Position numbers and translations under genes: made by a program
Assembly (NCBI GenBank): GCA_009772895.1
Contig: WOUP01000001.1
Location: 1-64,000, forward strand
Source: Puniceicoccaceae bacterium 5H
Lineage (GTDB): Bacteria > Verrucomicrobiota > Verrucomicrobiia > Opitutales > Oceanipulchritudinaceae
DNA: 64,000 nucleotides
Reading direction: 5' to 3'
In this document: piece by piece, positions 1 through 64,000 of the stretch
Layout: each line of letters opens with the position of its first letter
How positions within the stretch are numbered: the first letter of the stretch is position 1
The notes under the pieces: model-generated
Told to the model about the DNA's origin: nothing
What the model saw: the letters and a program-made list of their open reading frames with translations, nothing else
The model's database searches: none

Positions 1-86
1 GTCAGTGATAAAGCGATGCAAATGGCTCACGCCTCACTCAGTTTAGCGATCTACCGCAGAGTACAAGCTTATTTTGCGAGTTTTGA

Positions 87-1556
87 AACCGCTTCTACTA
101 CCGTAACGTCTACGACAGTGACGACCACGCCAATGCCAACCTGATCGGGGGCTCCTGGGAGACGGCCGGTATTCAGATCCAGCGGGGGTCGCAATTCGAC
201 AAGTCCTCGGTCGATCTCAACTGGACGGGTGGCGCCCAGAAGTCGGTGGTTACTTCGAGCGTCTTCATCCTGCACAGCAGCATACTCTGGGACACCATAC
301 TCCCGACGATCGGTTACCGCGAAGACGAGCTGAAATTCTACAACGCGCCGAGTAATACTGTCGACCCGGGCGGCTTCTCCGAGTCGAAGGCGCCGCTGCC
401 GACCGAGGCGAGTTCGGTCTTCGAGCAGGATTCCTTCAATTGGGGTGTCGTGGGCCGTCTGCCGCGTTCCGTCGAAGCAAAACTGCCGTGGGGCCTCGAG
501 CCGAGCGTGTTCTACAACAAGTCGGACAATTTCAGCCCGACGCCGCAGCGCATCAACATGTTCGGCGATCCGATCGATCCGGCCATGGGCAATACAAAGG
601 AATACGGCGCGATGCTCACGGCCTTTGACAACAAGCTGTCCCTGCGGGTTACCTTCTTCGAGACCTCGCTCACCGGGACCAGCGTCGACATGCGTGACGC
701 CGTCCACAGCATTGTGCGCGACGGGATCGGTAATGCGCTCGTCAACATCTCCAACGGATTCAACGACGACAACCCGGCCGCGCGCGATGCATTCCTGAGC
801 TGGTGGAACTCGGATCCGCTCGCCGCCAATATCAAGGAAACCTTCGGCTTCGAAGGCGATCGCCCCACAGCCATCACCGATGGGGTGCTGCTGCAGACGA
901 CCGACTCGGTGTCTGAGGGGACCGAGATCGAGGTTACCTTCAACCCGACGCCCAACTGGCGGATCGCCTTTAACTTTGCGGAAACCGAAGTGATCAACGA
1001 CAACACGGCGCGTGATGCCGCCGCGTTTCTCAACGAGATCCGTCCGGTGCTCGAAGGACCAGCGGGCCAGATCTGGACCGATGCGACGGGCCGCACCTGG
1101 GCAAACCGTGCGAACGAGTTCATCAACACGGTCAACCTCAAGACCTACGGTGATGGCCAACCCGCCAATCCCGAGCTGCGCGAACATCGTTTCAATGCGC
1201 TTACCCACTACTCGTTTACGGAGGGCATGCTGAAGAACTTCGGGATAGGCGGTGCCGTGCGCTGGGCCGACGAGGTGCTGATCGGGACGGGCTTCAAGCA
1301 AGACCCTGACCTCGGCGATATCCCAGACTACTCGACGCTCTACTATGGGCCTTCGGAAACGAACTTCGACGCCTGGATTACCTACCGCCGCGAGAATATC
1401 TTCAACAACGTGGATTGGGAACTAAAGTTGAATGTGCGCAATATCGGCGAGGGCGAAAAGCTCATTCCGACGGCGGCGCAGCCCGACGGCACCATCTGCC
1501 AATGGCGCATCGCGGAGCCGATGACGTTTACGCTGAGCTCGCAGTTTAACTTCTAG
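87..1556 (+). pseudogene. TonB-dependent receptor, C-terminal part with broken 5' end
   Basis: The reading frame gives about 489 residues that resemble the barrel half of a large outer-membrane TonB-dependent receptor: repeated amphipathic strands, an NVRNIG segment near the end and a C-terminal Phe (SQFNF) as needed for outer-membrane insertion. It aligns by eye with the second half of the intact receptor at 20 kb (WGVV, then SVFYNKSDNF against SVYYGESENF). No signal peptide, TonB box or plug domain is present. The frame is closed by TGA at 84-86, although receptor-like sequence reads right up to it; a GTG at 246 is only the first possible internal start. Bases 1-86 are visibly richer in A/T and do not read as receptor in this frame. 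Either the gene is disrupted or there is a sequencing indel. The following symporter and alpha-galactosidases suggest a galactoside ligand. Confidence 0.7.
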
Positions 1557-1562
1557 CACCGT

Positions 1563-1613
1563 ATCGACCGCCCGGTCACGACAGTCATCCCGGGCGGTCG
1601 ATCTTTTCTTTTT
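1563..1613 (+). terminator. Rho-independent terminator after the receptor
   Basis: Arms 1563-1575 and 1590-1602 are perfectly complementary over 13 bp (ATCGACCGCCCGG and its complement) with a 14-nt loop, followed directly by a T-rich tract at 1603-1613. It sits 7 bases after the receptor stop and would separate it from the symporter gene at 1650. Confidence 0.85.
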
Positions 1614-1649
1614 GGGCGGCTTGCCGCCCCTCCTTTCGCATTCCCCCAA

Positions 1650-3434
1650 ATGAACGATTCTTTAGCCCTCAATCCCCTGGACTGTTTGACCTTCGCGGCC
1701 TATCTGATCTCGCTCAGCGTGATCGGTTGGTGGGCGGCCCGGAGACAGGCCCATACGAGCTCCGGCTACTTTCTGGCCAGCCGCAGTCTGCCGTGGTACG
1801 TCGTCGGCTCGTCCTTTATCGCGGCCAACATCTCCTCCGAGCATTTCATCGGTATGGTCGGGGCCGCGGTTATCTACGGGATCTGTGTCGCCACGCCGGA
1901 GTGGAGCTCCGTGATCGCGTTCACCTTTCTCATCTGGATTTTCATTCCGTTCCTCATGTCGGCGAACGTCTTTACGGCGCCCGAATTTCTGGAACGCCGC
2001 TTCAGCTCCACGCTCCGCCTTTTCTTTGCGGTCGTGACGGTGATCGTGAACATCTTTGGTTTTCTTGCGCCCGTGCTCTACGGCGGCGGGTTGGCCTTGG
2101 ACCGTGTGATGGGATTGGGAAACCTCTGGGCCAATGCGACCGTGGGTACTCCGTTGCATGAAGTTGCTCATGGCGGCCTTTATGCGGCGATCGTGATCAT
2201 CGCACTGGCGGCCGGTTTTTGGGCCGTGCTGGGCGGGCTGCGTTCGGTGGCCTGGATGGACGTGCTGACCATCGTCATCTCCTTGGGCGGCGGATTACTC
2301 GTGACCTGGTATGGGCTGTCGGCGCTGGCAGGGCCAGACGGCTCGGTCTGGGATGGTTTCATGATCATGATCGAGCGAAACCAGGCGAACGCCGGCCTCT
2401 GGCACGAGGCGATGGAGCATGTGCGGCCAGCGATTCTGCCCGGCGCCGATGGCTACAACCGGCTTTCCGTGATCCAGCCGCTGACGCACGAGACGACTCC
2501 CTGGAGCCATTGGGTGCTGAGCTTTTTCTACATCGGGCTGTGGTACACGGTGATCAACCAGTTCATGATCCAGCGGGTGCTCGCGGCGCGCAGCCTTTAC
2601 GACGCGCGCATGGGCATTGTCAGCGCAGGTTTTCTCAAGCTGCTGCTGCCCTTTGTAGTGGTGGTGCCGGGGCTGATTTTCTTCGCCATGCACCCTGAGG
2701 TACTGCTGGGAGGCAACCTGTCCAGCATCCGCCCCGAGGTAGATCGGACCTACATCAACATGATCCGCGACCTCGTCCCGGTAGGGCTGAAGGGCATTCT
2801 GCTCGCGGCGCTCTTCGGAGCGATCCAGTCCACCGTCAGCGCGGTCATTAACTCCACCTCGACCGTCGTCACCCTCGATATTTACAAGCGCTTCTTCAAA
2901 CCGGATCTATCGGAGGATACCTCCGTCACGCTCGGCCGATGGGCTTCCATCGTGACGCTCGTGGTGTCGATTGTCAGTGCCTTCTACATCAGCGCGATGA
3001 AGGCGAGCCTCTTCGTCTACATCCAGGAGCTCTACACTTTTTTTGCCCCGCCGTTTTCCGCCATCTTCCTGCTGGGAACGCTCTGGCGCCGAGTGAGCGG
3101 TAAGGCAGCAACCATCACCGTGTTCGTCGGCTTTGCGCTCGGCATCCTGGTCAAAGTGGCGGTAACCACCGGTCACGCGCCGGCCTGGCTCGGGCCCTAC
3201 GCCAACCAGGGGATCCTCAACTGGTCCTGCTGCATGATCTTGGGCGTCGTGCTCTCGCTCCTGACTGCGCCGCCGCGCCCCGAACAGATCACCGACGACC
3301 TGACCCTTAACTGGCAGCGGCTGAACTTGGGCGGTGGCCTTGGGACGAAGTGGTATACCGGCGTGACGTTCTGGTGGGCGCTCAGCTTCCTCGGGATGGT
3401 CGGATTCGTGGTCATCTTCGGGGTCATTCTCTGA
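1650..3434 (+). CDS. Sodium:solute symporter (SSS/SLC5 family)
   Basis: The 594-residue protein is a polytopic inner-membrane transporter with about 14 hydrophobic segments. The N-terminal pattern (a first helix around residues 11-28, then a GYFLASRSLPWYVVG-type loop and SSEHFIGMVGAA) is typical of SGLT-like sodium/sugar symporters. The gene lies immediately upstream of three alpha-galactosidase-type genes on the same strand, so galactose or a small galactoside is the most likely substrate; this is inferred from context only. ATG at 1650 is the first start after the terminator and leaves a complete first helix. Confidence 0.9.
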   Translation: MNDSLALNPLDCLTFAAYLISLSVIGWWAARRQAHTSSGYFLASRSLPWYVVGSSFIAANISSEHFIGMVGAAVIYGICVATPEWSSVIAFTFLIWIFIPFLMSANVFTAPEFLERRFSSTLRLFFAVVTVIVNIFGFLAPVLYGGGLALDRVMGLGNLWANATVGTPLHEVAHGGLYAAIVIIALAAGFWAVLGGLRSVAWMDVLTIVISLGGGLLVTWYGLSALAGPDGSVWDGFMIMIERNQANAGLWHEAMEHVRPAILPGADGYNRLSVIQPLTHETTPWSHWVLSFFYIGLWYTVINQFMIQRVLAARSLYDARMGIVSAGFLKLLLPFVVVVPGLIFFAMHPEVLLGGNLSSIRPEVDRTYINMIRDLVPVGLKGILLAALFGAIQSTVSAVINSTSTVVTLDIYKRFFKPDLSEDTSVTLGRWASIVTLVVSIVSAFYISAMKASLFVYIQELYTFFAPPFSAIFLLGTLWRRVSGKAATITVFVGFALGILVKVAVTTGHAPAWLGPYANQGILNWSCCMILGVVLSLLTAPPRPEQITDDLTLNWQRLNLGGGLGTKWYTGVTFWWALSFLGMVGFVVIFGVIL

Positions 3435-3479
3435 GGCGCATGCTCTAATTTTATATAACGGTGAGCAGATAATTTTTTT

Positions 3480-5048
3480 ATGTATACGACGAACGAACAG
3501 TTGGCAGAAACGAGCCAGATTTACAGCGCGGCCGAGGCGGTCGCGAACGCTTCGGTGGATCAGACTCGCCCGCGTTTGAACGGCCCGAAGGTCTTCGGCG
3601 TGCGACTTGGCCGACCTATTCTCTTTTCTCTCGCGGTGTCCGGGGAACGCCCGTTGCGCTTCGAGGCCCTGAATTTGCCGACTGGGCTGAGCCTTGACCC
3701 GGCTACGGGTCGCCTCACCGGTGCGGTGAACACGCCCGGTTCCTATGCCGTTGGCTTGCGTGTGAGCAATCAACATGGCACTACAACGGGCAAGCTGACG
3801 ATCGAGGTCGGGGAGCGCCATACCCTGACGCCGCCCATGGGCTGGAACAGCTGGAACTGCTGGGGCGGCGCCGTCAGCGAGGATCGCGTCTTGCGGGCGG
3901 CCGAAGCGATCGTAGAGCTGGGCCTCGACCGCTACGGCTGGTCTTACGTCAATGTCGATGACGGTTGGCAGGGAGAGCGCGGTTCGGAACTCAACTCGAT
4001 CCAGCCTAACCAGAAGTTCCCCGATATGGCGGGGCTGGGGCAGAAAATCCACGATCTCGGCCTCAAGTTTGGCATCTATTCCACGCCTTGGTGCGGCACC
4101 TACGAAGGGCACATCGGCTCTTATTGCGACGCAGCGGATGGGACCTACGAGTGGATCAAGACGGGCGATTGCAACGCGTTTTATCGGATCAGCCGTGAGG
4201 ATGGCGAGGCATGGGATCGCAAGCGCCAGCTCAACTGGCGGCATGGGCGCCACTCGTTTGTGGAAAAGGATGTGGCGCAGTGGATCTCCTGGGGCGTCGA
4301 TTACCTCAAATACGACTGGAAGCCCAATGACGTGGAGCACACTCGCGAGATCGCGGAGTTACTGGCGGCAAGCGAGCGCGATGTCGTCTTGAGCCTTTCC
4401 AACAAGGCACCCTACTGGGACGCGCCGCACTGGAGCCGCTACGCCAACTGCTGGCGCACGACCGCCGACATCGAGGACACTTGGCAGAGCGTGAAGGAGA
4501 TCGGCTTCAATCAGGATCGCTGGAGCTCATTTGCCGGGCCGGGGCATTGGAACGACCCCGACATGCTTGTGATCGGCAGCGTCGGGTGGGGCGATTCCGT
4601 ACGGCCGACACGACTCACTCGGGAGGAGCAGTGCACCCATTTCGGGCTCTGGTGCCTCTTGTCCGCTCCCCTTCTGCTGGGGTGCGACTTGCTCGAGCTC
4701 GACGCGTTTACGCTGCGCCTGCTGACCAACGAAGAAGTGATCGCGATCAATCAGGACGCGCTGGGCCGGCAGGCCGTCCGGGTTGGCGGTGGTGCTGAAA
4801 CGGCTGTGCTGGCCAAGCCGCTGGCCGATGGCGGGCTCGCGATCGGCCTCTTCAATCTCGGCGAGCAGCCTAGGCCCGTCACCCTTTGTTGGGACGATCT
4901 GCTCATTCAGGGGCCCCGTTCGGTTCGCGACCTCTGGAGCCGGCAAGACGAGGGCGTATACGACTTGGAGTTTGCCGTCACGCTGCCGCCGCACGGAATG
5001 AAGCTCGTACGTCTGTCGAAAACCACGGCTCAGGAAGCTCAAGCATGA
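3480..5048 (+). CDS. Alpha-galactosidase, GH27, with N-terminal putative Ig domain
   Basis: The 522-residue protein carries a He_PIG-like Ig fold at about residues 35-115 (LPTGLSLDPATGRLTG), then a GH27 barrel starting at TPPMGWNSWNCWG. The expected nucleophile is Asp279 in YLKYDW and the acid/base is Asp359 in HWNDPDML. A C-terminal beta domain follows. No signal peptide is visible and no upstream in-frame start exists because of a TGA at 3462-3464, so this copy may be cytoplasmic, unlike its neighbour. It has an insertion of about 30 residues between STPW and KDVAQW compared with the next gene. The family also contains beta-L-arabinopyranosidases and isomaltodextranases, so the exact substrate is not settled. 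Its TGA overlaps the next ATG. Confidence 0.92.
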   Translation: MYTTNEQLAETSQIYSAAEAVANASVDQTRPRLNGPKVFGVRLGRPILFSLAVSGERPLRFEALNLPTGLSLDPATGRLTGAVNTPGSYAVGLRVSNQHGTTTGKLTIEVGERHTLTPPMGWNSWNCWGGAVSEDRVLRAAEAIVELGLDRYGWSYVNVDDGWQGERGSELNSIQPNQKFPDMAGLGQKIHDLGLKFGIYSTPWCGTYEGHIGSYCDAADGTYEWIKTGDCNAFYRISREDGEAWDRKRQLNWRHGRHSFVEKDVAQWISWGVDYLKYDWKPNDVEHTREIAELLAASERDVVLSLSNKAPYWDAPHWSRYANCWRTTADIEDTWQSVKEIGFNQDRWSSFAGPGHWNDPDMLVIGSVGWGDSVRPTRLTREEQCTHFGLWCLLSAPLLLGCDLLELDAFTLRLLTNEEVIAINQDALGRQAVRVGGGAETAVLAKPLADGGLAIGLFNLGEQPRPVTLCWDDLLIQGPRSVRDLWSRQDEGVYDLEFAVTLPPHGMKLVRLSKTTAQEAQA

Positions 5049-6598
5049 GCAAGCACGGGATTGGACTTTGCCTGCTGGCGCTGGGTGCCGCCACGATGGC
5101 TCACGCGGCCCCAGTAGCTGAAGTCGTTGCCGAGGCGCCGCATTCCGACCAGGCTCCCCGGATCAATGGTCCGTCGCTGTTTGGCGTGCGGCCGGGACAC
5201 CCCTGCCTGTATGCGATCCCGGCAACCGGCGCACGGCCGATGACGTATGCCGTCGAGGGGCTGCCGGAAGGCCTCGCGGTCGACTCCGAAACCGGGATCA
5301 TTACCGGCCGTCTGGCGGAAGCCGGGGACTACGAAGTGACCCTGCGCGCCCGTAATGCACGAGGTGAAGCCCAGAAACGTTTCGTCCTCAAATGCGGTGA
5401 GAAAATCTGCCTGACGCCGCCGATGGGTTGGAACAGCTGGAATTGCTGGGGCACGGACGTGGACCGCGAGAAGGTGTTGCGCGCGGCCCAAGCGCTCGTT
5501 TCGACCGGTCTCGCCCAGCATGGCTGGACTTACGTCAATATCGACGATGCCTGGCAAGGCGAGCGACAGGAAGGCAGCGCTCTTCAACCTAACGAAAAAT
5601 TTACCGACCTGTCAGGCCTATGCGACGAAATTCATGCCCGTGGTCTCAAGGTCGGTATCTACTCGACCCCCTGGACGACATCCTACGGTGGATTCGCCGG
5701 TAGCTCTTCGGATCAGGCGGATGGCGCGTGGGCGGCCGAGGCCGGCGACGATCTGGGTCGCCATTTTGGGCGCTACGCTTTCATTGAGGCCGATGCCCGT
5801 CAATGGGCCGATTGGGGCATCGATTACCTGAAATACGACTGGGCTCCGATCGACATTGCGCATGCGGCCACGGCCTATGAGGCCCTGCGCGATTCGGGCC
5901 GCGATATCGTTCTGAGCCTCTCCAATTCCGCCGCGCTGTCTTTAGCCGATCAGCTACCGGAGGTCGCCAATTGTTGGCGTACCACGGGCGACATTGGTGA
6001 CCAGTGGCAGTATTTACGGGGCGACGACGCATCATGGCGCTGGGGCGTCTCCGAGATCGGTTTTTCGCAAGACCGTTGGGCGCCGGCCGCCGGTCCGGGA
6101 CATTGGAATGATGCCGATATGCTCGTGCTGGGCCGCGTCGGTTGGGGAGACACCCAACACCCTACCAAGCTCACGCGCAATGAGCAATACAGCCACATGT
6201 CACTCTGGTGCATGCTCAGTTCTCCTTTGTTGTTGGGCTGCGACTTGGAGCGACTCGATGATTTTACGCTCTCGCTCCTGACCAATGACGAGGTCATCGC
6301 CATCAATCAGGATGCGCTGGGTCGGCAGGCCGTGCGCGTGGCCACGGTGGGGGCCGTCGACGTCTATTTGAAGCCGCTCGAGACAGGTGCATTTGCTCTA
6401 GCCTTCTTTAACCGCTCGGAGCAAACGCAGACCTTTCTTTTCAATAAAATGGAGAAGGTCGGCCTCGGTGGACCTCACCACGTCCGCGACCTCTGGCAGC
6501 GCCGCGACCTGCCGGATTGCGATGGCGAGATCAAAGGCACCGTCGGCGGCCACGGCGTGCTACTGCTTCAACTTGAACCCGTTGTACCCCAATCGTGA
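5045..6598 (+). CDS. Secreted alpha-galactosidase, GH27 paralogue
   Basis: The 517-residue protein is a tandem paralogue of the preceding gene with the same He_PIG-like domain then GH27 barrel order. A signal peptide is clear (MSKHGIGLCLLALGAATMAHA), so it is exported. Asp265 in YLKYDW is the predicted nucleophile and Asp356 in HWNDADML the acid/base. The start at 5045 is chosen because it gives the signal peptide and overlaps the previous stop as ATGA, indicating translational coupling; an open frame extends further upstream inside the previous gene but is not needed. It ends in a TGATG overlap with the GH36-like gene. Confidence 0.92.
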   Translation: MSKHGIGLCLLALGAATMAHAAPVAEVVAEAPHSDQAPRINGPSLFGVRPGHPCLYAIPATGARPMTYAVEGLPEGLAVDSETGIITGRLAEAGDYEVTLRARNARGEAQKRFVLKCGEKICLTPPMGWNSWNCWGTDVDREKVLRAAQALVSTGLAQHGWTYVNIDDAWQGERQEGSALQPNEKFTDLSGLCDEIHARGLKVGIYSTPWTTSYGGFAGSSSDQADGAWAAEAGDDLGRHFGRYAFIEADARQWADWGIDYLKYDWAPIDIAHAATAYEALRDSGRDIVLSLSNSAALSLADQLPEVANCWRTTGDIGDQWQYLRGDDASWRWGVSEIGFSQDRWAPAAGPGHWNDADMLVLGRVGWGDTQHPTKLTRNEQYSHMSLWCMLSSPLLLGCDLERLDDFTLSLLTNDEVIAINQDALGRQAVRVATVGAVDVYLKPLETGAFALAFFNRSEQTQTFLFNKMEKVGLGGPHHVRDLWQRRDLPDCDGEIKGTVGGHGVLLLQLEPVVPQS

Positions 6599-8400
6599 TG
6601 CGATACCTGCTACTCTTGTTCGGAATCCTCTCGGCCTGTGTAGCCTTTGCCGCCGATAAGATCCAGATCGACGGGGCCGCGTTCAGGCTCGAACTGGCAG
6701 ACGGCCAGACGATCCACCGCTCCGACCTGCACGCAGTCACCAAGGATGATGCCGAGATGGTGCGGTTGACCTGTGAGCATCCTGCGCTGGAGGTCCGCCT
6801 CACGCAGGAGCAAGTGGGGGCTGGCTACCGACGGACGCGGTTGGAAATTACGAACCGTGGAGCAGAGGACTTGCCGCTCCAACGCATTGTGCTGTTGGAC
6901 CAAACCGCGCCGGCCGGAGCGCATGTAGTGGGCGAGACGACCGGATCGCCCATCGTGGCCGGCATCGCGTTTGTTGGCGTCGAGCACCCGTTTGCGGAAA
7001 ATACGCTCGAAGACGGGCGCATCGTCTGTGCGCTCCCGATCATGCTGCCCCTACGGCCAGGGGAACAGGCCGTCGCTTCGCTCGTGTATGGAGAAGCGCC
7101 GGAACCTTCGCAATTGCGCCGGGCTTTTGCCGCCTACCTCAACGACGCACGTCCGCGGGCCTATGCGCCCTTTCTGCTGCACAACACTTGGTACAACCTC
7201 GGCTACTCCAACATGTTTTCCGAGCAAGAAGAGCTCGAGCTGATCGAGACCCTCGGCCATGAGCTGGTGGAGCAGCGTGGTGTGCAGATTGATGCCTTCG
7301 TCCTCGACGATGGATGGGACGACACGAAGACCCTCTGGCGGTTTCACGCCGGCTGGCCCGATGGCCTCGCGAATATGAAGACGGCGACCGTCGAGTGGGG
7401 GGCCGTGCCGGGAATCTGGATCTCGCCGTGGGGTGGTTACAACCAGCCGAAGAAGGAACGCCTCGCCGCGGCCGCCGGCGAAGGCTTCGAGGTTCGTGAC
7501 GGTGGGTTCTCACTCGCAGGCCACTGCTACTATCAGCGCTTCCGCGCCCTCTGCGTGCAGGCAATCCGCGAAGGAGGTGTCGGCTTTTTCAAATTTGACG
7601 GCATCGGCGCCAAGGACGGCGGCAAGATCGATCCGTCGGCAGGTCGTGATTTCGATGCGATGTTGCACCTCATCACCGAGTTGCGCCAGCTGGAGCCGGA
7701 TCTATATGTGAGCCAGACCGTGGGCACGTGGCCGTCGCCGTGGTGGCTGCTGCATGTCGACAATATCTGGCGCGGCGGTGCGGATCACGACTTTGCCGGT
7801 GTTGGCACGGACCGGCAGCGCTGGATCACCTATCGGGATGCCCAAGTCTATCAGAACGTGGTGCAACGCGCGCCTCTGTTTCCGCTCGGTTCGCTTATGC
7901 TCCACGGGATCATCCTGGCGGAGCACGCCGATCGGCTCGCTACGACGAACGACACCGATTTTACGAGCGAAGTGCGCTCGTATTTCGGCTCTGGCGCCCA
8001 ATTGCAGGAGCTCTACCTGTCGCCGGAACTGCTCACGCCCGAGAATTGGGACGTCATCGCCGAAGCGGCAAAATGGGCGCGCCGCAATGCCGACGTGCTG
8101 GCCGATACGCATTGGCTGGGTGGCGACCCGGCGCAATTGGAGCCGTATGGCTGGGCGGCCTGGAGCCCACGCCTGGGGATCGTCACGTTGCGTAACCCTT
8201 CCGCCCAACCCCAGCGATTTGCGCTGGAAGTCGGGGCTGCCTTTGAACTTCCCGCCGATGCCAGGAGCGAATACGCCGTGACGGCCGCTTACGATGATTC
8301 GGAGGCCCCCGTCGATCGCCTGGTCGAGGGGCAGGCGGTGGAGGTCGAACTGGAGCCCTTTCAGGTACTCGTGCTCGAGGCGAGACCATTGAAAAGGTAG
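6598..8400 (+). CDS. GH36-like alpha-galactosidase / raffinose-synthase-like hydrolase
   Basis: The 600-residue protein begins with a signal peptide (MRYLLLLFGILSACVAFA). An N-terminal beta-sandwich of about 190 residues precedes a barrel with clan GH-D marks: FVLDDGWDD, WISPWGGYNQ and FFKFDG, in which Asp334 is the expected nucleophile. A later HVDNIWRGG segment resembles the region of the second catalytic acid in GH36. A short C-terminal beta domain follows. It is the last gene of the symporter-GH27-GH27-GH36 operon and its ATG overlaps the previous stop. A role in cleaving alpha-galactosides in the periplasm or outside the cell is inferred; GH36 members with other activities cannot be excluded. 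Confidence 0.85.
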   Translation: MRYLLLLFGILSACVAFAADKIQIDGAAFRLELADGQTIHRSDLHAVTKDDAEMVRLTCEHPALEVRLTQEQVGAGYRRTRLEITNRGAEDLPLQRIVLLDQTAPAGAHVVGETTGSPIVAGIAFVGVEHPFAENTLEDGRIVCALPIMLPLRPGEQAVASLVYGEAPEPSQLRRAFAAYLNDARPRAYAPFLLHNTWYNLGYSNMFSEQEELELIETLGHELVEQRGVQIDAFVLDDGWDDTKTLWRFHAGWPDGLANMKTATVEWGAVPGIWISPWGGYNQPKKERLAAAAGEGFEVRDGGFSLAGHCYYQRFRALCVQAIREGGVGFFKFDGIGAKDGGKIDPSAGRDFDAMLHLITELRQLEPDLYVSQTVGTWPSPWWLLHVDNIWRGGADHDFAGVGTDRQRWITYRDAQVYQNVVQRAPLFPLGSLMLHGIILAEHADRLATTNDTDFTSEVRSYFGSGAQLQELYLSPELLTPENWDVIAEAAKWARRNADVLADTHWLGGDPAQLEPYGWAAWSPRLGIVTLRNPSAQPQRFALEVGAAFELPADARSEYAVTAAYDDSEAPVDRLVEGQAVEVELEPFQVLVLEARPLKR

Positions 8401-8671
8401 ACGCTTGCCCTCGGCTCGGGATCGCTAGAGCGAAAGCGTGAGTAGATCACATTTTGTGCATTTGAGGTCACACATTAGGCCGCAAGGAATGAGTGCATCG
8501 GCGGGTAGAGTGGCTACGTTCACACTCCACCGGCACCCCTGATCCGGTCTTACTCTAACCCCTTCGAGTCTGCCGCAGCCGCATATCCGCTCCGGCTCCC
8601 CCGGTGTATCGCTTTGCGATAGCCGGGGGCTTGGCGCCGGCCGCAAAGGACTCGTTCTACCCCAAAATCAC
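8401..8671. other. Intergenic leader with one stem-loop
   Basis: No gene is seen. A hairpin at 8598-8629 pairs CCCCCGG with CCGGGGG and TATCGC with GCGATA around a TTT loop. It lacks a T-tract on either strand, so it looks more like structured leader RNA of the next gene than a terminator. No convincing promoter or clear ribosome-binding site could be placed. Confidence 0.4.
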
Positions 8672-11476
8672 ATGATCCGATTCTCCGCCAGAAAACCCCT
8701 GGCCCAACTCTGTCTTTCGATCGCGGCCCTCATGCTCGCAGCTGTCGGCCACGCGACCACCTATACCGAAACTTCGGAAGCTTTTCGCAATCCCATGAAG
8801 GGTTTCCGGCCGTCGCGCTACATCTACCAATCCTCCTTTCCCAGCCATGAATACGCGACCGTCTACAAGGACTACATCCCGTATTCGTCGCTGGAGATGA
8901 GCGCCAACGACGGCGTGGAGAAAATCATCGACTACTGCGATACGCGGTGGGCCGGGATCGAGGACGACAACATCAAGGTCATCCCGCGCGTGCTCATCGT
9001 CTATCCCGGCACGGGAGAATTCTGGCCCAACGACATCCCTCACGACGGTACGGCCGGTCAATGGAACACCACGACGCTTCGCGACCGCCTTGCTGCGATG
9101 ATCACCAAGCTCGGACAAGCCTGGGACCATGATCCTCGCGTTGCCGCAGTCGAGATGGGGCTTTGGGGCAAGTGGGGCGAACACAACATTTATCCCGACC
9201 AGATTAACGGGAGCGACCGGATCCCCGCTTCCTTTCAGCAAGCGATGGGAGACGCTGCGGCCGCGGCCTTTCAGCACAAGAAGGTGATGGTTCGCTACGC
9301 CGACACGTTTACTGCCTACGATATCGGTTATATCTGGGACTCTTTTGCCCTGCCGAACGACATGGGGTGGGCCAACACCATGCTGGCGCGTGACACGTGG
9401 GAGACCCAGATGATCAGTGGCGAGGTGGCCTACGATTGGGGAGACCAGTCTCAACTGGGCGGCAGTCCGGATGGCACCCTGGGCAGCAATTCCAACACCG
9501 ACTACGTCATTGGCTGGATCGAGCAACTGCACGTCAGCAGCCTGGGCTGGATCGCCGAGTACACCGCCGGTAACTCCACCGTGTCGGCCAACGCCGCCCG
9601 CATGCAGAAGGCCTTTGGCTACCGCTTTGTCGTGACCGAGGCAAACGTGCCTGCCAGCGTAAATGCCGGGGGCAGCCTGAGCCTTTCCTTCACCGTGGAA
9701 AACAGGGGGAGCGCACCGTTCTACTATGCCTGGCCTGTCGAGGTCAGCTTGCTCGACAGCAGCCGTTCAACCGTCTGGAGCACCACCCTCTCAACCGACA
9801 TCCGCAGCTGGATGCCCGGCGAATCTCATACGGTCAACACAAACCTTTCGGTTCCGGGTTCCGTGCCCAACGGCACCTATACGCTGGCGCTCTCTGTCCT
9901 TGATCCCGCCGGACTGCAGCCCAGCCTGCGTTTCGCCAATACCAACTACTACAACGGTGGCCGCACGCCGCTGGCACGAGTGGGCGTAGGGCAGGCGGCG
10001 GTCAGCCAGAACCTGGGCGCTTTCGACAGTTTGCAGGCTGATCAAAGCCTCTCTTATTCTTTGAATAACAGCGTGCAGATTCCAGCAGTACCTTCGCTGC
10101 TTACGCCTACCATCGGGGATGGCAGCGTCACACTTTCGTGGAATGCATCGACTGGTTCCACGAGCTACACCGTTTTGCGTTCGACGACCTCAGGTTCGGG
10201 CTACGCGGTGATCGGCAATCCGGGCGGTACCACCTTTACCGATACCGGGCTCAGCAACGGCACGACCTACTACTACGTCGTCCGTGCGGCCAACTCGGCC
10301 GGTACGAGCGGCGACTCCAATCAGGTAAGTGCCACCCCGGTCGGCTCTGGATCTGGCTCCTCGGTCACTTACGAAGCGGAGGCCTCCGGCAATACCCTGT
10401 CAGGTGACGCCGTGGTCAGCAGCAGCACGAACAGTTCCGGTGGCATGAAGGTGGGCTATCTGGGCAATGGCAGTGCCTTGACTTTCAATAGCTTGGCCGT
10501 CGGTTCCAGCGGTTCCCATACGCTCACCGTCTATTACCTTTCCGCCGAAGCGCGCGATTTGCGTATCTCGATCAGCGGGGGAGCATCCTCGACTCATTCG
10601 CTCGCCGGTAGCGGAGGCTGGGATACGGTGGGGTCGTTCTCGACCACCGTCTATCTGAGTGCGGGCAGCCAGTCGATCACCTTCGACAATCCGAATGGTT
10701 GGGCTCCGGATATCGACAAGATCGAGGTCTCTGGCGGTGCTTCCGTCAGTCCGCCCGCGGCGCCGACTGGTCTTACCATTTCCGCTGCCGATGGCAGCGT
10801 CACGCTTTCGTGGAATGCCGTCAGTGGTACCTCCTCCTATGCCGTCTACCGTGCTACTGGTTCAGGGGGCGGGTTCGCCTCTATTGCCAACGTCTCGAGT
10901 AATTCCTACACCGGTACGACCGTTTCGAATGGCACCACGTACTACTATTACGTAACTGCCTCGAATGGGGTCGGTACAAGCGCCAACTCCAGCCAGGTAA
11001 ATGCGACCCCTTCCGATAGCAGTGGGGGCAGTGCTCTGATGGTCGATTCGTTTGACTCATCCGCTCAATTTTACGCCAACCAAAACGATTTGGGTGCGTC
11101 GATCAGTGGCACCTGTAGTTGGTATCTCGGTTCCGATGCGGTGGGCAACCTCGTGCTCAATGCCTCGAATTCTGGCGAATACTATCAGGAAAACATCGGT
11201 CTCAGCCTGGCTGGCGCCAGTTCCGTGGTCATTCGGGCGCGTGACTGGTGGGCTTCCGACACAGAGGCTCACTGGCATCTGGTGCTCAACGACGGCGCCG
11301 AGCACGCCTCGTCGACCCTTTCGAGCTATGGCACCGTGACTGACAGCTACGGCGACGTGGTCATTCCTATCGCAGCCTTCGGTTCGGTGGACCTGGCAAA
11401 CTTGGTCTACCTCCGCATCGTTCACAGCGATGCGACCTATTCGACGCTCTTGCTCGACGATATCAGGTTCGAATAG
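8672..11476 (+). CDS. Secreted DUF4832-type protein with FN3 and carbohydrate-binding modules
   Basis: The 934-residue protein has a signal peptide (cleavage near AAVGHA). Residues about 30-320 resemble DUF4832/DUF4874 proteins (FRNPMKGFRPSRY near the N-terminus, VAAVEMGLWGKWGEHN), which look like divergent glycoside-hydrolase barrels, followed by a beta domain to about residue 450. Then come an FN3-like domain (about 470-560), a CBM6/35-like module opening with YEAEASGNTL (about 565-690), a second FN3-like domain (about 695-785) and a C-terminal jelly-roll-like module starting LMVDSFDSS. The two FN3 segments share near-identical strand motifs (DGSVTLSWNA, NGTTYYYYV), so they probably arose by duplication. 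No catalytic residues are assigned; enzyme activity is unknown. Confidence 0.8.
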   Translation: MIRFSARKPLAQLCLSIAALMLAAVGHATTYTETSEAFRNPMKGFRPSRYIYQSSFPSHEYATVYKDYIPYSSLEMSANDGVEKIIDYCDTRWAGIEDDNIKVIPRVLIVYPGTGEFWPNDIPHDGTAGQWNTTTLRDRLAAMITKLGQAWDHDPRVAAVEMGLWGKWGEHNIYPDQINGSDRIPASFQQAMGDAAAAAFQHKKVMVRYADTFTAYDIGYIWDSFALPNDMGWANTMLARDTWETQMISGEVAYDWGDQSQLGGSPDGTLGSNSNTDYVIGWIEQLHVSSLGWIAEYTAGNSTVSANAARMQKAFGYRFVVTEANVPASVNAGGSLSLSFTVENRGSAPFYYAWPVEVSLLDSSRSTVWSTTLSTDIRSWMPGESHTVNTNLSVPGSVPNGTYTLALSVLDPAGLQPSLRFANTNYYNGGRTPLARVGVGQAAVSQNLGAFDSLQADQSLSYSLNNSVQIPAVPSLLTPTIGDGSVTLSWNASTGSTSYTVLRSTTSGSGYAVIGNPGGTTFTDTGLSNGTTYYYVVRAANSAGTSGDSNQVSATPVGSGSGSSVTYEAEASGNTLSGDAVVSSSTNSSGGMKVGYLGNGSALTFNSLAVGSSGSHTLTVYYLSAEARDLRISISGGASSTHSLAGSGGWDTVGSFSTTVYLSAGSQSITFDNPNGWAPDIDKIEVSGGASVSPPAAPTGLTISAADGSVTLSWNAVSGTSSYAVYRATGSGGGFASIANVSSNSYTGTTVSNGTTYYYYVTASNGVGTSANSSQVNATPSDSSGGSALMVDSFDSSAQFYANQNDLGASISGTCSWYLGSDAVGNLVLNASNSGEYYQENIGLSLAGASSVVIRARDWWASDTEAHWHLVLNDGAEHASSTLSSYGTVTDSYGDVVIPIAAFGSVDLANLVYLRIVHSDATYSTLLLDDIRFE

Positions 11477-11550
11477 CGAGCCCGTGTCCGCTGAAAGCGG
11501 CAACCTTGACGTGGAGCGTTCCGCGTCAGGGGCCGCGTTTGATTGATATC

Positions 11551-13539
11551 TTACGCTCCAACGTTTGCGCCCTGCCTAGGCGCAAACCCCAGCAGACGCA
11601 GGCCGTTGAGGCAGACGAGCACGGTGCCGCCTTCGTGGGCCAGCACGCCCAGCGGCAGGGGCACCTCCACTTGCCAGAGCGGCAAGGCCAGCGTCGCGAG
11701 CACCATGAGCACGATCACGCCTCCGGCAAAGTAGAGGTTTTGGCGCACGATGCGGTTGGCGGCCCGGCTGAGGTGCAGCACGTAGGCCACCTGATGAAGA
11801 TCGCTCGACATGAGGACCACGTCCGCACTTTCCAAGGCTACGTCGCTGCCAGCGGCCCCCATGGCAATGCCGAGACTCGCTGCGGAGAGGGCAGGGGCAT
11901 CGTTGGTGCCATCGCCCACCATGGCCACCGGTTCGCGGGCGGCCAGGGCCTCGACCTCCCGTACCTTGTCTTCGGGCAGTAGCTCGGCCTTCACCTCGTC
12001 GATGCCGGCCTCGGCGGCGATCGCTTCGGCCACGGCCCGGTTGTCGCCGGTCAGCATCAGCGTGCGCTGGATGCCGGCCTCCTTCAGGCGGTGCAGCGTT
12101 TCGCGCGTCTCCGGGCGTAACTGGTCGGCGAGACAAATCAGCCCCAGCCAGCGAGGCTGCCCGTCGATGTCCGCCGTTGCGACCGCAATCACGGTTTCGC
12201 CAGAAGCCGCCAGGCTTTCGAGTTGCGCCTCCACGTCCTGATACGCGAGATCCAGCGTCTGCGCGACCCAGTTGGGGCGACCCACGCACACGCGTCGCCC
12301 ATCGATGAGCGTTTCGATGCCGCGCCCGGTCTGGGCGGTGATGCTATCGACGCCGTTCCGGGTAATCTTGCGTTCATCTGCGGCCCGCACAATGGCCTGC
12401 CCGAGCGGGTGCTCACTGTGGGCCTCGGCCGAGGCGGCAATGGTCAGCAGCTCCGCTTCCGAAGTGCCGAACAGGGGGCGGATACGCGTTACCTGCGGCT
12501 GGCCGGTGGTCAGGGTGCCGGTCTTGTCGAACACCACCGTACGGATGCCCGCCGCTTTCTCGAGCTGGGCGCCACCCTTGAAGAGCACGCCGTGTCGCGC
12601 ACCGTTGGCGATGGCGGAGAGGATCGAGGCGGGCGTGCTGATGACGAGCGCACAGGGTGAGGCCACCACCATGACGGTGATGGCGCGGTAAAAGGCTTCG
12701 TTCCAGATCAGTCCGGCGAGCGGCAGCACGGCCATCAACAGCAGCGTAAAGGCTATGACGCCGATGGCGTACCGTTGCTCGAATGCCTCCAGAAAGCGTT
12801 GACTGGCCGCCTTGCGCCCCTGGGCTTCTTCGACGAGCGCGATCAGGCGTGCGATCGTAGAGTCTGCTGCGGGGCGCGTCACCTCGACGGTCAGGCTGCC
12901 GAGGGTGTTGAGCGTGCCTGCAAACAGCTCGTCGCCGGGGCGCTTGCTCACGGGGATCGATTCGCCGGTGACGGAGCTTTGGTCTACCGCGCTTTCACCC
13001 GTTACGATACGGCCGTCGAGCGGCACTTGTTCGCCGGGGCGCAAGACGAAGCACTGGCCGATTTCCACGCGCTCGACGGGCAGGTCGATCAGCTCGTCGC
13101 CCTGCTGCACGTGGGCCTTTTGCGGGCGCAGCTTCGCCAGGGCCTGGATGGCCTTGCGCGAGCGTCCCATGGCGTAGTCCTGCAACACGTTGGAAAACGA
13201 GAAGAGGAATAGCAGCATCGCGCCCTCGAATGGAGCGCCCACGTAGGCCGCCCCGAGCGCCGCCAGAATCATCAGCAAGTCGATGTCGATCTCGCGCTGG
13301 CGCAACGACTGCAAGGCCGAAACCGTGCCGAAATAGCCACCCGTCAGATAGCTGACGAGGTAGAGCACGCCGCTGACAACCGGAGCCAGATGCAGGGCTT
13401 CCGTCAGCCCACCGGCGAGCATGGTGGCAAAGGCGATCCCGACGCACGCCGACTCCCACCGGTTGACGGCGTCCGCCGGAGGTTCGGGGGCTGGGGGCGT
13501 TTCGAAATGGGCTAATTCAGCGGGGCTGGCGTGTGACAC
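11551..13539 (-). CDS. P1B-4-type heavy-metal-exporting ATPase
   Basis: The 662-residue inner-membrane pump has the actuator motif TGES, the phosphorylation site DKTGTLTTG, SEHPLGQAI in the nucleotide domain and MVGDGTNDAPAL. The membrane metal site reads SPC (ASPCALVIS) rather than CPC, and the last helix region has HEGGT. Together these two motifs define subgroup P1B-4, whose studied members export cobalt, iron or zinc. There is no N-terminal HMA or cysteine-rich metal-binding domain, which is usual for this subgroup. The start is GTG at 13539. It stands alone, with no adjacent metalloregulator. Because cobalt metabolism genes lie further along in the window, cobalt efflux is a possible but unproved role. 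Confidence 0.9.
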   Translation of the reverse strand: MSHASPAELAHFETPPAPEPPADAVNRWESACVGIAFATMLAGGLTEALHLAPVVSGVLYLVSYLTGGYFGTVSALQSLRQREIDIDLLMILAALGAAYVGAPFEGAMLLFLFSFSNVLQDYAMGRSRKAIQALAKLRPQKAHVQQGDELIDLPVERVEIGQCFVLRPGEQVPLDGRIVTGESAVDQSSVTGESIPVSKRPGDELFAGTLNTLGSLTVEVTRPAADSTIARLIALVEEAQGRKAASQRFLEAFEQRYAIGVIAFTLLLMAVLPLAGLIWNEAFYRAITVMVVASPCALVISTPASILSAIANGARHGVLFKGGAQLEKAAGIRTVVFDKTGTLTTGQPQVTRIRPLFGTSEAELLTIAASAEAHSEHPLGQAIVRAADERKITRNGVDSITAQTGRGIETLIDGRRVCVGRPNWVAQTLDLAYQDVEAQLESLAASGETVIAVATADIDGQPRWLGLICLADQLRPETRETLHRLKEAGIQRTLMLTGDNRAVAEAIAAEAGIDEVKAELLPEDKVREVEALAAREPVAMVGDGTNDAPALSAASLGIAMGAAGSDVALESADVVLMSSDLHQVAYVLHLSRAANRIVRQNLYFAGGVIVLMVLATLALPLWQVEVPLPLGVLAHEGGTVLVCLNGLRLLGFAPRQGANVGA

Positions 13540-13628
13540 AGCTTAAATCTTTGTGCCCGATACGCTAATTGCAACACCTATCGCAAAAAGGTATTGAGAC
13601 GCAAATACGATAAGCACCCTAACGTTGC

Positions 13629-14699
13629 TTACAGGCGGCAGCCGTCTGCCGTGTTGATCGGTACCTCGCAGTTGGGGCGAGCCACGACGCCCTCGTAAGG
13701 CTCGCAGGAAAAAGGCTCGGAGGCCCGCTCCCCGCCCAGGTGTCGGTCACAGATCGCGAAAAACGGCTCTACCTCCCGAGCCCGGCGCATCTCTTTCAGA
13801 AAGGCGCCTTCGGGATCCACGCCCTGGCCGACGAAGTTGAGCAATTTCTTCATCTTGTTGAGGCGCTTGTTGTCCGGCACGCCTGGGCGCACTGGGGTGG
13901 TGGCGACCCACAGGCGGTCGACATAGTCACGCACATCCGCGAGGGTCGGCGCAAAAACAGGCTGGCCGGCGTAGTGCTCGCGGATTTGACGGAAAATCCA
14001 GGGGTTACGGATCGCGCCGCGCCCGATCATCGCACCTTCGCAGCGCGTGTAGGTGATGATCTCCGCGCAGTGCGCGGCAGAGCTGATGTTACCGTTGGCG
14101 AACATGGGGCAGTTGACGCCCTCGCGCGCCTTGCGGATCCAGTCGTAGTGCACCTCACTGCGATAGAGCTCCTTCACCGTGCGGCCATGCAGGCTCAGCA
14201 GGTCCACGTGGTACTGATTGACCAACTCCAGCACGCGGTCGAAATGGCTCGTGTCGTCGAAACCGATGCGGGTCTTGACCGTAAACAGGCCGGGGCAGGC
14301 CTCGCGCATGGTGTCGAACACACGCTCGATGTCGTCGGGATTGCGCAGGAGGCCGCCACCCACGTTCTTCTTGTATACCTTGGGCGCCGGGCAGCCCATA
14401 TTGAGGTCGATCCCCGCTACCGGATACTTCAGCAGCTCTTCGATCGTGCGGCGCAGGTGCACTAGATCGTGCCCGATCAGCTGCGCAAAAACCGGTCGCC
14501 CCGTGGTCTGCTCAGTGATCGAGTCCAGAATGTGCCGCTCCAGCCGCGACGTCTCGTGTACGCGGAAGTATTCGGTAAAAAAGTAGTCGGGCGGGCCGTA
14601 GTGGCCGATCACCTGCATAAAGGGCAGATCGGTCACATCCTGCATGGGCGCCAGCGCGGTCCACGGCTGGTCCGGCACAATCGGGGGAGGCAGAGGCAT
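13629..14699 (-). CDS. tRNA-dihydrouridine synthase (Dus family)
   Basis: The 356-residue protein has the FMN-binding barrel of Dus enzymes: LAPMQDVTDLPF at the N-terminus, DLNMGCPAPKV with the conserved Cys, VKTRIGFDD, LSLHGRTV and MIGRGAIRNPWIF. It reduces uridines in the tRNA D-loop. A C-terminal extension of about 40 residues with several cysteines follows the usual helical domain. The match is to the general Dus family; I cannot assign the DusA, B or C class with confidence. Confidence 0.92.
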   Translation of the reverse strand: MPLPPPIVPDQPWTALAPMQDVTDLPFMQVIGHYGPPDYFFTEYFRVHETSRLERHILDSITEQTTGRPVFAQLIGHDLVHLRRTIEELLKYPVAGIDLNMGCPAPKVYKKNVGGGLLRNPDDIERVFDTMREACPGLFTVKTRIGFDDTSHFDRVLELVNQYHVDLLSLHGRTVKELYRSEVHYDWIRKAREGVNCPMFANGNISSAAHCAEIITYTRCEGAMIGRGAIRNPWIFRQIREHYAGQPVFAPTLADVRDYVDRLWVATTPVRPGVPDNKRLNKMKKLLNFVGQGVDPEGAFLKEMRRAREVEPFFAICDRHLGGERASEPFSCEPYEGVVARPNCEVPINTADGCRL

Positions 14700-14765
14700 G
14701 TCTGCAACTATTCGATCCGCTGAAGCGGAACTTAAGTCAACGCCTTAATCCCGGGCGGTCGGCGG

Positions 14766-15209
14766 CTACTCCTGCTCTTTCAGGATGCGCTCGAGCAGCT
14801 CGGTCATGTCTTCTTCCGCGTCGATGACCTTGCGGGAGGCGAAGATCGGCTTGCTTTCGTGCAAGGCCAGAGCAATTGCGTCGCTGGGGCGCGCGTCGAT
14901 CTCGACGATCTTGGAGCCCAGCTCATTGTCCATTTTGAGGATCATGCGGGCGTAAAAGGTGCGTTCTTCCACGTCGTTGATCACCACGCGGGTCAGGTCC
15001 ACGCCCAGGCCTACCAGAATGTTGGCCATCAAGTCGTGGGTCATCGGCCGCTCACGCGACACCTGATTGACGATGTCGGAGATCGCGCGCCCGATCATCG
15101 TATCCACATAGATGATAAACGTCTTTTCTTCCGGCCCCAGAAAGATGGCGCAGCCGTTGGAAGTAGGCATCACACCCTTGATCGCGACCTTGACCACGTC
15201 CTTGTTCAT
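14766..15209 (-). CDS. Bifunctional nuclease family protein (DUF151/BFN)
   Basis: The 147-residue protein matches the BFN/DUF151 family: VVKVAIKGVMPTSNGCAIFLG, then RPMTHDLMANILVGLG, and DARPSDAIALALHESKPIF, the best-conserved segment. Plant and thermophile members have been reported to have DNase and RNase activity; the bacterial role is poorly defined. I chose ATG at 15209 because the family begins just before VVKVAIKG; an ATG at 15257 would add 16 residues that do not look like the family. Confidence 0.85.
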   Translation of the reverse strand: MNKDVVKVAIKGVMPTSNGCAIFLGPEEKTFIIYVDTMIGRAISDIVNQVSRERPMTHDLMANILVGLGVDLTRVVINDVEERTFYARMILKMDNELGSKIVEIDARPSDAIALALHESKPIFASRKVIDAEEDMTELLERILKEQE

Positions 15210-15278
15210 GGAATCCACTATATGCCCGATCCCCCCGTCCACGCAAGCCCGGCGCACGGATGGGCTGGATGCCTTGCC

Positions 15279-16211
15279 TCAACTCTCCAGTTGCTGCCAA
15301 AAGGCGTCGAAGCTCGCGGGCAGGGGATCTTCGAAGGTGACGCGCTGGCCGGTGGCAGGGTCGTCGAAGGCGAGTTCGACTGCATGCAGGAACATGCGCG
15401 GCGGCACGATCTCGCGGGGCAGTTGGGTCTCACCGTAAACGGGATCGCCGACGATGCGGGTGCCGGCTTCGGAAAGGTGGATGCGGATCTGGTGCGTGCG
15501 GCCCGTCTCGAGGTGGCAGATGACGCGGCTGATACGTTGACCGACCTCCAGCGTGTGCACGTGGGTGACGGCGCGCTGCGGCGCTCCGAGGTGATGCCGG
15601 CGCCGAGGTGGGACCTTTTCCAATGAGCCGCGCTTGCCATCGCCGCGATTGGCTACGAGATGGGTCTCGATGGTGGCACTGTCCGCCTGGCCTTCGACCA
15701 GGGCATGATAGACGCGCTGGGCGGCGTGCGTTTGGAACTGATGCTGCAAAACCTGCTTGCCCCGGGTAGACGTGGCGAAAACCACGAGGCCGCTCGTCTC
15801 CTTGTCCAGCCGGTGAACCCATCCGAGGTAAGGGCGGCCCTTTTGCCCGCGCTTCTTGCCCAACCAGCGCCGCACGCGCGCCTCCAGGGTGTCGCGCTCG
15901 TTCTTGAACGGCACGGTCATCAATCCCGCCGGTTTGCGCACCACGATGTAGTCATCCGTCAGCGCAGCGACGGCGGCGGCCGCCAAGAGGTTGTCGCGGT
16001 CGGCCCGGCGCGCATAGACGCGGTATTCCAGCTCAGCGGTCGTCAGCAGTTGCCCCGGATCGGTCAGGGGGCCGTCTTCGTGCCAGATCTTGCCGCTCGC
16101 GATCGCGGCCCGGGCTTGATTCCAGCTGCACTGCAGCCAGTCACGCACGATGACGTCGAGCCGGGTGGGTTCTGGGCGCTCAGTTTTGAGCCGAGTCGGC
16201 GGCGTCATCAT
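15279..16211 (-). CDS. RluA-family pseudouridine synthase
   Basis: About 310 residues. The catalytic segment [14 protein letters not shown] contains the Asp conserved in RluA-type enzymes, and [17 protein letters not shown] follows. The N-terminal part ([25 protein letters not shown]) looks like an S4 RNA-binding domain. It would isomerise uridines in 23S rRNA or tRNA; the target cannot be told. The open frame extends to 16343, but that part overlaps the fur-like gene out of phase, so one of the two ATGs at 16211 or 16208 is preferred, leaving a short overlap with the fur-like stop at 16180. Confidence 0.88.
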
Positions 16212-16668
16212 TCTTGCGAATCGGGCGGGCCTGAACCTGCAGGCGGGAGGAAATCGCCTCGAGGCCGACCTTCTCCGCAATGGACCGGGCATACCATTCC
16301 AGGAACGGGGCATCGATCTCGTAAATCTTGTCGTTTTCGACATCCACGACCTGCGCGCGCTCCACCTGCTTGCCCTGGCTGGCGAGGTAGAACTTGTAGT
16401 CCTTCCCCACGTCGATTTCGCGCACCAGGTTGCTCTCCGTCAGGATCGGCAAGGTGCGGTACACGGTAGCGCGGGAGACCGACCGGTCGATGTCGCGGGC
16501 CTGATCCAGCAACTCTTCGGCCGTGAAGTGGTCGGGGTTGCGATACGCGGCTTCGAAGATCGCCATGCGTTGGTTCGTGACCCGCAAGCCTTTGCGCCCG
16601 AGAAAGTCGCGAAAGGTTTCGCGCGCGGCGTCCATATCGGTGGGGTTGTGCTCTGCGGGTTGGGCCAT
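16180..16668 (-). CDS. Fur-family transcriptional regulator lacking cysteines
   Basis: The 162-residue protein has the Fur winged helix: [16 protein letters not shown], then [13 protein letters not shown] and [14 protein letters not shown]. The dimerisation half is recognisable ([23 protein letters not shown]), but the usual metal segment HHHDHLICLDCG is replaced by [15 protein letters not shown]. The whole protein has no cysteine and only two histidines. A structural zinc site is therefore impossible and the regulatory metal site is gutted, so it may respond to another signal or to none. ATG at 16668 gives the family N-terminus; the frame is open to 16761. It overlaps the downstream pseudouridine synthase gene. 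Confidence 0.88.
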
Positions 16669-16768
16669 TCCGTTCTTTATTGAGACATCTGTAACAAAAA
16701 CGTCCAGCCTGTAGACGCGCAAGAATGAAATTTCCCCCTTTGCGCGAATCCAGACCATCAATCGGGAA

Positions 16769-16787
16769 ATCCTCCGAACCGGAGGAT
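16769..16787. repeat. Perfect inverted repeat between fur-like gene and priA
   Basis: Arms ATCCTCCG and CGGAGGAT (16769-16776 and 16780-16787) flank a 3-nt loop in the divergent intergenic region. It could be an operator or a hairpin in either leader; no T-tract follows it on either strand. Confidence 0.4.
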
Positions 16788-16853
16788 CCTTCCTGACGGC
16801 CTTGTTTCGGCGCCGGTCTTGACGCCTTCGGCCGGCTCGTTTGTCTATGGCGG

Positions 16854-19118
16854 ATGCCTGAACGGACCGACACCATCAGCGTGCGCCTGTTGACCCGCCT
16901 CGACCGCGAGCTGGGCTATCGCTTGCCGGAGGCGCTGGCGGGGCAGGTCCAGGTCGGGTCGCTGGTCAAGGTACCGGTGGTGCGGCGGGTGGAGCTGGCG
17001 GTGGTCACCTCGCTGGAGACCGATCCGTCATTTCCGCTCGAACGGCTGAAATACGTGCACAGCCTGGAGCAGCCGTTCCCGGTGTTGACGCTCGACCTGT
17101 TGAAGCTGGCGCAGTGGATGGAGCGCTACTACGCCGCCGATCTCAACAGCATTTTCGAGACGATGATCCCGTCGTCGGTCCGGCGCGGGATGAAGGTCCA
17201 ACAGCGCAAGTTCGTGTCCCTGGCGCGCCAGTTGGAGCCGGACGAGTTGGCGCACCTCGAGAAGCGCGCCCCCCGGCAGGCCCAGCTCTACACCTTTCTG
17301 CGGGATCAACTCGAGCAACGCCCGCTGCCCAAGGCTCTGTTGATCAAACGCCTTAAGACCAACGCTTCGACCGTCGATGCGCTGGTGGCCAAGGGCGTCC
17401 TTTCCGAAGAACAGCAGGTGGTGCAGCGCGAGGCTTACGCGGATGAATTGGCGGGGGCGGAGCGCATGCGGGTGGCGAATCTGGTGCTCAACGAAGAACA
17501 GCAGACGGCGGCAGAGGCTCTGGTAGCGAGCATCGACCAAAAGAAGTTCATTGCCCATCTGCTGCACGGCGTCACCGGCAGCGGCAAAACGGAAGTCTAC
17601 CTGCACGCGTTACGTCACGTGCTGCAAGAGGGTGGGGGCGTGATCTTTCTCGTGCCCGAAGTAGCGTTGACGCCGCAGACGGTCGGGCGCTTACGGGCAC
17701 GTTTGGAGGCGGCCAGTGGTGAACAGGCGGTTGTGTGGCACAGCCTGCTCAGCGACGGCGAGCGCTACGACGCATGGCACGCCCTCTCGACCGGCGAGGC
17801 CCGGGTGGTAGTCGGCGCGCGCTCGGCTATCTTTGCGCCCATCCAGGACCTGCGCCTCATCATCGTGGACGAAGAGCACGAGCCGGCCTACAAACAGGAG
17901 GAGACACCGCGCTATCACGGTCGCGATGTGGCAGTCTACCGCGCCATGCTCAACCAGGCGACCGTCGTGCTGGGCTCGGCGACCCCGGCGCTCGAGAGCC
18001 TGTACAACGCGCGGCAGGGCAAATACCAGCTCAACAAGCTCACCCAACGCGTCGACAACCGGCAGTTGCCGCTCGTGCACGTGGTCGACATGCGCCGTGA
18101 GCAATACAAGAGCAAGGGACCGCCGCTCTTCTCGCGCCTGCTGGCCGACAAGCTTTACGACCGGTTGGAAAAGGGCGAGCAGTCCATCCTCTTCATCAAC
18201 CGCCGCGGCTACGATTCCAGCGTGCGCTGCCCGGATTGCGGGTGGGTCGCCTATTGCGAGCACTGCGCGATCACGCTGACGCACCACCGGCACGACAACA
18301 CACTGCGCTGCCACCTTTGCGGCGCGGAGCACCCGGTGCCGCAGGTTTGTCCAGAGTGCAAGAGCCCCAAGATCCACTATCGCGGCTCCGGCACGCAAAA
18401 GATCGAAGACTTTGCGCGGCGCCTCTTGCCGAGTGCTCGGGTCTTGCGCATCGACGCCGATACCATGCAGCAAAAGCACCGCTTCCGCGAGGTGCTGAAC
18501 GACTTTCGTGCGGGCAAGGTCGACATCCTGGTCGGCACCCAAATGATCGCCAAGGGGTTGGACTTTCCCAACGTGACCCTGGTCGGGTTGCTCGATGCCG
18601 ATCTGACGATGCACCTGCCGGATTTCCGTTCAATGGAGCGCACCTTTCAGCTGCTGGTGCAGGTGGCCGGTCGCTCCGGCCGAGGTGAACGAGCGGGGGA
18701 GGTGGTGGTGCAGACCTACCTGCCGTTTTCAGAGCCCATTCAGTTTGGCCGACAGCAGGACTTTGACGGCTTTGCCGAAGATGAGTTGGGCCGCCGCGAG
18801 GAGTTCCAGTATCCGCCCTTCCAGCACCTGGTCCACCACCTCCTGCGTGGCCCTAATCCAGACAAGGTAGCCTTTTATGCCAAGGAATGGGCCAAGTTCC
18901 TCGAGCAGGAGTTGCTGCCCCACGAGCCCAATCTCGAGATCCGTGGCCCCGCGCCATGTCCGGTGGAAAAGATCAAGGACCACTACCGCTTCCAGATCTG
19001 GTATTTCACGCCCAACACCTCCCGTCTCGTGCCCAAACTTCAAGCCCTGCGCACCCAGTTCAAATGGGACCCCGAAGTCATCGAGGTGCTCGATGTGGAC
19101 GCGGTGAACTTGATCTAG
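16854..19118 (+). CDS. priA: Primosomal protein N' / replication-restart helicase PriA
   Basis: The 754-residue protein restarts stalled replication forks. It has the N-terminal 3'-DNA-binding domain (residues 1-110), a superfamily 2 helicase core with Walker [13 protein letters not shown], motif II as [10 protein letters not shown], and SATPALES. Eight cysteines in four CxxC pairs (CPDC, CEHC, CHLC, CPEC) form the zinc insertion between the helicase lobes. Later motifs [14 protein letters not shown] and [15 protein letters not shown] are present. Length is normal for PriA. It is divergent from the fur-like gene. Confidence 0.97.
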
Positions 19119-19271
19119 AGGGCCGACCGCCGCTTTTTACTGAGTGCGGAGACGATAAAGATAATATCCCGTTCAGGAGGATAAATAGTGCAACCAGTAT
19201 GACCCATAGAGCGGGCAAATCTGGATGCCAACGCAGCGATTACAATGCAAAGTAACGCCTTTCTCTCGAAA

Positions 19272-19688
19272 TCAGTTTTCCTGATCCAGTAGCTGCTCGA
19301 TGACGGGCAGGTCGGCGGGAGCCCAGTCGAGTTGCTCCCAGTCTTTCAGGCGGATCCAGCGGGCGTCGGAATGCTCTTTCAATTCCAGTTCGGGGCGGTT
19401 TTCGCAGACATGCTGAAATGGGATCAGGTGCACGGGGCCGAAGGGGTAGGTGTGGTCGACGGGCATGAGCGGGGTCAGCGGCCCGACGTTCAGTTCAAGC
19501 TCTTCGCGTAATTCGCGCCGTAGCGCCGCTTCGGCATGCTCGCTCGCCTCGACTTTGCCACCGGGAAATTCCCAGAGACTGCCCAGCTTCTTGCCGGCGG
19601 GTCGCTGCGTGGCCAAGACGTACCCGGCTCGGTCGCGCAGGACCAGACAGACGACGGGCACGGGGTGCAAATCCGTTGATGACTCCAT
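19272..19688 (-). CDS. Nudix hydrolase, MutT-like
   Basis: About 138 residues. The Nudix box reads G-G-K-V-E-A-S-E, then seven residues, then RELREEL, which satisfies Gx5Ex7REUxEE. The order VVCLVLRD, LATQRPAGKKLGSLWEFPGGK is that of MutT-type 8-oxo-dGTP diphosphatases, so cleaning of oxidised nucleotides is the likely role. ATG at 19688 is preferred; ATG at 19715 would add nine residues. Confidence 0.88.
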   Translation of the reverse strand: MESSTDLHPVPVVCLVLRDRAGYVLATQRPAGKKLGSLWEFPGGKVEASEHAEAALRRELREELELNVGPLTPLMPVDHTYPFGPVHLIPFQHVCENRPELELKEHSDARWIRLKDWEQLDWAPADLPVIEQLLDQEN

Positions 19689-19715
19689 GCGAGGGTTCAA
19701 CAGATTGGCCGCCAC

Positions 19716-19988
19716 GATGGCAACAGCAAGTAACCCACCGGCTTGAAGGCGGACGCCTTTGAGGGGTTGTCTCGTGTTGTTTGATAACCGTTAATACCTA
19801 ATTAATAGGCGGATAAATGGCTATGCTAAACTGCTATAGTTAGAACGGTGCGAGTATTGGGTGAGCGAGAGATCGGGGGTAGAACACGCTCGCTCCAAAG
19901 GCAGTTGACTGCCGCTACTCCCCCGAAAGTTGACCTTCCAGAACCGCGGTATGCGCGCTTGTCGCATGCCCTGAGGCCCTAACTTCCC
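19716..19988. other. Leader region of the large TonB receptor gene
   Basis: No gene is seen. 19785-19850 is markedly A/T-rich compared with the surroundings and probably carries the receptor promoter, but no pair of -35/-10 boxes stands out. A short palindrome (GGCAGT, TG, ACTGCC) at 19900-19913 could be an operator. Confidence 0.35.
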
Positions 19989-22900
19989 ATGAAACAGATA
20001 CCCCATGACTGGTGGAAAGCCATTGGCTTTTCCCTTCCCCTACTGTCTCCCCATCTGATTCTTGCGCAAGCAGAACCAGATTCGCCCAACTCCGATAAGG
20101 TCTTCGAACTCAGCCCGTTCGAGATCTCTACCTCGCGCGATATCGGCTATCAAGCCCGCGACACCCTGGCGGGCACTCGCCTGCGAACCGACGTTCGCGA
20201 CGTGGCCAACGCCATCACCGTCGTGAACCAGGAGTTCCTGAACGACACCGCAGCCACCGACGCCCAAAGCCTGCTGGTCTATACCACCGGCACCGAGGTC
20301 GGCGGCCTGCAGGGCAACTATGCCGGCGTGGGCGACGGCACCAATGCGCGCCAGACTACGACGCAGATGATCTCCCCGCAGTCCAACACCCGCGTGCGTG
20401 GGCTGGCGGAAGCCGACAACGTGCGTGGCTTTTTCCTCACGGACATCCCGTGGGACAGCTACAATACATCCCGTGTCGACATCCAGCGCGGGGCCAACTC
20501 CATGCTGTTCGGCATCGGCAGCCCGGCCGGGATCATCAACGCCAACCTGAAGGAACCGCTGCTGGGCAAGAACTTCGGCCAGGCCGAATACCGCTATGGC
20601 AGCCACGACAGCCACCGTTTTGTCGGTGACTACAACGTGCAGGTACTGCCCGACGAACTCGCCGTGCGCGTCATCGGCCTCTACGACGACCAGAAATACC
20701 AGCAGGAGCCGGCTTACGAGGAAGACACGCGCTACTTCGTCACCGCCCGCTGGGAGCCGAAGTTCCTCGATACGGACAACGCGCACACGGTCTTCAAGCT
20801 GAGCTACGAAAACGGCAACATCGAGGCCAACCACCCGCGCCTGATGCCTCCCGTCGACCGGATCACGCCGTGGTTCGATCCGGCGAACGAGTCGCTCTAC
20901 CAGCAGACGTTCAATGCCTTCGACATGAACAACTCCGACTACGAGGACTACGTGGCGGCGGGCATGCCGGCTGGCTTTGGTGCGGCTCACGCCCAGTTCT
21001 CGGACAACGACAACAATACCTACCCGAATCCCAACTACTCGCCGTGGGTCAGCACGCCCTCCGGGGTCAGCCGCGCCGGGGACGTCTTCGACGGCCCGGT
21101 TATGGTCTATCCAGATCCAAGCTCGTCCCAGACGACGGGCGCGATCAATGCCCAGTTCGACAGCAGCAACCCGACACCCGACGGGGTGAGCGCCCCCTTT
21201 TCCAGCTACGGCGGCATTACCTCCTATGAGGTATATGCGCGTCTGGTCGGGTTGCCAGGTTCGTCGATTGGCGGGTACAAGGAAAAGTCGCTCACCGATC
21301 CGGACATCTTCGACTTTTACAATAACCTGCTCGACGGCCCGAACAAGCACGAGTGGATCGACTTCGACGCCTTCAACGCCAGCATCATCGAAAGCCTGTT
21401 CGACGACCGTCTCGGTTTCGAGCTGGCCTACGACATGCAAAGCATGGACCGAGGACAGGAGCATGCGATCTCGGGCAACGGCTACGCGATCTCCGTCGAC
21501 GTGCTCGACGTGTTGCCCAACGGGCAGGACAACCCCAACGTAGGCCGCCCCATGGTGTTGAGCCGGGGTGGGGCCAATCAGTCCGAGGAGCGCGACCGGG
21601 AGACCTTCCGCGCGACGGTCTTCGGTGAGGTGCGCTTCAGCGACTACTTCGACTCCGATAGCCCCATGGCACGCATCTTCGGGCGTCACCGCTTCACCGG
21701 TATGTACCAATACAACGAGGTGGAGGTCAACACGCTCACGTGGGAGCCCTTCTCGGCAACAGACACCTTCACCGCCTCGGGAGCGCCGGGGAACTCGATC
21801 TCGCACTCGCGGCGCCAGATCGGGACCTTGAGCTACCTGGGGCCGAGCATGTTGGGGATGGACTCCGCGGCAGCGGGCGATATCTCCCGCATCAAGGCCG
21901 AGCGTCAACCCGACGATTCCACCATCCTGCTTTGGGATTGGTCCACCGCCGGCAATGGCGACTATGTGGGCTGGTCGCAGGAAAGCCTGCCCATCTGGAA
22001 CGGCATGGAGCCCAACGAGCGCGATTACCTCTACACAGGTGCCCGCAAGGAGCTGGATGAAATCGAGTCGCAGGCCTTCATCTGGCAGGGCTTTCTTTTT
22101 GATGAAAACGTGGTGCCCACGCTCGGCTGGCGCAAGGACAAGGACAAGTTCTACAACTCCGGCAACCCGCGCTCCATCCCGGACATCAATGCGGGCCTTG
22201 ACCTGAGCGATCCCAACTGGGTGCGCCCCGACGATCCCACCAACTCCGAGAGCGGCGATTCGCTCACCTGGGGGGTGGTGGTGCATACGCCGGACTTCAT
22301 CGACGAAAAGCTGCCGTATGGCCTCGAATTCAGTGTCTACTACGGCGAATCGGAGAACTTCCAGCCGGCCGCCGGGCGCGTCGACATTTTCGCCGATCCG
22401 GTGGCGTCTCCCCAGGGCGAAACGACGGAATACGGCCTGACCGTTTCGGCTCTGGAGAACCGTATCAACCTCAAGGTTAACTGGTACGAAACGAAGGTCA
22501 GCAACGCCACACTGTCCGGGGCGATCCCCAACAATTACCTGATCGGTGCGGGCGAGGCCTGGGCCTACATGTTCGCCACTCAGGCCAAATATGCCTACGA
22601 GAACAACACCGCGGTCGGCAGCTATACCACGGACTATGCGCCGGACGATCCGGATGTATTCATGCCCTACCAGCCGCGCGCGGGCCAGACGCTCGAGCAG
22701 GCTATTGCGGAGATGCAGACCGCCGTCGACGCCTACCTTGCCAATCCGGCTCCCAAAGCGCTGGAAGATGCCTGGGGCTACGATACCGCCGCCTGGTATG
22801 GCGATGGCAGCTACGAGAGCATCGATTCATGGATCAACAGCCGCAACAGTGTGGCGGGCAATCTCGCTGTGACCGGCGATACGGAGTCGGAAGGCTACGA

Positions 22901-23540
22901 AATCGAGCTGAGCGCCCAGATTCTCGACAACTGGAACGTGATGCTCAACGTCTCCAAGACTTCCGCGACGCGTCTGAACCTGGGCAGCACCTATGCGGCC
23001 TGGATCGAAGAACGTTGGGACTTCTATCAAACCGAGGCGGGCAACGTGCGCTTCTGGGAAGACGGCAAGGTGTCCAATGAGACCTTGCGCTCGAAGTTTC
23101 AGGCCGAGGTCTACGGCAACTACCAGCTGTATCGCCAACTGCAGGGCTCCGACGTGCCCGAACTGCGGCCCTGGCGCTTCAACCTGGTGACCAACTACCG
23201 CTTTCGCGAGGGCTTCATGGAGGGCGTCAACATCGGGGGCGGCTGGCGTTGGCAGGATGAAGTCACGCTCGGCTATCCCACGATCGAGGACGAAGACGGC
23301 GACTACATGTTTGACGTCGACAACCCTTACAAGGGTGACGCCGAGTCGGATCTGGACCTCTGGATCGGTTATGAGCGCGATCTGACGCACGGCATCGGCT
23401 GGAGCATCCAACTCAACGTGCGCAACGCCTTCGCCGACGACGAGCTGATCCCCGTGAGCGTGCAGACCGATGGCAGCCCCGCCGTTTACCGGATCAAGGA
23501 AGGCACGACCTTCTACCTCACCAACAGCTTCACCTTCTAG
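19989..23540 (+). CDS. TonB-dependent outer-membrane receptor
   Basis: The 1183-residue protein has a signal peptide ending near LILAQA, a TonB-box-like segment (VFELSPFEIS) at about residues 38-47, a plug domain from about 60 to 190 (DVANAITVVNQEFL, then RVDIQRGANSMLFGIGSPAGIIN) and a long beta-barrel ending in Phe. It would bring a large ligand, probably an oligosaccharide, across the outer membrane using TonB energy. It is longer than most siderophore receptors, as is usual for the sugar-related receptors of Opitutae. The next gene encodes a secreted triple esterase, which suggests an acetylated pectic ligand; this is inference. Confidence 0.93.
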   Translation: MKQIPHDWWKAIGFSLPLLSPHLILAQAEPDSPNSDKVFELSPFEISTSRDIGYQARDTLAGTRLRTDVRDVANAITVVNQEFLNDTAATDAQSLLVYTTGTEVGGLQGNYAGVGDGTNARQTTTQMISPQSNTRVRGLAEADNVRGFFLTDIPWDSYNTSRVDIQRGANSMLFGIGSPAGIINANLKEPLLGKNFGQAEYRYGSHDSHRFVGDYNVQVLPDELAVRVIGLYDDQKYQQEPAYEEDTRYFVTARWEPKFLDTDNAHTVFKLSYENGNIEANHPRLMPPVDRITPWFDPANESLYQQTFNAFDMNNSDYEDYVAAGMPAGFGAAHAQFSDNDNNTYPNPNYSPWVSTPSGVSRAGDVFDGPVMVYPDPSSSQTTGAINAQFDSSNPTPDGVSAPFSSYGGITSYEVYARLVGLPGSSIGGYKEKSLTDPDIFDFYNNLLDGPNKHEWIDFDAFNASIIESLFDDRLGFELAYDMQSMDRGQEHAISGNGYAISVDVLDVLPNGQDNPNVGRPMVLSRGGANQSEERDRETFRATVFGEVRFSDYFDSDSPMARIFGRHRFTGMYQYNEVEVNTLTWEPFSATDTFTASGAPGNSISHSRRQIGTLSYLGPSMLGMDSAAAGDISRIKAERQPDDSTILLWDWSTAGNGDYVGWSQESLPIWNGMEPNERDYLYTGARKELDEIESQAFIWQGFLFDENVVPTLGWRKDKDKFYNSGNPRSIPDINAGLDLSDPNWVRPDDPTNSESGDSLTWGVVVHTPDFIDEKLPYGLEFSVYYGESENFQPAAGRVDIFADPVASPQGETTEYGLTVSALENRINLKVNWYETKVSNATLSGAIPNNYLIGAGEAWAYMFATQAKYAYENNTAVGSYTTDYAPDDPDVFMPYQPRAGQTLEQAIAEMQTAVDAYLANPAPKALEDAWGYDTAAWYGDGSYESIDSWINSRNSVAGNLAVTGDTESEGYEIELSAQILDNWNVMLNVSKTSATRLNLGSTYAAWIEERWDFYQTEAGNVRFWEDGKVSNETLRSKFQAEVYGNYQLYRQLQGSDVPELRPWRFNLVTNYRFREGFMEGVNIGGGWRWQDEVTLGYPTIEDEDGDYMFDVDNPYKGDAESDLDLWIGYERDLTHGIGWSIQLNVRNAFADDELIPVSVQTDGSPAVYRIKEGTTFYLTNSFTF

Positions 23541-23574
23541 CCCGCAGGCTGGGAATCGGGAACTACTGGGATCG

Positions 23575-23613
23575 GGCCCGTCACTTCCGGGGGGAAGTGG
23601 CGGGCCTTCTCTG
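23575..23613 (+). terminator. Terminator after the TonB receptor
   Basis: Arms 23575-23588 and 23593-23606 pair over 14 bp with one T:G pair and a 4-nt GGGG loop, followed by a pyrimidine tract (TTCTCT). The long stem makes termination, or strong attenuation before the esterase gene, likely. Confidence 0.75.
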
Positions 23614-23702
23614 CGTTCGGCTTCTGACTGTAAACCCGGTGTTGGATGGACAGGCTGCGGCTTCTGCAGTGCCATAGATATCTAAACCCTCGTAGACCAG
23701 AG

Positions 23703-26516
23703 ATGATGAGATTTTTACGCACTCTATCCTGGTTGTTTTCACTCTCGGTGATCGCAGCTGGGCCTGCCATGGCGCAGGACAAACAATCGAACGAACCCCA
23801 ACCGCCCGAGCAGCCCCTGCCGCAGCTCTTTATCGCTGGCGACTCCACGGCGGCGCCCCACAACGGCAACGAGCGCATGGGCTGGGGCGTGCCCTTTTCG
23901 GACTATTTCGACCCGGAAAAGGTGGAAGTCCACAACATGGCTCGTGGCGGCCGCAGTAGCCGTACCTTCATCACCGAAGGCCATTGGGACCGAATGCTGG
24001 CCGACGTCCACCGCGGCGATGTCGTGTTGATCCAGTTCGGCCACAACGATGGCGGGGCGATCAACCGGGAACCGCCGGGCTCCGATCGCCCCTTGCGCGC
24101 TCGCGGTTCGTTGCCGGGTTTGGGCGATGAGAGCGAAGAAATCGACAACGCCGTGACCGGGCGCCATGAAGTCGTCTATACCTACGGCCATTACCTGCGC
24201 CAGATGATCAAAGACGTGCGGGAAAAGGGTGCTCAGCCGGTGCTGATGTCGCTCACCGTGCGCAACATCTGGAACGATGGCCGCCTCGAGCGCGGCGCCG
24301 GGCAATACGGCTCCTGGGCCTACGAGCTCGCCAAACAGGAGGACGTGCCCTTCGTCGATGTGACGGATATTGCGGCGGACAAGCTCGAGCCGATGGGCCC
24401 GGAGGCGATGAGCAAGCTCTATCCCGCCGACCACACGCACACCGGCCCGGAGGGGGCGCGTCTGCACGCCGAGGCGGTGGTGGCGGGTCTGAAAGGACTG
24501 CGCCCGAGCCCAATCGAAGGCTGGCTCTCCGATCAGGGTGAAGCGGTCGAGAAGCACGACATCACCTGGCTGAACCTGCCGCGCCCGGCCCGGGCCGACT
24601 TGCCCACGCTCTTTCTGATCGGCGACTCTACCGTGCGCAACGGTCGGGGTGACGGCTCCAACGGCCAATGGGGTTGGGGCGATTACGTCGACTACTGGTT
24701 CAACGAAAACAAGATCAACGTCGTCAACCGCGCGGTCGGCGGCCTCAGCAGCCGCACTTACTACACCGGCCCGTTTTGGGACAAGGTGCTGGATATGCTC
24801 CAGCCGGGTGACTACGTGATGATGCAGTTTGGCCACAACGACAACATCGCGCTCAACGATGCCGAACGCGCTCGGGGCACGATCCACGGCGTCGGCGACG
24901 AGACCGAGGAGATCGACAACATGGTGACCGGCAAGCACGAGGTGGTGCACACCTACGGCTGGTATTTGCGCCAGTTCATCGAGCAGGCGCGGGAGAAGGG
25001 TGCCACCCCGATCATGTGCTCCCTCGTGCCCCGCAAGATCTGGAACGACGAAGGCAAGATCGAGCGCAGCGAAGACAGCTATGCCGACTGGGCGGAGCAA
25101 GTCGCTCGCGATGAAGACGTGCCCTTCGTCAACCTCAACGACCTGATCGCCGACCGCTACGATGCGCTGGGCAAGAAGGCCGTGGATCCGCTCTTTGGCG
25201 ACGCGCACACCCACACCAGCGAACGCGGTGCGATCCTCAACGCCGAGTGTGTGGCGGAGGGCCTCGTCGAGCTGGACGACAACCCGCTGGCGCCCTACAT
25301 GACGGTCGACCTGACGCTAGGGCAGCCCGTGAGCTTTACCTTTGGCGACCAGAATGGCGACGCCATCGCGGTCGAGCCTTCGGATGCCTATACCTCCGAA
25401 ACCGGCTTCGGCTACGACCTCGGCACCATGCCCAACGAGGGAGAGCCCTATTTCTTCTCCGTCCGCGCCGACGACGGCAACTACCGCGTTACGATCGAGT
25501 TTGGCGCGGAGGACCAGGCTTCGGCCAATACCGTGAAGGCCGAAACCCGTCGCCTGATGGTCGAAGACGTGCAGACCGAGCCAGGCCAGTTCGTGGAGCG
25601 CTCCTTTGTCGTCAACGTGCGCGACACCCACCTCGTCCCGCCGGAAAAGTATGCGCCGGGTGGCACGGAGGTGCTGATCAACGATCGCGAAGTCGGCAAG
25701 CTGCATTGGGACGACAAGCTGACGCTGGAGCTTAACGGCGACGCCCCGCAGGTACATGCGATGACGTTCGAGGCGATGGATGTGCCGACGGTCTACCTCA
25801 TCGGGGATTCGACCGTGACTGATCAGCCATACGAGCCCGCCGCCAGCTGGGGCCAGATGCTGACCCGCTTCCTCGGCGATGGGGTCGCGGTGGCCAACCA
25901 CGCGGAGTCGGGTGAGACGATGAAGTCGTTCATCACCGGCCTGCGCCTGGCCAAAGTGCTCGAAGACATGGGGAAGGGCGATTACCTCTTCATCCAGTTC
26001 ACGCACAACGACCAGAAGGAATACTGGCCGCAGACCTACGTCGAAGCCGACACGACCTACAAGGCTTATCTGAAGGTCATGATCGAGGAAGCCCGTCGTC
26101 GTGGCGCCACGCCCGTGCTGGTCACCTCCATGCAGCGCCGCAATTTCGATGACGACGGCAAGATCGTCAGCAGTCTGGGAGACTATCCGAAGGCGATGCG
26201 CGACGTCGCCCGCGAGGAAGACGTGACGCTGATCGACCTCGAGCGTATGAGCGTGAAGTTCTATGAAGCGCTTGGGCCAGACAAGGCACCTCTGGCCTTC
26301 AACAACGAAGGCAAGGACCCGACCCACCACGACAACTATGGCGCCTATGAGCTGGCCAAGTGCGTGGCGGAGGGCATCCGCGAGTCCGACCTGCCGTTGG
26401 CCGATCACCTGCGCGACGACTTCCAAGGCTTTGACCCGAGCGAGCCCGACGACGTCGATCGCTTCGATCTTGCACCGAGCCCCTTCAGCAGCGACCTCAA
26501 GCCGCTCGGCAACTAA
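23703..26516 (+). CDS. Secreted triple SGNH esterase (CE12 / rhamnogalacturonan acetylesterase-like)
   Basis: The 937-residue protein has a signal peptide (cleavage near GPAMA) and three SGNH hydrolase domains. Domain 1 has GDST with Ser48, GHND at 113-116 and Asp243/His246 in DHTH. Domain 2 has Ser309 and HND at 378-380, but its acid motif reads D500-A-H-T-H504, so Asp is displaced by one position relative to domain 1. After a beta-sandwich insert (about 535-690), domain 3 has Ser703, HND from 768 and Asp872/His875 in DPTH. The fold and motifs suit removal of acetyl groups from pectic rhamnogalacturonan. The tandem ATGs at 23703 and 23706 fit the signal peptide; the frame opens earlier at 23646. 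Confidence 0.88.
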   Translation: MMRFLRTLSWLFSLSVIAAGPAMAQDKQSNEPQPPEQPLPQLFIAGDSTAAPHNGNERMGWGVPFSDYFDPEKVEVHNMARGGRSSRTFITEGHWDRMLADVHRGDVVLIQFGHNDGGAINREPPGSDRPLRARGSLPGLGDESEEIDNAVTGRHEVVYTYGHYLRQMIKDVREKGAQPVLMSLTVRNIWNDGRLERGAGQYGSWAYELAKQEDVPFVDVTDIAADKLEPMGPEAMSKLYPADHTHTGPEGARLHAEAVVAGLKGLRPSPIEGWLSDQGEAVEKHDITWLNLPRPARADLPTLFLIGDSTVRNGRGDGSNGQWGWGDYVDYWFNENKINVVNRAVGGLSSRTYYTGPFWDKVLDMLQPGDYVMMQFGHNDNIALNDAERARGTIHGVGDETEEIDNMVTGKHEVVHTYGWYLRQFIEQAREKGATPIMCSLVPRKIWNDEGKIERSEDSYADWAEQVARDEDVPFVNLNDLIADRYDALGKKAVDPLFGDAHTHTSERGAILNAECVAEGLVELDDNPLAPYMTVDLTLGQPVSFTFGDQNGDAIAVEPSDAYTSETGFGYDLGTMPNEGEPYFFSVRADDGNYRVTIEFGAEDQASANTVKAETRRLMVEDVQTEPGQFVERSFVVNVRDTHLVPPEKYAPGGTEVLINDREVGKLHWDDKLTLELNGDAPQVHAMTFEAMDVPTVYLIGDSTVTDQPYEPAASWGQMLTRFLGDGVAVANHAESGETMKSFITGLRLAKVLEDMGKGDYLFIQFTHNDQKEYWPQTYVEADTTYKAYLKVMIEEARRRGATPVLVTSMQRRNFDDDGKIVSSLGDYPKAMRDVAREEDVTLIDLERMSVKFYEALGPDKAPLAFNNEGKDPTHHDNYGAYELAKCVAEGIRESDLPLADHLRDDFQGFDPSEPDDVDRFDLAPSPFSSDLKPLGN

Positions 26517-26560
26517 CCTTTCGGGCAATCCTGCCCTTCGGGTTCCCCTGCGATCCCGCT

Positions 26561-26591
26561 GCCGCCTTCTCGCCCGGAAGGCGGCTTTTTT
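26561..26591 (+). terminator. Rho-independent terminator after the esterase gene
   Basis: Arms 26561-26569 and 26577-26585 (GCCGCCTTC and GAAGGCGGC) form a perfect 9-bp stem with a 7-nt loop, followed by six T residues at 26586-26591. Confidence 0.92.
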
Positions 26592-26784
26592 GTGACTCGC
26601 TTCGCCCGACAGGACGCCGTCTCTATGGCCGGAGCGCCCCGGGATATCCCGCGCCCCTTATTGAGTGCCTCGCACGGAGATACATTCTCTGGTGTCAGGG
26701 CAAAACCCGCTTGGTTTGGCACCAACTACGGGCGTGAGAGTATCTCCTGCTTGCCGGGGCGCATGATTCGCCCAAGGCAACTTC
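26592..26784. other. Spacer between two convergent terminators
   Basis: This stretch lies between the esterase terminator and the microcompartment-operon terminator. Short open frames occur on both strands, but none has a plausible start, a recognisable product or codon use that stands out. I see no gene here. Confidence 0.5.
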
Positions 26785-26829
26785 CGCCAAAAGAAACCCG
26801 CCGATGCGCACGGGGGCGTCATCGGCGGG
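26785..26829 (-). terminator. Terminator of the microcompartment operon
   Basis: Arms 26797-26806 and 26820-26829 (CCCGCCGATG and CATCGGCGGG) pair perfectly over 10 bp. On the minus strand the stem is followed by TTTCTTTT, the expected U-rich tract. It lies about 30 bases after the dehydrogenase stop. Confidence 0.88.
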
Positions 26830-26860
26830 TGGTGAGAAAGGAATGGTTCCTTCGGCAGGC

Positions 26861-27784
26861 TCAGCCTACCTGGCGCAGGATCGACTTCAGCGAGTTGGCC
26901 GAGGCCTGCAGGCCTTGCTCTTCCTTGGGCCAAAGCTTGATTTCGCGATGCCCGAGCACCCCCTTGCGGCCCATGATAGTCGGCACGCTGATGGAAACGT
27001 CGCGCAGGCCGTAGCAACCGCTTTGCGGCGAAGAGACCGGCAGCATGAATTGCTTGTCGAGCGCGACCGCCTGGACCACTTCGGCGATCGTCACGCCGAC
27101 GGCCCAACCGGCACCGCCCTTGCGCTTGATTACCTCGGCGCCGCTGGTCTTGGTGCGCTGGAAAATCGCGTTCTGGAAGCCCGGATTCACGCCGTCCATG
27201 CCCTGCATCGGCAGCCCGCCAATCGTGGCGGAAGACCAGATCGGCACCATGGAGTCACCGTGCTCGCCCAGGATCAGCGCTTTCACCTGATCGGCCGCAT
27301 AGCCGAGTTCATTGGCGATGAGGGAGCGGAAGCGGGCGGTATCCAACATCGTGCCCAACCCGTAGACCTGCTGCGTTGGCACATCGAGACTCGCCGCGGC
27401 GAGCTGGGTCAGAATATCCACCGGGTTGGAGACGATGAAGAAGTGGGCGCAGGGCTTGTAGCCCGCCTGCTGGATGCTCTGCAGGATGCCCTTGAAAAGG
27501 CTCACGTTGCGGTTGATCAGGTCCAGGCGGCTCTCGTCTGGCTTGCGGCGCAAACCCGCGGTGATGACAAACACATCACTGTCCTTGGCCCGCTCGTAGT
27601 CGCCGGCGTAGATGCGCTGCCCGCCGGTGGAAGAGGCGCCGTGCAGGAGGTCGAGCGCTTCACCTTCGGCCATGTCCCGATTCACGTCTGTGATCTGGAT
27701 CTCCGAAGCGATCCCGCCGCATTGAATGGCAAAGGCTGCATTGGAACCGACGCGGCCGCCGCCGCCAATAATCGTCACTTTCAT
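26861..27784 (-). CDS. NAD-dependent malate/lactate-type dehydrogenase of the microcompartment operon
   Basis: The 307-residue protein has the NAD-binding fingerprint IIGGGGRVGSNAA, Asp33 (ITDVNRD) favouring NAD, and the catalytic GEHGDS. At the residue that separates lactate (Gln) from malate (Arg) dehydrogenases it has Arg80 in AGLRRKPDESR, with Arg86 as the second substrate arginine, so the residue pattern is malate-like. In PVM microcompartment loci a gene of this family is usually called lactate dehydrogenase and is thought to recycle NADH. It is the last gene of the operon and has the best ribosome-binding site of the cluster. No encapsulation peptide is evident. Confidence 0.88.
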   Translation of the reverse strand: MKVTIIGGGGRVGSNAAFAIQCGGIASEIQITDVNRDMAEGEALDLLHGASSTGGQRIYAGDYERAKDSDVFVITAGLRRKPDESRLDLINRNVSLFKGILQSIQQAGYKPCAHFFIVSNPVDILTQLAAASLDVPTQQVYGLGTMLDTARFRSLIANELGYAADQVKALILGEHGDSMVPIWSSATIGGLPMQGMDGVNPGFQNAIFQRTKTSGAEVIKRKGGAGWAVGVTIAEVVQAVALDKQFMLPVSSPQSGCYGLRDVSISVPTIMGRKGVLGHREIKLWPKEEQGLQASANSLKSILRQVG

Positions 27785-27790
27785 CGTTCG

Positions 27791-27799
27791 TCCTCCTTA
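27791..27799 (-). promoter_or_regulatory. Strong ribosome-binding site overlapping the aldolase stop
   Basis: On the minus strand TAAGGAGGA merges the aldolase stop codon with a full Shine-Dalgarno sequence 6 bases before the dehydrogenase ATG. This couples the two genes and fixes the dehydrogenase start. Confidence 0.8.
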
Positions 27800-28909
27800 G
27801 CGTTGGTTGAGTTGTCCGAGGATCTGCTCGGTGATCATGCGCACCACGCTTTCGGCCTGTTCATCGTAGGCCGCAGGTGCCTCGGCGGGAGCGGGCGAGA
27901 TGGAGCAGGAGGCCGGAGCGCCGCCATTTGCGCTGTAAAAGCCGGGGCGGAAGTCGGAATTGTCACACAGCTCGCATTCCTTCCAGTCCGCGCGCTTGTC
28001 TTCCATGCCCAGTGACTGGCGCAAGGCGATCAGTTCGCGGGCCTGCGTGCCGGAGATGGGGGTCAACTCCTTGCCCAACTGCGAGGCCACCCAGATGGTG
28101 CGGCAGTAGGCGTCGGTGTTTTCCATCTTCCAGTAGGCATCCTCGATGTCCTTGCCCCAGCAGATGACGCCGTGGTTTTCCATCAGCACAGCCATGTTGT
28201 CGATGGCGGCTTCACCCACTGCGTCCGCGTTGGCCGGAGAGCCCGGAGTCTGGTAGGGGGCCATGCCGATCTGGCCGAGGAACACTTCGGCTTCGGGGAT
28301 CAGGCAGGACGGCGGACGCACTTTGGCCACGGCAAAAGCGGTGGCGTGAGGCGGGTGGGCGTGGCAGCAGGCCTTGGCCTTGGGCTGGCGCTTCATGATG
28401 CCCAGGTGCGTCATGCACTCGCTGGTGCGCTTCAGCTTGCCGGCCAGTTGGTTGCCATCCATGTCCACGAGGCACATGTCCTCGACGGCCATGAAGCCCT
28501 TGGAAATGAGGGTGGGGGTGCAGAGCACCAGATTGTCGCCCACGCGGACCGTGAGGTTACCGCCGTTGCCGTCGGTATAGTCGCGTTCCCACATGCGGCG
28601 ACCGATGTCGACCATGCGGCGCTTGATCGCCTCGATGGGCTCGGAATGGAAAAAGGCCTGGATCTCGGCCGGGGTCTTGGGATCGGTCCCGGCTTCCCAG
28701 CGATATTCGTAGTCAGGCACCTGCGGGGTTGGCGGGGTGCTGGGGTGGCCGTTGAGCTTCGCCGGCTTGGCCGCGCGAACGTCCGTGCCGACGCCGCGCA
28801 GCAAGTCGCGACCCGAAGGCGTAATGATGGCACCCGCCGGAATATCCGATTCACCTTTGCCCTGTGCGAGCAAAGCCTGAACCTCTTTTGCGGTATATAC
28901 TTTGGCCAT
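27797..28909 (-). CDS. Class II aldolase with microcompartment targeting segments
   Basis: The 370-residue protein has the class II aldolase/adducin core from about residue 90: zinc ligands are expected at His183 and His185 (CCHAHPPHA) and in ENHGVI, with Glu164 (TSE) as the catalytic acid. Family logic and the studied PVM microcompartments point to L-fuculose- or L-rhamnulose-1-phosphate cleavage to lactaldehyde and dihydroxyacetone phosphate. It is longer than free aldolases. A C-terminal helix (about 348-370, ESVVRMITEQILGQL) after a Pro/Ala linker is a typical encapsulation peptide; an N-terminal segment (AKEVQALLAQGK) before a second linker could be another. Its ATG overlaps the upstream shell-gene stop as TAATG. 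Confidence 0.9.
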   Translation of the reverse strand: MAKVYTAKEVQALLAQGKGESDIPAGAIITPSGRDLLRGVGTDVRAAKPAKLNGHPSTPPTPQVPDYEYRWEAGTDPKTPAEIQAFFHSEPIEAIKRRMVDIGRRMWERDYTDGNGGNLTVRVGDNLVLCTPTLISKGFMAVEDMCLVDMDGNQLAGKLKRTSECMTHLGIMKRQPKAKACCHAHPPHATAFAVAKVRPPSCLIPEAEVFLGQIGMAPYQTPGSPANADAVGEAAIDNMAVLMENHGVICWGKDIEDAYWKMENTDAYCRTIWVASQLGKELTPISGTQARELIALRQSLGMEDKRADWKECELCDNSDFRPGFYSANGGAPASCSISPAPAEAPAAYDEQAESVVRMITEQILGQLNQR

Positions 28910-29217
28910 TATTGAAGTTGATCCGGTTGTTGGTAACGAATGTGGTCCAGGATACAGGCGCAGTAGGCGTCGATCGGCATCGGGTGGCTGAAGGGGCGTG
29001 TGGCCTCTCCGCCTTCCACGACGCCGACGAGATCGCCGGTGTGGACACCCAAGTGGTCGTATGTGACCAGGCTGGATTGTGAGGAAATTCTGGTTTCGCT
29101 GGGATTGAGCAGATCATCCTTGCCCAGCGGAGACACGAGGCAGAGCCGACCCCGGCTTTGATCCGGGAAGATGGAATGGCTCAGGACGACTTCTCCGATG
29201 ACGCGGCACACTTTCAT
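28909..29217 (-). CDS. BMC-V (EutN/CcmL-type) shell vertex protein
   Basis: The 102-residue protein has the EutN/CcmL fold signature: VCRVIGEVVLSHS at the start, GRLCLVSPL, and THTGDLVGVVEGG in the middle. Pentamers of this family cap the vertices of the polyhedral shell. It is one of three BMC-V paralogues in the operon, as in known PVM loci, and the most divergent of them, with a longer C-terminus (DAYCACILDHIRY). Confidence 0.88.
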   Translation of the reverse strand: MKVCRVIGEVVLSHSIFPDQSRGRLCLVSPLGKDDLLNPSETRISSQSSLVTYDHLGVHTGDLVGVVEGGEATRPFSHPMPIDAYCACILDHIRYQQPDQLQ

Positions 29218-29222
29218 GGCGA

Positions 29223-29486
29223 TCAGGCAAAGGATTCGATGATGCCCACCACGGTGTTGCGCAAGGGCGAGTGGCGGTCGTGGTGGTATTGCTGGGCGGC
29301 AGAGCCGTCGGTGCTGACGAAGACACGGGCGCCGTGGCCGGCTCCGATCCAGTCTGCCGCGAGGAAAAAGGTGCCAGCGCCCGCCCCTTGGTCGTCGAGG
29401 TTTTCACACAGCAGCAGCCGCACCCCTTCCATGCTCGGGTGCTTGATGGTGCTGGTAGCGTGACCGACGACCTGGGCGAGCAGCAT
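29223..29486 (-). CDS. BMC-V (EutN/CcmL-type) shell vertex protein
   Basis: The 87-residue protein begins MLLAQVVGHATSTIKHPSM and ends VVGIIES, both standard for EutN/CcmL pentamers; ADWIGAGHGARVFVSTDGSA forms the central conserved loop. It sits between the aldehyde dehydrogenase and another BMC-V gene with gaps of only five bases. Confidence 0.92.
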   Translation of the reverse strand: MLLAQVVGHATSTIKHPSMEGVRLLLCENLDDQGAGAGTFFLAADWIGAGHGARVFVSTDGSAAQQYHHDRHSPLRNTVVGIIESFA

Positions 29487-29491
29487 GGCGA

Positions 29492-30943
29492 TTACCCGAC
29501 GATGTTGAGGTTGTCCACCATCACGCAGCGACGCTTGCGCGTAAACGTGGCGGGCGTGACGATGCCCTCACCGGTAGTCGTAGCGATCGTGAAGTTGAGG
29601 TAGCCTTCTCCGCCCATCCCCAAGCCGGCGAAGGAGGGCCCGTTCTTCACGAAAAGGGTGCAATTCAAGGCGCGGCCCATCGCGGTCAGGACGCCGATGT
29701 CGCGCGAGTGGCAAATGGCCGAGTGTCGGTAGTTGTGCTCCGTCTCCTTGCAGAGGGCGATGCCTTCTTCCACGTCGCGCACGCGCACGATGGGCAGCAT
29801 GGGCATCATCTGTTCCTCTTCGACGAAGGGATGGCCGGCGTCGGTCACCGCAAAGAGCAGATCCGTGCCGCTCGGGGCACTGGTCCCGGCTTCCTGAGCC
29901 AGCGTCGTCGCGTCGGCTCCGACTAGCTTGCGGTTGAGCACGGGGTGGGAGCAGCCACCGCCATCGGCCTTGTAGGTGAAGGCGACATCCGTCAGGCGCT
30001 GGAGTTGGCTGTCGTTGAGGCGCATGGCGCCCGCCCGTTCCAGCTCGCGCAGGAATTGATCGAAGACGGAATCGACGACGAAGACCTGCTTTTCGCCGAT
30101 GCAGAGCAAATTGTTGTCGTAGGAGGCCCCCGCGATGATATCGCGTGCCGCCTTGGCGAGGTCCGCGGATTGCTCGACCAGCACTGGCGGGTTGCCGGGG
30201 CCGGCGCAGATTGCGCGTTTGCCGCTGGCCATGGCCGCTTTCACCACGCCCGGGCCGCCCGTCACGCAAATCAGATCGATGCCGGAAGATTTGATCAGGG
30301 CGTCGAAGGACTCGAGAGAGGGCTCTTCGATGATGGTGATGAGGTTGCGCAGGCCCAGCTTGGCCTCGAGGGCTTCATTAAAGGCCGCCACGCCGGTGGC
30401 CGCGCACTTGGCGCCGCCCGGGTGGGCGTTCACCACCAGGCTGTTGCCTGCCGCGATCATGCTGACCGCGTTGGAGGCGATGGTCGGGATCGAGTGGGTG
30501 ACGGGGGAAATCGCGGCGACGGTGCCGAAGGGGGCTTGTTCTTCCAGCGAGATGCCGTGGTCACCGCTCATGCCGTAGGGCGAGAGCCATTCCGCGCCGG
30601 GCAGACCGGAGATGCCGTGCAGCTTCTCGATCTTGTGGTCGAGGCGGCCGACCTTGGTTTCCGCGAGCTCGAGCTTACCCCATTCTTCGGCGCGATCCGC
30701 ACACATCTGCTTGATGATCTGGATCGCCTCCTTGCGGGCGGCATAGCCGAGTCGGGTCAGTTTCTTTTGGGCCTCGTTGGCTGCTTCGATTGCCTGTTCG
30801 GCTTCAGCGAAGACGCCGGGGCGCGAAGAAGGGCGGGCGAGGATGGCGGGTCCGCCGGCAGATCCGTTGGCTGAAGTGCTGCCGTTGGCATTCATCTCCG
30901 CCAGGACCTGTTTGACGATATTCTGGATCGTGGCTGCGTCCAT
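29492..30943 (-). CDS. CoA-acylating aldehyde dehydrogenase (PduP-like)
   Basis: The 483-residue protein belongs to the PduP/EutE branch. Its N-terminal helix (MDAATIQNIVKQVLAEM) is a classic encapsulation peptide, joined to the enzyme by a Ser/Gly/Ala linker. The catalytic Cys is 281 in NNLLCIGEK; NPPVLVEQSADL and the PFGTVAAISPVTH cofactor region are present. In this operon it would oxidise lactaldehyde to lactyl-CoA with NAD inside the shell, feeding PduL. No alcohol dehydrogenase of the PduQ type is present in the window. Confidence 0.93.
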   Translation of the reverse strand: MDAATIQNIVKQVLAEMNANGSTSANGSAGGPAILARPSSRPGVFAEAEQAIEAANEAQKKLTRLGYAARKEAIQIIKQMCADRAEEWGKLELAETKVGRLDHKIEKLHGISGLPGAEWLSPYGMSGDHGISLEEQAPFGTVAAISPVTHSIPTIASNAVSMIAAGNSLVVNAHPGGAKCAATGVAAFNEALEAKLGLRNLITIIEEPSLESFDALIKSSGIDLICVTGGPGVVKAAMASGKRAICAGPGNPPVLVEQSADLAKAARDIIAGASYDNNLLCIGEKQVFVVDSVFDQFLRELERAGAMRLNDSQLQRLTDVAFTYKADGGGCSHPVLNRKLVGADATTLAQEAGTSAPSGTDLLFAVTDAGHPFVEEEQMMPMLPIVRVRDVEEGIALCKETEHNYRHSAICHSRDIGVLTAMGRALNCTLFVKNGPSFAGLGMGGEGYLNFTIATTTGEGIVTPATFTRKRRCVMVDNLNIVG

Positions 30944-30961
30944 CGAAAGTCGGGGTTACGG

Positions 30962-31288
30962 TTATTGGGAGTCGGGCTCGTCGGAGCTTTGGTAGATGCT
31001 CTGGTTGAGCACATTGACGCTGTCGACAATGCCGATGATGGCGGCGTCGACGGGCAGGGCCTTCAGGTTATCGGCCTGGCGGGCGCTACTGCCCTGGACA
31101 AAAAGCACCATTTCGTCGTGCGCCGCGCCAATGGGGTCGACCGCGACAACCGTGTTGCTGCCGGGGCGGAATTTGGAGGGATCCTTGTCGTCGACCAACA
31201 TGGGGCGCAGCAGCAAGAGGCGGTGCCCCTTCATGCTGTCGTCCTTCTTGGTGGCGACGACCTTCCCGATGACGCGTGCCAGAAACAT
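30962..31288 (-). CDS. BMC-V (EutN/CcmL-type) shell vertex protein
   Basis: The 108-residue protein starts MFLARVIGKVVATKKDDSM and contains RLLLLRPML, AVDPIGAAHDEMVLFVQGSSA and AAIIGIVDSV, all in EutN/CcmL order. A short charged tail (YQSSDEPDSQ) follows. It lies six bases after the BMC-H gene upstream. Confidence 0.93.
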   Translation of the reverse strand: MFLARVIGKVVATKKDDSMKGHRLLLLRPMLVDDKDPSKFRPGSNTVVAVDPIGAAHDEMVLFVQGSSARQADNLKALPVDAAIIGIVDSVNVLNQSIYQSSDEPDSQ

Positions 31289-31294
31289 GGCCGC

Positions 31295-31609
31295 TTATTT
31301 CTTTTGGGTGGAGGCGGCGGAGGCAGCGGGAGCTTCGGAGGGCAGGATCTTCTCGATCTGGCCTTCGGGGCGGGCGATGACGTGCGCGCTGACGACCTCA
31401 CCGACCTTGTTGGCGGCTTCCGCGCCGGCGTCGATCGCAGCCTTGACGGCGGCGACATTGCCCGTCACCGAAGCGGTCACCAAGGCGCTGCCGACGTTTT
31501 TCATCGGGCCGGTCAGGGTTACGTTGGCGGCTTTCAGCATGGCGTCGGTGCCGCTGACGAGGGCGACGAGGCCCTTGGTTTCGAGGAGTCCGATGGCTTC
31601 TTTAGACAT
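31295..31609 (-). CDS. BMC-H shell protein with C-terminal tail
   Basis: The 104-residue protein has the BMC-H core (MSKEAIGLLETKGLVALVSGTDAMLKAA in two halves, GNVAAVKAAIDAGAEAA, VVSAHVIARPEG). Hexamers of this family tile the shell facets. Unlike the two BMC-H genes nearer the promoter, it carries a Ser/Ala/Pro-rich tail of about 18 residues ending in two lysines. It sits between ackA and a BMC-V gene. Confidence 0.93.
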   Translation of the reverse strand: MSKEAIGLLETKGLVALVSGTDAMLKAANVTLTGPMKNVGSALVTASVTGNVAAVKAAIDAGAEAANKVGEVVSAHVIARPEGQIEKILPSEAPAASAASTQKK

Positions 31610-31662
31610 GGCTAATTGGGAATGAAGTGTTGCGGTAAAAGGGTTGGGGAAAGGCGGTGCGC

Positions 31663-32847
31663 CTAGGCTTGGCGCTGCAGGAAGCGATAGGTCTCGGTCG
31701 CGATGACCTGTTCTTCGTTGGCGGGGATGACGAGCACCTTCACGGCGGAGCCAGGAGCGGAGAGGTCGGCCTCCGTGCCCATGACATCGGCGTTGCGGGC
31801 CGTATCCAGTTTGAGGTTGAGGAAATTGAGGTTGCGGCAGACGGCTTCGCGCACGTCGGGGTTGAATTCGCCGATGCCGCCGGTGAAGGCGATGGCGTCA
31901 AGCCCGTCGAGGTCGAAGAGAAAGGAGCTGGCCCAGCGGCGGATTTCGTGGACCAGGAGGTCGAGTGCAGCCTGGGCATCGCCGTTGCCCGAACCTGCAG
32001 CGTCCTTCAAGTCACGGATGTCGTTGCCGACTCCAGAGACGCCGAGCAGGCCGGACTGTTTGGTCAACTGGGCCTCCACCTCGTCGAGGGAGAGCCCCAG
32101 ATGCTTCATGGCAAAGGGAATCGCCATCGCGTCGAGATCGCCCACCCGGTTGTTTTGGGGCAGGCCGCTCTGCGGGCTGAAACCCATGCTGGTGCCGATG
32201 GCGGTGCCGTTGCGAATCGCGGTGACCGAGCTGCTGCCGCCGAGGTGACAGGAGATCACGCGCAGCGGCTTGCCTTCAAAAACGGGCAGATCGCCGGCGT
32301 AGAGGTTCTGAACCCGCTCCACGATGTCCGGGCGGTCGAGCAACTGGGCAGAGCGCTCGGCCACGAACTTGTGTGAGGCCCCGTGAAAGCCGTAGCGGCG
32401 CACCCCGGCTTCATACCACGCCTTGGGCACTGCGTACCGCTTGGCGGTCGGATCTACCCACTGGTAAAAGGCCGTTTCAAAGAGGACCACCCTTTCGGCC
32501 TTGGGGGCGAGCCGCGCAAACTGGCGGATGCCGGCAGCATAAGGCGGATTGTGGGCCGGGGCGAGCGGAGCCGTGCGTTCCAGGGCGTCGAGCACCGTCT
32601 GATCGGCGTGGCGGCAACCGCTGACCTCGCCCCCCATCACGGTCTTGAAACCGACCGCATTGAGTTCCTCGAGGTTGGCGATGTGCCCCTGCTCGATCAG
32701 CTCCCGCAGGCTGTGCTCGATCACCTCCCCGTGGTCTTCCACCCGCTCATACTTGCCCTTGGCCACGGGCTGGAAACCATCCGGCCCGGCGGAAAAGAGG
32801 GTGTATTTGTAGGAGGTGGAACCCAGGTTGGCGACGAGGATCTTCAT
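31663..32847 (-). CDS. ackA: Acetate/propionate-type kinase of the microcompartment operon
   Basis: The 394-residue protein starts MKILVANLGSTSYKY and has GFHGASHKFVAERS, HLGGSSSVTAI and FTGGIGEF, the motifs of acetate kinases. Here the expected substrate is lactyl-phosphate made by PduL, giving lactate and ATP; this follows from the operon, not from a residue I can point to. The chemistry and length are those of AckA. No encapsulation peptide is evident. Confidence 0.93.
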   Translation of the reverse strand: MKILVANLGSTSYKYTLFSAGPDGFQPVAKGKYERVEDHGEVIEHSLRELIEQGHIANLEELNAVGFKTVMGGEVSGCRHADQTVLDALERTAPLAPAHNPPYAAGIRQFARLAPKAERVVLFETAFYQWVDPTAKRYAVPKAWYEAGVRRYGFHGASHKFVAERSAQLLDRPDIVERVQNLYAGDLPVFEGKPLRVISCHLGGSSSVTAIRNGTAIGTSMGFSPQSGLPQNNRVGDLDAMAIPFAMKHLGLSLDEVEAQLTKQSGLLGVSGVGNDIRDLKDAAGSGNGDAQAALDLLVHEIRRWASSFLFDLDGLDAIAFTGGIGEFNPDVREAVCRNLNFLNLKLDTARNADVMGTEADLSAPGSAVKVLVIPANEEQVIATETYRFLQRQA

Positions 32848-32866
32848 GCGGGAAGCGGCAAACAGG

Positions 32867-33145
32867 TTAGGCGCGGACGAAGGGCCCGAGCTTGCCCAGG
32901 TCTTCGTGGGGGCGAGCGATCACCTGTACGGCGACGACTTCACCGATACGGGAGGCGGCGTCGGCCGCGGCATCCACGCCAGCCTTCACACTGGCGACAT
33001 CGCCGGAGAAGTAGGCGGAGACGAGACCGCTGCCGGCCTTTTCCCAACCGAGCATGGAGACATCGGCGGCTTTCAGCGCGGCGTCGCAGGCTTCAAAAAG
33101 GGTTACGAAACCTTTGGTTTCGATCATTCCGAGCGCTTTGTTCAT
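32867..33145 (-). CDS. BMC-H shell protein
   Basis: The 92-residue protein has the BMC-H core (MNKALGMIETKGFVTLFEACD, GDVASVKAGVDAAADAA, VQVIARPHEDL). It carries a Trp and Glu (LGWEKAGSG) before the pore-side loop, SAYFSGD, whereas its neighbour has VQIGGG and VVVTGD, so the two hexamers probably have different pores. Confidence 0.94.
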   Translation of the reverse strand: MNKALGMIETKGFVTLFEACDAALKAADVSMLGWEKAGSGLVSAYFSGDVASVKAGVDAAADAASRIGEVVAVQVIARPHEDLGKLGPFVRA

Positions 33146-33188
33146 GGTCGCAAAAAAGTTGAGGATAAAGAATTCGGGTGAGACAGGC

Positions 33189-33458
33189 CTAGAGCTTCAG
33201 TTGCTTGAGCAGCTCGGGGTGGGGGCGGGCGATCACGTGCGCGGCCACAAATTCGCCGACGCGTTGAGCGGCATCCTGACCGGCGTCCACGGCGGCCTTG
33301 ACGCTGCCGACATCACCGGTGACGACGACGGTAATGAAGCCGCCGCCGATCTGGACGTTCTGGGCGAGGTTGACACCGGCGGCCTTCGCCATGGCGTCAG
33401 CGGCTTCGACGCTGCCCACGAAGCCCTTGGTTTCGATCAATCCGATTGATTCGTTCAT
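33189..33458 (-). CDS. BMC-H shell protein
   Basis: The 89-residue protein begins MNESIGLIETKGFVGSVEAAD and ends VIARPHPELLKQL, a minimal BMC-H domain with no tail. Position just after pduL and ahead of the second BMC-H gene matches the usual paired shell genes of PVM loci. Confidence 0.95.
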   Translation of the reverse strand: MNESIGLIETKGFVGSVEAADAMAKAAGVNLAQNVQIGGGFITVVVTGDVGSVKAAVDAGQDAAQRVGEFVAAHVIARPHPELLKQLKL

Positions 33459-33504
33459 GGTTTTTCTCAGTAAGGGTGGTTAAAGGGATAGGGTTGCGGA
33501 TGAG

Positions 33505-34185
33505 CTATTTGATCAGCTCGCAAAGGGTGTCGGGGCCGAGGCCGCAGGCGTTGCCTTCGTCGGTGTCGACGTGCACCTCCAGCTTGAAGCTCGGGTCTAC
33601 GCGGACGAGCATCTGGTCGAAGGTGGTGGCGCAGGGGCCGTGGACCTTCAGGCGCATGTAATCCTTGTGCTTCACGCCATAGTACTCCGCATCGGCGGGA
33701 GACATGTGCACGTGAATTGCGGCGCGGATCACTCCCTCGTCCATGCGGAAGAAGCCTTTGGGGCCCATCAGCATGCAGCCGGGTGTGCCGGCGATGTCAC
33801 CCGAAAGGCGGACGGGGATGTCGAAGCCGAGCGCGCGGGCATCGGTAAAGGCCAATTCCACCTGGTTCAGCGTGCGGCAGGGGCCGAGGATGCGCAGGTT
33901 GGAAATCACCCGGCTGCGCGGGCCGATCAACGTCACCGTCTCGGCGGCCGCGTACTGGCCTTCCTGGTAGAGCCACTTGTGCGGCGTCAATTGGTGGCCG
34001 GGGCCGAAAAGGGCTTCAACGGCTTCCTGCGTCAGGTGGCAGTGCCGGGCCGACACATTGACGACCAGAGGACTCGGGCCTTGGGCCGAACGGGGCAGGG
34101 GAAGGTTGAGCCGGCTGTAGACCGCGCGGCGGACCATGTGTTCGATCGAGGCGCGGGGCGGTAGCGGTTGGGTTGAAGAAGGCAT
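33505..34185 (-). CDS. pduL: Phosphotransacylase PduL with encapsulation peptide
   Basis: The 226-residue enzyme exchanges CoA and phosphate on acyl groups, here probably lactyl-CoA to lactyl-phosphate, returning CoA inside the compartment. The two PduL domains are seen: VNVSARHCHLT with the metal-binding histidines, GPRSRVISNLRILGP, and later HVHMSPADAEYYGV and KLEVHVDTDEGNA. An N-terminal helix (ASIEHMVRRAVYSRL) looks like an encapsulation peptide. It is the first gene of the operon. Confidence 0.94.
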   Translation of the reverse strand: MPSSTQPLPPRASIEHMVRRAVYSRLNLPLPRSAQGPSPLVVNVSARHCHLTQEAVEALFGPGHQLTPHKWLYQEGQYAAAETVTLIGPRSRVISNLRILGPCRTLNQVELAFTDARALGFDIPVRLSGDIAGTPGCMLMGPKGFFRMDEGVIRAAIHVHMSPADAEYYGVKHKDYMRLKVHGPCATTFDQMLVRVDPSFKLEVHVDTDEGNACGLGPDTLCELIK

Positions 34186-34953
34186 GGCGTCCGGGGCAGA
34201 AAAGGGTCGTTGCCGAGGTAGAGTGGGGTGCTCCTAGCGTGCTCCCATCAAGACTGGATCTGGAGATTGGTGCAAGTCTAAATGTTTTGATTTTTTGGGA
34301 AAATATTTGGTTTGAGCTGGTGCCTGAAGGCTTTGGCAGATGCTTGTTTGGCCATCAAAAAGGGTGAATATCACGGTTTATCCACGTCTTGCGGCGGTTT
34401 AAGGCGTTGAAAAGGCTGCATTTCAGGCGCTTGTGGAAACTATAAGTCATCTGGGCAAAGTCCTGTTGTTTTGGTTTGAGGTGGGAAATGTTGGGTTTGG
34501 CTTAGCCTCTCCAATGAAGATGACCAAGGTCGGGCGGGCGTTCGTTGAATCACCGTCCCTTCGGAGTAAAGGGGAGTCGAATCGAAATCGCCTCGGGAAA
34601 ACCAAAAATAGCGTTGCCTAGTGCGCGGAAAATGGTCTAGGTAGGAAGTCTCCTTATAGCGGCCCAACCTTCACTCCCATGTAGTAGCGCACATCGGTGG
34701 AGGGAATTGATGCGTCTTTGGCGCGTCCAGTGGGCCGTTGACGCACATCCCCCAACTTGCGTTGGAGCCAACATCCTCTGTACCCCTCATGTATTGCGCT
34801 ACATCCTACTATCTCGGTTCGGTCCAGGGCTCCTGCCTCGGTTCGACTGATTGCGTCGGCTCGATGGAAGCGTCTCGTCTGAGGGCGGATGGCCGGTTTG
34901 TGCGTCGGTCTGTCCCTTACCCCCACGTTCACGAGATACTCCAGTAGAGCCCT
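34186..34953. other. Long intergenic region holding two divergent promoters
   Basis: This 768-base stretch separates the microcompartment operon (minus) from the sigma-factor gene (plus). 34260-34480 is A/T-rich and the likely site of the operon promoter. Two direct copies of TTTGGC start 15 bases apart at 34332 and 34347 and could bind a regulator. Short open frames on both strands (for example 34433-34621 plus and 34440-34667 minus) look like no known protein and have no ribosome-binding site. I see no tRNA or riboswitch. Confidence 0.4.
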
Positions 34954-35580
34954 ATGAATACCTACGCCCCCACAGGTTGCCTCGGTGCGCTCGATTCCCC
35001 CAGTTCTTCGACCCGCGCTGTTTCTGATATCACGATGTGCCTCCGCGCCTTGGGCCGGGGAGACAACGGAGCGGCTGATGAACTGCTCCCCCTGGTCTAT
35101 GACGACTTGCGCAAGCACGCTGCCGTCGGCATGGCGCGCGAATATTCCTATCAGACCCTGCAGCCGACCGCTTTGGTCCATGAGGCCTGGCTGCGCATCG
35201 TCGACGACAGCAGCCGCAAATGGGCCAATCGGGCACACTTCTTCGGCGCGGCTGCCCAGGCCATGCGTCGCATCCTGATCGAAAATGCGCGGCGCAAGTC
35301 ACGCCTCAAGCGCGGCGGCAACCGTATGCGGGTCGAGATGGAAAACCTCGATCTGGCCGAGACGACGCCCGAGGAAAACATCCTGCTGATCGACGAGGCG
35401 CTGGAACGCCTGAAGGCGCACGATGCCGACAAGGCGCGCATCGTGGAGCTGAAGGTCTTCTGGGGGTGCACGACTACCGAAGTCGCCGAGACGATGGAGA
35501 TGAGCGAGCGCAGCGTGGAGCGTCAATGGGCCTACGCCAAGGCTTGGCTCTTTCGCTGTATCCGCCAGCAACAACAATAG
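34954..35580 (+). CDS. ECF-type RNA polymerase sigma factor (Sigma70_ECF family)
   Basis: The 208-residue protein has the sigma-2 region (LLPLVYDDLRKHA, LQPTALVHEAWLRIVD, ANRAHFFGAAAQAMRRILIENAR) and a sigma-4 helix-turn-helix (TTEVAETMEMSERSVERQW) of the ECF-like group common in Planctomycetes and Verrucomicrobia. It is followed after 30 bases by a Ser/Thr kinase gene, a pairing typical of this group, in which the kinase is thought to act on the sigma factor's pathway. There is no anti-sigma gene. Confidence 0.93.
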   Translation: MNTYAPTGCLGALDSPSSSTRAVSDITMCLRALGRGDNGAADELLPLVYDDLRKHAAVGMAREYSYQTLQPTALVHEAWLRIVDDSSRKWANRAHFFGAAAQAMRRILIENARRKSRLKRGGNRMRVEMENLDLAETTPEENILLIDEALERLKAHDADKARIVELKVFWGCTTTEVAETMEMSERSVERQWAYAKAWLFRCIRQQQQ

Positions 35581-35610
35581 CGTTCCCTGTTCCCTGTTCG
35601 CCCGTATCCC

Positions 35611-37806
35611 ATGAACGACATGGCCAAACTCGAGGAGGAGCTGTTCACGGCTGCGATCGAGCTGAAAGACCCGGCGAAGGTCCGAGCCTTTCTCGACGCG
35701 TCGTGTCAGAACCATCCGGAGTTGCGTGCGCGAGTGGAAGAGTTGCTGGCGCTACAGGACGAGGCAGATCTGTTTTTTACCAATGGCGCGCCCAAGGTAC
35801 GCGTCTCGGACACCTACGTGCGGCTGAAGCATCAGGCTCGCTCGACGGTCGCCTCTACCCCGAAGCCAGGCGAAGACGAGGTGATCGGTGCCCGCATCGG
35901 GCGTTACAAGTTGCTGGAGCGCATCGGCGAGGGCGGCTGCGGCGTCGTCTTTCTCGCTGAACAGGAAGAGCCGGTGTTGCGGCATGTCGCGCTCAAGATC
36001 ATCCGCGTCGGCATGGAGACCCGGAGCGTGATTGCCCGCTTCGAGGCCGAGCGCCAGGCCCTCGCCATGATGGATCACCCCAATATCGCCCGGGTCTTCG
36101 ATGCGGGTGAGACTGACACGGGTGCCCCTTATTTTGTGATGGAACACGTCCGCGGCGTGCGCATCACGGACTACTGCGACCGTCACCGGCTTTCCATTCG
36201 CCAGCGCCTCGACTTGTTTATCCAGGTGTGCCATGCGATCCAGCACGCGCACCAGAAGGGCATTATCCACGGGGATATCAAGCCGTCGAACATCATGATT
36301 TCGCAGCACGACGGGGTGCCGCTGCCCAAGGTGATCGACTTCGGTATCGCACGCGCCACCGAGACGCGCATGGATGAAAACTCCTCGTGGAGCACCTCCG
36401 CGCTCTGGATCGGCACGCCCACCTACATGAGCCCGGAGCAGATCGAGCTGGGCGGAATGGATGTCGATACGCGCAGCGACATCTACAGCCTCGGCGTCCT
36501 GCTCTTTGAACTGTTGACGGGACAAACGCCGTTGGGTGACCGGCTGACATGCGAGTCCAGCCTGGAAGAGATGCGGCGCGTCTTCCGCAGTCTGCAACCC
36601 ATCCGGCCCTCTGCCATGCTGGCCGGCGTCGATGCAGAAGCCTTGGGCAAAGTGGCAGCATGTCGCCAGAATCCAGCCTCTCGCATGAGCTCAACCTTGC
36701 GGGGCGACCTCGACTGTATCGTGCTCAAGGCCCTCGAAAAGGACCGCCGGCAGCGCTATGAGACCGCCAATGGCCTGGCCATGGACATCCAGCGTTATCT
36801 GGAGCACGAACCCGTGCTCGCGCATTCGCCGGGCTGGGTCTATCGCTTCCGCAAGGTCGTGCGCCGTAATCGCGCCGTTTTTATGGCCACCGCAGCGGTT
36901 GTGGCCACGCTATTGCTGGCCCTCGGCGTCTCGACCCGCCTGTTTCTAAAGGAGCGTGACGCCCGCCAACGTGCGGTCCAGGCCGAGCAACAGCAAGCGC
37001 GTCTACGCCACGAAGCTGAGGTGCGTGAAAAACTGACCCAGGCGACGCTGATGGTCAGCCAGGAGCACTATCAGGAGGCGGACGAGCTGCTGCAGGACAT
37101 CTCGCTCAACGAATCCACCGTCGAGGGCGCGGCCGTTTTTCGTTCGGTGGGAGAATGGCACGCCTTGAACGAGCGCTGGGCCGAGGCGGCGGAACGCTTC
37201 GCGGTGCTGCTGCGGATCAACGAGTTTGAAGGCACCGATGTGCGCACGCTCGATTATCTGGAGCTCGGGCCGGTGTTGATCGAGCTGGGCGACCGTGAGG
37301 CGTACGAGAAGTTTCGGCGCATCGCGGTGGATCGCTTTCCGACCACCGGAAGTTTCTCCGATCGCATCGTGAAAATCAGTTTGCTCACGCCGGCGGATCC
37401 TCAGTTGCTGGCGTCGCTCAAGCGTTACGCCGACTTTGCCGCTCAGGAATGCGAGCAGGCTGCGGCTGCCGGAGACGCCTTCCAGGCCGCTTGGCAGTCG
37501 ATGTCGCTGGCGCTCTACGAATACCGCAGCGGCCATTACCAAAAGGCGCTCGACTGGTGCCATCGCGGCCTGAGTTTTTCCGATGGCAACGCCCCCCGCA
37601 CCGCGACGATTCGGGCGGTGGAGGCCATGAGCCTCTTCAAACTGGGGCGCCGTGACGACGCATTGCAGCAGGTCCACGCGGCTCGCGAAGTCATGGAAAA
37701 CCGCTTTCCGGCCCGGATCGACCGAGGCACGCCAGTCCAGGGCTTTTGGTTCGATTGGGCATTCGCCAAAATCATCCTGCGTGAAGCCGAAGCCACTGTA
37801 GGGTAG
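35611..37806 (+). CDS. Membrane Ser/Thr protein kinase with TPR-like tail
   Basis: The 731-residue protein has a short helical N-terminus, then a PknB-like kinase domain at about residues 95-400: glycine loop IGEGGCGVVF, Lys129 in VALKII, Asp222 in HGDIKPSN, DFG at 243-245, and GTPTYMSPEQ. The catalytic loop has Gly where most bacterial kinases have Arg (HRD), making it a non-RD kinase. A single membrane helix lies at about 424-446, followed by a basic/coiled region and a helical-repeat tail of about 260 residues with TPR-like pairs. Catalytic residues are intact. It is co-directional with the sigma-factor gene. Confidence 0.92.
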   Translation: MNDMAKLEEELFTAAIELKDPAKVRAFLDASCQNHPELRARVEELLALQDEADLFFTNGAPKVRVSDTYVRLKHQARSTVASTPKPGEDEVIGARIGRYKLLERIGEGGCGVVFLAEQEEPVLRHVALKIIRVGMETRSVIARFEAERQALAMMDHPNIARVFDAGETDTGAPYFVMEHVRGVRITDYCDRHRLSIRQRLDLFIQVCHAIQHAHQKGIIHGDIKPSNIMISQHDGVPLPKVIDFGIARATETRMDENSSWSTSALWIGTPTYMSPEQIELGGMDVDTRSDIYSLGVLLFELLTGQTPLGDRLTCESSLEEMRRVFRSLQPIRPSAMLAGVDAEALGKVAACRQNPASRMSSTLRGDLDCIVLKALEKDRRQRYETANGLAMDIQRYLEHEPVLAHSPGWVYRFRKVVRRNRAVFMATAAVVATLLLALGVSTRLFLKERDARQRAVQAEQQQARLRHEAEVREKLTQATLMVSQEHYQEADELLQDISLNESTVEGAAVFRSVGEWHALNERWAEAAERFAVLLRINEFEGTDVRTLDYLELGPVLIELGDREAYEKFRRIAVDRFPTTGSFSDRIVKISLLTPADPQLLASLKRYADFAAQECEQAAAAGDAFQAAWQSMSLALYEYRSGHYQKALDWCHRGLSFSDGNAPRTATIRAVEAMSLFKLGRRDDALQQVHAAREVMENRFPARIDRGTPVQGFWFDWAFAKIILREAEATVG

Positions 37807-38210
37807 GGCACGTACGTTGCCGAACTGAGGGTGCGGATCCGTAACCTGCGGCAAATGTAAATAATTTTGGCGGATCGGGAGCTCCGTTGGCGCATGTGAG
37901 GGTGTGCGCTACTGAACTCGCAGTCAACCGGCTGCGTCTCCTCAACCCCCAAAACCCTTCGGACCTCATGACGTATCCCCCACGTATTTGCCGGCGGTGC
38001 TCCCGACCTTGGAGGCGATATACCCGCCTTGGGCAAGCGCCTGCGATTGGCGGCTAACGTTTTTTTGCCCGTTCGCGTCACTTTTTGATAGCCCCACCCA
38101 CGAACCATCCGGATGCCGGTCCCCCACGAGCAGGGCGGCCGGTGTCCTGGGTGGCCTCGCGGATCGTCCCTGCCTGCATATTCCTTTTCCTTCCCCCCAC
38201 GCCCCAATAG
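37807..38210. other. Intergenic region before the arabinan operon
   Basis: No gene is seen. It contains a weak terminator candidate (given separately) and a pyrimidine-rich stretch just before the transporter ATG. A plus-strand open frame from 37988 runs into the transporter out of phase and has no family features. Confidence 0.4.
38036..38066 (+). terminator. Possible terminator downstream of the kinase
   Basis: AGCGCC at 38036-38041 can pair with GGCGGCT at 38049-38055 with one bulge, followed four bases later by seven T residues (38060-38066). The stem is short, and it is 230 bases after the kinase stop. Confidence 0.35.
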
Positions 38211-39584
38211 ATGAAGACCCAGAAGCTGACAGTCCTGGAGAAATTCGGATTCGGTTCCGGCGATATGGCGATCAACGTCGTCATCTCCTCCGCCTTTCTC
38301 ATCCTCAACTACTATTACACCGACATCTTCGGGCTGAAACCCGCCGACGTCGGTATCATGTTTCTGCTGGTCCGTATCATCGATGGGATTACCGACCCGA
38401 CGATGGGCGTCCTGACCGACAAGTTCAAGGGGCGGCATGGGCGCTACCGGCCTTACCTGCTGTATCTATCCGTGCCGTTCGGCATCTCGATCTTCCTGCT
38501 CTTTACCACGCCCAATTTTGAATACGGGCTCAAGCTGGCCTACGCCTACGCCACCTACATCCTCGTCACCGTTCTCTTCACGGCCGTTACGATCCCCTAC
38601 ATATCGCTGCCCTCAGTGATCACGGACGATCCGCAGGAGCGGCTTTCGGCTAATGGCTACCGGTTGTTCTTTGCGAAGGTAACGGCTTTCCTCGTTTCGA
38701 TTGCAGTGCCGTGGATCGCCCAGAACTGGGGCGGGGGCAATCTCGCCCACGGCTATCAGTTGGCGATGGGGATCATGGCTGGCCTCGCCACGTTTTTTCT
38801 CATTTTCTGCTTCGCCACGACGAATGAGCGCGTTGAGCACATCGTGGAGGACAAGACGCTCTGGCAGCAGGCCAAGATACTGGTCAAGAACGACCAGTGG
38901 CTGGTGCTTTGCGGCGTGTGCGTGCTCGGCACGCTGGGCTACACCATCCGTAACTCTGTGGCCGCTTACTATGCGCGTTATTACCTGGGCGACCAGACCC
39001 TGATCCCCTGGTTCCTCGGCACGGGCACGATGTCTGCCATTCTTGCCATGGTTGCCTCCACCTACATCACCAAGCGCTATTGCAAGATCGGGCTCTTTCG
39101 CTGGTCGCAAGTCGCAGTAGGGCTGCTCAGTGTCGGCATGTTCTTCTTTGTGGGGCCCGATGACGTGGCCCTCGCCTTCGTCTTCTACGCCGTGCTCTCC
39201 TTCGTGGTCGATCTGCACGCTCCGGTCTTCTGGTCGGCCATCGCCGAAGCCGTCGACTACGGACAGGCCAAGACAGAGCAGCGGGTTTCCGGGTTGGCCT
39301 TCGGGGGCATCTCCTTTTGCCAGAAAGCCGGGATGGGCCTCGCGGGTGTGATCGCCAACCAGCTGCTCGTCGTCTTCCACTACGAAGCCGACCAGGTGCA
39401 AAGCGATTATACGCTGATGGGAATCGCGCTGATGCTGACCGTCGTGGCGGGCGTCTTCCACGTCGGCATGGGCTGGCTGATGTTCCGCTACCGCATCACC
39501 GACACCTACTATGAGCGCATGAAGCGCGGCGAAGTCGACGGGCTCAAGCCGCTCGCCGGCGTCATCCACGATAACACCCTCTAG
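38211..39584 (+). CDS. GPH-family sugar:cation symporter (MelB/XynP-like)
   Basis: The 457-residue protein has about 12 membrane helices and the GPH signature: EKFGFGSGDMAINVV, DGITDPTMGVLTDK with the conserved acidic residues in helix 2, and GRHGRYRPYL. This family imports sugars such as melibiose, xylosides and arabinosides with a cation. Immediate linkage (12 and about 60 bases) to two GH43 genes suggests arabinose or arabino-oligosaccharides. Confidence 0.92.
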   Translation: MKTQKLTVLEKFGFGSGDMAINVVISSAFLILNYYYTDIFGLKPADVGIMFLLVRIIDGITDPTMGVLTDKFKGRHGRYRPYLLYLSVPFGISIFLLFTTPNFEYGLKLAYAYATYILVTVLFTAVTIPYISLPSVITDDPQERLSANGYRLFFAKVTAFLVSIAVPWIAQNWGGGNLAHGYQLAMGIMAGLATFFLIFCFATTNERVEHIVEDKTLWQQAKILVKNDQWLVLCGVCVLGTLGYTIRNSVAAYYARYYLGDQTLIPWFLGTGTMSAILAMVASTYITKRYCKIGLFRWSQVAVGLLSVGMFFFVGPDDVALAFVFYAVLSFVVDLHAPVFWSAIAEAVDYGQAKTEQRVSGLAFGGISFCQKAGMGLAGVIANQLLVVFHYEADQVQSDYTLMGIALMLTVVAGVFHVGMGWLMFRYRITDTYYERMKRGEVDGLKPLAGVIHDNTL

Positions 39585-39596
39585 CTACCCTTTCCC

Positions 39597-40538
39597 ATGA
39601 AGTTGCTCAAGCCCCTCATCGAACAACGCGCCGACCCGTTCGTCTACAAGCACAGCGACGGCTACTACTACTTTACCGCCTCCGTGCCGGCCTACGACCG
39701 CATCGAAGTCCGTCGGGCGAAGACCATCGCCGGTCTGGCAGAAGCGACCCCCGTAGACGTCTGGCACAAGCCCGAGACGGGGCCGCTCTCCGACCTGATC
39801 TGGGCGCCGGAGATTCACTTCCACGACGGCAGCTGGTATGTTTACTTCGCCGCCGCGCCGAGCCGGGAGATCAAGGACGATCTCTTCCAGCACCGCATGT
39901 ATGCCATCTCGACCGACAGCGCCAATCCGCTGGAGGGCAAATGGACCGAACCTGTACAGATCGAGACGGGAATGGACAGCTTTTGCCTCGACGCCACGAC
40001 CTTCCGCCACCGCGGCAAGCTCTATTACCTTTGGGCGCAAAAAGATCCCGCCATCACCGGCAATTCCAACCTCTACATCGCGCCGATGGAGACCCCGGTG
40101 AAGCTCGCCGCCAAGCCCGTGATGCTGAGCAAGCCCGAGTTTGACTGGGAGATCCGCGGCTTCTGGGTCAACGAAGGCCCGGCGGTGATCGTGCACGCAG
40201 GGCGGATTTTCATCACCTATTCCGCCAGTGCCACCGACGAAAACTACTGCATGGGCCTGCTCTGGACCGATGAAGATGCGGATCTGCTCGACCCCGCCAA
40301 CTGGAACAAGTCGCCCGGCCCGATCTTCCAGAGCTGCTACCAGCATGGCATTTACGGGCCTGGCCACAGCTGCTTCACCTCATCCGAAGACGGCCGGAAG
40401 GACCTGCTCGTCTACCATGCCCGCACTTATACGGACATTCAGGGCGATCCGCTCTGGGATCCAAACCGACATACCTTTGTGAAAGAGATTGGGTGGAAGA
40501 ATGGCATGCCTGACCTGGGCCGCCCTTCTTGCGCCTGA
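39597..40538 (+). CDS. GH43 family glycosidase, probable alpha-L-arabinofuranosidase
   Basis: The 313-residue protein is a five-bladed propeller of GH43. The three catalytic acids are visible: Asp13 in RADPFVY (base), Asp132 in LDATTF (pKa modulator) and Glu193 in NEGPA (acid). No signal peptide is present, so it should act inside the cell on imported oligosaccharides, in keeping with the transporter 12 bases upstream. A xylosidase activity is possible within the family. Confidence 0.88.
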   Translation: MKLLKPLIEQRADPFVYKHSDGYYYFTASVPAYDRIEVRRAKTIAGLAEATPVDVWHKPETGPLSDLIWAPEIHFHDGSWYVYFAAAPSREIKDDLFQHRMYAISTDSANPLEGKWTEPVQIETGMDSFCLDATTFRHRGKLYYLWAQKDPAITGNSNLYIAPMETPVKLAAKPVMLSKPEFDWEIRGFWVNEGPAVIVHAGRIFITYSASATDENYCMGLLWTDEDADLLDPANWNKSPGPIFQSCYQHGIYGPGHSCFTSSEDGRKDLLVYHARTYTDIQGDPLWDPNRHTFVKEIGWKNGMPDLGRPSCA

Positions 40539-40600
40539 ATCAGCTCCCCCGTCATCCCGCTCCTCCCCACCTGCGGCAGAATGCCGTCCCTTATCCACCC

Positions 40601-41623
40601 ATGAGAGTCTTTCTGCTATATTTACTTACCTTATCCACGTTTGCAAACCTTCAGGCCCAAGACCGGCCACCGGTACCGCCCATTGGCTCCACTTTGCCGA
40701 CAGATGAAGTCGTCGCCCATGATCCGGTCCTGATCGAAGAAGACGGTACTTACTACCTCTTCACCACTGGGCCGGGCATCGCCGTATGGTCGTCGACCGA
40801 CATGAAACAGTGGACGCACCGCGAACCCGTGTTTCATCCCTACCCGGAGTGGATTCCGGTCGAGATACCCGGCTTTGGCGGGCACCTGTGGGCTCCGGAT
40901 ATCAGTTATCACGACGGCCTGTACTACCTCTATTACTCGGCCTCGGCGTTCGCCAAAAATACCTCTGCTATCGGCCTGGCGACCAACAAGACCCTAGATC
41001 CCAAGAGCCCGGACTACCACTGGATCGACCACGGCAAGGTGATTCGCTCCTACCCGGGGGTAACGAACTGGAATGCGATCGACGCCAACGTGGTCGAAGA
41101 TGAGGAGGGCGGTGCCTACTTGGCCTTCGGTTCCTTCTGGGGCGGCCTGAAGATCGCCCGAATGATGCCCGACCGTATGGAGCTAGCCGATTGCTGGCAG
41201 AACCTGCAGACCATCGCCAGCCGCGTGGAGGATGCCGAGCAGCTCGAAGACGACCCGGGTGCCAACGCCATCGAGGCGCCCTTTATCTTTCACCACGGCG
41301 ATTACTATTACCTCTTTGCTTCGATCGACTACTGCTGTCGGGGCGCGCGCAGCAACTACAAGGTTATCGTCGGCCGCTCGGAGCAGGTCACGGGCCCTTA
41401 CGTCGACCAGAACGACCTGCTTCTGCTCGAAGGGGGCGGCACGATCCTGCTCAAAGGCGATCAGGACTGGTATGGGGTCGGGCACAACGCCGTGGGCACC
41501 TTTGGCGGCAAGGACTACATCATCTATCACGGTTACGATGCCTCGACCGAACGGGGCGTACCGAAGCTGCGCATCAATGAACTTACCTGGGAGGACGGCT
41601 GGCCGGTGGTTGCCGGGGAATAG
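40601..41623 (+). CDS. Secreted GH43 endo-arabinanase
   Basis: The 340-residue protein has a signal peptide (MRVFLLYLLTLSTFANLQAQ). GH43 acids are Asp41 in AHDPVLI, Asp161 in NAIDANV and Glu225 in IEAPFIF. Motifs such as HLWAPDISYHDG, GSFWGGLK and SIDYCCRGARSNYKV are those of endo-alpha-1,5-L-arabinanases. It would cut arabinan outside the cytoplasm, feeding the GPH symporter and intracellular GH43. ATG at 40601 is chosen for the signal peptide; the frame opens at 40529. Confidence 0.9.
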   Translation: MRVFLLYLLTLSTFANLQAQDRPPVPPIGSTLPTDEVVAHDPVLIEEDGTYYLFTTGPGIAVWSSTDMKQWTHREPVFHPYPEWIPVEIPGFGGHLWAPDISYHDGLYYLYYSASAFAKNTSAIGLATNKTLDPKSPDYHWIDHGKVIRSYPGVTNWNAIDANVVEDEEGGAYLAFGSFWGGLKIARMMPDRMELADCWQNLQTIASRVEDAEQLEDDPGANAIEAPFIFHHGDYYYLFASIDYCCRGARSNYKVIVGRSEQVTGPYVDQNDLLLLEGGGTILLKGDQDWYGVGHNAVGTFGGKDYIIYHGYDASTERGVPKLRINELTWEDGWPVVAGE

Positions 41624-41658
41624 GCACAGCCAAGCTACTTGGGTGGCAACTGCCGGAT

Positions 41659-44600
41659 CTACAGCCGATCCTCGATTTGGCCCTCGCTGTCCAGCACGAG
41701 ATTCCGCAAGGTATCCTGCATGGCTGGCGAGGGCTTCTTCCATAAGCCACGTTCGATCGCTTCCAGCATACGCTCGCTGATGTCCTTCAGTGCCCAGGGG
41801 TTGTGCTGCTCGAGGAACTGGCGGTTCTCCTCGTTCAGGAGGTAGGCGTTCACCACGTCCTCATAGACGAAGTCCTCGACCGTGCGCGTGGTGCAGTCAA
41901 AGGCGAAGAGATAGTCGACGGTCGCGGCCATCTCGAACGCGCCCTTATAGCCGTGTCGCTGCACCCCTTGGATCCATTTGGGGTTGACCACCCGTGAGCG
42001 GTGGACCTTCAGGATCTCTTCCTTCAGCGTCTTGATGCGCGGGTTTTCCGGGCGCGCATGATCGCCGAAGTAGACCTGCTTTTGCTGCCCGGAGAAGACC
42101 TCCGCGGCGTTGGTCATGCCCCCGTGAAACTGGTAGTAGTCATCCGAATCGAGGATGTCGTGCTCGCGGTTGTCCTGATTCTGCAGGATGATCTGGGCGT
42201 CCTTTAAGCGCTGCTTGAAGCTCTCCGGGGCCAAAACACAGCGTTGGCGATCGCGGTAGGCATAGGCACCCCAGGTCAGATAGGCCTGCGCCAGGTCCTC
42301 GCGCGTCTCCCAATTGCGGTTGGCGATCAACTCCTGCAAGCCGGCCCCATAGGAACCCGGTTTGGAGCCGAAGACGCGAAACAGGCCGCGTTCGCTGGCC
42401 TCGTCCGCATTGATGCCGCGCGCCTGCCACGCCTGACGGTCGTCGAGCCAGGCCTGCCGTAACGGGTTGTCCTCCGCCGCTTCGTCTTCTTCGGCTACCT
42501 TGCGCACGGCCGCCTGATAGAGGGAGATCACATCCGGGAAGGCATCCCGAAAGAAACCGGATATGCGCAGCGTCACATCGACCCGCGGCCGCCGGAGTTC
42601 TGCCAGTGACAGCACCTCAAAATCCACCACGCGCTGGTTGACCCCCTGCCAGATGGGCCGCACGCCCATCAGGGCAAAGGCCTGCGCAATGTCATCGCCG
42701 CCCGTGCGCATGGTCGAGGTGCCCCAGACCGAGAGCGCCAGCGTGCGGGGGTATTCACCGTTTTCCTGAATGTAGCGCTGCACCAATCGCTCGGCACTGC
42801 GCTGCCCCAGCTCCCAAGCGGCCCGGGTCGGAATTGCCCGCAGATCGACCGAATAGAAATTGCGCCCCGTCGGCAGCACATCCAGCCGTCCCCGCGAAGG
42901 TGCACCCGACGGGCCTGAGTCGATGAAGCCGCCCTCGAGGCCCTGCAGCAGCGCATCGATTTCGCCGGTCGTCGCCGCGAGGTGCGGCAGCGTCTTTGAC
43001 CGCATGGCCACAAAAACCTGGGCCAGACGCGGCTGGTCGATTGGTATGGCTCCGGTTTGGAGCAGGTGCTGCAGGGCTGCCCGCACTTGCTCTTCGAGCG
43101 CAGTGATCAGGTCGCCCGCGATGCGGCAGCCGGGATGGTCGAGCCCAAGTTCCGCCAGCGGTGTCTCCGGCGCTACGTTCAGCGGATCGAAGTCGAGCTC
43201 TAGATCTCGGGCCAGCGCCTGCGTCACCCCTTCGGCACCACCCGTTGGCAGGCGGTGCAAGGCGATCAGCGTATCGAGCAGGCAATCACCCTCCGGCACC
43301 TGTCCCAGGATGTGCAGGCCGTCGCGAATTTGCGCTTCCTTGATCTCACATAAGTACCCGTCCAGCCGGTACAACACCTCGTCCAGATTATCCGACTCCA
43401 GCCCTAGATCGACCCGTAGGTGGGTGGTGTCGAGCAGCTGGAGGATCTGGCCGCGCAGGAGTTCGGCCCGGTCGCGGTCGAGGTCGCAGGCCTCGTAATA
43501 TTCGTCGATTTTCTGCTCCAGCTCGATCAGCGGGCCATAGGTTTCGGCCCGGGTGAGCGGCGGCATCAGGTGGTCGACGATCACCGTGTGGGTGCGGCGC
43601 TTGGCCTGCGTGCCTTCGCCCGGGTCGTTGACGATAAAGGGATAGAAGTGCGGGATCGCATCCAGCAGCGCCGCCGGGAAGCAGCTGCGCTCGTGCAGCG
43701 CCAGGCTCTTGCCGGGCAGCCACTCGAGATTGCCGTGTTTGCCGACGTGCACCACCGCATCCGCCGCAAACGCGCTCGCGAGGTAGGCGTAGAAGGCCAG
43801 GTAATTCCACGGTGGCGGCAAGTCGGGCGAGTGGTAGGCTTCTGCCGGATTGAGGTTGAACCCGCGCGAGGGCTGGATCGCGACCCAGCAGTGGCCGAGA
43901 CGGATTCCGGATAGTCGCCATTGCCCCTGCTGGAAATACGGATCTTCTTCCGGCGAGCCCCACTTGTCTTCGATCCGCTGACGGAGCGCGGGGGAAAGCC
44001 GTTCCAGCCACTGACGAAACACGGCGTCCTCCAGCTGCACCTCACAATCCTTGAGCGGTAGCGCGTCCTGGTCGTTCGTCACCATCGCGGTCAGCCGCTG
44101 CATCAGCGCATCCGAGTCCGCCGGCAAATCGTTCGGCAAGGCGTAGCCCGCGGCGCGCAGGGTATGCAGAATGCGCACAACGCTTTCCGGGGTGTCGAGG
44201 CCCACGCCGTTGGCGAGGCGGCCATCCTTGTTCGGGTAGTTGGGCAGGATCAGGGCAACGCGTTTCTGACCGGCGGGCTTGTGGCGCAGGCGTGCCCAGG
44301 CGCTGGCCAGTCGTGCGGTAAAGGCGATGCCTTCGGGGTGCGGTTCATAGCGCGTCAGATCGCTTTCCGTTGCCTCGTCGCGTGTAAACGGCGCCTTGAA
44401 GCAAAAGGGGCGGGTGATGATGCGCCCGTCTACCTCCGGCAGCGCGACGCTCATCGCGATGTCGGTCGGCGGCAGGCCAAAGTCGCCGGCCTGCCAGGTC
44501 TCGCGCGTGCAGGAGCTCACCATCGCCTGCAAAACGGGCACCCGTAGTCGGGCAAAACCGGACTGGGCGGCGCCGTCGTCGATGGACTTGGTCGAAAAGC

Positions 44601-45396
44601 TCGTCGTATTGATCAGGCCATCGAGCGGGCCGTGTGCGGTGAGCGTTTCGATGACCTCGTTGATCGTCGATTCACCGCGTAGCGTATGCGCCAATACGCA
44701 AACCGGCTGTAACCCCTCTGCTTCCAGCGCTCGCCAAAGCGCGTCGAACGGTGCCATATTGTCCGCCAGATAGTGCGCCCGATAGCCGACGATGCCCACT
44801 CGAGGCGTTCCATCGGTTGGAGGCTGGGCACCCGCCGGCGTATAGCGCATGACCTCCGGTACGGGCGCCGGCTCGCGCTCTGGGAGCTTGAGGCTGAAAT
44901 GGCGGTTGAACAGGCGCGCGAGGGCTGCCTCCAGATTCGGCAGCCCTCCGAGGTTGAAGCAGCGGGCGAGCTGCTGGTAGTCTTCGGTCCCCACGCCCCG
45001 GCTACGCTCGAGCAGTTCCGGATCGGGCACGTCAAACCCCGGCAGCAGGACGAGCGCGCCTTCGCTGGCCTCACTTGCCGCCTGCAACTGCTCGACCAGG
45101 TAACCGAAGTAGTCGACGCCGCCCATCAGGCGGGCCACCACCAGTCGTGCGCGCGAAGCGACCGCATCCACGTAGTTGTCGATCGTCAGCTCCTGCTTGA
45201 ACGCGCCGAGGTTGGCCACGCGCAGGGAGGGCAGGGGACCGTGGGCGTGCTGCAGCCGCTTCCACGCCTCCACGGTGGAGCTGAGTTCGGTGTCGCTGGC
45301 GGAGAGGAAGATGACATCGCCGGGCGTCTGCTCGATTTCGATGACGCCTTCCTCGCCGGGGTTCCAGCCGCCTGGGACGGTACGCAGTCGGTGCAT
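41659..45396 (-). CDS. cobN: Cobaltochelatase subunit CobN
   Basis: The 1245-residue protein is the large substrate-binding subunit that inserts cobalt into hydrogenobyrinate a,c-diamide in the oxygen-tolerant B12 route. It is of normal length and carries CobN/BchH landmarks such as YAYLASAFAADAVVHVGKHG, LEWLPGKSLAL, GTQAKRRTHTVIVDHLMPP and DSDDYYQFHGGMTNA. The ATPase partners encoded just upstream in the operon are ChlI/ChlD-like rather than CobS/CobT of the Pseudomonas type. It is the last gene of the operon, with four bases between it and cobW. Confidence 0.95.
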   Translation of the reverse strand: MHRLRTVPGGWNPGEEGVIEIEQTPGDVIFLSASDTELSSTVEAWKRLQHAHGPLPSLRVANLGAFKQELTIDNYVDAVASRARLVVARLMGGVDYFGYLVEQLQAASEASEGALVLLPGFDVPDPELLERSRGVGTEDYQQLARCFNLGGLPNLEAALARLFNRHFSLKLPEREPAPVPEVMRYTPAGAQPPTDGTPRVGIVGYRAHYLADNMAPFDALWRALEAEGLQPVCVLAHTLRGESTINEVIETLTAHGPLDGLINTTSFSTKSIDDGAAQSGFARLRVPVLQAMVSSCTRETWQAGDFGLPPTDIAMSVALPEVDGRIITRPFCFKAPFTRDEATESDLTRYEPHPEGIAFTARLASAWARLRHKPAGQKRVALILPNYPNKDGRLANGVGLDTPESVVRILHTLRAAGYALPNDLPADSDALMQRLTAMVTNDQDALPLKDCEVQLEDAVFRQWLERLSPALRQRIEDKWGSPEEDPYFQQGQWRLSGIRLGHCWVAIQPSRGFNLNPAEAYHSPDLPPPWNYLAFYAYLASAFAADAVVHVGKHGNLEWLPGKSLALHERSCFPAALLDAIPHFYPFIVNDPGEGTQAKRRTHTVIVDHLMPPLTRAETYGPLIELEQKIDEYYEACDLDRDRAELLRGQILQLLDTTHLRVDLGLESDNLDEVLYRLDGYLCEIKEAQIRDGLHILGQVPEGDCLLDTLIALHRLPTGGAEGVTQALARDLELDFDPLNVAPETPLAELGLDHPGCRIAGDLITALEEQVRAALQHLLQTGAIPIDQPRLAQVFVAMRSKTLPHLAATTGEIDALLQGLEGGFIDSGPSGAPSRGRLDVLPTGRNFYSVDLRAIPTRAAWELGQRSAERLVQRYIQENGEYPRTLALSVWGTSTMRTGGDDIAQAFALMGVRPIWQGVNQRVVDFEVLSLAELRRPRVDVTLRISGFFRDAFPDVISLYQAAVRKVAEEDEAAEDNPLRQAWLDDRQAWQARGINADEASERGLFRVFGSKPGSYGAGLQELIANRNWETREDLAQAYLTWGAYAYRDRQRCVLAPESFKQRLKDAQIILQNQDNREHDILDSDDYYQFHGGMTNAAEVFSGQQKQVYFGDHARPENPRIKTLKEEILKVHRSRVVNPKWIQGVQRHGYKGAFEMAATVDYLFAFDCTTRTVEDFVYEDVVNAYLLNEENRQFLEQHNPWALKDISERMLEAIERGLWKKPSPAMQDTLRNLVLDSEGQIEDRL

Positions 45397-45399
45397 AGG

Positions 45400-46431
45400 T
45401 TAGTTGCTCAGCCCGGCCTTGCGCAATTCGTGGCCGATCACGACGACATAGCTCTGACGTTCTTCGTCCGGCTGCCAGGGGCGATCGAAGTAGCTTTCGA
45501 AGCGCTTGCCCACGCCCTGCATCACCAGGCGCATCGGCTTGCCCGCAACATCGAGAAAGCCCTTGATGCGGTAGACCTCGTAACGGTCGCACAGCGCCTG
45601 CATCTCGCGCTCGAACGCCTTGGGGTCGGCGATCGGGCCAGGCTTCAGCGCGACGGTGTCGATGCTCTCGTCGTGATGGTGGTGATCATGGTGATGATCG
45701 TGGTCGTGATGATGGTGGTGTTCGTCGTGACGCGAGCGGCGGCTGGTGAGATCGTCTTCGGCGCCCGCTTGGACGCCCAGGGCGATCTCGGCCGGCAGGC
45801 TGCCCCGTTCGGCTTCGACGATGCGGATGTTGGGCCGCAGGCGCGCCTTGAGCATTTGCGTCACGTCTTCGCGGCGCTGCGGCTCCACCAGATCGCACTT
45901 GGTCAACACTACCAGATCGGCGCACGACAACTGGTCTTCGAACAGCTCCTCGATCGGCGTTTCGTGATCCAGCGATTCGTCGGCCTCGCGTTGGGCCTGC
46001 ACGCGTTCGCGGTCGCAGATCTCGCCCGTGGCCAAGCCGTCTGCATCGACCACCGTGATGACCGCATCGACAGTCAGCAGGGGCTTGAGGTCGGGCCAGT
46101 TGACGGCTTTCAGCAGCGGCTTGGGCAGCGCCAGCCCAGAGGTTTCGACGATGATGTGATCGAACGGTTCTTCGTCCTGCAGCAGTTTTTTCATGGTGGG
46201 CAGGAACTCCTCCTGCACGGTGCAGCAGACGCAGCCGTTCTTCAGTTCCATCACGCTGCCCTCCTCGCAGCCGCAGGTAGACTGGATCAGGTTACCGTCG
46301 ATACCGATCTCGCCAAACTCGTTTACGATCACCGCGATGCGGCGGTCCTTGCATTGGGTCAGCAGGTTCATCAGCAGGGTGGACTTACCGCTGCCGAGGA
46401 ACCCGGTCACAATCGTTACAGGTGTCTTCAT
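45400..46431 (-). CDS. cobW: CobW-like GTPase with histidine-rich segment
   Basis: The 343-residue protein is a G3E-family metallochaperone. It has the P-loop GFLGSGKSTLL (residues 10-20), the CxCC metal motif Cys67-Val-Cys69-Cys70, and a strongly His/Asp-rich stretch at about residues 240-262 with some fifteen histidines. CobW C-terminal domain follows (IKGFLDVAGKPMRLVMQGVG). It is expected to deliver cobalt to CobN, consistent with its place next to cobN; related family members handle zinc. Confidence 0.95.
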   Translation of the reverse strand: MKTPVTIVTGFLGSGKSTLLMNLLTQCKDRRIAVIVNEFGEIGIDGNLIQSTCGCEEGSVMELKNGCVCCTVQEEFLPTMKKLLQDEEPFDHIIVETSGLALPKPLLKAVNWPDLKPLLTVDAVITVVDADGLATGEICDRERVQAQREADESLDHETPIEELFEDQLSCADLVVLTKCDLVEPQRREDVTQMLKARLRPNIRIVEAERGSLPAEIALGVQAGAEDDLTSRRSRHDEHHHHHDHDHHHDHHHHDESIDTVALKPGPIADPKAFEREMQALCDRYEVYRIKGFLDVAGKPMRLVMQGVGKRFESYFDRPWQPDEERQSYVVVIGHELRKAGLSN

Positions 46432-46446
46432 GCGTCGTCTTCGGGC

Positions 46447-47034
46447 CTAAAATTCAATGCCCTTCTGGGCGGGGATCTTTTGTGAAATATGGTGCTTGAT
46501 CAGCTTCATCTCCGTCACGAGGTCCGCCGCTTCGATGAAGCTCTCGGGGGCGCGGCGACCGGTGGTGATGACGTGCGTCTCCGGGTGACGCTGCTGCAGG
46601 CCTTCCAGCACCGTCGCTTCGTCGATCAAGCCGCGATAGATCGCCACATGCACCTCGTCGAGCAGCACCAGCTTGATCTCTGGATCACGCAGAAAGCCTA
46701 CGGCCTGCTCAAAGGCGTGGCGCGCGGCGGCCTTGTCGGCGTCTTCATCGGTGGAATTCCAGGAAAAGCCCGTGCCGAGCGTGTGCACCTGCACCGGGAA
46801 GCCCGATTCGCCCAGGCGCAGCAACATGCGGCGGTCGCCGTCGGGGTATTCGTCGGTGCACTTCACAAACTGGACGACCGCGACCGGCATCTCGTGCACC
46901 AGGTGGCGATAAACCATGTTCATCGCGGCGCTGGTCTTACCCTTGCCGTGACCGGTGTGCAGTAGGTGCAGCCCGCGCTCGTTGCCCTTGCGCATCTCGA
47001 CGGAGCGGGCCTTCGCTTGTTGTTTTCGATTCAT
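46447..47034 (-). CDS. cobO: Cob(I)yrinic acid a,c-diamide adenosyltransferase
   Basis: The 195-residue protein has the ATP-binding loop HTGHGKGKTSAAM, VVQFVK, LLDEVHVAIYRGL and VITTGRRAP of CobO/BtuR/CobA corrinoid adenosyltransferases. It attaches the upper 5'-deoxyadenosyl ligand after cobalt insertion. It lies between the ChlI-like gene and cobW. Confidence 0.95.
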   Translation of the reverse strand: MNRKQQAKARSVEMRKGNERGLHLLHTGHGKGKTSAAMNMVYRHLVHEMPVAVVQFVKCTDEYPDGDRRMLLRLGESGFPVQVHTLGTGFSWNSTDEDADKAAARHAFEQAVGFLRDPEIKLVLLDEVHVAIYRGLIDEATVLEGLQQRHPETHVITTGRRAPESFIEAADLVTEMKLIKHHISQKIPAQKGIEF

Positions 47035-47053
47035 AAAGTCTGGATGTTCGGGG

Positions 47054-48052
47054 TTATCCGGCGTGGCCGATCAGCTCTTCAAACGGCTGACGGCGCACGC
47101 GGTGCGGCAGGGCCAGTTCCGCCGCCTCCGCGATGTCGTCGGCGGTGACTTCCGTGCGCTCATGCCAGGCTGCGAGCGTTTTGGAGGCCTTCAGCATCAC
47201 GATGTCGCTGCGGTGGCCATCCACGCCCATTTCCAGGGAACGGCGTACAATCTGTTCGAGCACGTCGTCTCCGGCCTCGACCTGCGGCAGGCGCTGGGAG
47301 GCCTCGGCGATGCGTTGAGTCAGCCGCTCGCTCTCCAGCGCCCATTGCGCGGTAAAGCCCTCGGGATTGGCTTCGAACGCCATGCGGCGGCGGATGATCT
47401 CGACCCGATGCTCCGGTTCGCGCAGGCCCTCGATCGTCACACACAGCCCGAAGCGGTCCAGCAGCTGCGGACGCAGCTCACCCTCCTCGGGATTCATGGT
47501 GCCGACCAGGGTAAAGCGGGCCTGGTGGGAGAAGCTGATGCCCTCGCGCTCGATCGTGTTGACCCCCATCGCGGCGGAGTCGAGCAGCACATCGACCACG
47601 TGATCGTCCAGCAGATTGACCTCGTCGACGTAAAGGATGCCGCGATTGGCCGCCGCCAGAATGCCCGGCTCGATCTGCTTTTGGCCGTGCTTCAGCGCGT
47701 GCTCGAGGTCGATGGTGCCCACGACGCGGTCTTCGGTTGCGCTGATGGGCAACTCGACGACCCGGATCTTGCGCTGGATGCGCCGGAGGGCATGTCCTTC
47801 GGCGATCTGCTCCTGCACGTGCGGGCTGTAGAGGTCCGGCTGGTCGGGGTCGCTCTGGAATGGGCAGCCCTCCACCACCGCGATTTCCGGCAGGATGTCG
47901 GCCAGTGCGCGTACCGCCGTTGACTTGGCGGTGCCTTTTTCGCCCCGGATGAGCACGCCGGAGAGGCCCGGGTGGATCACGTTCAGGATCAGGGCCTTTT
48001 TCATGCGTTCCTGGCCGACGATGGCCGCAAATGGATATGGAGTCTTCTTCAT
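47054..48052 (-). CDS. AAA ATPase subunit of chelatase (ChlI/BchI-like)
   Basis: The 332-residue protein has the Mg-chelatase I fold: [17 protein letters not shown], Walker [29 protein letters not shown] and [24 protein letters not shown]. No other chlorophyll gene is in the window, and it lies between cobO and a ChlD-like gene in a cobN operon, so it should be the motor of the cobalt chelatase. It is a paralogue of the N-terminal half of its upstream neighbour. Confidence 0.93.
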
Positions 48053-48063
48053 GCCGGAAAGGT

Positions 48064-49965
48064 TCAGGTGCGGGTGATCGCGATGAGTTGCTCGGCCTTG
48101 AGGTCTGCCGTCTGGAAGTATTCGGCTCCCAGGGCCTCCGCGATTTTGACCGCCAGCCCCAGCCGCAAAAGGCCCGGCGGCTCGGTGTCGACGACCACGA
48201 AACGCGCTTGGGAGAAGCGCTGGCCGAGGTGCCCGGCCAGCAGCAGCGCTTCCTCGTGCGGGCGGTAGCGGTCGGCCAGGCCCGCGTTGGCGCGGCCATC
48301 GGTCAGGAGCACCACGAGGGGCAAGAGCGTCGGTTCCCGGCGCAGGGCTCGGGTGAGCGTTGTGTCGATTTCAACCAGCGCCGAGGCTAGCGGCGTGCGG
48401 CCCCCAACCGGTAGAGTCCCGAGCAAGCGGGCCGCGAGATCGACAGAGTTGGTCGGAGGCAGCACCAGCTCGCTGTTGCGCCCGCGAAAGGAGATCAAGG
48501 CGACCCGGTCGCGCTTCTGGTAGGCATCGAGCAACAGGCTGAGGATGGCCGACTTGGTCTCGGTCATGCGTTTGCGTGCGCCCATGGAGCCCGAGGCGTC
48601 GACCGCGAAGAGCAGGAAGCTGCCGACGCGCTTCTCGCGCACGCGGCCGCGTTGATCGCTGCGCTCGACCTGCACCGCCAGCCCGTTGGGGTTACGCTCG
48701 CGGCGGGCACGTTGAAAGGGGGCCGCCGCGCGCAGGGTGGCATCGAGGGCCAAATCGTTATCGCGCATCCGGAAGGTGCTCTTGATGTAGCGGCCTTGCC
48801 GCGTGGCCGAACGGGTGCGATTGCGGCGGCCCGAGCCTTTACGCAGGTTGCGCAAATCGTTCTGCTGCCAGCGCCGCACCGGGAAAGGATCGCCCGCCGG
48901 TTGCACGTCGTCCCCTGACGGGTCGAGCGGTGGCGGTGGCACATTGCCCGCTGGCGGTTCTTCGGCCTCCGTACCATCGTCCGCGTCGTCCGGTTGCGTC
49001 TGGTTTTGCGGCTCCGGCTCTTCGGGCGGCGCTTCGTCCGCCGCTCCCTCCTGCGGCGGCGGTGGCATCTCGGCTGGCTCACTGGTGCGCATGCGGTGCC
49101 GCAATGCCATCGGCGCGACCGTCATGACGTCCGCCGCTTCCACCTCAAGGCGCCCCTGCCAGGCGGCATGGGCGCGCGCAGCCGTCTGGATCGTCAAGTC
49201 TGCCCGGTGACCGGCCACTTGGTGCCGGTTGCAAATCTCCGCGATGAAGTCCAACAGGTGGGCGGGCAGTCGAACCTGCTCCGACCGTTCGCGGGCAGCC
49301 TGGATGCGCTGGCGCAGAGCCGTTGTCTGCGGCTCAAACTGCGCCCGTAGGCCTGCGGGATGCAGATCGAAGGCCTCCCGGCGCCGTAACAGCAGCTTGC
49401 GGGTCTCGAGGTCCTGCTCGGCTTCCACGTCGACCGCCAAACCGAAGCGATCCAGCAACTGCGGTCGCAAATCTCCCTCCTCGGGGTTCATGGTGCCTAC
49501 GAGCACAAATGCCGCTTCGTGCCAGGCGCTCAGCCCCTCGCGCTCGATCAGATTGATGCCCGAAGCCGCCACATCCAGCACGCCGTCGATCAGGTAGTCA
49601 TCCAGCAGGTTGATCTCATCGACGTAGAGAATTCCGCGGTGCGCGCGCGCCAGTAGGCCCTTCTGCAGCGTAGGCCGACCGGTCTGCAGGGCTGCTTCGA
49701 GGTCCAGCGAGCCGATGACGCGGTCTTCAGTCGCGCCCAGCGGCAGGTCGACAAAGGGAGCCGGCATGGCTGAGGCGGTGGCGCCCTGCACCGGTGGCAA
49801 CAATTCAGCCAATGCCCGCACCGCAGTGGACTTGGCGGTGCCCTTTTGCCCGCGAATGAGCACACCGCCGATCTGGGGGCAAACCGCGTGCAGCAAAAGG
49901 GCGAGCTTCATCGGCTCCTGTCCCACGATGGCGGCAAAGGGAAAGCGTTGGGCGAGGGAATTCAG
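48064..49965 (-). CDS. ChlD/BchD-like chelatase subunit (AAA plus VWA domains)
   Basis: About 633 residues. The N-terminal AAA domain has an intact Walker A (GQKGTAKST) and Walker B ([12 protein letters not shown]), unlike many ChlD proteins in which it is degraded. A Pro/Glu/Asp-rich linker follows, then a von Willebrand A domain with the MIDAS motif DASGS ([15 protein letters not shown]). The long open frame runs to 50322 but its first 119 codons lie out of phase inside cobB and look unlike the family. No ATG, GTG or TTG occurs where homology begins; CTG at 49965 fits, overlapping the cobB TGA and lying 7 bases after AAAGGAGG. Confidence 0.88.
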
Positions 49966-51299
49966 ACGCAGGCCTCCTTTCGGCCAAAGAGCCGGCGAAA
50001 CAAGAGGGCGGCGGTGGGGAAATACAAATGCAGGTAGGACGCGTGCAGGTGCGGCAGTCCATAGCCCTCGGTGCGCTCCGTCTGCCGGGAAGGCTTGCTG
50101 ACCGTCCAGAGATTTGCGTGGGTTTCGGCGGCATCCCAGTCGCTGTAGTGGAACTCGTGGGCACGGAACGAGGCGCCGTCTTCCGGTCGGTGACACCAGG
50201 AATAGCCGAAGTTCTTCAGCCGGTCGCCCATATGCACGCGCCCCGGGACGACGCCGGTCATTGCATGGAATTCGCCGCCCTGTTGGACGATGCCCTCGGT
50301 CAAATACATGAAGCCGCCGCACTCGGCGTAGCAGGGTAGGCCCTGTTGGATTTCCGTCGCGAGAGCCTCCCGCATCGAGCGGTTGGCTTCCAGAGCCTCA
50401 GCATAGACTTCCGGGAAGCCGCCGCCCAGGATCACGCCGTCGACTCCACCCGGCAAGCGAGCGTCGTGTAGCGGAGAAAAGGGCATGAGTTCGAAGCCCC
50501 AGCCTTTCAGGGCGGTCAGGTTCTCTTCGTAGTAAAAGTGAAACGCTTCGTCCTGCGCGATGGCCAGCCGTCGACCTTCCCCAAAGGGCTCCACGCTTTC
50601 GGCCCAGGGGGTGGCGTCCGCCACAGACCCCGGGCGAAATAGCTGCAGGATGGCATCGACGTCGAGGTGTGCTTCCGCGGCGGCGGCAAACGCCGGGCGT
50701 TCGCGGAGTTGAAATTCCTGCCGCGCCTGCAGCCCCAGGTGACGCTCCGGCCACGCAAACTGAGGCAGCTTGGGCACGGCACCCACGATGGGCACCGCCA
50801 AGTCGTGCAGTGCGCGCCGCAAATAGTCCGCATGAGACGCGCCCGAAACCTGGTTCAGGATGATGCCGGCAACCTGGCCATCCGCTTCCGCCAGAAAGCC
50901 GTTGATCGTGGCCCGCAGCGAGCGCCCCTGTTTGGCCGCCGGCACGACCAGCAGCACCGGCCAACCCAGCAACTGGGCCAGGTGCAGCGTGCTGCCTTCG
51001 CTGGTGTAGGGACTTACGCCGTCGATCAGGCCCATCACGCCCTCCACCACGCCGCGCGCGGTAGAGGTGTGGCGCTGGGCGGTGGCACGGATGCCGTCTT
51101 TGCCCATCAGCCAGAAATCGAGGTTGTAGGCAGGCTTGCCCGCAAAGTGAGCCGAGTAGGCGGTATCGATGTAGTCCGGGCCGGCCTTGAAGGGCTGCAG
51201 CGCGATCCCGCGCTCGCTCAAGGCGCAGAGCAGCAGCGCATTCAGCAGCGTTTTGCCGCTACTGCTTTGGGTGCCAGCGATGATGATACCGTCGTGCAT
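49962..51299 (-). CDS. cobB: Cobyrinic/hydrogenobyrinic acid a,c-diamide synthase
   Basis: The 445-residue protein amidates corrin side chains a and c using glutamine and ATP. It has the dethiobiotin-synthetase-like ATPase start ([12 protein letters not shown]), [11 protein letters not shown], and a C-terminal glutamine amidotransferase domain with Cys in [10 protein letters not shown] and the GGGFPE loop. Both CobB (aerobic) and CbiA (anaerobic) carry this architecture; the neighbouring cobN favours CobB. It is the first gene of the leftward operon. Confidence 0.94.
49973..49980 (-). promoter_or_regulatory. Shine-Dalgarno for the ChlD-like gene (CTG start)
   Basis: On the minus strand AAAGGAGG lies in the last codons of cobB, 7 bases before CTG at 49965-49963. 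The spacing is ideal and the homology to chelatase subunits begins about nine residues later, so this site supports a non-standard CTG start. Confidence 0.6.
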
Positions 51300-51309
51300 G
51301 GTTGCTTAT

Positions 51310-51325
51310 TGACAAAATAGTGTCA
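51310..51325. promoter_or_regulatory. Palindrome in the divergent cob promoter, site 1
   Basis: TGACA at 51310-51314 and TGTCA at 51321-51325 form an inverted repeat with a 6-base spacer, just upstream of the cobB start. It shares half-sites with the longer palindrome 30 bases to the right. Confidence 0.5.
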
Positions 51326-51341
51326 GTGAAATGGAGTTTCG

Positions 51342-51364
51342 AATTGACAGTTTTTATGTCAATT
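51342..51364. promoter_or_regulatory. Palindrome in the divergent cob promoter, site 2
   Basis: AATTGACA at 51342-51349 and TGTCAATT at 51357-51364 form a perfect 8-bp inverted repeat around a 7-base spacer. Each arm contains TTGACA on one strand, so it could double as a -35 box for both directions. Two related palindromes in a 125-base divergent control region suggest a shared repressor or activator of both cobalamin operons. No cobalamin riboswitch is visible. Confidence 0.55.
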
Positions 51365-51424
51365 AGAAATAAGGAAAACTTAAGGCGGATCCACGATCCG
51401 ATTAGTGATCCTACGCGCATCCTC

Positions 51425-52429
51425 ATGCCCAATACCTACGCAGACTTTCTCCAGCGTCTTCAGGACTTTCCTGACAACTCAGTCGACTGCCGCGAGTTCA
51501 TCGCCCAGGACTGGAACACCCGGACGAAACCGCCGGGCAGCCTGGGCCGTCTCGAGCCGATCGCGACCTGGGTGGGCGAGGTGCAACACCGACGCCAGCC
51601 GCAGGTGAACTTCCCGGCGTTGCGCCTTTTTGCAGGCGCCCACGGCATCGCCGCCGAGGGCGTGAGCATGTGCCCGGAACATGTGAACGCGCAGATGGTG
51701 CGCAACTTTGCCAACGGCGGGGCCGCGATCAACGCGCTCTGCCGTAGCAACGGCATCGACTTCAAGGCCTATGACGCCGGCGTGGACTGCCCCACCGCGA
51801 ATTTCCTGCAGGCGCCGGCCATGAGCGAAGCCGAAACGGTCGAAGCCCTCTTGCTGGGGTGGAACTCCGTGCCGGCCTTCGCGGACCTCTTTGCGGTGGG
51901 CGAGATGGGCATCGGCAATACCACCCCCTCGGCGGCCATTCTTGCGGCGGTGCTGAAGCTGCCGGTCGACCAGATCACCGGGCGCGGAGCCGGCCTGCCG
52001 GACGATCGTCTAGCGGTGAAAATTCGGGTGATCGAGCAGGCTTTGGAGAACCGCAAGGCAGAGCTGACGTCGCCCCTGAACATCCTCGCCTCCATCGGCG
52101 GGCGCGAGATCGCGGCCATGACGGGCGCCATGCTCAGCGCGGCGAGCCAGAACATCCCGATCGTGCTCGACGGCGTCATCAGTGCGGCCGCGGCCTGCAT
52201 CGCCTTCGAGCTCGAGCCCCGCATGGTGGGCAAGTGCATCGCCGGCCACCGGGGCGCCGAGCCCGGCCAGCAGGCCTTTCTGAGACACTACCAACTCGAC
52301 GCGGTGGTAGACCTCGCCATGCGCCTGGGCGAAGGCACCGGCGCAGCGGTCGCCATGGGGGTGATTCACAACGCCGTGGATTGCCTCAACCAGATGGCGA
52401 CCTTCGAGTCTGCCGGCGTGCAGCTCTAG
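51425..52429 (+). CDS. cobT: Nicotinate-nucleotide--dimethylbenzimidazole phosphoribosyltransferase
   Basis: The 334-residue enzyme makes alpha-ribazole phosphate for the lower ligand of B12. It has KPPGSLGRLE near the N-terminus, FAGAHGIAAEGVS, GEMGIGNTTPSAAI, and the catalytic Glu303 in LGEGTGAAVAM. ATG at 51425 matches the family N-terminus; the open frame begins at 51302, inside the promoter palindromes, so the longer form is unlikely. Name follows the Salmonella-type nomenclature. Confidence 0.94.
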   Translation: MPNTYADFLQRLQDFPDNSVDCREFIAQDWNTRTKPPGSLGRLEPIATWVGEVQHRRQPQVNFPALRLFAGAHGIAAEGVSMCPEHVNAQMVRNFANGGAAINALCRSNGIDFKAYDAGVDCPTANFLQAPAMSEAETVEALLLGWNSVPAFADLFAVGEMGIGNTTPSAAILAAVLKLPVDQITGRGAGLPDDRLAVKIRVIEQALENRKAELTSPLNILASIGGREIAAMTGAMLSAASQNIPIVLDGVISAAAACIAFELEPRMVGKCIAGHRGAEPGQQAFLRHYQLDAVVDLAMRLGEGTGAAVAMGVIHNAVDCLNQMATFESAGVQL

Positions 52430-52432
52430 CGC

Positions 52433-53179
52433 ATGCGCTATTTCTTCACCAGTCTCGCCTTCATCAGCCGCTTGCCCGTCCCGCAGTCCTGGCAATTGGG
52501 GCCCAAGGGCGACTACATGCGCCTGCCGCGCTACTTCTGGGTGGCCGGTTTGGCGTTGGGCACGGTCAATGCCGCGATCGCCTACGGTCTGGGCTGGGCC
52601 ACGACACCCGGATTGACCGCCGCCGTGATGGCGGGGCTTATGATTGCGTTGGCCGGTGCCTTCCACGAAGACGGCTTTGCCGACGTGGCCGACGCCTTCG
52701 GAGGCTATACGGTGGAGAAGCGTTTCGAGATCATGCGGGATTCCCGGCTCGGCACGTTCGGCGTTTCCGCGCTGGGCTTGCTGCTGCTGGTCCGCTATGC
52801 AGGCTTCGTGGAATTCACGGGGTGGGGCGCGTGGGCGCTGCCGGCCTTCCTGGTCCTGGCCGGGGGGTGGACCCGCTGGACCGCGATCGTGATGCTCGAG
52901 TTGTTGCCCTACGTGCACGCGCCGGGCAAAGGCATCGCCAAGGGCCTCAAGCGCGCCGGCTGGCCGCTGATCGTGCTGAGCGCGCTGCTGCTGGCGGCGC
53001 TCACGCTCCTGTGGGAGCCACGTTGGCTGGCGGCATTTGCCCTGGCGCAGGCGTTGACGCTCGGCACCTGCCAGATCTTCTTCAAACGCTTTCTCGGCGG
53101 GGTCAACGGTGATTGCCTGGGAGCATCCGCCGTGCTCGCCGAGATCCTGAGCATCATCTGCCTCTCCGCACTCACGTGA
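52433..53179 (+). CDS. cobS: Cobalamin (5'-phosphate) synthase
   Basis: The 248-residue inner-membrane protein joins adenosylcobinamide-GDP to alpha-ribazole (phosphate). It shows FHEDGFADVADAFGG and the IMRDSRLGTFG motif of CobS/CobV, plus five to six hydrophobic helices. It lies three bases after cobT, and its TGA overlaps the GTG of the next gene. Confidence 0.94.
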   Translation: MRYFFTSLAFISRLPVPQSWQLGPKGDYMRLPRYFWVAGLALGTVNAAIAYGLGWATTPGLTAAVMAGLMIALAGAFHEDGFADVADAFGGYTVEKRFEIMRDSRLGTFGVSALGLLLLVRYAGFVEFTGWGAWALPAFLVLAGGWTRWTAIVMLELLPYVHAPGKGIAKGLKRAGWPLIVLSALLLAALTLLWEPRWLAAFALAQALTLGTCQIFFKRFLGGVNGDCLGASAVLAEILSIICLSALT

Positions 53180-53787
53180 TCCGTTTTATCGCATTCGACC
53201 TTGGTAATCTGCTCTTTCGCGTCGACCACGGTCCTGCCTGGCAACAAACGCGTGCGCATACGCTGCTGGGCGAGGAGGAGCTATTCCGCCGCTTCTACGG
53301 CTCTGGTGATATGATCGAGTGCCTCATGGGCAGTTTGGACGATCACGTATTTTTCGGCCGGCTGGCGCAGGAGCTTGAATACACTGGCGGCGTCGATCAG
53401 TTGATCGGGATCTGGCAGGGCGTCTTTGCGCCCATTCCCGAGCGTCTGGCGCTGCTGGCAGAGCTGGAGCGAGACTACGAGATCGGTGTGATTTCCAACA
53501 TCAGCCGCTTCCAGTCCGACCACCTAGAGCGTCAGTTCCCCTGGCTGCAGCAATACCGCTCCGTGACTTACTCCTGGCGCTGCGGCTACCTCAAGCCTCG
53601 GCCGGAGATCTTTGTGCGTTCCCTCGAGTGCTCCGGTCACGAGCCGGGGCAATGTCTTTTTATCGACGACCAACAACGCCATGTGGAGGCCGCCGAAGCA
53701 CTCGGCTGGCACGGCCTGCACGTCGCGCTGGAGGACGACCTGCGCGCATCGTTGCGCCAGGCGCTGCAGCAAAACTCCATCGCGTAA
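53176..53787 (+). CDS. HAD-superfamily hydrolase in the cobalamin operon
   Basis: About 203 residues from GTG at 53176, which overlaps the cobS stop as GTGA. The HAD motifs are FIAFDLGN (motif I; the second Asp of DxD is replaced by Gly in D-L-G), ISNIS (motif II), a Lys in YLKPRPEIF (motif III) and FIDDQQRHVEAA (motif IV). This is the pattern of HAD subfamily IA phosphatases related to DUF/YihX-type sugar phosphatases, some of which have DxG or DxxN in motif I. No CobC phosphatase is seen in either operon, so a role on alpha-ribazole-phosphate or cobalamin-phosphate is an attractive inference. Confidence 0.82.
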   Translation: MIRFIAFDLGNLLFRVDHGPAWQQTRAHTLLGEEELFRRFYGSGDMIECLMGSLDDHVFFGRLAQELEYTGGVDQLIGIWQGVFAPIPERLALLAELERDYEIGVISNISRFQSDHLERQFPWLQQYRSVTYSWRCGYLKPRPEIFVRSLECSGHEPGQCLFIDDQQRHVEAAEALGWHGLHVALEDDLRASLRQALQQNSIA

Positions 53788-53812
53788 CGCATCACCTCAA
53801 CCATCCAATCTC

Positions 53813-54499
53813 ATGCATATCGAACCAGGACTGATCGACGGGCCCAAGATGGCCCTCAGCTACGGCACTGCCGCCGTCTCGTTTTCCATCCTCGGCAAGC
53901 TCGCCCTCGACCACATCAAGGAAAAGGGCCTGACTTCTTTTGCGGCCAAGTCCCTCGCCGCCACGGTGGCCGTCTTCACCTTTTTCCAGGTGTTCTTTCA
54001 CGTGCCGGTCGGCGTGTCGGAAGTGCACCTTATCCTCGGCACGAGCCTTTTGTTAATGCTGGGGGCCGCGCCTGCCGCCTTGGGTCTCGCGGCCGGTCTG
54101 CTCATCCAGGGGCTGTTCTTCGCGCCCTTCGACTTGCCGCAATACGGGGCCAATATCACGACCCTGCTTGTGCCGCTGTTTGCCATGCAATGGTGCGCCC
54201 GCCGCGTGGTGGAGCCCAATCAGGCTTACGTCGACCTGCGCTACAGCCAGGTGTTCAAGCTTTCGGCGATCTACCAGGGTGGTATCGTTTCCTGGGTCGC
54301 CTTCTGGGCCTTCTACGGCCAGGGGTTCGGTGCCGAAAGCGTGCAGTCGGTCGCCAGCTTCGGCGCGGCCTACATGTCCGTCGTCCTCATTGAGCCGCTG
54401 GCGGATCTGGGCCTGCTGGCGCTCGCCCGTGCCGGCAAGCAACTCAGCGAGTCCGCTTTTGCGCGCACGTTACTCAACGACCGCCTCTATCGCGCCTAG
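53813..54499 (+). CDS. CbiM-like cobalt transporter membrane component
   Basis: The 228-residue protein begins MHIEPGLIDG, and the N-terminal Met-His is the cobalt-binding hallmark of CbiM S-components. About six to seven hydrophobic helices follow (FHVPVGVSEVHLILGTSLLLMLG in the middle region). No CbiN, CbiQ or CbiO gene lies beside it, so it must borrow the energising module from elsewhere or work alone. The frame is open from 53612, but the part before ATG 53813 overlaps the HAD gene and is not homologous. Its place between the HAD gene and cobU supports cobalt uptake. Confidence 0.8.
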   Translation: MHIEPGLIDGPKMALSYGTAAVSFSILGKLALDHIKEKGLTSFAAKSLAATVAVFTFFQVFFHVPVGVSEVHLILGTSLLLMLGAAPAALGLAAGLLIQGLFFAPFDLPQYGANITTLLVPLFAMQWCARRVVEPNQAYVDLRYSQVFKLSAIYQGGIVSWVAFWAFYGQGFGAESVQSVASFGAAYMSVVLIEPLADLGLLALARAGKQLSESAFARTLLNDRLYRA

Positions 54500-54502
54500 C
54501 CT

Positions 54503-55030
54503 GTGGCCGCAAACGGTAGCATCCACTTGGTGACGGGCGGCAGTCGCAGCGGCAAGAGCACCTTTGCCGAGCAACTGGCAATACAGAGCCCGCGCCCGGT
54601 GGTCTACCTGGCCACCTGCCGCACGTCAGATCTCGACGCCGAGATGCAGGACCGCATCCGGCGTCATCGTGCGCAACGACCCGCCGCCTGGGAGACGCTG
54701 GAAGACCTGTTCGACCTGGTGGCGGTCGCGGAGGCCCACGCGGGCAAGACGCTCCTGCTGGATTGTCTGACGCTTTGGTTGGCGGACGCTATGGGGCGGT
54801 TGGCCGATGCCGAGGCTATCCTGAGCGAACTCGATGCCGGATTGCAGGCAATGCTGGACCACGGCATCCACGCGATTATCGTCAGCAACGAAATCGGCAT
54901 GGGCCTGGTGCCGCTGGGCAAGGAAAATCGCGCCTATCGCGACCTCGTCGGGTGGGCCAATCAACGAGTTGCGCGCCACGCCACGCACGTGCAATTCATC
55001 GTCGCGGGCCTGCCGCTCAACCTGAAATAA
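54503..55030 (+). CDS. cobU: Adenosylcobinamide kinase / cobinamide-phosphate guanylyltransferase
   Basis: The 175-residue enzyme phosphorylates adenosylcobinamide and transfers GMP to it. It has the P-loop GGSRSGKS (residues 12-19), VVYLATCRT, and RIRRHRAQRPAAWETLE in which His55 is the expected guanylylated residue, plus IIVSNEIGMGLVP. The start is GTG at 54503, three bases after the CbiM-like stop. Also called cobP. Confidence 0.94.
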   Translation: MAANGSIHLVTGGSRSGKSTFAEQLAIQSPRPVVYLATCRTSDLDAEMQDRIRRHRAQRPAAWETLEDLFDLVAVAEAHAGKTLLLDCLTLWLADAMGRLADAEAILSELDAGLQAMLDHGIHAIIVSNEIGMGLVPLGKENRAYRDLVGWANQRVARHATHVQFIVAGLPLNLK

Positions 55031-55034
55031 CCCA

Positions 55035-56108
55035 ATGCGCCCCGGACACGGTGGAGAAATCGACGGACGCCACTCCCGTCAGGTAGAACTGGATTTTAGC
55101 GTCAACCTCAACCTGCTCGCGCCGAGCGTGTCGGATGCGTTGTGGTTGTCTTGGCGAAAGGAGCTGAGCGTGTATCCGCCCCCGACGGCCCGGGAAGTCG
55201 AAAGGCGACTTGGCAAGTGTCTGGAGGTGGAGCCGCAGCAGCTGATCTGCACCAATGGCGGCACCGAGGCGTTGCACCTGGGGCTGAGCCTCTTTCGCGA
55301 GCGGCTCGTCAACCTGCCCATGCCGTGCTTCGCGGAATATCCCTTTCTGGCCCAACAGCTGGGGCAGGAGACACAGCTGCATGTGCTGGAGCCGGCGCAA
55401 TGGCAGGTGCCCGAAGCGTGGCTGTATTTCCCTTTTCAACCCGGTTCGGTCGTTATTCTGGCCAACCCCAACAACCCGACCGGCACGCTGATCCCACGGG
55501 AGCTGCTGGCAGCCCGGATTGCGGAAACGGCCCAGATCGGCGTGACCTGGGTGGTCGACGAGGCCTTTATCGAATTCACACAGGGCGCGCTCGATAACTC
55601 CTTGCTACGGCTGCTGGACGAGCATCCGAACCTCGTCGTTGCGGGCTCGTTGACCAAGACCTGGGGCATACCCGGCCTGCGCCTTGGCTATTTGGCAAGC
55701 GCCAATGCGGCCTGGCTGGAGACTCTGCGCGACCGACAACTCACGTGGCCGCTCAGCGGGTTGGCATTTCCGTGGGCGCGTGAGTTTCTGAGCCCCGAAA
55801 CCCACGCGGCTACGCTGTCCGGCATGGAGCACTATCATATCTGGCGGGCCGGATTTCAGCAGTTGCTGGAGCAAAGTCGCCTGCTCGACCCGCTGCCCAG
55901 CTCCTGCAACTATTTCCTCTGTCGTGTCGCCCAACACCTGCTGCCGGCGACTCAGCTCTACGCAGCACTGCTGGAGAAAGGCATCCATGTCCGCCGTTGC
56001 GACAACATCCCGGGCATGACGGGTGACTACATCCGCCTGGCGGTGCGCGACCTGGCGGACGTTGCGGCCTTCATGACGGCGCTGAACCAGATCGAGGAGC
56101 GCCTGTGA
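55035..56108 (+). CDS. cobD: L-threonine-O-3-phosphate decarboxylase-like aminotransferase-fold enzyme
   Basis: The 357-residue PLP enzyme resembles CobD/Cob[20 protein letters not shown] at the N-terminus, [18 protein letters not shown], and the PLP Lys208 in [16 protein letters not shown]. It would make aminopropanol phosphate for the nucleotide loop. A histidinol-phosphate aminotransferase is the main alternative, but the cob operon and the threonine-kinase gene nearby argue for the decarboxylase. Its TGA overlaps the next ATG. Confidence 0.88.
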
Positions 56109-57559
56109 TGCGCGCGCTTTCCATTCTCGGCACATCGTCCAACGCGGGCAAAAGCTGGGTCAATACAGCCTTTTGTGCGCTGTTGCGGCGCAAGGGGCTG
56201 CGGGTGGCGCCGTTCAAGGCGCAAAACATGTCCAACAACTCGTACGTCACACTCGAGGGCGGCGAGATTGGCCGGGCGCAGGCGGCGCAGGCCGAGGCCT
56301 GCGGTCTTCGTCCGATTGCGGAAATGAACCCGGTTTTGCTCAAGCCAAGCGGCGATTCGACCTCGCAGGTTGTGCTGCGCGGTGTGCCGGGCCCGCACGT
56401 GAAGGCCGGCAACTACTACCGCGATGTCGAGCCCTTGTGGGCCGAGGTGGCCGCGGTGCTCGACGGATGGAAAGTGCGCTGCGACGTGCTGGTGCTGGAG
56501 GGCGCGGGCAGTCCCGTAGAGCTCAACCTGATGGACCGCGACATCGTGAACCTGCGGCCCGTCGAATACCTGAACGGTCGCTGGATCCTCGTCAGCGATA
56601 TCGAGCGGGGCGGGGTGTTTGCGCAGGCGATCGGCACGGTCAACCTCATGCCGCCAGCGCTGCAAAAGCGTGGTCTGGGGCTGATCGTGAACAAATTCCG
56701 CGGCGATGTACGGCTCTTTGACGGCGCGGCAGAATACTTCGCCCGACACATCGAGACGCCCTACCTCGGCGTTCTGCCGATGCAGCCTGCCTTGCAACCC
56801 GAGACGGAAGACGGCTACAGCATCCAGGATGCGCCAAGCCGTTCGGGGGTGAAAATCGCCTGTATTTGCTATCCGCGCATTTCCAACTCCCAAGACATGC
56901 ACCCGTGGTTGATGGACGCAGGGGTGCAGGTGCAGTGGGCGCGCAAGCCTCAGGATCTGGGTGGTGCACGCGCCATTGTGCTGCCGGGGTCCAAAAACAC
57001 GGTGGCCGACCTGCTCTGGTTGCGCGAGCAAGGCCTGGATCGCGCTATTCGGGCCGCTGTGCAGCAGGGCACACCGGTGGTCGGGATCTGTGGCGGTTAC
57101 CAGATGCTGGGTGAGGCGATCTCCGACCCCGAGGGAATCGCGGGCAACGCCGGTGAGGTTGAGGGCCTGGGGCTCTTGCCGCTGCGAACCGCTTACGTGG
57201 CGCAGAAGCGGGTCGTGCAGGTGCAGGCGACATTTGCGCGCAAGCAATGGCAGGCCTACGAGATCCACATGGGCGAGACCCACGTCCAGACGCCGTACCA
57301 GCCGCTGTTGCAGATCGAGGAGTGTGGCAAAGCGAAACCGGAGGGCGTCCGGCTTGGCCACGTTTGGGGCACCTATCTGCATGGCTTCTTCGAGGTGGCG
57401 GAGACGCGCCGTGCGCTGGCCGAGGCGGCAGGCATCGCGGATTATCGCCCCGGCGTGCAGGATTGGCAGGCCTATAAAGATGACCTTTACGGGCAAATGG
57501 CGGACCTGCTGGAAGCGCATCTAGACCTCGAGCCTGTCTATCGCTATGTGGGCCTTTGA
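56108..57559 (+). CDS. cobQ: Cobyric acid synthase
   Basis: The 483-residue enzyme amidates the remaining four corrin side chains. It has [32 protein letters not shown] and the amidotransferase Cys in [12 protein letters not shown], all CobQ/CbiP landmarks. ATG at 56108 overlaps the cobD stop (TGATG); GTG at 56105 is the alternative. Also called cbiP. Confidence 0.96.
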
Positions 57560-58472
57560 TTTGCACCTGGTGCTCCTGGCGATCCTGCTCGACCTGGTGC
57601 TGGGCGATCCGCGCCGGATGCCGCACCTTACGCGCTGGGCCGGCGCCTGCAGCGTGTTTTGGGAGCGCAAATTCCGCGCGCTCAACTTGGACGGGATCGG
57701 CGGCGGCTTGCTATTTTTCCTCGCGGTTCAGGCCAGCGTGCTCGTCCCGGCGTGGGGCGTGCATCTGGCGTTGGCAGCCTGCGCCGATTGGCTGGCGGCG
57801 GCTTGGGATGTTTTTGTCATCTACCAGAGCATCGCCTTTCGGGATTTGCTCTGGCATGTGCAAGCCGTAATAAAGCCGCTGCGGCGTCACGACCTGCCGC
57901 AAGCGCGCCAGCGCGTGGGCTGGATCGTCGGGCGTGATACGGACCACTTGGATGCGGGAGGTGTCTGCCGGGCCGCGATTGAAGCCTTGGCCGAGAGCTG
58001 CAACGACGGCGTGTTCGCGCCGCTGTTCTGGGCCGTGCTGCTGGGGCCGTTCGGGGCGCTGGGCTACCGCGTCACGAATACGCTCGATTCGATGGTCGGG
58101 CACCGCGACGCGCGCTACGAACGCTTCGGCAAGGTTTCGGCCCGGGTCGACGATCTGCTCGGCTGGGTGCCCGCCCGCCTGACCGCGCTGCTGCTCTGGC
58201 TGGGGAAGCGTCAAGGTGCCTGGTCGGCGATCGCCACCGACGCCCGCAGCCATGCGAGCCCCAATGCGGGCTGGCCGGAGGCGACGGTGGCGCACGTGCT
58301 GCACATCCGGCTCGGCGGGGTCAACTACTACGAGGGCGAGCGCCACAAGGGCCACATCTTCAACGCCTCAGGTCGGCCTCCGGCGCTCGACGATCTGGAG
58401 GCGGCGATTCGGCTCAGTTGGGCGGGACTCGGCATGTTCTCTGGGGCGGTGCTGATCCTGGCGCTGATCTAA
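57546..58472 (+). CDS. cbiB: Adenosylcobinamide-phosphate synthase
   Basis: The 308-residue inner-membrane protein couples aminopropanol (phosphate) to adenosylcobyric acid. It has [18 protein letters not shown] at the start, the [24 protein letters not shown] segment, [18 protein letters not shown] and SPNAGWPEA, all typical of CbiB/CobD. It overlaps the cobQ stop by 14 bases and ends by overlapping the convergent pduX-like gene by four bases. Confidence 0.94.
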
Positions 58473-59407
58473 AGCAGCTGCTCGTAGCGTGCACGGTCTT
58501 CGGCGCTCCACTCGCCGAGAGTTCCAGTCGTGAAGCTGTCGTAGCGTTGCGTGATCTCGCGCTTCAACTCGCGTAAAAGGCTACCTCGCTGGAGCGCCGC
58601 CTCCCATATGAGTACCGCAGCGTAAGTCCCGCTGCTGGCGCACGTGAGGCCTAGACCGTTCTCCCGACAGAAATCGATCACCTCGGCGAAACTCGGCTTG
58701 TTGGGCAGCACTTCGAGTGAGATCTCTGCGTTCCGCAGGGAAGCGGCTGCCATGCGTTCCGGTTCGCCACTGGCAATGTCGTCGAAGATCCGGCGGTAGT
58801 CCTCGGCAAAGGCGGCTCGCTGGGCGTCAAGCGCATCGGCGGCTTCGGTATCGACGGTTTCGCCGGGAGCCGTGTCAAAGGACAGGAAAATACCGCGTGG
58901 CACCGAAACCTGCAAATTTTCCAGACGACCCGCCCGGGGGTAGGCGAGGTGCAGCCGTTGAGGACTCAGCAGGTAATCGCTGCGCTCCACCTGGCAGAGC
59001 GTGGCGTAGAGGCCTTGGGCGGAATACGGCAGACCGAGATGTTGCGCCACCACCCGAATCAAGGCCGTGGCGTCAGCTGATGAAGTGGCGAGGCCTTTGC
59101 CGGGATGCGTCTGTCGCTCGAGCTGCACCGCCAGGTTGACCGACGTGGTGGTAAGACCATAAGCCTGCAGAAAGCGCTCAAGTGCAGCGGTTGCCTTATG
59201 GGTCACGGCCTCTTCGCCTGACTGGACCTTCACCGAAAAGCCACGGGCTTCGTGCGCGGTGGCGACGGTGGCATGAGTCTCGGACGAAGCGAGCAGCGTG
59301 ACGAGCGCCGGTTGGCCGTCGAGCAGGCCTTGCGCGAGTTCGCCGCCCACTTTGCCCGGGATGCACACCCGGGTGGCCGCCTGCTGTTGGATTGCCTCCA
59401 GCGGCAT
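58469..59407 (-). CDS. GHMP kinase, PduX-like L-threonine kinase
   Basis: The 312-residue protein has the GHMP ATP-binding loop PGKGLATSSADATALI, an N-terminal VCIPGKVGGELAQG and a C-terminal ASSGTYAAVLIWEA. It resembles PduX, which phosphorylates L-threonine to supply CobD. Convergent placement at the end of the cobalamin operon supports that role, and with cobD and cbiB it would complete the aminopropanol branch. Other GHMP kinases are possible but less likely here. Confidence 0.85.
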   Translation of the reverse strand: MPLEAIQQQAATRVCIPGKVGGELAQGLLDGQPALVTLLASSETHATVATAHEARGFSVKVQSGEEAVTHKATAALERFLQAYGLTTTSVNLAVQLERQTHPGKGLATSSADATALIRVVAQHLGLPYSAQGLYATLCQVERSDYLLSPQRLHLAYPRAGRLENLQVSVPRGIFLSFDTAPGETVDTEAADALDAQRAAFAEDYRRIFDDIASGEPERMAAASLRNAEISLEVLPNKPSFAEVIDFCRENGLGLTCASSGTYAAVLIWEAALQRGSLLRELKREITQRYDSFTTGTLGEWSAEDRARYEQLL

Positions 59408-59410
59408 GGG

Positions 59411-59791
59411 TCAGGAGAGGTGAGGCTGGGCGCCGGAAAAGTCCGGGGCAGCGGCCGAATGGGCCTCCAGGGCGCGGCGTGCATCGGTGGCCGTTTCCAG
59501 CATCTGCTCGAGGTGGTCCAGATAGCGCAAGAACTCGGTCCGGCCCTGCTCGGTCAGCTTGATGATGCTCTGGGGACGCCGCTTGGCTGGCACCTTTTCT
59601 GCCTCCGTCACGCCTGCTTCGTGCAGCACTTTCAGGTGTCGATCAAGGTTGCCGAAGGTCAGGTCCAGCTCTTCACGCAGACGGGGAAAGCTGATGCCCT
59701 CCGGTTCCTGAATCAAGCGGCAGAGGATCGCCAGTCGTGCTGGTTCGTGGAAATGGCGTTCCAGTTTCTGGTGGGGGAGCGATTCACTCAT
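59411..59791 (-). CDS. Winged-helix transcriptional regulator
   Basis: The 126-residue protein has one winged helix: ARLAILCRLIQEPEGISFPRL, then LDLTFGNLDRHLKVLHEAG as recognition helix region and PQSIIKLTEQGRTEF as wing, similar to ArsR/MarR-like HTH_34 proteins. A C-terminal helix probably dimerises. ATG at 59791 overlaps the stop of the membrane-protein gene upstream (ATGA), so the two are co-translated; the open frame continues upstream inside that gene. Its ligand is unknown. Confidence 0.85.
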   Translation of the reverse strand: MSESLPHQKLERHFHEPARLAILCRLIQEPEGISFPRLREELDLTFGNLDRHLKVLHEAGVTEAEKVPAKRRPQSIIKLTEQGRTEFLRYLDHLEQMLETATDARRALEAHSAAAPDFSGAQPHLS

Positions 59792-60444
59792 GAGCTTACC
59801 TCTTTTTCGCGAGGTTCCAGGCCAAAAAAGCAGGGCAGGCGGCGGAGGTCGCCCTCCAGGTGAAAGATCAGGCCGCCGCAGAATTCGCCGAAGAAGAACA
59901 CGGTACCCATCACGAGCGGTAGCGCGAAGAGCCCCGGAGAAAACCAGAGGCAAAGCGCCCCGCAGACCATGTAGTAGGCGCCGAGCCCGCCGATGCCCTT
60001 GGGCAGGTGCGTGCGGTTGAAGACTTGAGCGAGCCCAAAGAGGAGCATCCAGAGCCCGTAAAGTAGATCGGCCTGCCCTTGGCGCCAGAGCACGAAGGTT
60101 AGGGTGCCAGTGACGAACCAGATGCAGAATGTCTCGATCAACTGCGGTACGCGCTGGGACAAAAACGGCTCACGCCCGCGCAGCAGCCAATATACGAGCG
60201 ACCCGTAGTTGAGGCTGGCGGCGATCAGAAAGACGAGTCCCCAGACGGCAAAAATCCGGTGATAGGCGGTGCCCCACGGGGTCAGCTGCAGCAACAGTCC
60301 GGCCACTAGCGCGACGAAGCCACCCAAGGCGCGCGCTCGGCCCGAGTAGCCGCGAAATCGCTGCTTCTCCAGAATGTTCTGCTTCAGCGTGCGCACCTCG
60401 CGGATCGCCTGCCGAATCTGAAACGGGTCCATGCCCTGCAGCAT
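59788..60444 (-). CDS. Integral membrane protein of unknown function
   Basis: The 218-residue protein has a charged N-terminal helix (QAIREVRTLKQNILEKQRF) followed by about six membrane segments. I recognise no family with certainty. It is translationally coupled to the winged-helix regulator downstream, a pairing in which the membrane protein may be a sensor or the regulated target. ATG at 60432 is an alternative start. Confidence 0.75.
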   Translation of the reverse strand: MLQGMDPFQIRQAIREVRTLKQNILEKQRFRGYSGRARALGGFVALVAGLLLQLTPWGTAYHRIFAVWGLVFLIAASLNYGSLVYWLLRGREPFLSQRVPQLIETFCIWFVTGTLTFVLWRQGQADLLYGLWMLLFGLAQVFNRTHLPKGIGGLGAYYMVCGALCLWFSPGLFALPLVMGTVFFFGEFCGGLIFHLEGDLRRLPCFFGLEPREKEVSS

Positions 60445-60508
60445 GAACCTCAGCCCAAGTGTGTAAAGCCCATAGTCTGCCGTGCAGAGAAAGCGCGAAG
60501 CCGCACCG

Positions 60509-61804
60509 TTATTCTCCGGTCGGGCGCCAGACTGTGAGCCGGCTCTTATGGTCGAAGGGCGGGTAGGCGAGGAACGCGCCAGTAATCAAGCTGGGCTGGG
60601 CTTCGCCGGGGATGTGGATTACGTCGGCCACGATGAGGTGAGTCGGGGTATTGGCGATCACCTCTGGCGTAAAATTCATCTGGCCGTCGTTGCGGAAGAG
60701 CATGACAGAGACAGACTTCGGGTCGGCCCATTCGTTGAAGCCGCTTACGGCGACGACATCCAGATCACCGTCGAGATCGAAGTCGGCTGCGACGGGCGAA
60801 TAGGCTCCCTTGAAGTCGCCGATCCGGTGGAACTGGAAGAAGCCCTCGCCCTTGTTTTCCAGCCATTGCACCCCGTGCCAGGGGCGCGAACCCGGCTCTG
60901 CGTAATCGAAACCGTCACCGTTGGTGTAGAGGATGTCCTGACGCCCGTCACGGTTGAGATCGGCCAGGCGAATGTTGCTACTGCCATAGTCCTGGTTGGT
61001 CGAGCCCCACAGGACTTTCTGGCCGAAGGTGCCGTTGCCGTTGTTGGGAAAAAGGTAGACCTCTTCGTATTGCTGCGAAATGATCGTGACGATATCCAGC
61101 GTGCGGTCGCCATTCATGTCGGCGATGCAGACGTTGATTGCCCCGGGCAGGCTGAGCAGGATCTCGCTGTCAAACTGCCAGTTTCCCCGGTTCTTCATCC
61201 AGCGGACTTCGCCCTCGTAGTAGCCGAACTGAGCCACTGCGAGGTCTTTCAGCCCGTCGCCGTCAAAATCGGCTGCCCGCACATCGGTGACGCGGGCTAC
61301 GTGGTCAAGCACCGTATGCGGCGTGTAGTTTTGCTGCCCGTCGTTTTCGAGGATGACCACGGAACCGATGAGGTCGTTATTGGGGAAAATCTGCCCCATA
61401 CAGGCGACGAGGATGTCGAGATCGCCATCGTCATCGATGTCGTTGGCATCGACGTGGGCCGGCGCGAGCATCTCGTCCGTTAGTGTGATCTCCTCAAACA
61501 CGCCCGGCTCGGTCTGGCGCACCCAAAAGACCGTGTTTTTCTGGCCTTCGCAGCCGATGAGGTCTTCGAGGCCATCTTGATCCAAATCGACAACGACGGC
61601 GTTGGAGATCCAGGGATTGTCTTCGCTGGGCGGATTACCGAAGACCTCGGGCTGGAACAGGTTGCGTGCGCTGACTTCACGTTCGGCGACTTGTTTCTTC
61701 TCGCGGAAGGTCTGCTTTTGTTCTTTGGGCTTCGGCTTGCAACCCGGGACGAGGGCGAGACCCGCGAGGGTCGCGAAGAGGAGGGAGAGGATTCTTGGGC
61801 TCAT
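60509..61804 (-). CDS. VCBS/FG-GAP-repeat lipoprotein
   Basis: The 431-residue protein starts with a lipoprotein signal (LALVPGC lipobox, Cys22). The rest is a series of FG-GAP/VCBS beta-propeller repeats marked by calcium-loop motifs such as DLDQDGLEDLIG, DIDDDGDLDILV, DFDGDGLKDLAV, DMNGDRTLDIVT, DLNRDGRQDILY and DFDLDGDLDVVA. It should be anchored to the outer or inner membrane facing the periplasm or surface, with a binding or scaffold role. It follows a TPR gene by 24 bases. Confidence 0.88.
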   Translation of the reverse strand: MSPRILSLLFATLAGLALVPGCKPKPKEQKQTFREKKQVAEREVSARNLFQPEVFGNPPSEDNPWISNAVVVDLDQDGLEDLIGCEGQKNTVFWVRQTEPGVFEEITLTDEMLAPAHVDANDIDDDGDLDILVACMGQIFPNNDLIGSVVILENDGQQNYTPHTVLDHVARVTDVRAADFDGDGLKDLAVAQFGYYEGEVRWMKNRGNWQFDSEILLSLPGAINVCIADMNGDRTLDIVTIISQQYEEVYLFPNNGNGTFGQKVLWGSTNQDYGSSNIRLADLNRDGRQDILYTNGDGFDYAEPGSRPWHGVQWLENKGEGFFQFHRIGDFKGAYSPVAADFDLDGDLDVVAVSGFNEWADPKSVSVMLFRNDGQMNFTPEVIANTPTHLIVADVIHIPGEAQPSLITGAFLAYPPFDHKSRLTVWRPTGE

Positions 61805-61828
61805 GGTGACGGTGCAGGAAGGAAAGCG

Positions 61829-63265
61829 TTACAAGGCGCCGAAGCGCATCTGGAAGCGATGTTCGATCTCGGCCACGTCTTCGCGCGGCACCCGGTATTG
61901 CGCCTTGGCCTGCTGCAGCCACTTCTCCGCGCGCTCGCGGTCGCCCTCACCGATCGCGTGGATGGCCAGCGTAGTCAGCGCAAGGGGATGGTCTGGTTCG
62001 ACCTTCAGGGCCTCCTCCATCGCGGCGATGCCTTCATCGATCTGGTTCAGGCGAAAGTGCATTTGAGCGATCTGGATGTAGGCACTAACTTCGGTGGGGC
62101 GCAGGTCGCGGGACTTTTCAAACGCCTGCAGGGCGGCGGCAAAGTGGCCATCGTCGGCCAGCAGTTTACCCTTGTACATGAGCAGCGGCGGCGATTCCGG
62201 ATTGTAGGACAAGCCTTTCCAAACGGCGTCTTCAGCTTCCTGCTCCAGGCCGCGCTCATGCAGAAATTGCGACATGTAGCTCCAATTGTCGGAGTCCTCG
62301 GGCTCCAGTTCCGCTGCCTTGCGAAATTGACTCAGCGCCTTTTCGTCCTCTCCCATGGATGAGAGGTGCATCGCCAGTTCGCGGTGGAGCTGGGCGTTTT
62401 GCGGATCCAGACTCAGTGCGCGCTGGAACAGTTTGAGGGCCAATTCGCGATTGCCGGCGGCTCGCACTGACGAAGCGGAGACGCGCAGCTGGTAAACATC
62501 GTAGCTATAGAGCGCCAGCTCGTCCGTCCAGGGGTCGCTGTATTCGCCTCCTGCGGGATTGGCTGCCGTTTCGCGCCGTGCCTCGGCCGCTTGCTCGGGT
62601 AGTTCGAGCCGGTCGTAAACGCTGGAGAGTGCGGACCAGGCCGTGCCGTCTGTTGGATCGTTTGCGACGGCCTGCTCCAGATCTTTCCGCGCTTGCGCCC
62701 AGTCCTCGTCCCGCATGGCGATACGGGCGAGCCCTACCAAGGCTGGCCCATTCTGGGGGGCGATTTTCAAGGCCGCCGCATAGGCCTCGCGAGCCGCTTG
62801 CAGTTCGTTTTGGGCGACATGGATCTTCGCGATGCGCAGTTGGGCCGGGGCATAAGCCGGCGCCAGCTCCACCACCGTCTGCAAGACGCCGAGGGCGGCT
62901 TCGAAGTCGCTCTGCGATTCGTAGAGCGCGGCCAGCCGATACCAATGCTTCGCGTCGCCGCGCAGCTCGATCAGGCCTTCCAACGCCGTCTCGGCGGGGT
63001 CCAGTTGCCAGTTGGCCTGGTAGACGGCGGCCAGCTCGTCGAGAGCTTCGACTGGATCGGGGCCATTGAGGGCGCGGTCGGTGGCATCTTCCAGGCGCGC
63101 TTGCAGGAGATCGTTGTTGAGGCTGGCGGTCGGCACCTCCGGCACATAAGCCCGAATTTGAGCCTTTTGACTGTTTCGCAGCCACCCGTAGCCGGCACCA
63201 CCGGCCACAGCGATGAGCACGACGATCACAGCAACGATTTTCCAGCGCGCACCTTGTTGATTCAT
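61829..63265 (-). CDS. Membrane-anchored TPR-repeat protein
   Basis: The 478-residue protein has an N-terminal membrane anchor (IVAVIVVLIAVAGGAGYGW at about 10-28) and then about ten TPR motifs, for example WYRLAALYESQSDFEAALGV, LVGLARIAMRDEDWAQARKD and SYMSQFLHERGLEQEAEDA. It is a likely scaffold on the periplasmic side, paired with the downstream VCBS-repeat lipoprotein. Confidence 0.88.
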   Translation of the reverse strand: MNQQGARWKIVAVIVVLIAVAGGAGYGWLRNSQKAQIRAYVPEVPTASLNNDLLQARLEDATDRALNGPDPVEALDELAAVYQANWQLDPAETALEGLIELRGDAKHWYRLAALYESQSDFEAALGVLQTVVELAPAYAPAQLRIAKIHVAQNELQAAREAYAAALKIAPQNGPALVGLARIAMRDEDWAQARKDLEQAVANDPTDGTAWSALSSVYDRLELPEQAAEARRETAANPAGGEYSDPWTDELALYSYDVYQLRVSASSVRAAGNRELALKLFQRALSLDPQNAQLHRELAMHLSSMGEDEKALSQFRKAAELEPEDSDNWSYMSQFLHERGLEQEAEDAVWKGLSYNPESPPLLMYKGKLLADDGHFAAALQAFEKSRDLRPTEVSAYIQIAQMHFRLNQIDEGIAAMEEALKVEPDHPLALTTLAIHAIGEGDRERAEKWLQQAKAQYRVPREDVAEIEHRFQMRFGAL

Positions 63266-63430
63266 TCCTGAAGCGGGGATCTAGTGGGGGTAAGGAAGGA
63301 GTCGGGAGCTGGCTCAGCCTCCGGCCTGTTGCATGTGTAGCATTCTTGTGTCGTCAGCTACAATCAAATCTTGCCCTTTTGCCGGGGTGCAGGCGGTTGC
63401 GCGGGCTGGAGTGCGGGACTATCTTGAGCG

Positions 63431-64000
63431 GTGACCCAGGACAAAAAACTGATGGGTGAACTGCTGGATCGCTACGGGCAGACATATGCGGAGGAGATCG
63501 GCATTCGCCTCGACGACTACCCAGCTTCGCTGTTCCAACTGCTGACGGCGGCGCTTTTGTTCAGCGCGCGGATCGGTGCCCCGCAGGCGGTCAGGGCGGC
63601 TCGTGCGCTCCTGGATGCGGGGCTTACCACGCCGGACAAGATGGCAGCGGCGACGTGGGAGCATCGCGTGAAGATCCTGAACGAAAACGGGTATGCCCGC
63701 TACGACGAAAGCACTGCGCGCATGTTGGCCGATACCTGCGATATTCTGCAGGAGCAGTATGGAGGCGACTTGCGCAAACTGCATCAGCAGGCCGGAGGCG
63801 ACGTCGATGTGCTACGCAAGCACCTGCAGGCGTTCAAGGGCATCGGTGCGACCGGCTCGGGTATATTCCTGCGTGAAGCGCAGGCGGTGTGGACCGATGT
63901 GGCGCCTTTCGTGGATCAAAAGGCGGCCAAGGCCGCGCAAAAACTGGGACTGTCGGGGGATCCTCAGCAGCTGTTCAAGCAGGTGGAGGAGAAGCCGCTG
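63431..64000 (+). CDS. Endonuclease III-like helix-hairpin-helix protein (partial)
   Basis: The frame is open from GTG at 63431 to the window edge, giving 190 residues without a stop. It has an Nth-like helical layout (SLFQLLTAALLFSARIG, then a hairpin FKGIGATGSGIFLREAQAVW), which is the helix-hairpin-helix region of HhH-GPD DNA glycosylases. The conserved Lys of endonuclease III before the hairpin is not obvious, and the [4Fe-4S] cysteines, if any, would lie beyond the window. ATG at 63452 is an alternative start. It is divergent from the TPR gene. Confidence 0.65.
   Translation, partial: MTQDKKLMGELLDRYGQTYAEEIGIRLDDYPASLFQLLTAALLFSARIGAPQAVRAARALLDAGLTTPDKMAAATWEHRVKILNENGYARYDESTARMLADTCDILQEQYGGDLRKLHQQAGGDVDVLRKHLQAFKGIGATGSGIFLREAQAVWTDVAPFVDQKAAKAAQKLGLSGDPQQLFKQVEEKPL

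Follow-up and report, generated by a model that had tools for sequence, protein, structure and literature searches.

A secreted three-domain CE12-like esterase whose second SGNH domain carries a displaced, probably functional block V aspartate

Architecture and genomic setting of the esterase

The window analysed here is a stretch of 64,000 nucleotides from Puniceicoccaceae bacterium 5H, and the gene under study lies in an open frame of its forward strand (23646-26516) with a likely ATG start at 23706 (MRFLRTLSWLF...), giving a protein of 936 aa with a signal-peptide-like N terminus. The residue numbers used in the original prediction are higher by one, because the start was there taken as 23703. 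Behind its signal peptide the protein carries a tandem pair of CE12-like SGNH domains; a beta domain comes next, and the third SGNH domain forms the C terminus. The likely signal peptide (MRFLRTLSWLFSLSVIAAGPAMA, followed by Q; 23706-23777, forward strand, as are all the modules below) was recognised by eye from its basic start, its hydrophobic core and the AMA before the likely cleavage site. The Pfam family Lipase_GDSL_2 is matched three times and, together with this N terminus, bears out the original prediction of three SGNH domains in one secreted protein. Domain 1 (aa 35-280; 23808-24545) and domain 3 (aa 691-936; 25776-26513) are canonical; the former was defined by Pfam, motifs and homologues, the latter by Pfam, motifs and a match to the CE12 structure 1DEO (Z 22.9). 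Domain 2 (aa 295-530; 24588-25295), the acid-shifted one, was delimited by Pfam, an AF2 model, comparison with 1DEO and block V statistics, and is followed by a beta-sandwich domain (aa 531-690; 25296-25775) similar to the jelly roll at the N terminus of YxiM. Identity is 47% between domains 1 and 2 and about 27-33% between either of them and domain 3.

The SGNH superfamily residues Ser (block I), Gly (II), Asn (III) and His (V) are present in all three domains. In particular, GDST is found at 45, 306 and 700, with S47, S308 and S702 as nucleophiles, and HND follows 111, 375 and 765, the oxyanion Asn of domain 3 lying in THND rather than GHND. Block V reads A-D242-H-T-H245 in domain 1 and K-D871-P-T-H874 in domain 3, both of the DxxH type, so the motif positions agree with the complete Ser, Asn and DxxH sets originally assigned to these two domains. 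Domain 2 reads F-G-D499-A500-H-T-H503 (GAC GCG CAC ACC CAC, 25200-25214, for residues 499-503), that is DxxxH, with an Asp four residues before the catalytic His (position -4) and none at -3. The loss of DxxH spacing in a D-A-H-T-H motif had been correctly noticed, residues 500-504 of that numbering being 499-503 here. The three positions on which the following argument turns are Asp499 (25200-25202), the proposed triad acid, singled out by a column scan for acids; Ala500 (25203-25205), at the site of the usual catalytic Asp, which in relatives is occupied by A, P, K, G, R or E; and His503 (25212-25214), the catalytic base.

A sequencing error or private mutation in domain 2 was ruled out, since dozens of homologues carry the same motif and the three-domain protein of Pelagicoccus sp. 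SDUM812002 (locus L031) also has FGDAHTHT. Separately, block I of domain 2 is followed by an inserted Gly-rich GDG stretch (aa 313-325, GRGDGSNGQWGWG). This insertion is conserved in domain-2 types, is missing from domain 1 and is modelled with low confidence (pLDDT <50 at model residues 21-23).

The alpha/beta/alpha SGNH fold was found in the AF2 models of domain 2 and of the beta domain with domain 3, and by sequence only for domain 1. The model of domain 2 (pLDDT 89.8; lower in the block V loop, with a block mean of 79) superposes on 1DEO over its whole length (Z 30.8, rmsd 2.0, 227 residues, 30% identity). The model of aa 529-936 matches 2O14 from the beta domain through the SGNH domain (model 12-371, chain 14-367, Z 24.1) with an rmsd of 8.3, so that the two domains are placed differently, or unreliably, relative to each other; 2O14 is also matched by aa 596-893 in phmmer.

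Directly upstream, a TonB-dependent receptor (19989-23540, forward strand; Pfam Plug) ends 165 bases before the esterase start, and the two genes are probably co-expressed. Downstream, on the reverse strand (26861-34185), genes for a lactate/malate dehydrogenase, a class II aldolase, a CoA-acylating-type aldehyde dehydrogenase, an acetate kinase and a PduL phosphotransacylase make up a set typical of a sugar-aldehyde bacterial microcompartment. Such microcompartments of Planctomycetes and Verrucomicrobia degrade fucose and rhamnose, and the genes fit the use of rhamnose or fucose beside a pectin esterase. Elsewhere in the genome there are five matches to PL11 (RG-I lyase domain), three to GH88/105 and three to GH28, and this gene content makes rhamnogalacturonan I the likely substrate. 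Farther along the window lie a large CobN/Mg-chelatase-like protein (41659-45396, reverse strand) and a ChlI/VWA protein (48064-50322).

The three modules are seldom found in one polypeptide. Among 109 loci with a domain-2 homologue, the order domain 1-2-3 occurs in two and domain 3-1-2 in one (L051), in keeping with the remark that triple CE12-like proteins are unusual. The window protein and that of Pelagicoccus L031, which share about 69% identity over 899 residues, both have the order 1-2-3. Elsewhere the modules are divided between two genes, often adjacent, one for domains 1-2 and one for the beta domain with domain 3; at L035, L037, L056, L078 and L082 the gene for domain 3 immediately precedes that for domains 1-2 in the same orientation, and L034 is a domain 3-2 fusion. 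Fusion in both orders and this adjacency suggest that the three modules act on one substrate. The window and Pelagicoccus loci have no flanking genes in common within the 3.5 kb or less examined per side, and the only phage-borne homologues are distant ones. Two homologues of the domain 1-2 type, L002 (G007:C33:14102-15586) and L007 (G123:C1:2782282-2783760), contain an in-frame TGA inside the matched stretch, which may reflect degradation, a frameshift or an assembly error.

Conservation and history of the displaced aspartate

Homologues collected from genome contigs and from the phylum were split into domains and aligned, yielding 208 domains in which positions -3 and -4 of block V are coupled: Asp stands at -4 in 66 of the 67 domains with a non-acidic -3, in 38 of 47 with Glu at -3 and in one of 94 with Asp at -3, counts that are not independent events since the shift may have arisen once. 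The homologue alignment called for by the original prediction thus finds the shift conserved. The 66 DxxxH domains are non-identical and come from Verrucomicrobiota, Acidobacteriota and Pseudomonadota; the single exception, with a non-acidic -3 and no Asp at -4, is L122 (GAGPHTS). In the 137 domain-2-type domains the residue at -3 is E in 46, A in 35, D in 24, P in 23, K in 5, G in 2 and R in 2, and Ser, Gly, Asn and His are invariant (137/137). Domain-1-type and domain-3-type domains have Asp at -3, with Glu once, and all 46 domain-1 homologues have Asp.

When all columns were scanned for acids, that of D499 was the only one with an acid in 100% of the 66 DxxxH and 38 DExxH domains and in just 3% of 70 DxxH domains. 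Other replacement acids within domain 2 were rejected by the same scan, D494 and D326 separating the sets just partly. Just before the shifted Asp, DxxxH domains invariably have A, G or S where DxxH domains mostly have Pro, and the loop length is unchanged, because the block V Phe stays at -6. Block V of the acid-shifted subfamily reads [FY]-[AGS]-D-X-X-[TL]-H, against D-X-X-H.

In a tree of 196 domains, built with the block V columns left out, 112 acid-shifted domains fall on one side of a branch with a weak support of 61. An acid at -4 or -3 is retained in 111 of these 112. Within the group, 17 changes between Glu and a non-acidic residue at -3 were counted, 7-9 of them forced by well-supported branches. 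A swap of Asp with Ala therefore misdescribes the case: -3 is free of constraint, may hold A, P, E, K, G or R, and has changed back and forth repeatedly on the tree. Inside the group, L128/L131 and L135 have lost one residue between Asp and His (F-A-D-N-L-H), which brings the same Asp back into DxxH spacing; outside it, L138 (HADDWTH) has Asp at both -3 and -4. An independent-pairs test of the coupling found three pairs on supported branches, one of them informative, and has almost no power, since the shift itself may have arisen once. A route from DxxH through DExxH to DxxxH is a plausible reading of these motifs.

Two further arrangements were observed among the homologues. In tandem esterases of Massilia/Duganella (L052, L060, L061, L065-L068, L072 and others) the canonical Asp is in neither domain, DExxH being the usual form of the first and DARTH that of the second. 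In L122 the first SGNH ORF (1287-2244) is a shifted-group domain with no acid at -3 or -4 (VPGAGPHTS), adjoining a second, intact DxxxH gene; this domain may be a copy that is truly inactive or relies on a dyad.

Is domain 2 a working esterase?

We consider it quite probable that the gene encodes a secreted three-module CE12-like acetylesterase, acting most likely on rhamnogalacturonan I/pectin, in which domain 2 is active with Asp499 as the acid that orients His503. In the proposed mechanism Ser308 would be the nucleophile, the block II Gly (Gly346 in the alignment) and Asn378 would form the oxyanion hole and His503 would act as the base, oriented and polarised by Asp499 from four residues upstream rather than three. 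The acid would have moved one residue towards the N terminus while the Phe-to-His loop of block V kept its length, and Ala, Gly or Ser in place of the usual Pro before the Asp probably lets it reach the His; a contact between D499 and H503 is what we infer from this arrangement. The "different geometry" offered by the original prediction as one option agrees with these data, the Asp at -4 being a subfamily hallmark whose invariance coincides precisely with the absence of the usual acid.

The other option, an inactive domain serving in binding, is disfavoured. That domain 2 is catalytically dead and binds the polymer or holds domains 1 and 3 together would agree with the absence of the usual catalytic Asp, with the canonical neighbour domains in the same protein and with the -3 Ala itself, which equals the product of the D354A substitution that replaces the -3 Asp and abolishes the activity of the CE12 enzyme EstSJ (PMC10189120). 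However, the other catalytic residues are all invariant across three phyla and the -4 Asp is strictly conserved; a loss of the -3 acid with these residues kept implies compensation, as EstSJ D354A is inactive. Moreover, 13 proteins have DxxxH in their only SGNH domain, most with an export signal by eye (the start of L041 being unresolved), and, if dead, they would be non-enzymes keeping a complete Ser-Gly-Asn-His set. We therefore regard a dead domain as improbable.

Also unlikely, though somewhat less so, is an active domain 2 that relies on a Ser-His dyad or on a triad completed by water. Asp499 would then hold either a water or the loop, and His503 would be contacted by that water or by a carbonyl of the main chain. 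Such arrangements have been reported in SGNH esterases (CE2 dyads, NanS, CE20; PMC9487903, PMC12313940, PMC9063846), and a one-residue shift alters the geometry, so direct contact is not guaranteed. A dyad, however, needs no invariant Asp at a new site, whereas here loss of the -3 acid goes with an invariant Asp at -4, and the deletion reverting to DxxH retains the same Asp. Very improbable, in our judgement, is a purely structural -4 Asp, capping a loop or helix and matching the loss of the -3 acid by shared ancestry: the tree is compatible with one origin and the pairs test is nearly powerless, but the -3 acid was lost repeatedly in the group while the other catalytic residues were not, and hardly any member lacks an acid at both -4 and -3.

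Domain 2 thus represents a genuine and conserved variation on a known kind of enzyme, and on its sequence features it is probably a working active-site variant rather than a broken copy. We lean towards a wider reading, in which the catalytic acid of a widespread CE12-like branch has shifted by one residue via DExxH intermediates to give an undescribed SGNH DxxxH triad, and in which tandems keep DxxH together with DxxxH, perhaps for different acetyl positions of the same polymer. The block V DxxH is the textbook signature for calling SGNH esterases active or dead; if the reading is true, that signature would wrongly dismiss the domains of a conserved DxxxH subfamily spread over at least three phyla, and DD, DE, DA, DP and the reversion by deletion would be natural intermediates of an acid migrating along a loop. 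One polypeptide here holds a directly testable DxxH/DxxxH pair, and for pectin breakdown a division of labour between tandem deacetylases is suggested.

Comparison with known systems

Tandem and fused carbohydrate esterases are already known in general; the open literature searched held nothing relevant on double CE12 domains. Among the profile matches and the open literature, no characterised SGNH/GDSL enzyme and no solved structure, including those of CE12, has a DxxxH block V; subscription papers lay mostly outside this search, so an earlier description is possible. The similarity of the protein to CE12 is clear (the A1 profile matches 1DEO with E 4e-42, the nearest non-CE12 matches being about 4e-4, and the beta domain with domain 3 matches YxiM). 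The Asp three residues before the His that marks CE12 is found in domains 1 and 3; domain 2 is named a CE12-like acid-shifted variant and not a plain member because its Asp is not at -3. The protein does not qualify as a PaeY (NF041897): its SGNH domains reach 45-55 bits apiece, each on a portion of that model, whose curated whole-protein threshold is 1000 bits.

A block V Asp that is missing or displaced likens domain 2 to the CE2 enzymes CtCE2 and BpEst2A; these, however, work with a Ser-His dyad and use main-chain carbonyls, with no replacement Asp (PMC9487903). CE20 enzymes have a DxH block V, Gln for Asn and, in some members, an ancillary domain (PMC12313940). Fl8CE20_II is, like domain 2, an SGNH esterase with its block V Asp off the classical spacing, but its Asp is at -2 and its ancillary domain helps to build the site (PMC12313940), and the recognised kinship ends with the SGNH fold; domain 2 contains no inserted domain, keeps the Asn of HND and reads DxxxH, and so does not belong to the CE20 esterases with a water-mediated triad.

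The closest parallels lie within CE12. YxiM/EstSJ of Bacillus subtilis (2O14; EstSJ and YxiM are 95% identical, PMC10189120) has the beta and SGNH domains of the C-terminal half and the DxxH of domain 3, but only one SGNH domain, with a canonical acid that is essential in EstSJ (PMC10189120). The rhamnogalacturonan acetylesterase of Aspergillus aculeatus (1DEO; D192N mutant, 3C1U) shares with domain 2 the fold, the GDS, Gly and HND motifs, the HTHTS block and the Phe-to-His loop length of block V; it differs in being a single-domain enzyme and in reading F-P-I-D-H-T-H, with its Asp at -3, where domain 2 reads F-G-D-A-H-T-H, with its Asp at -4.
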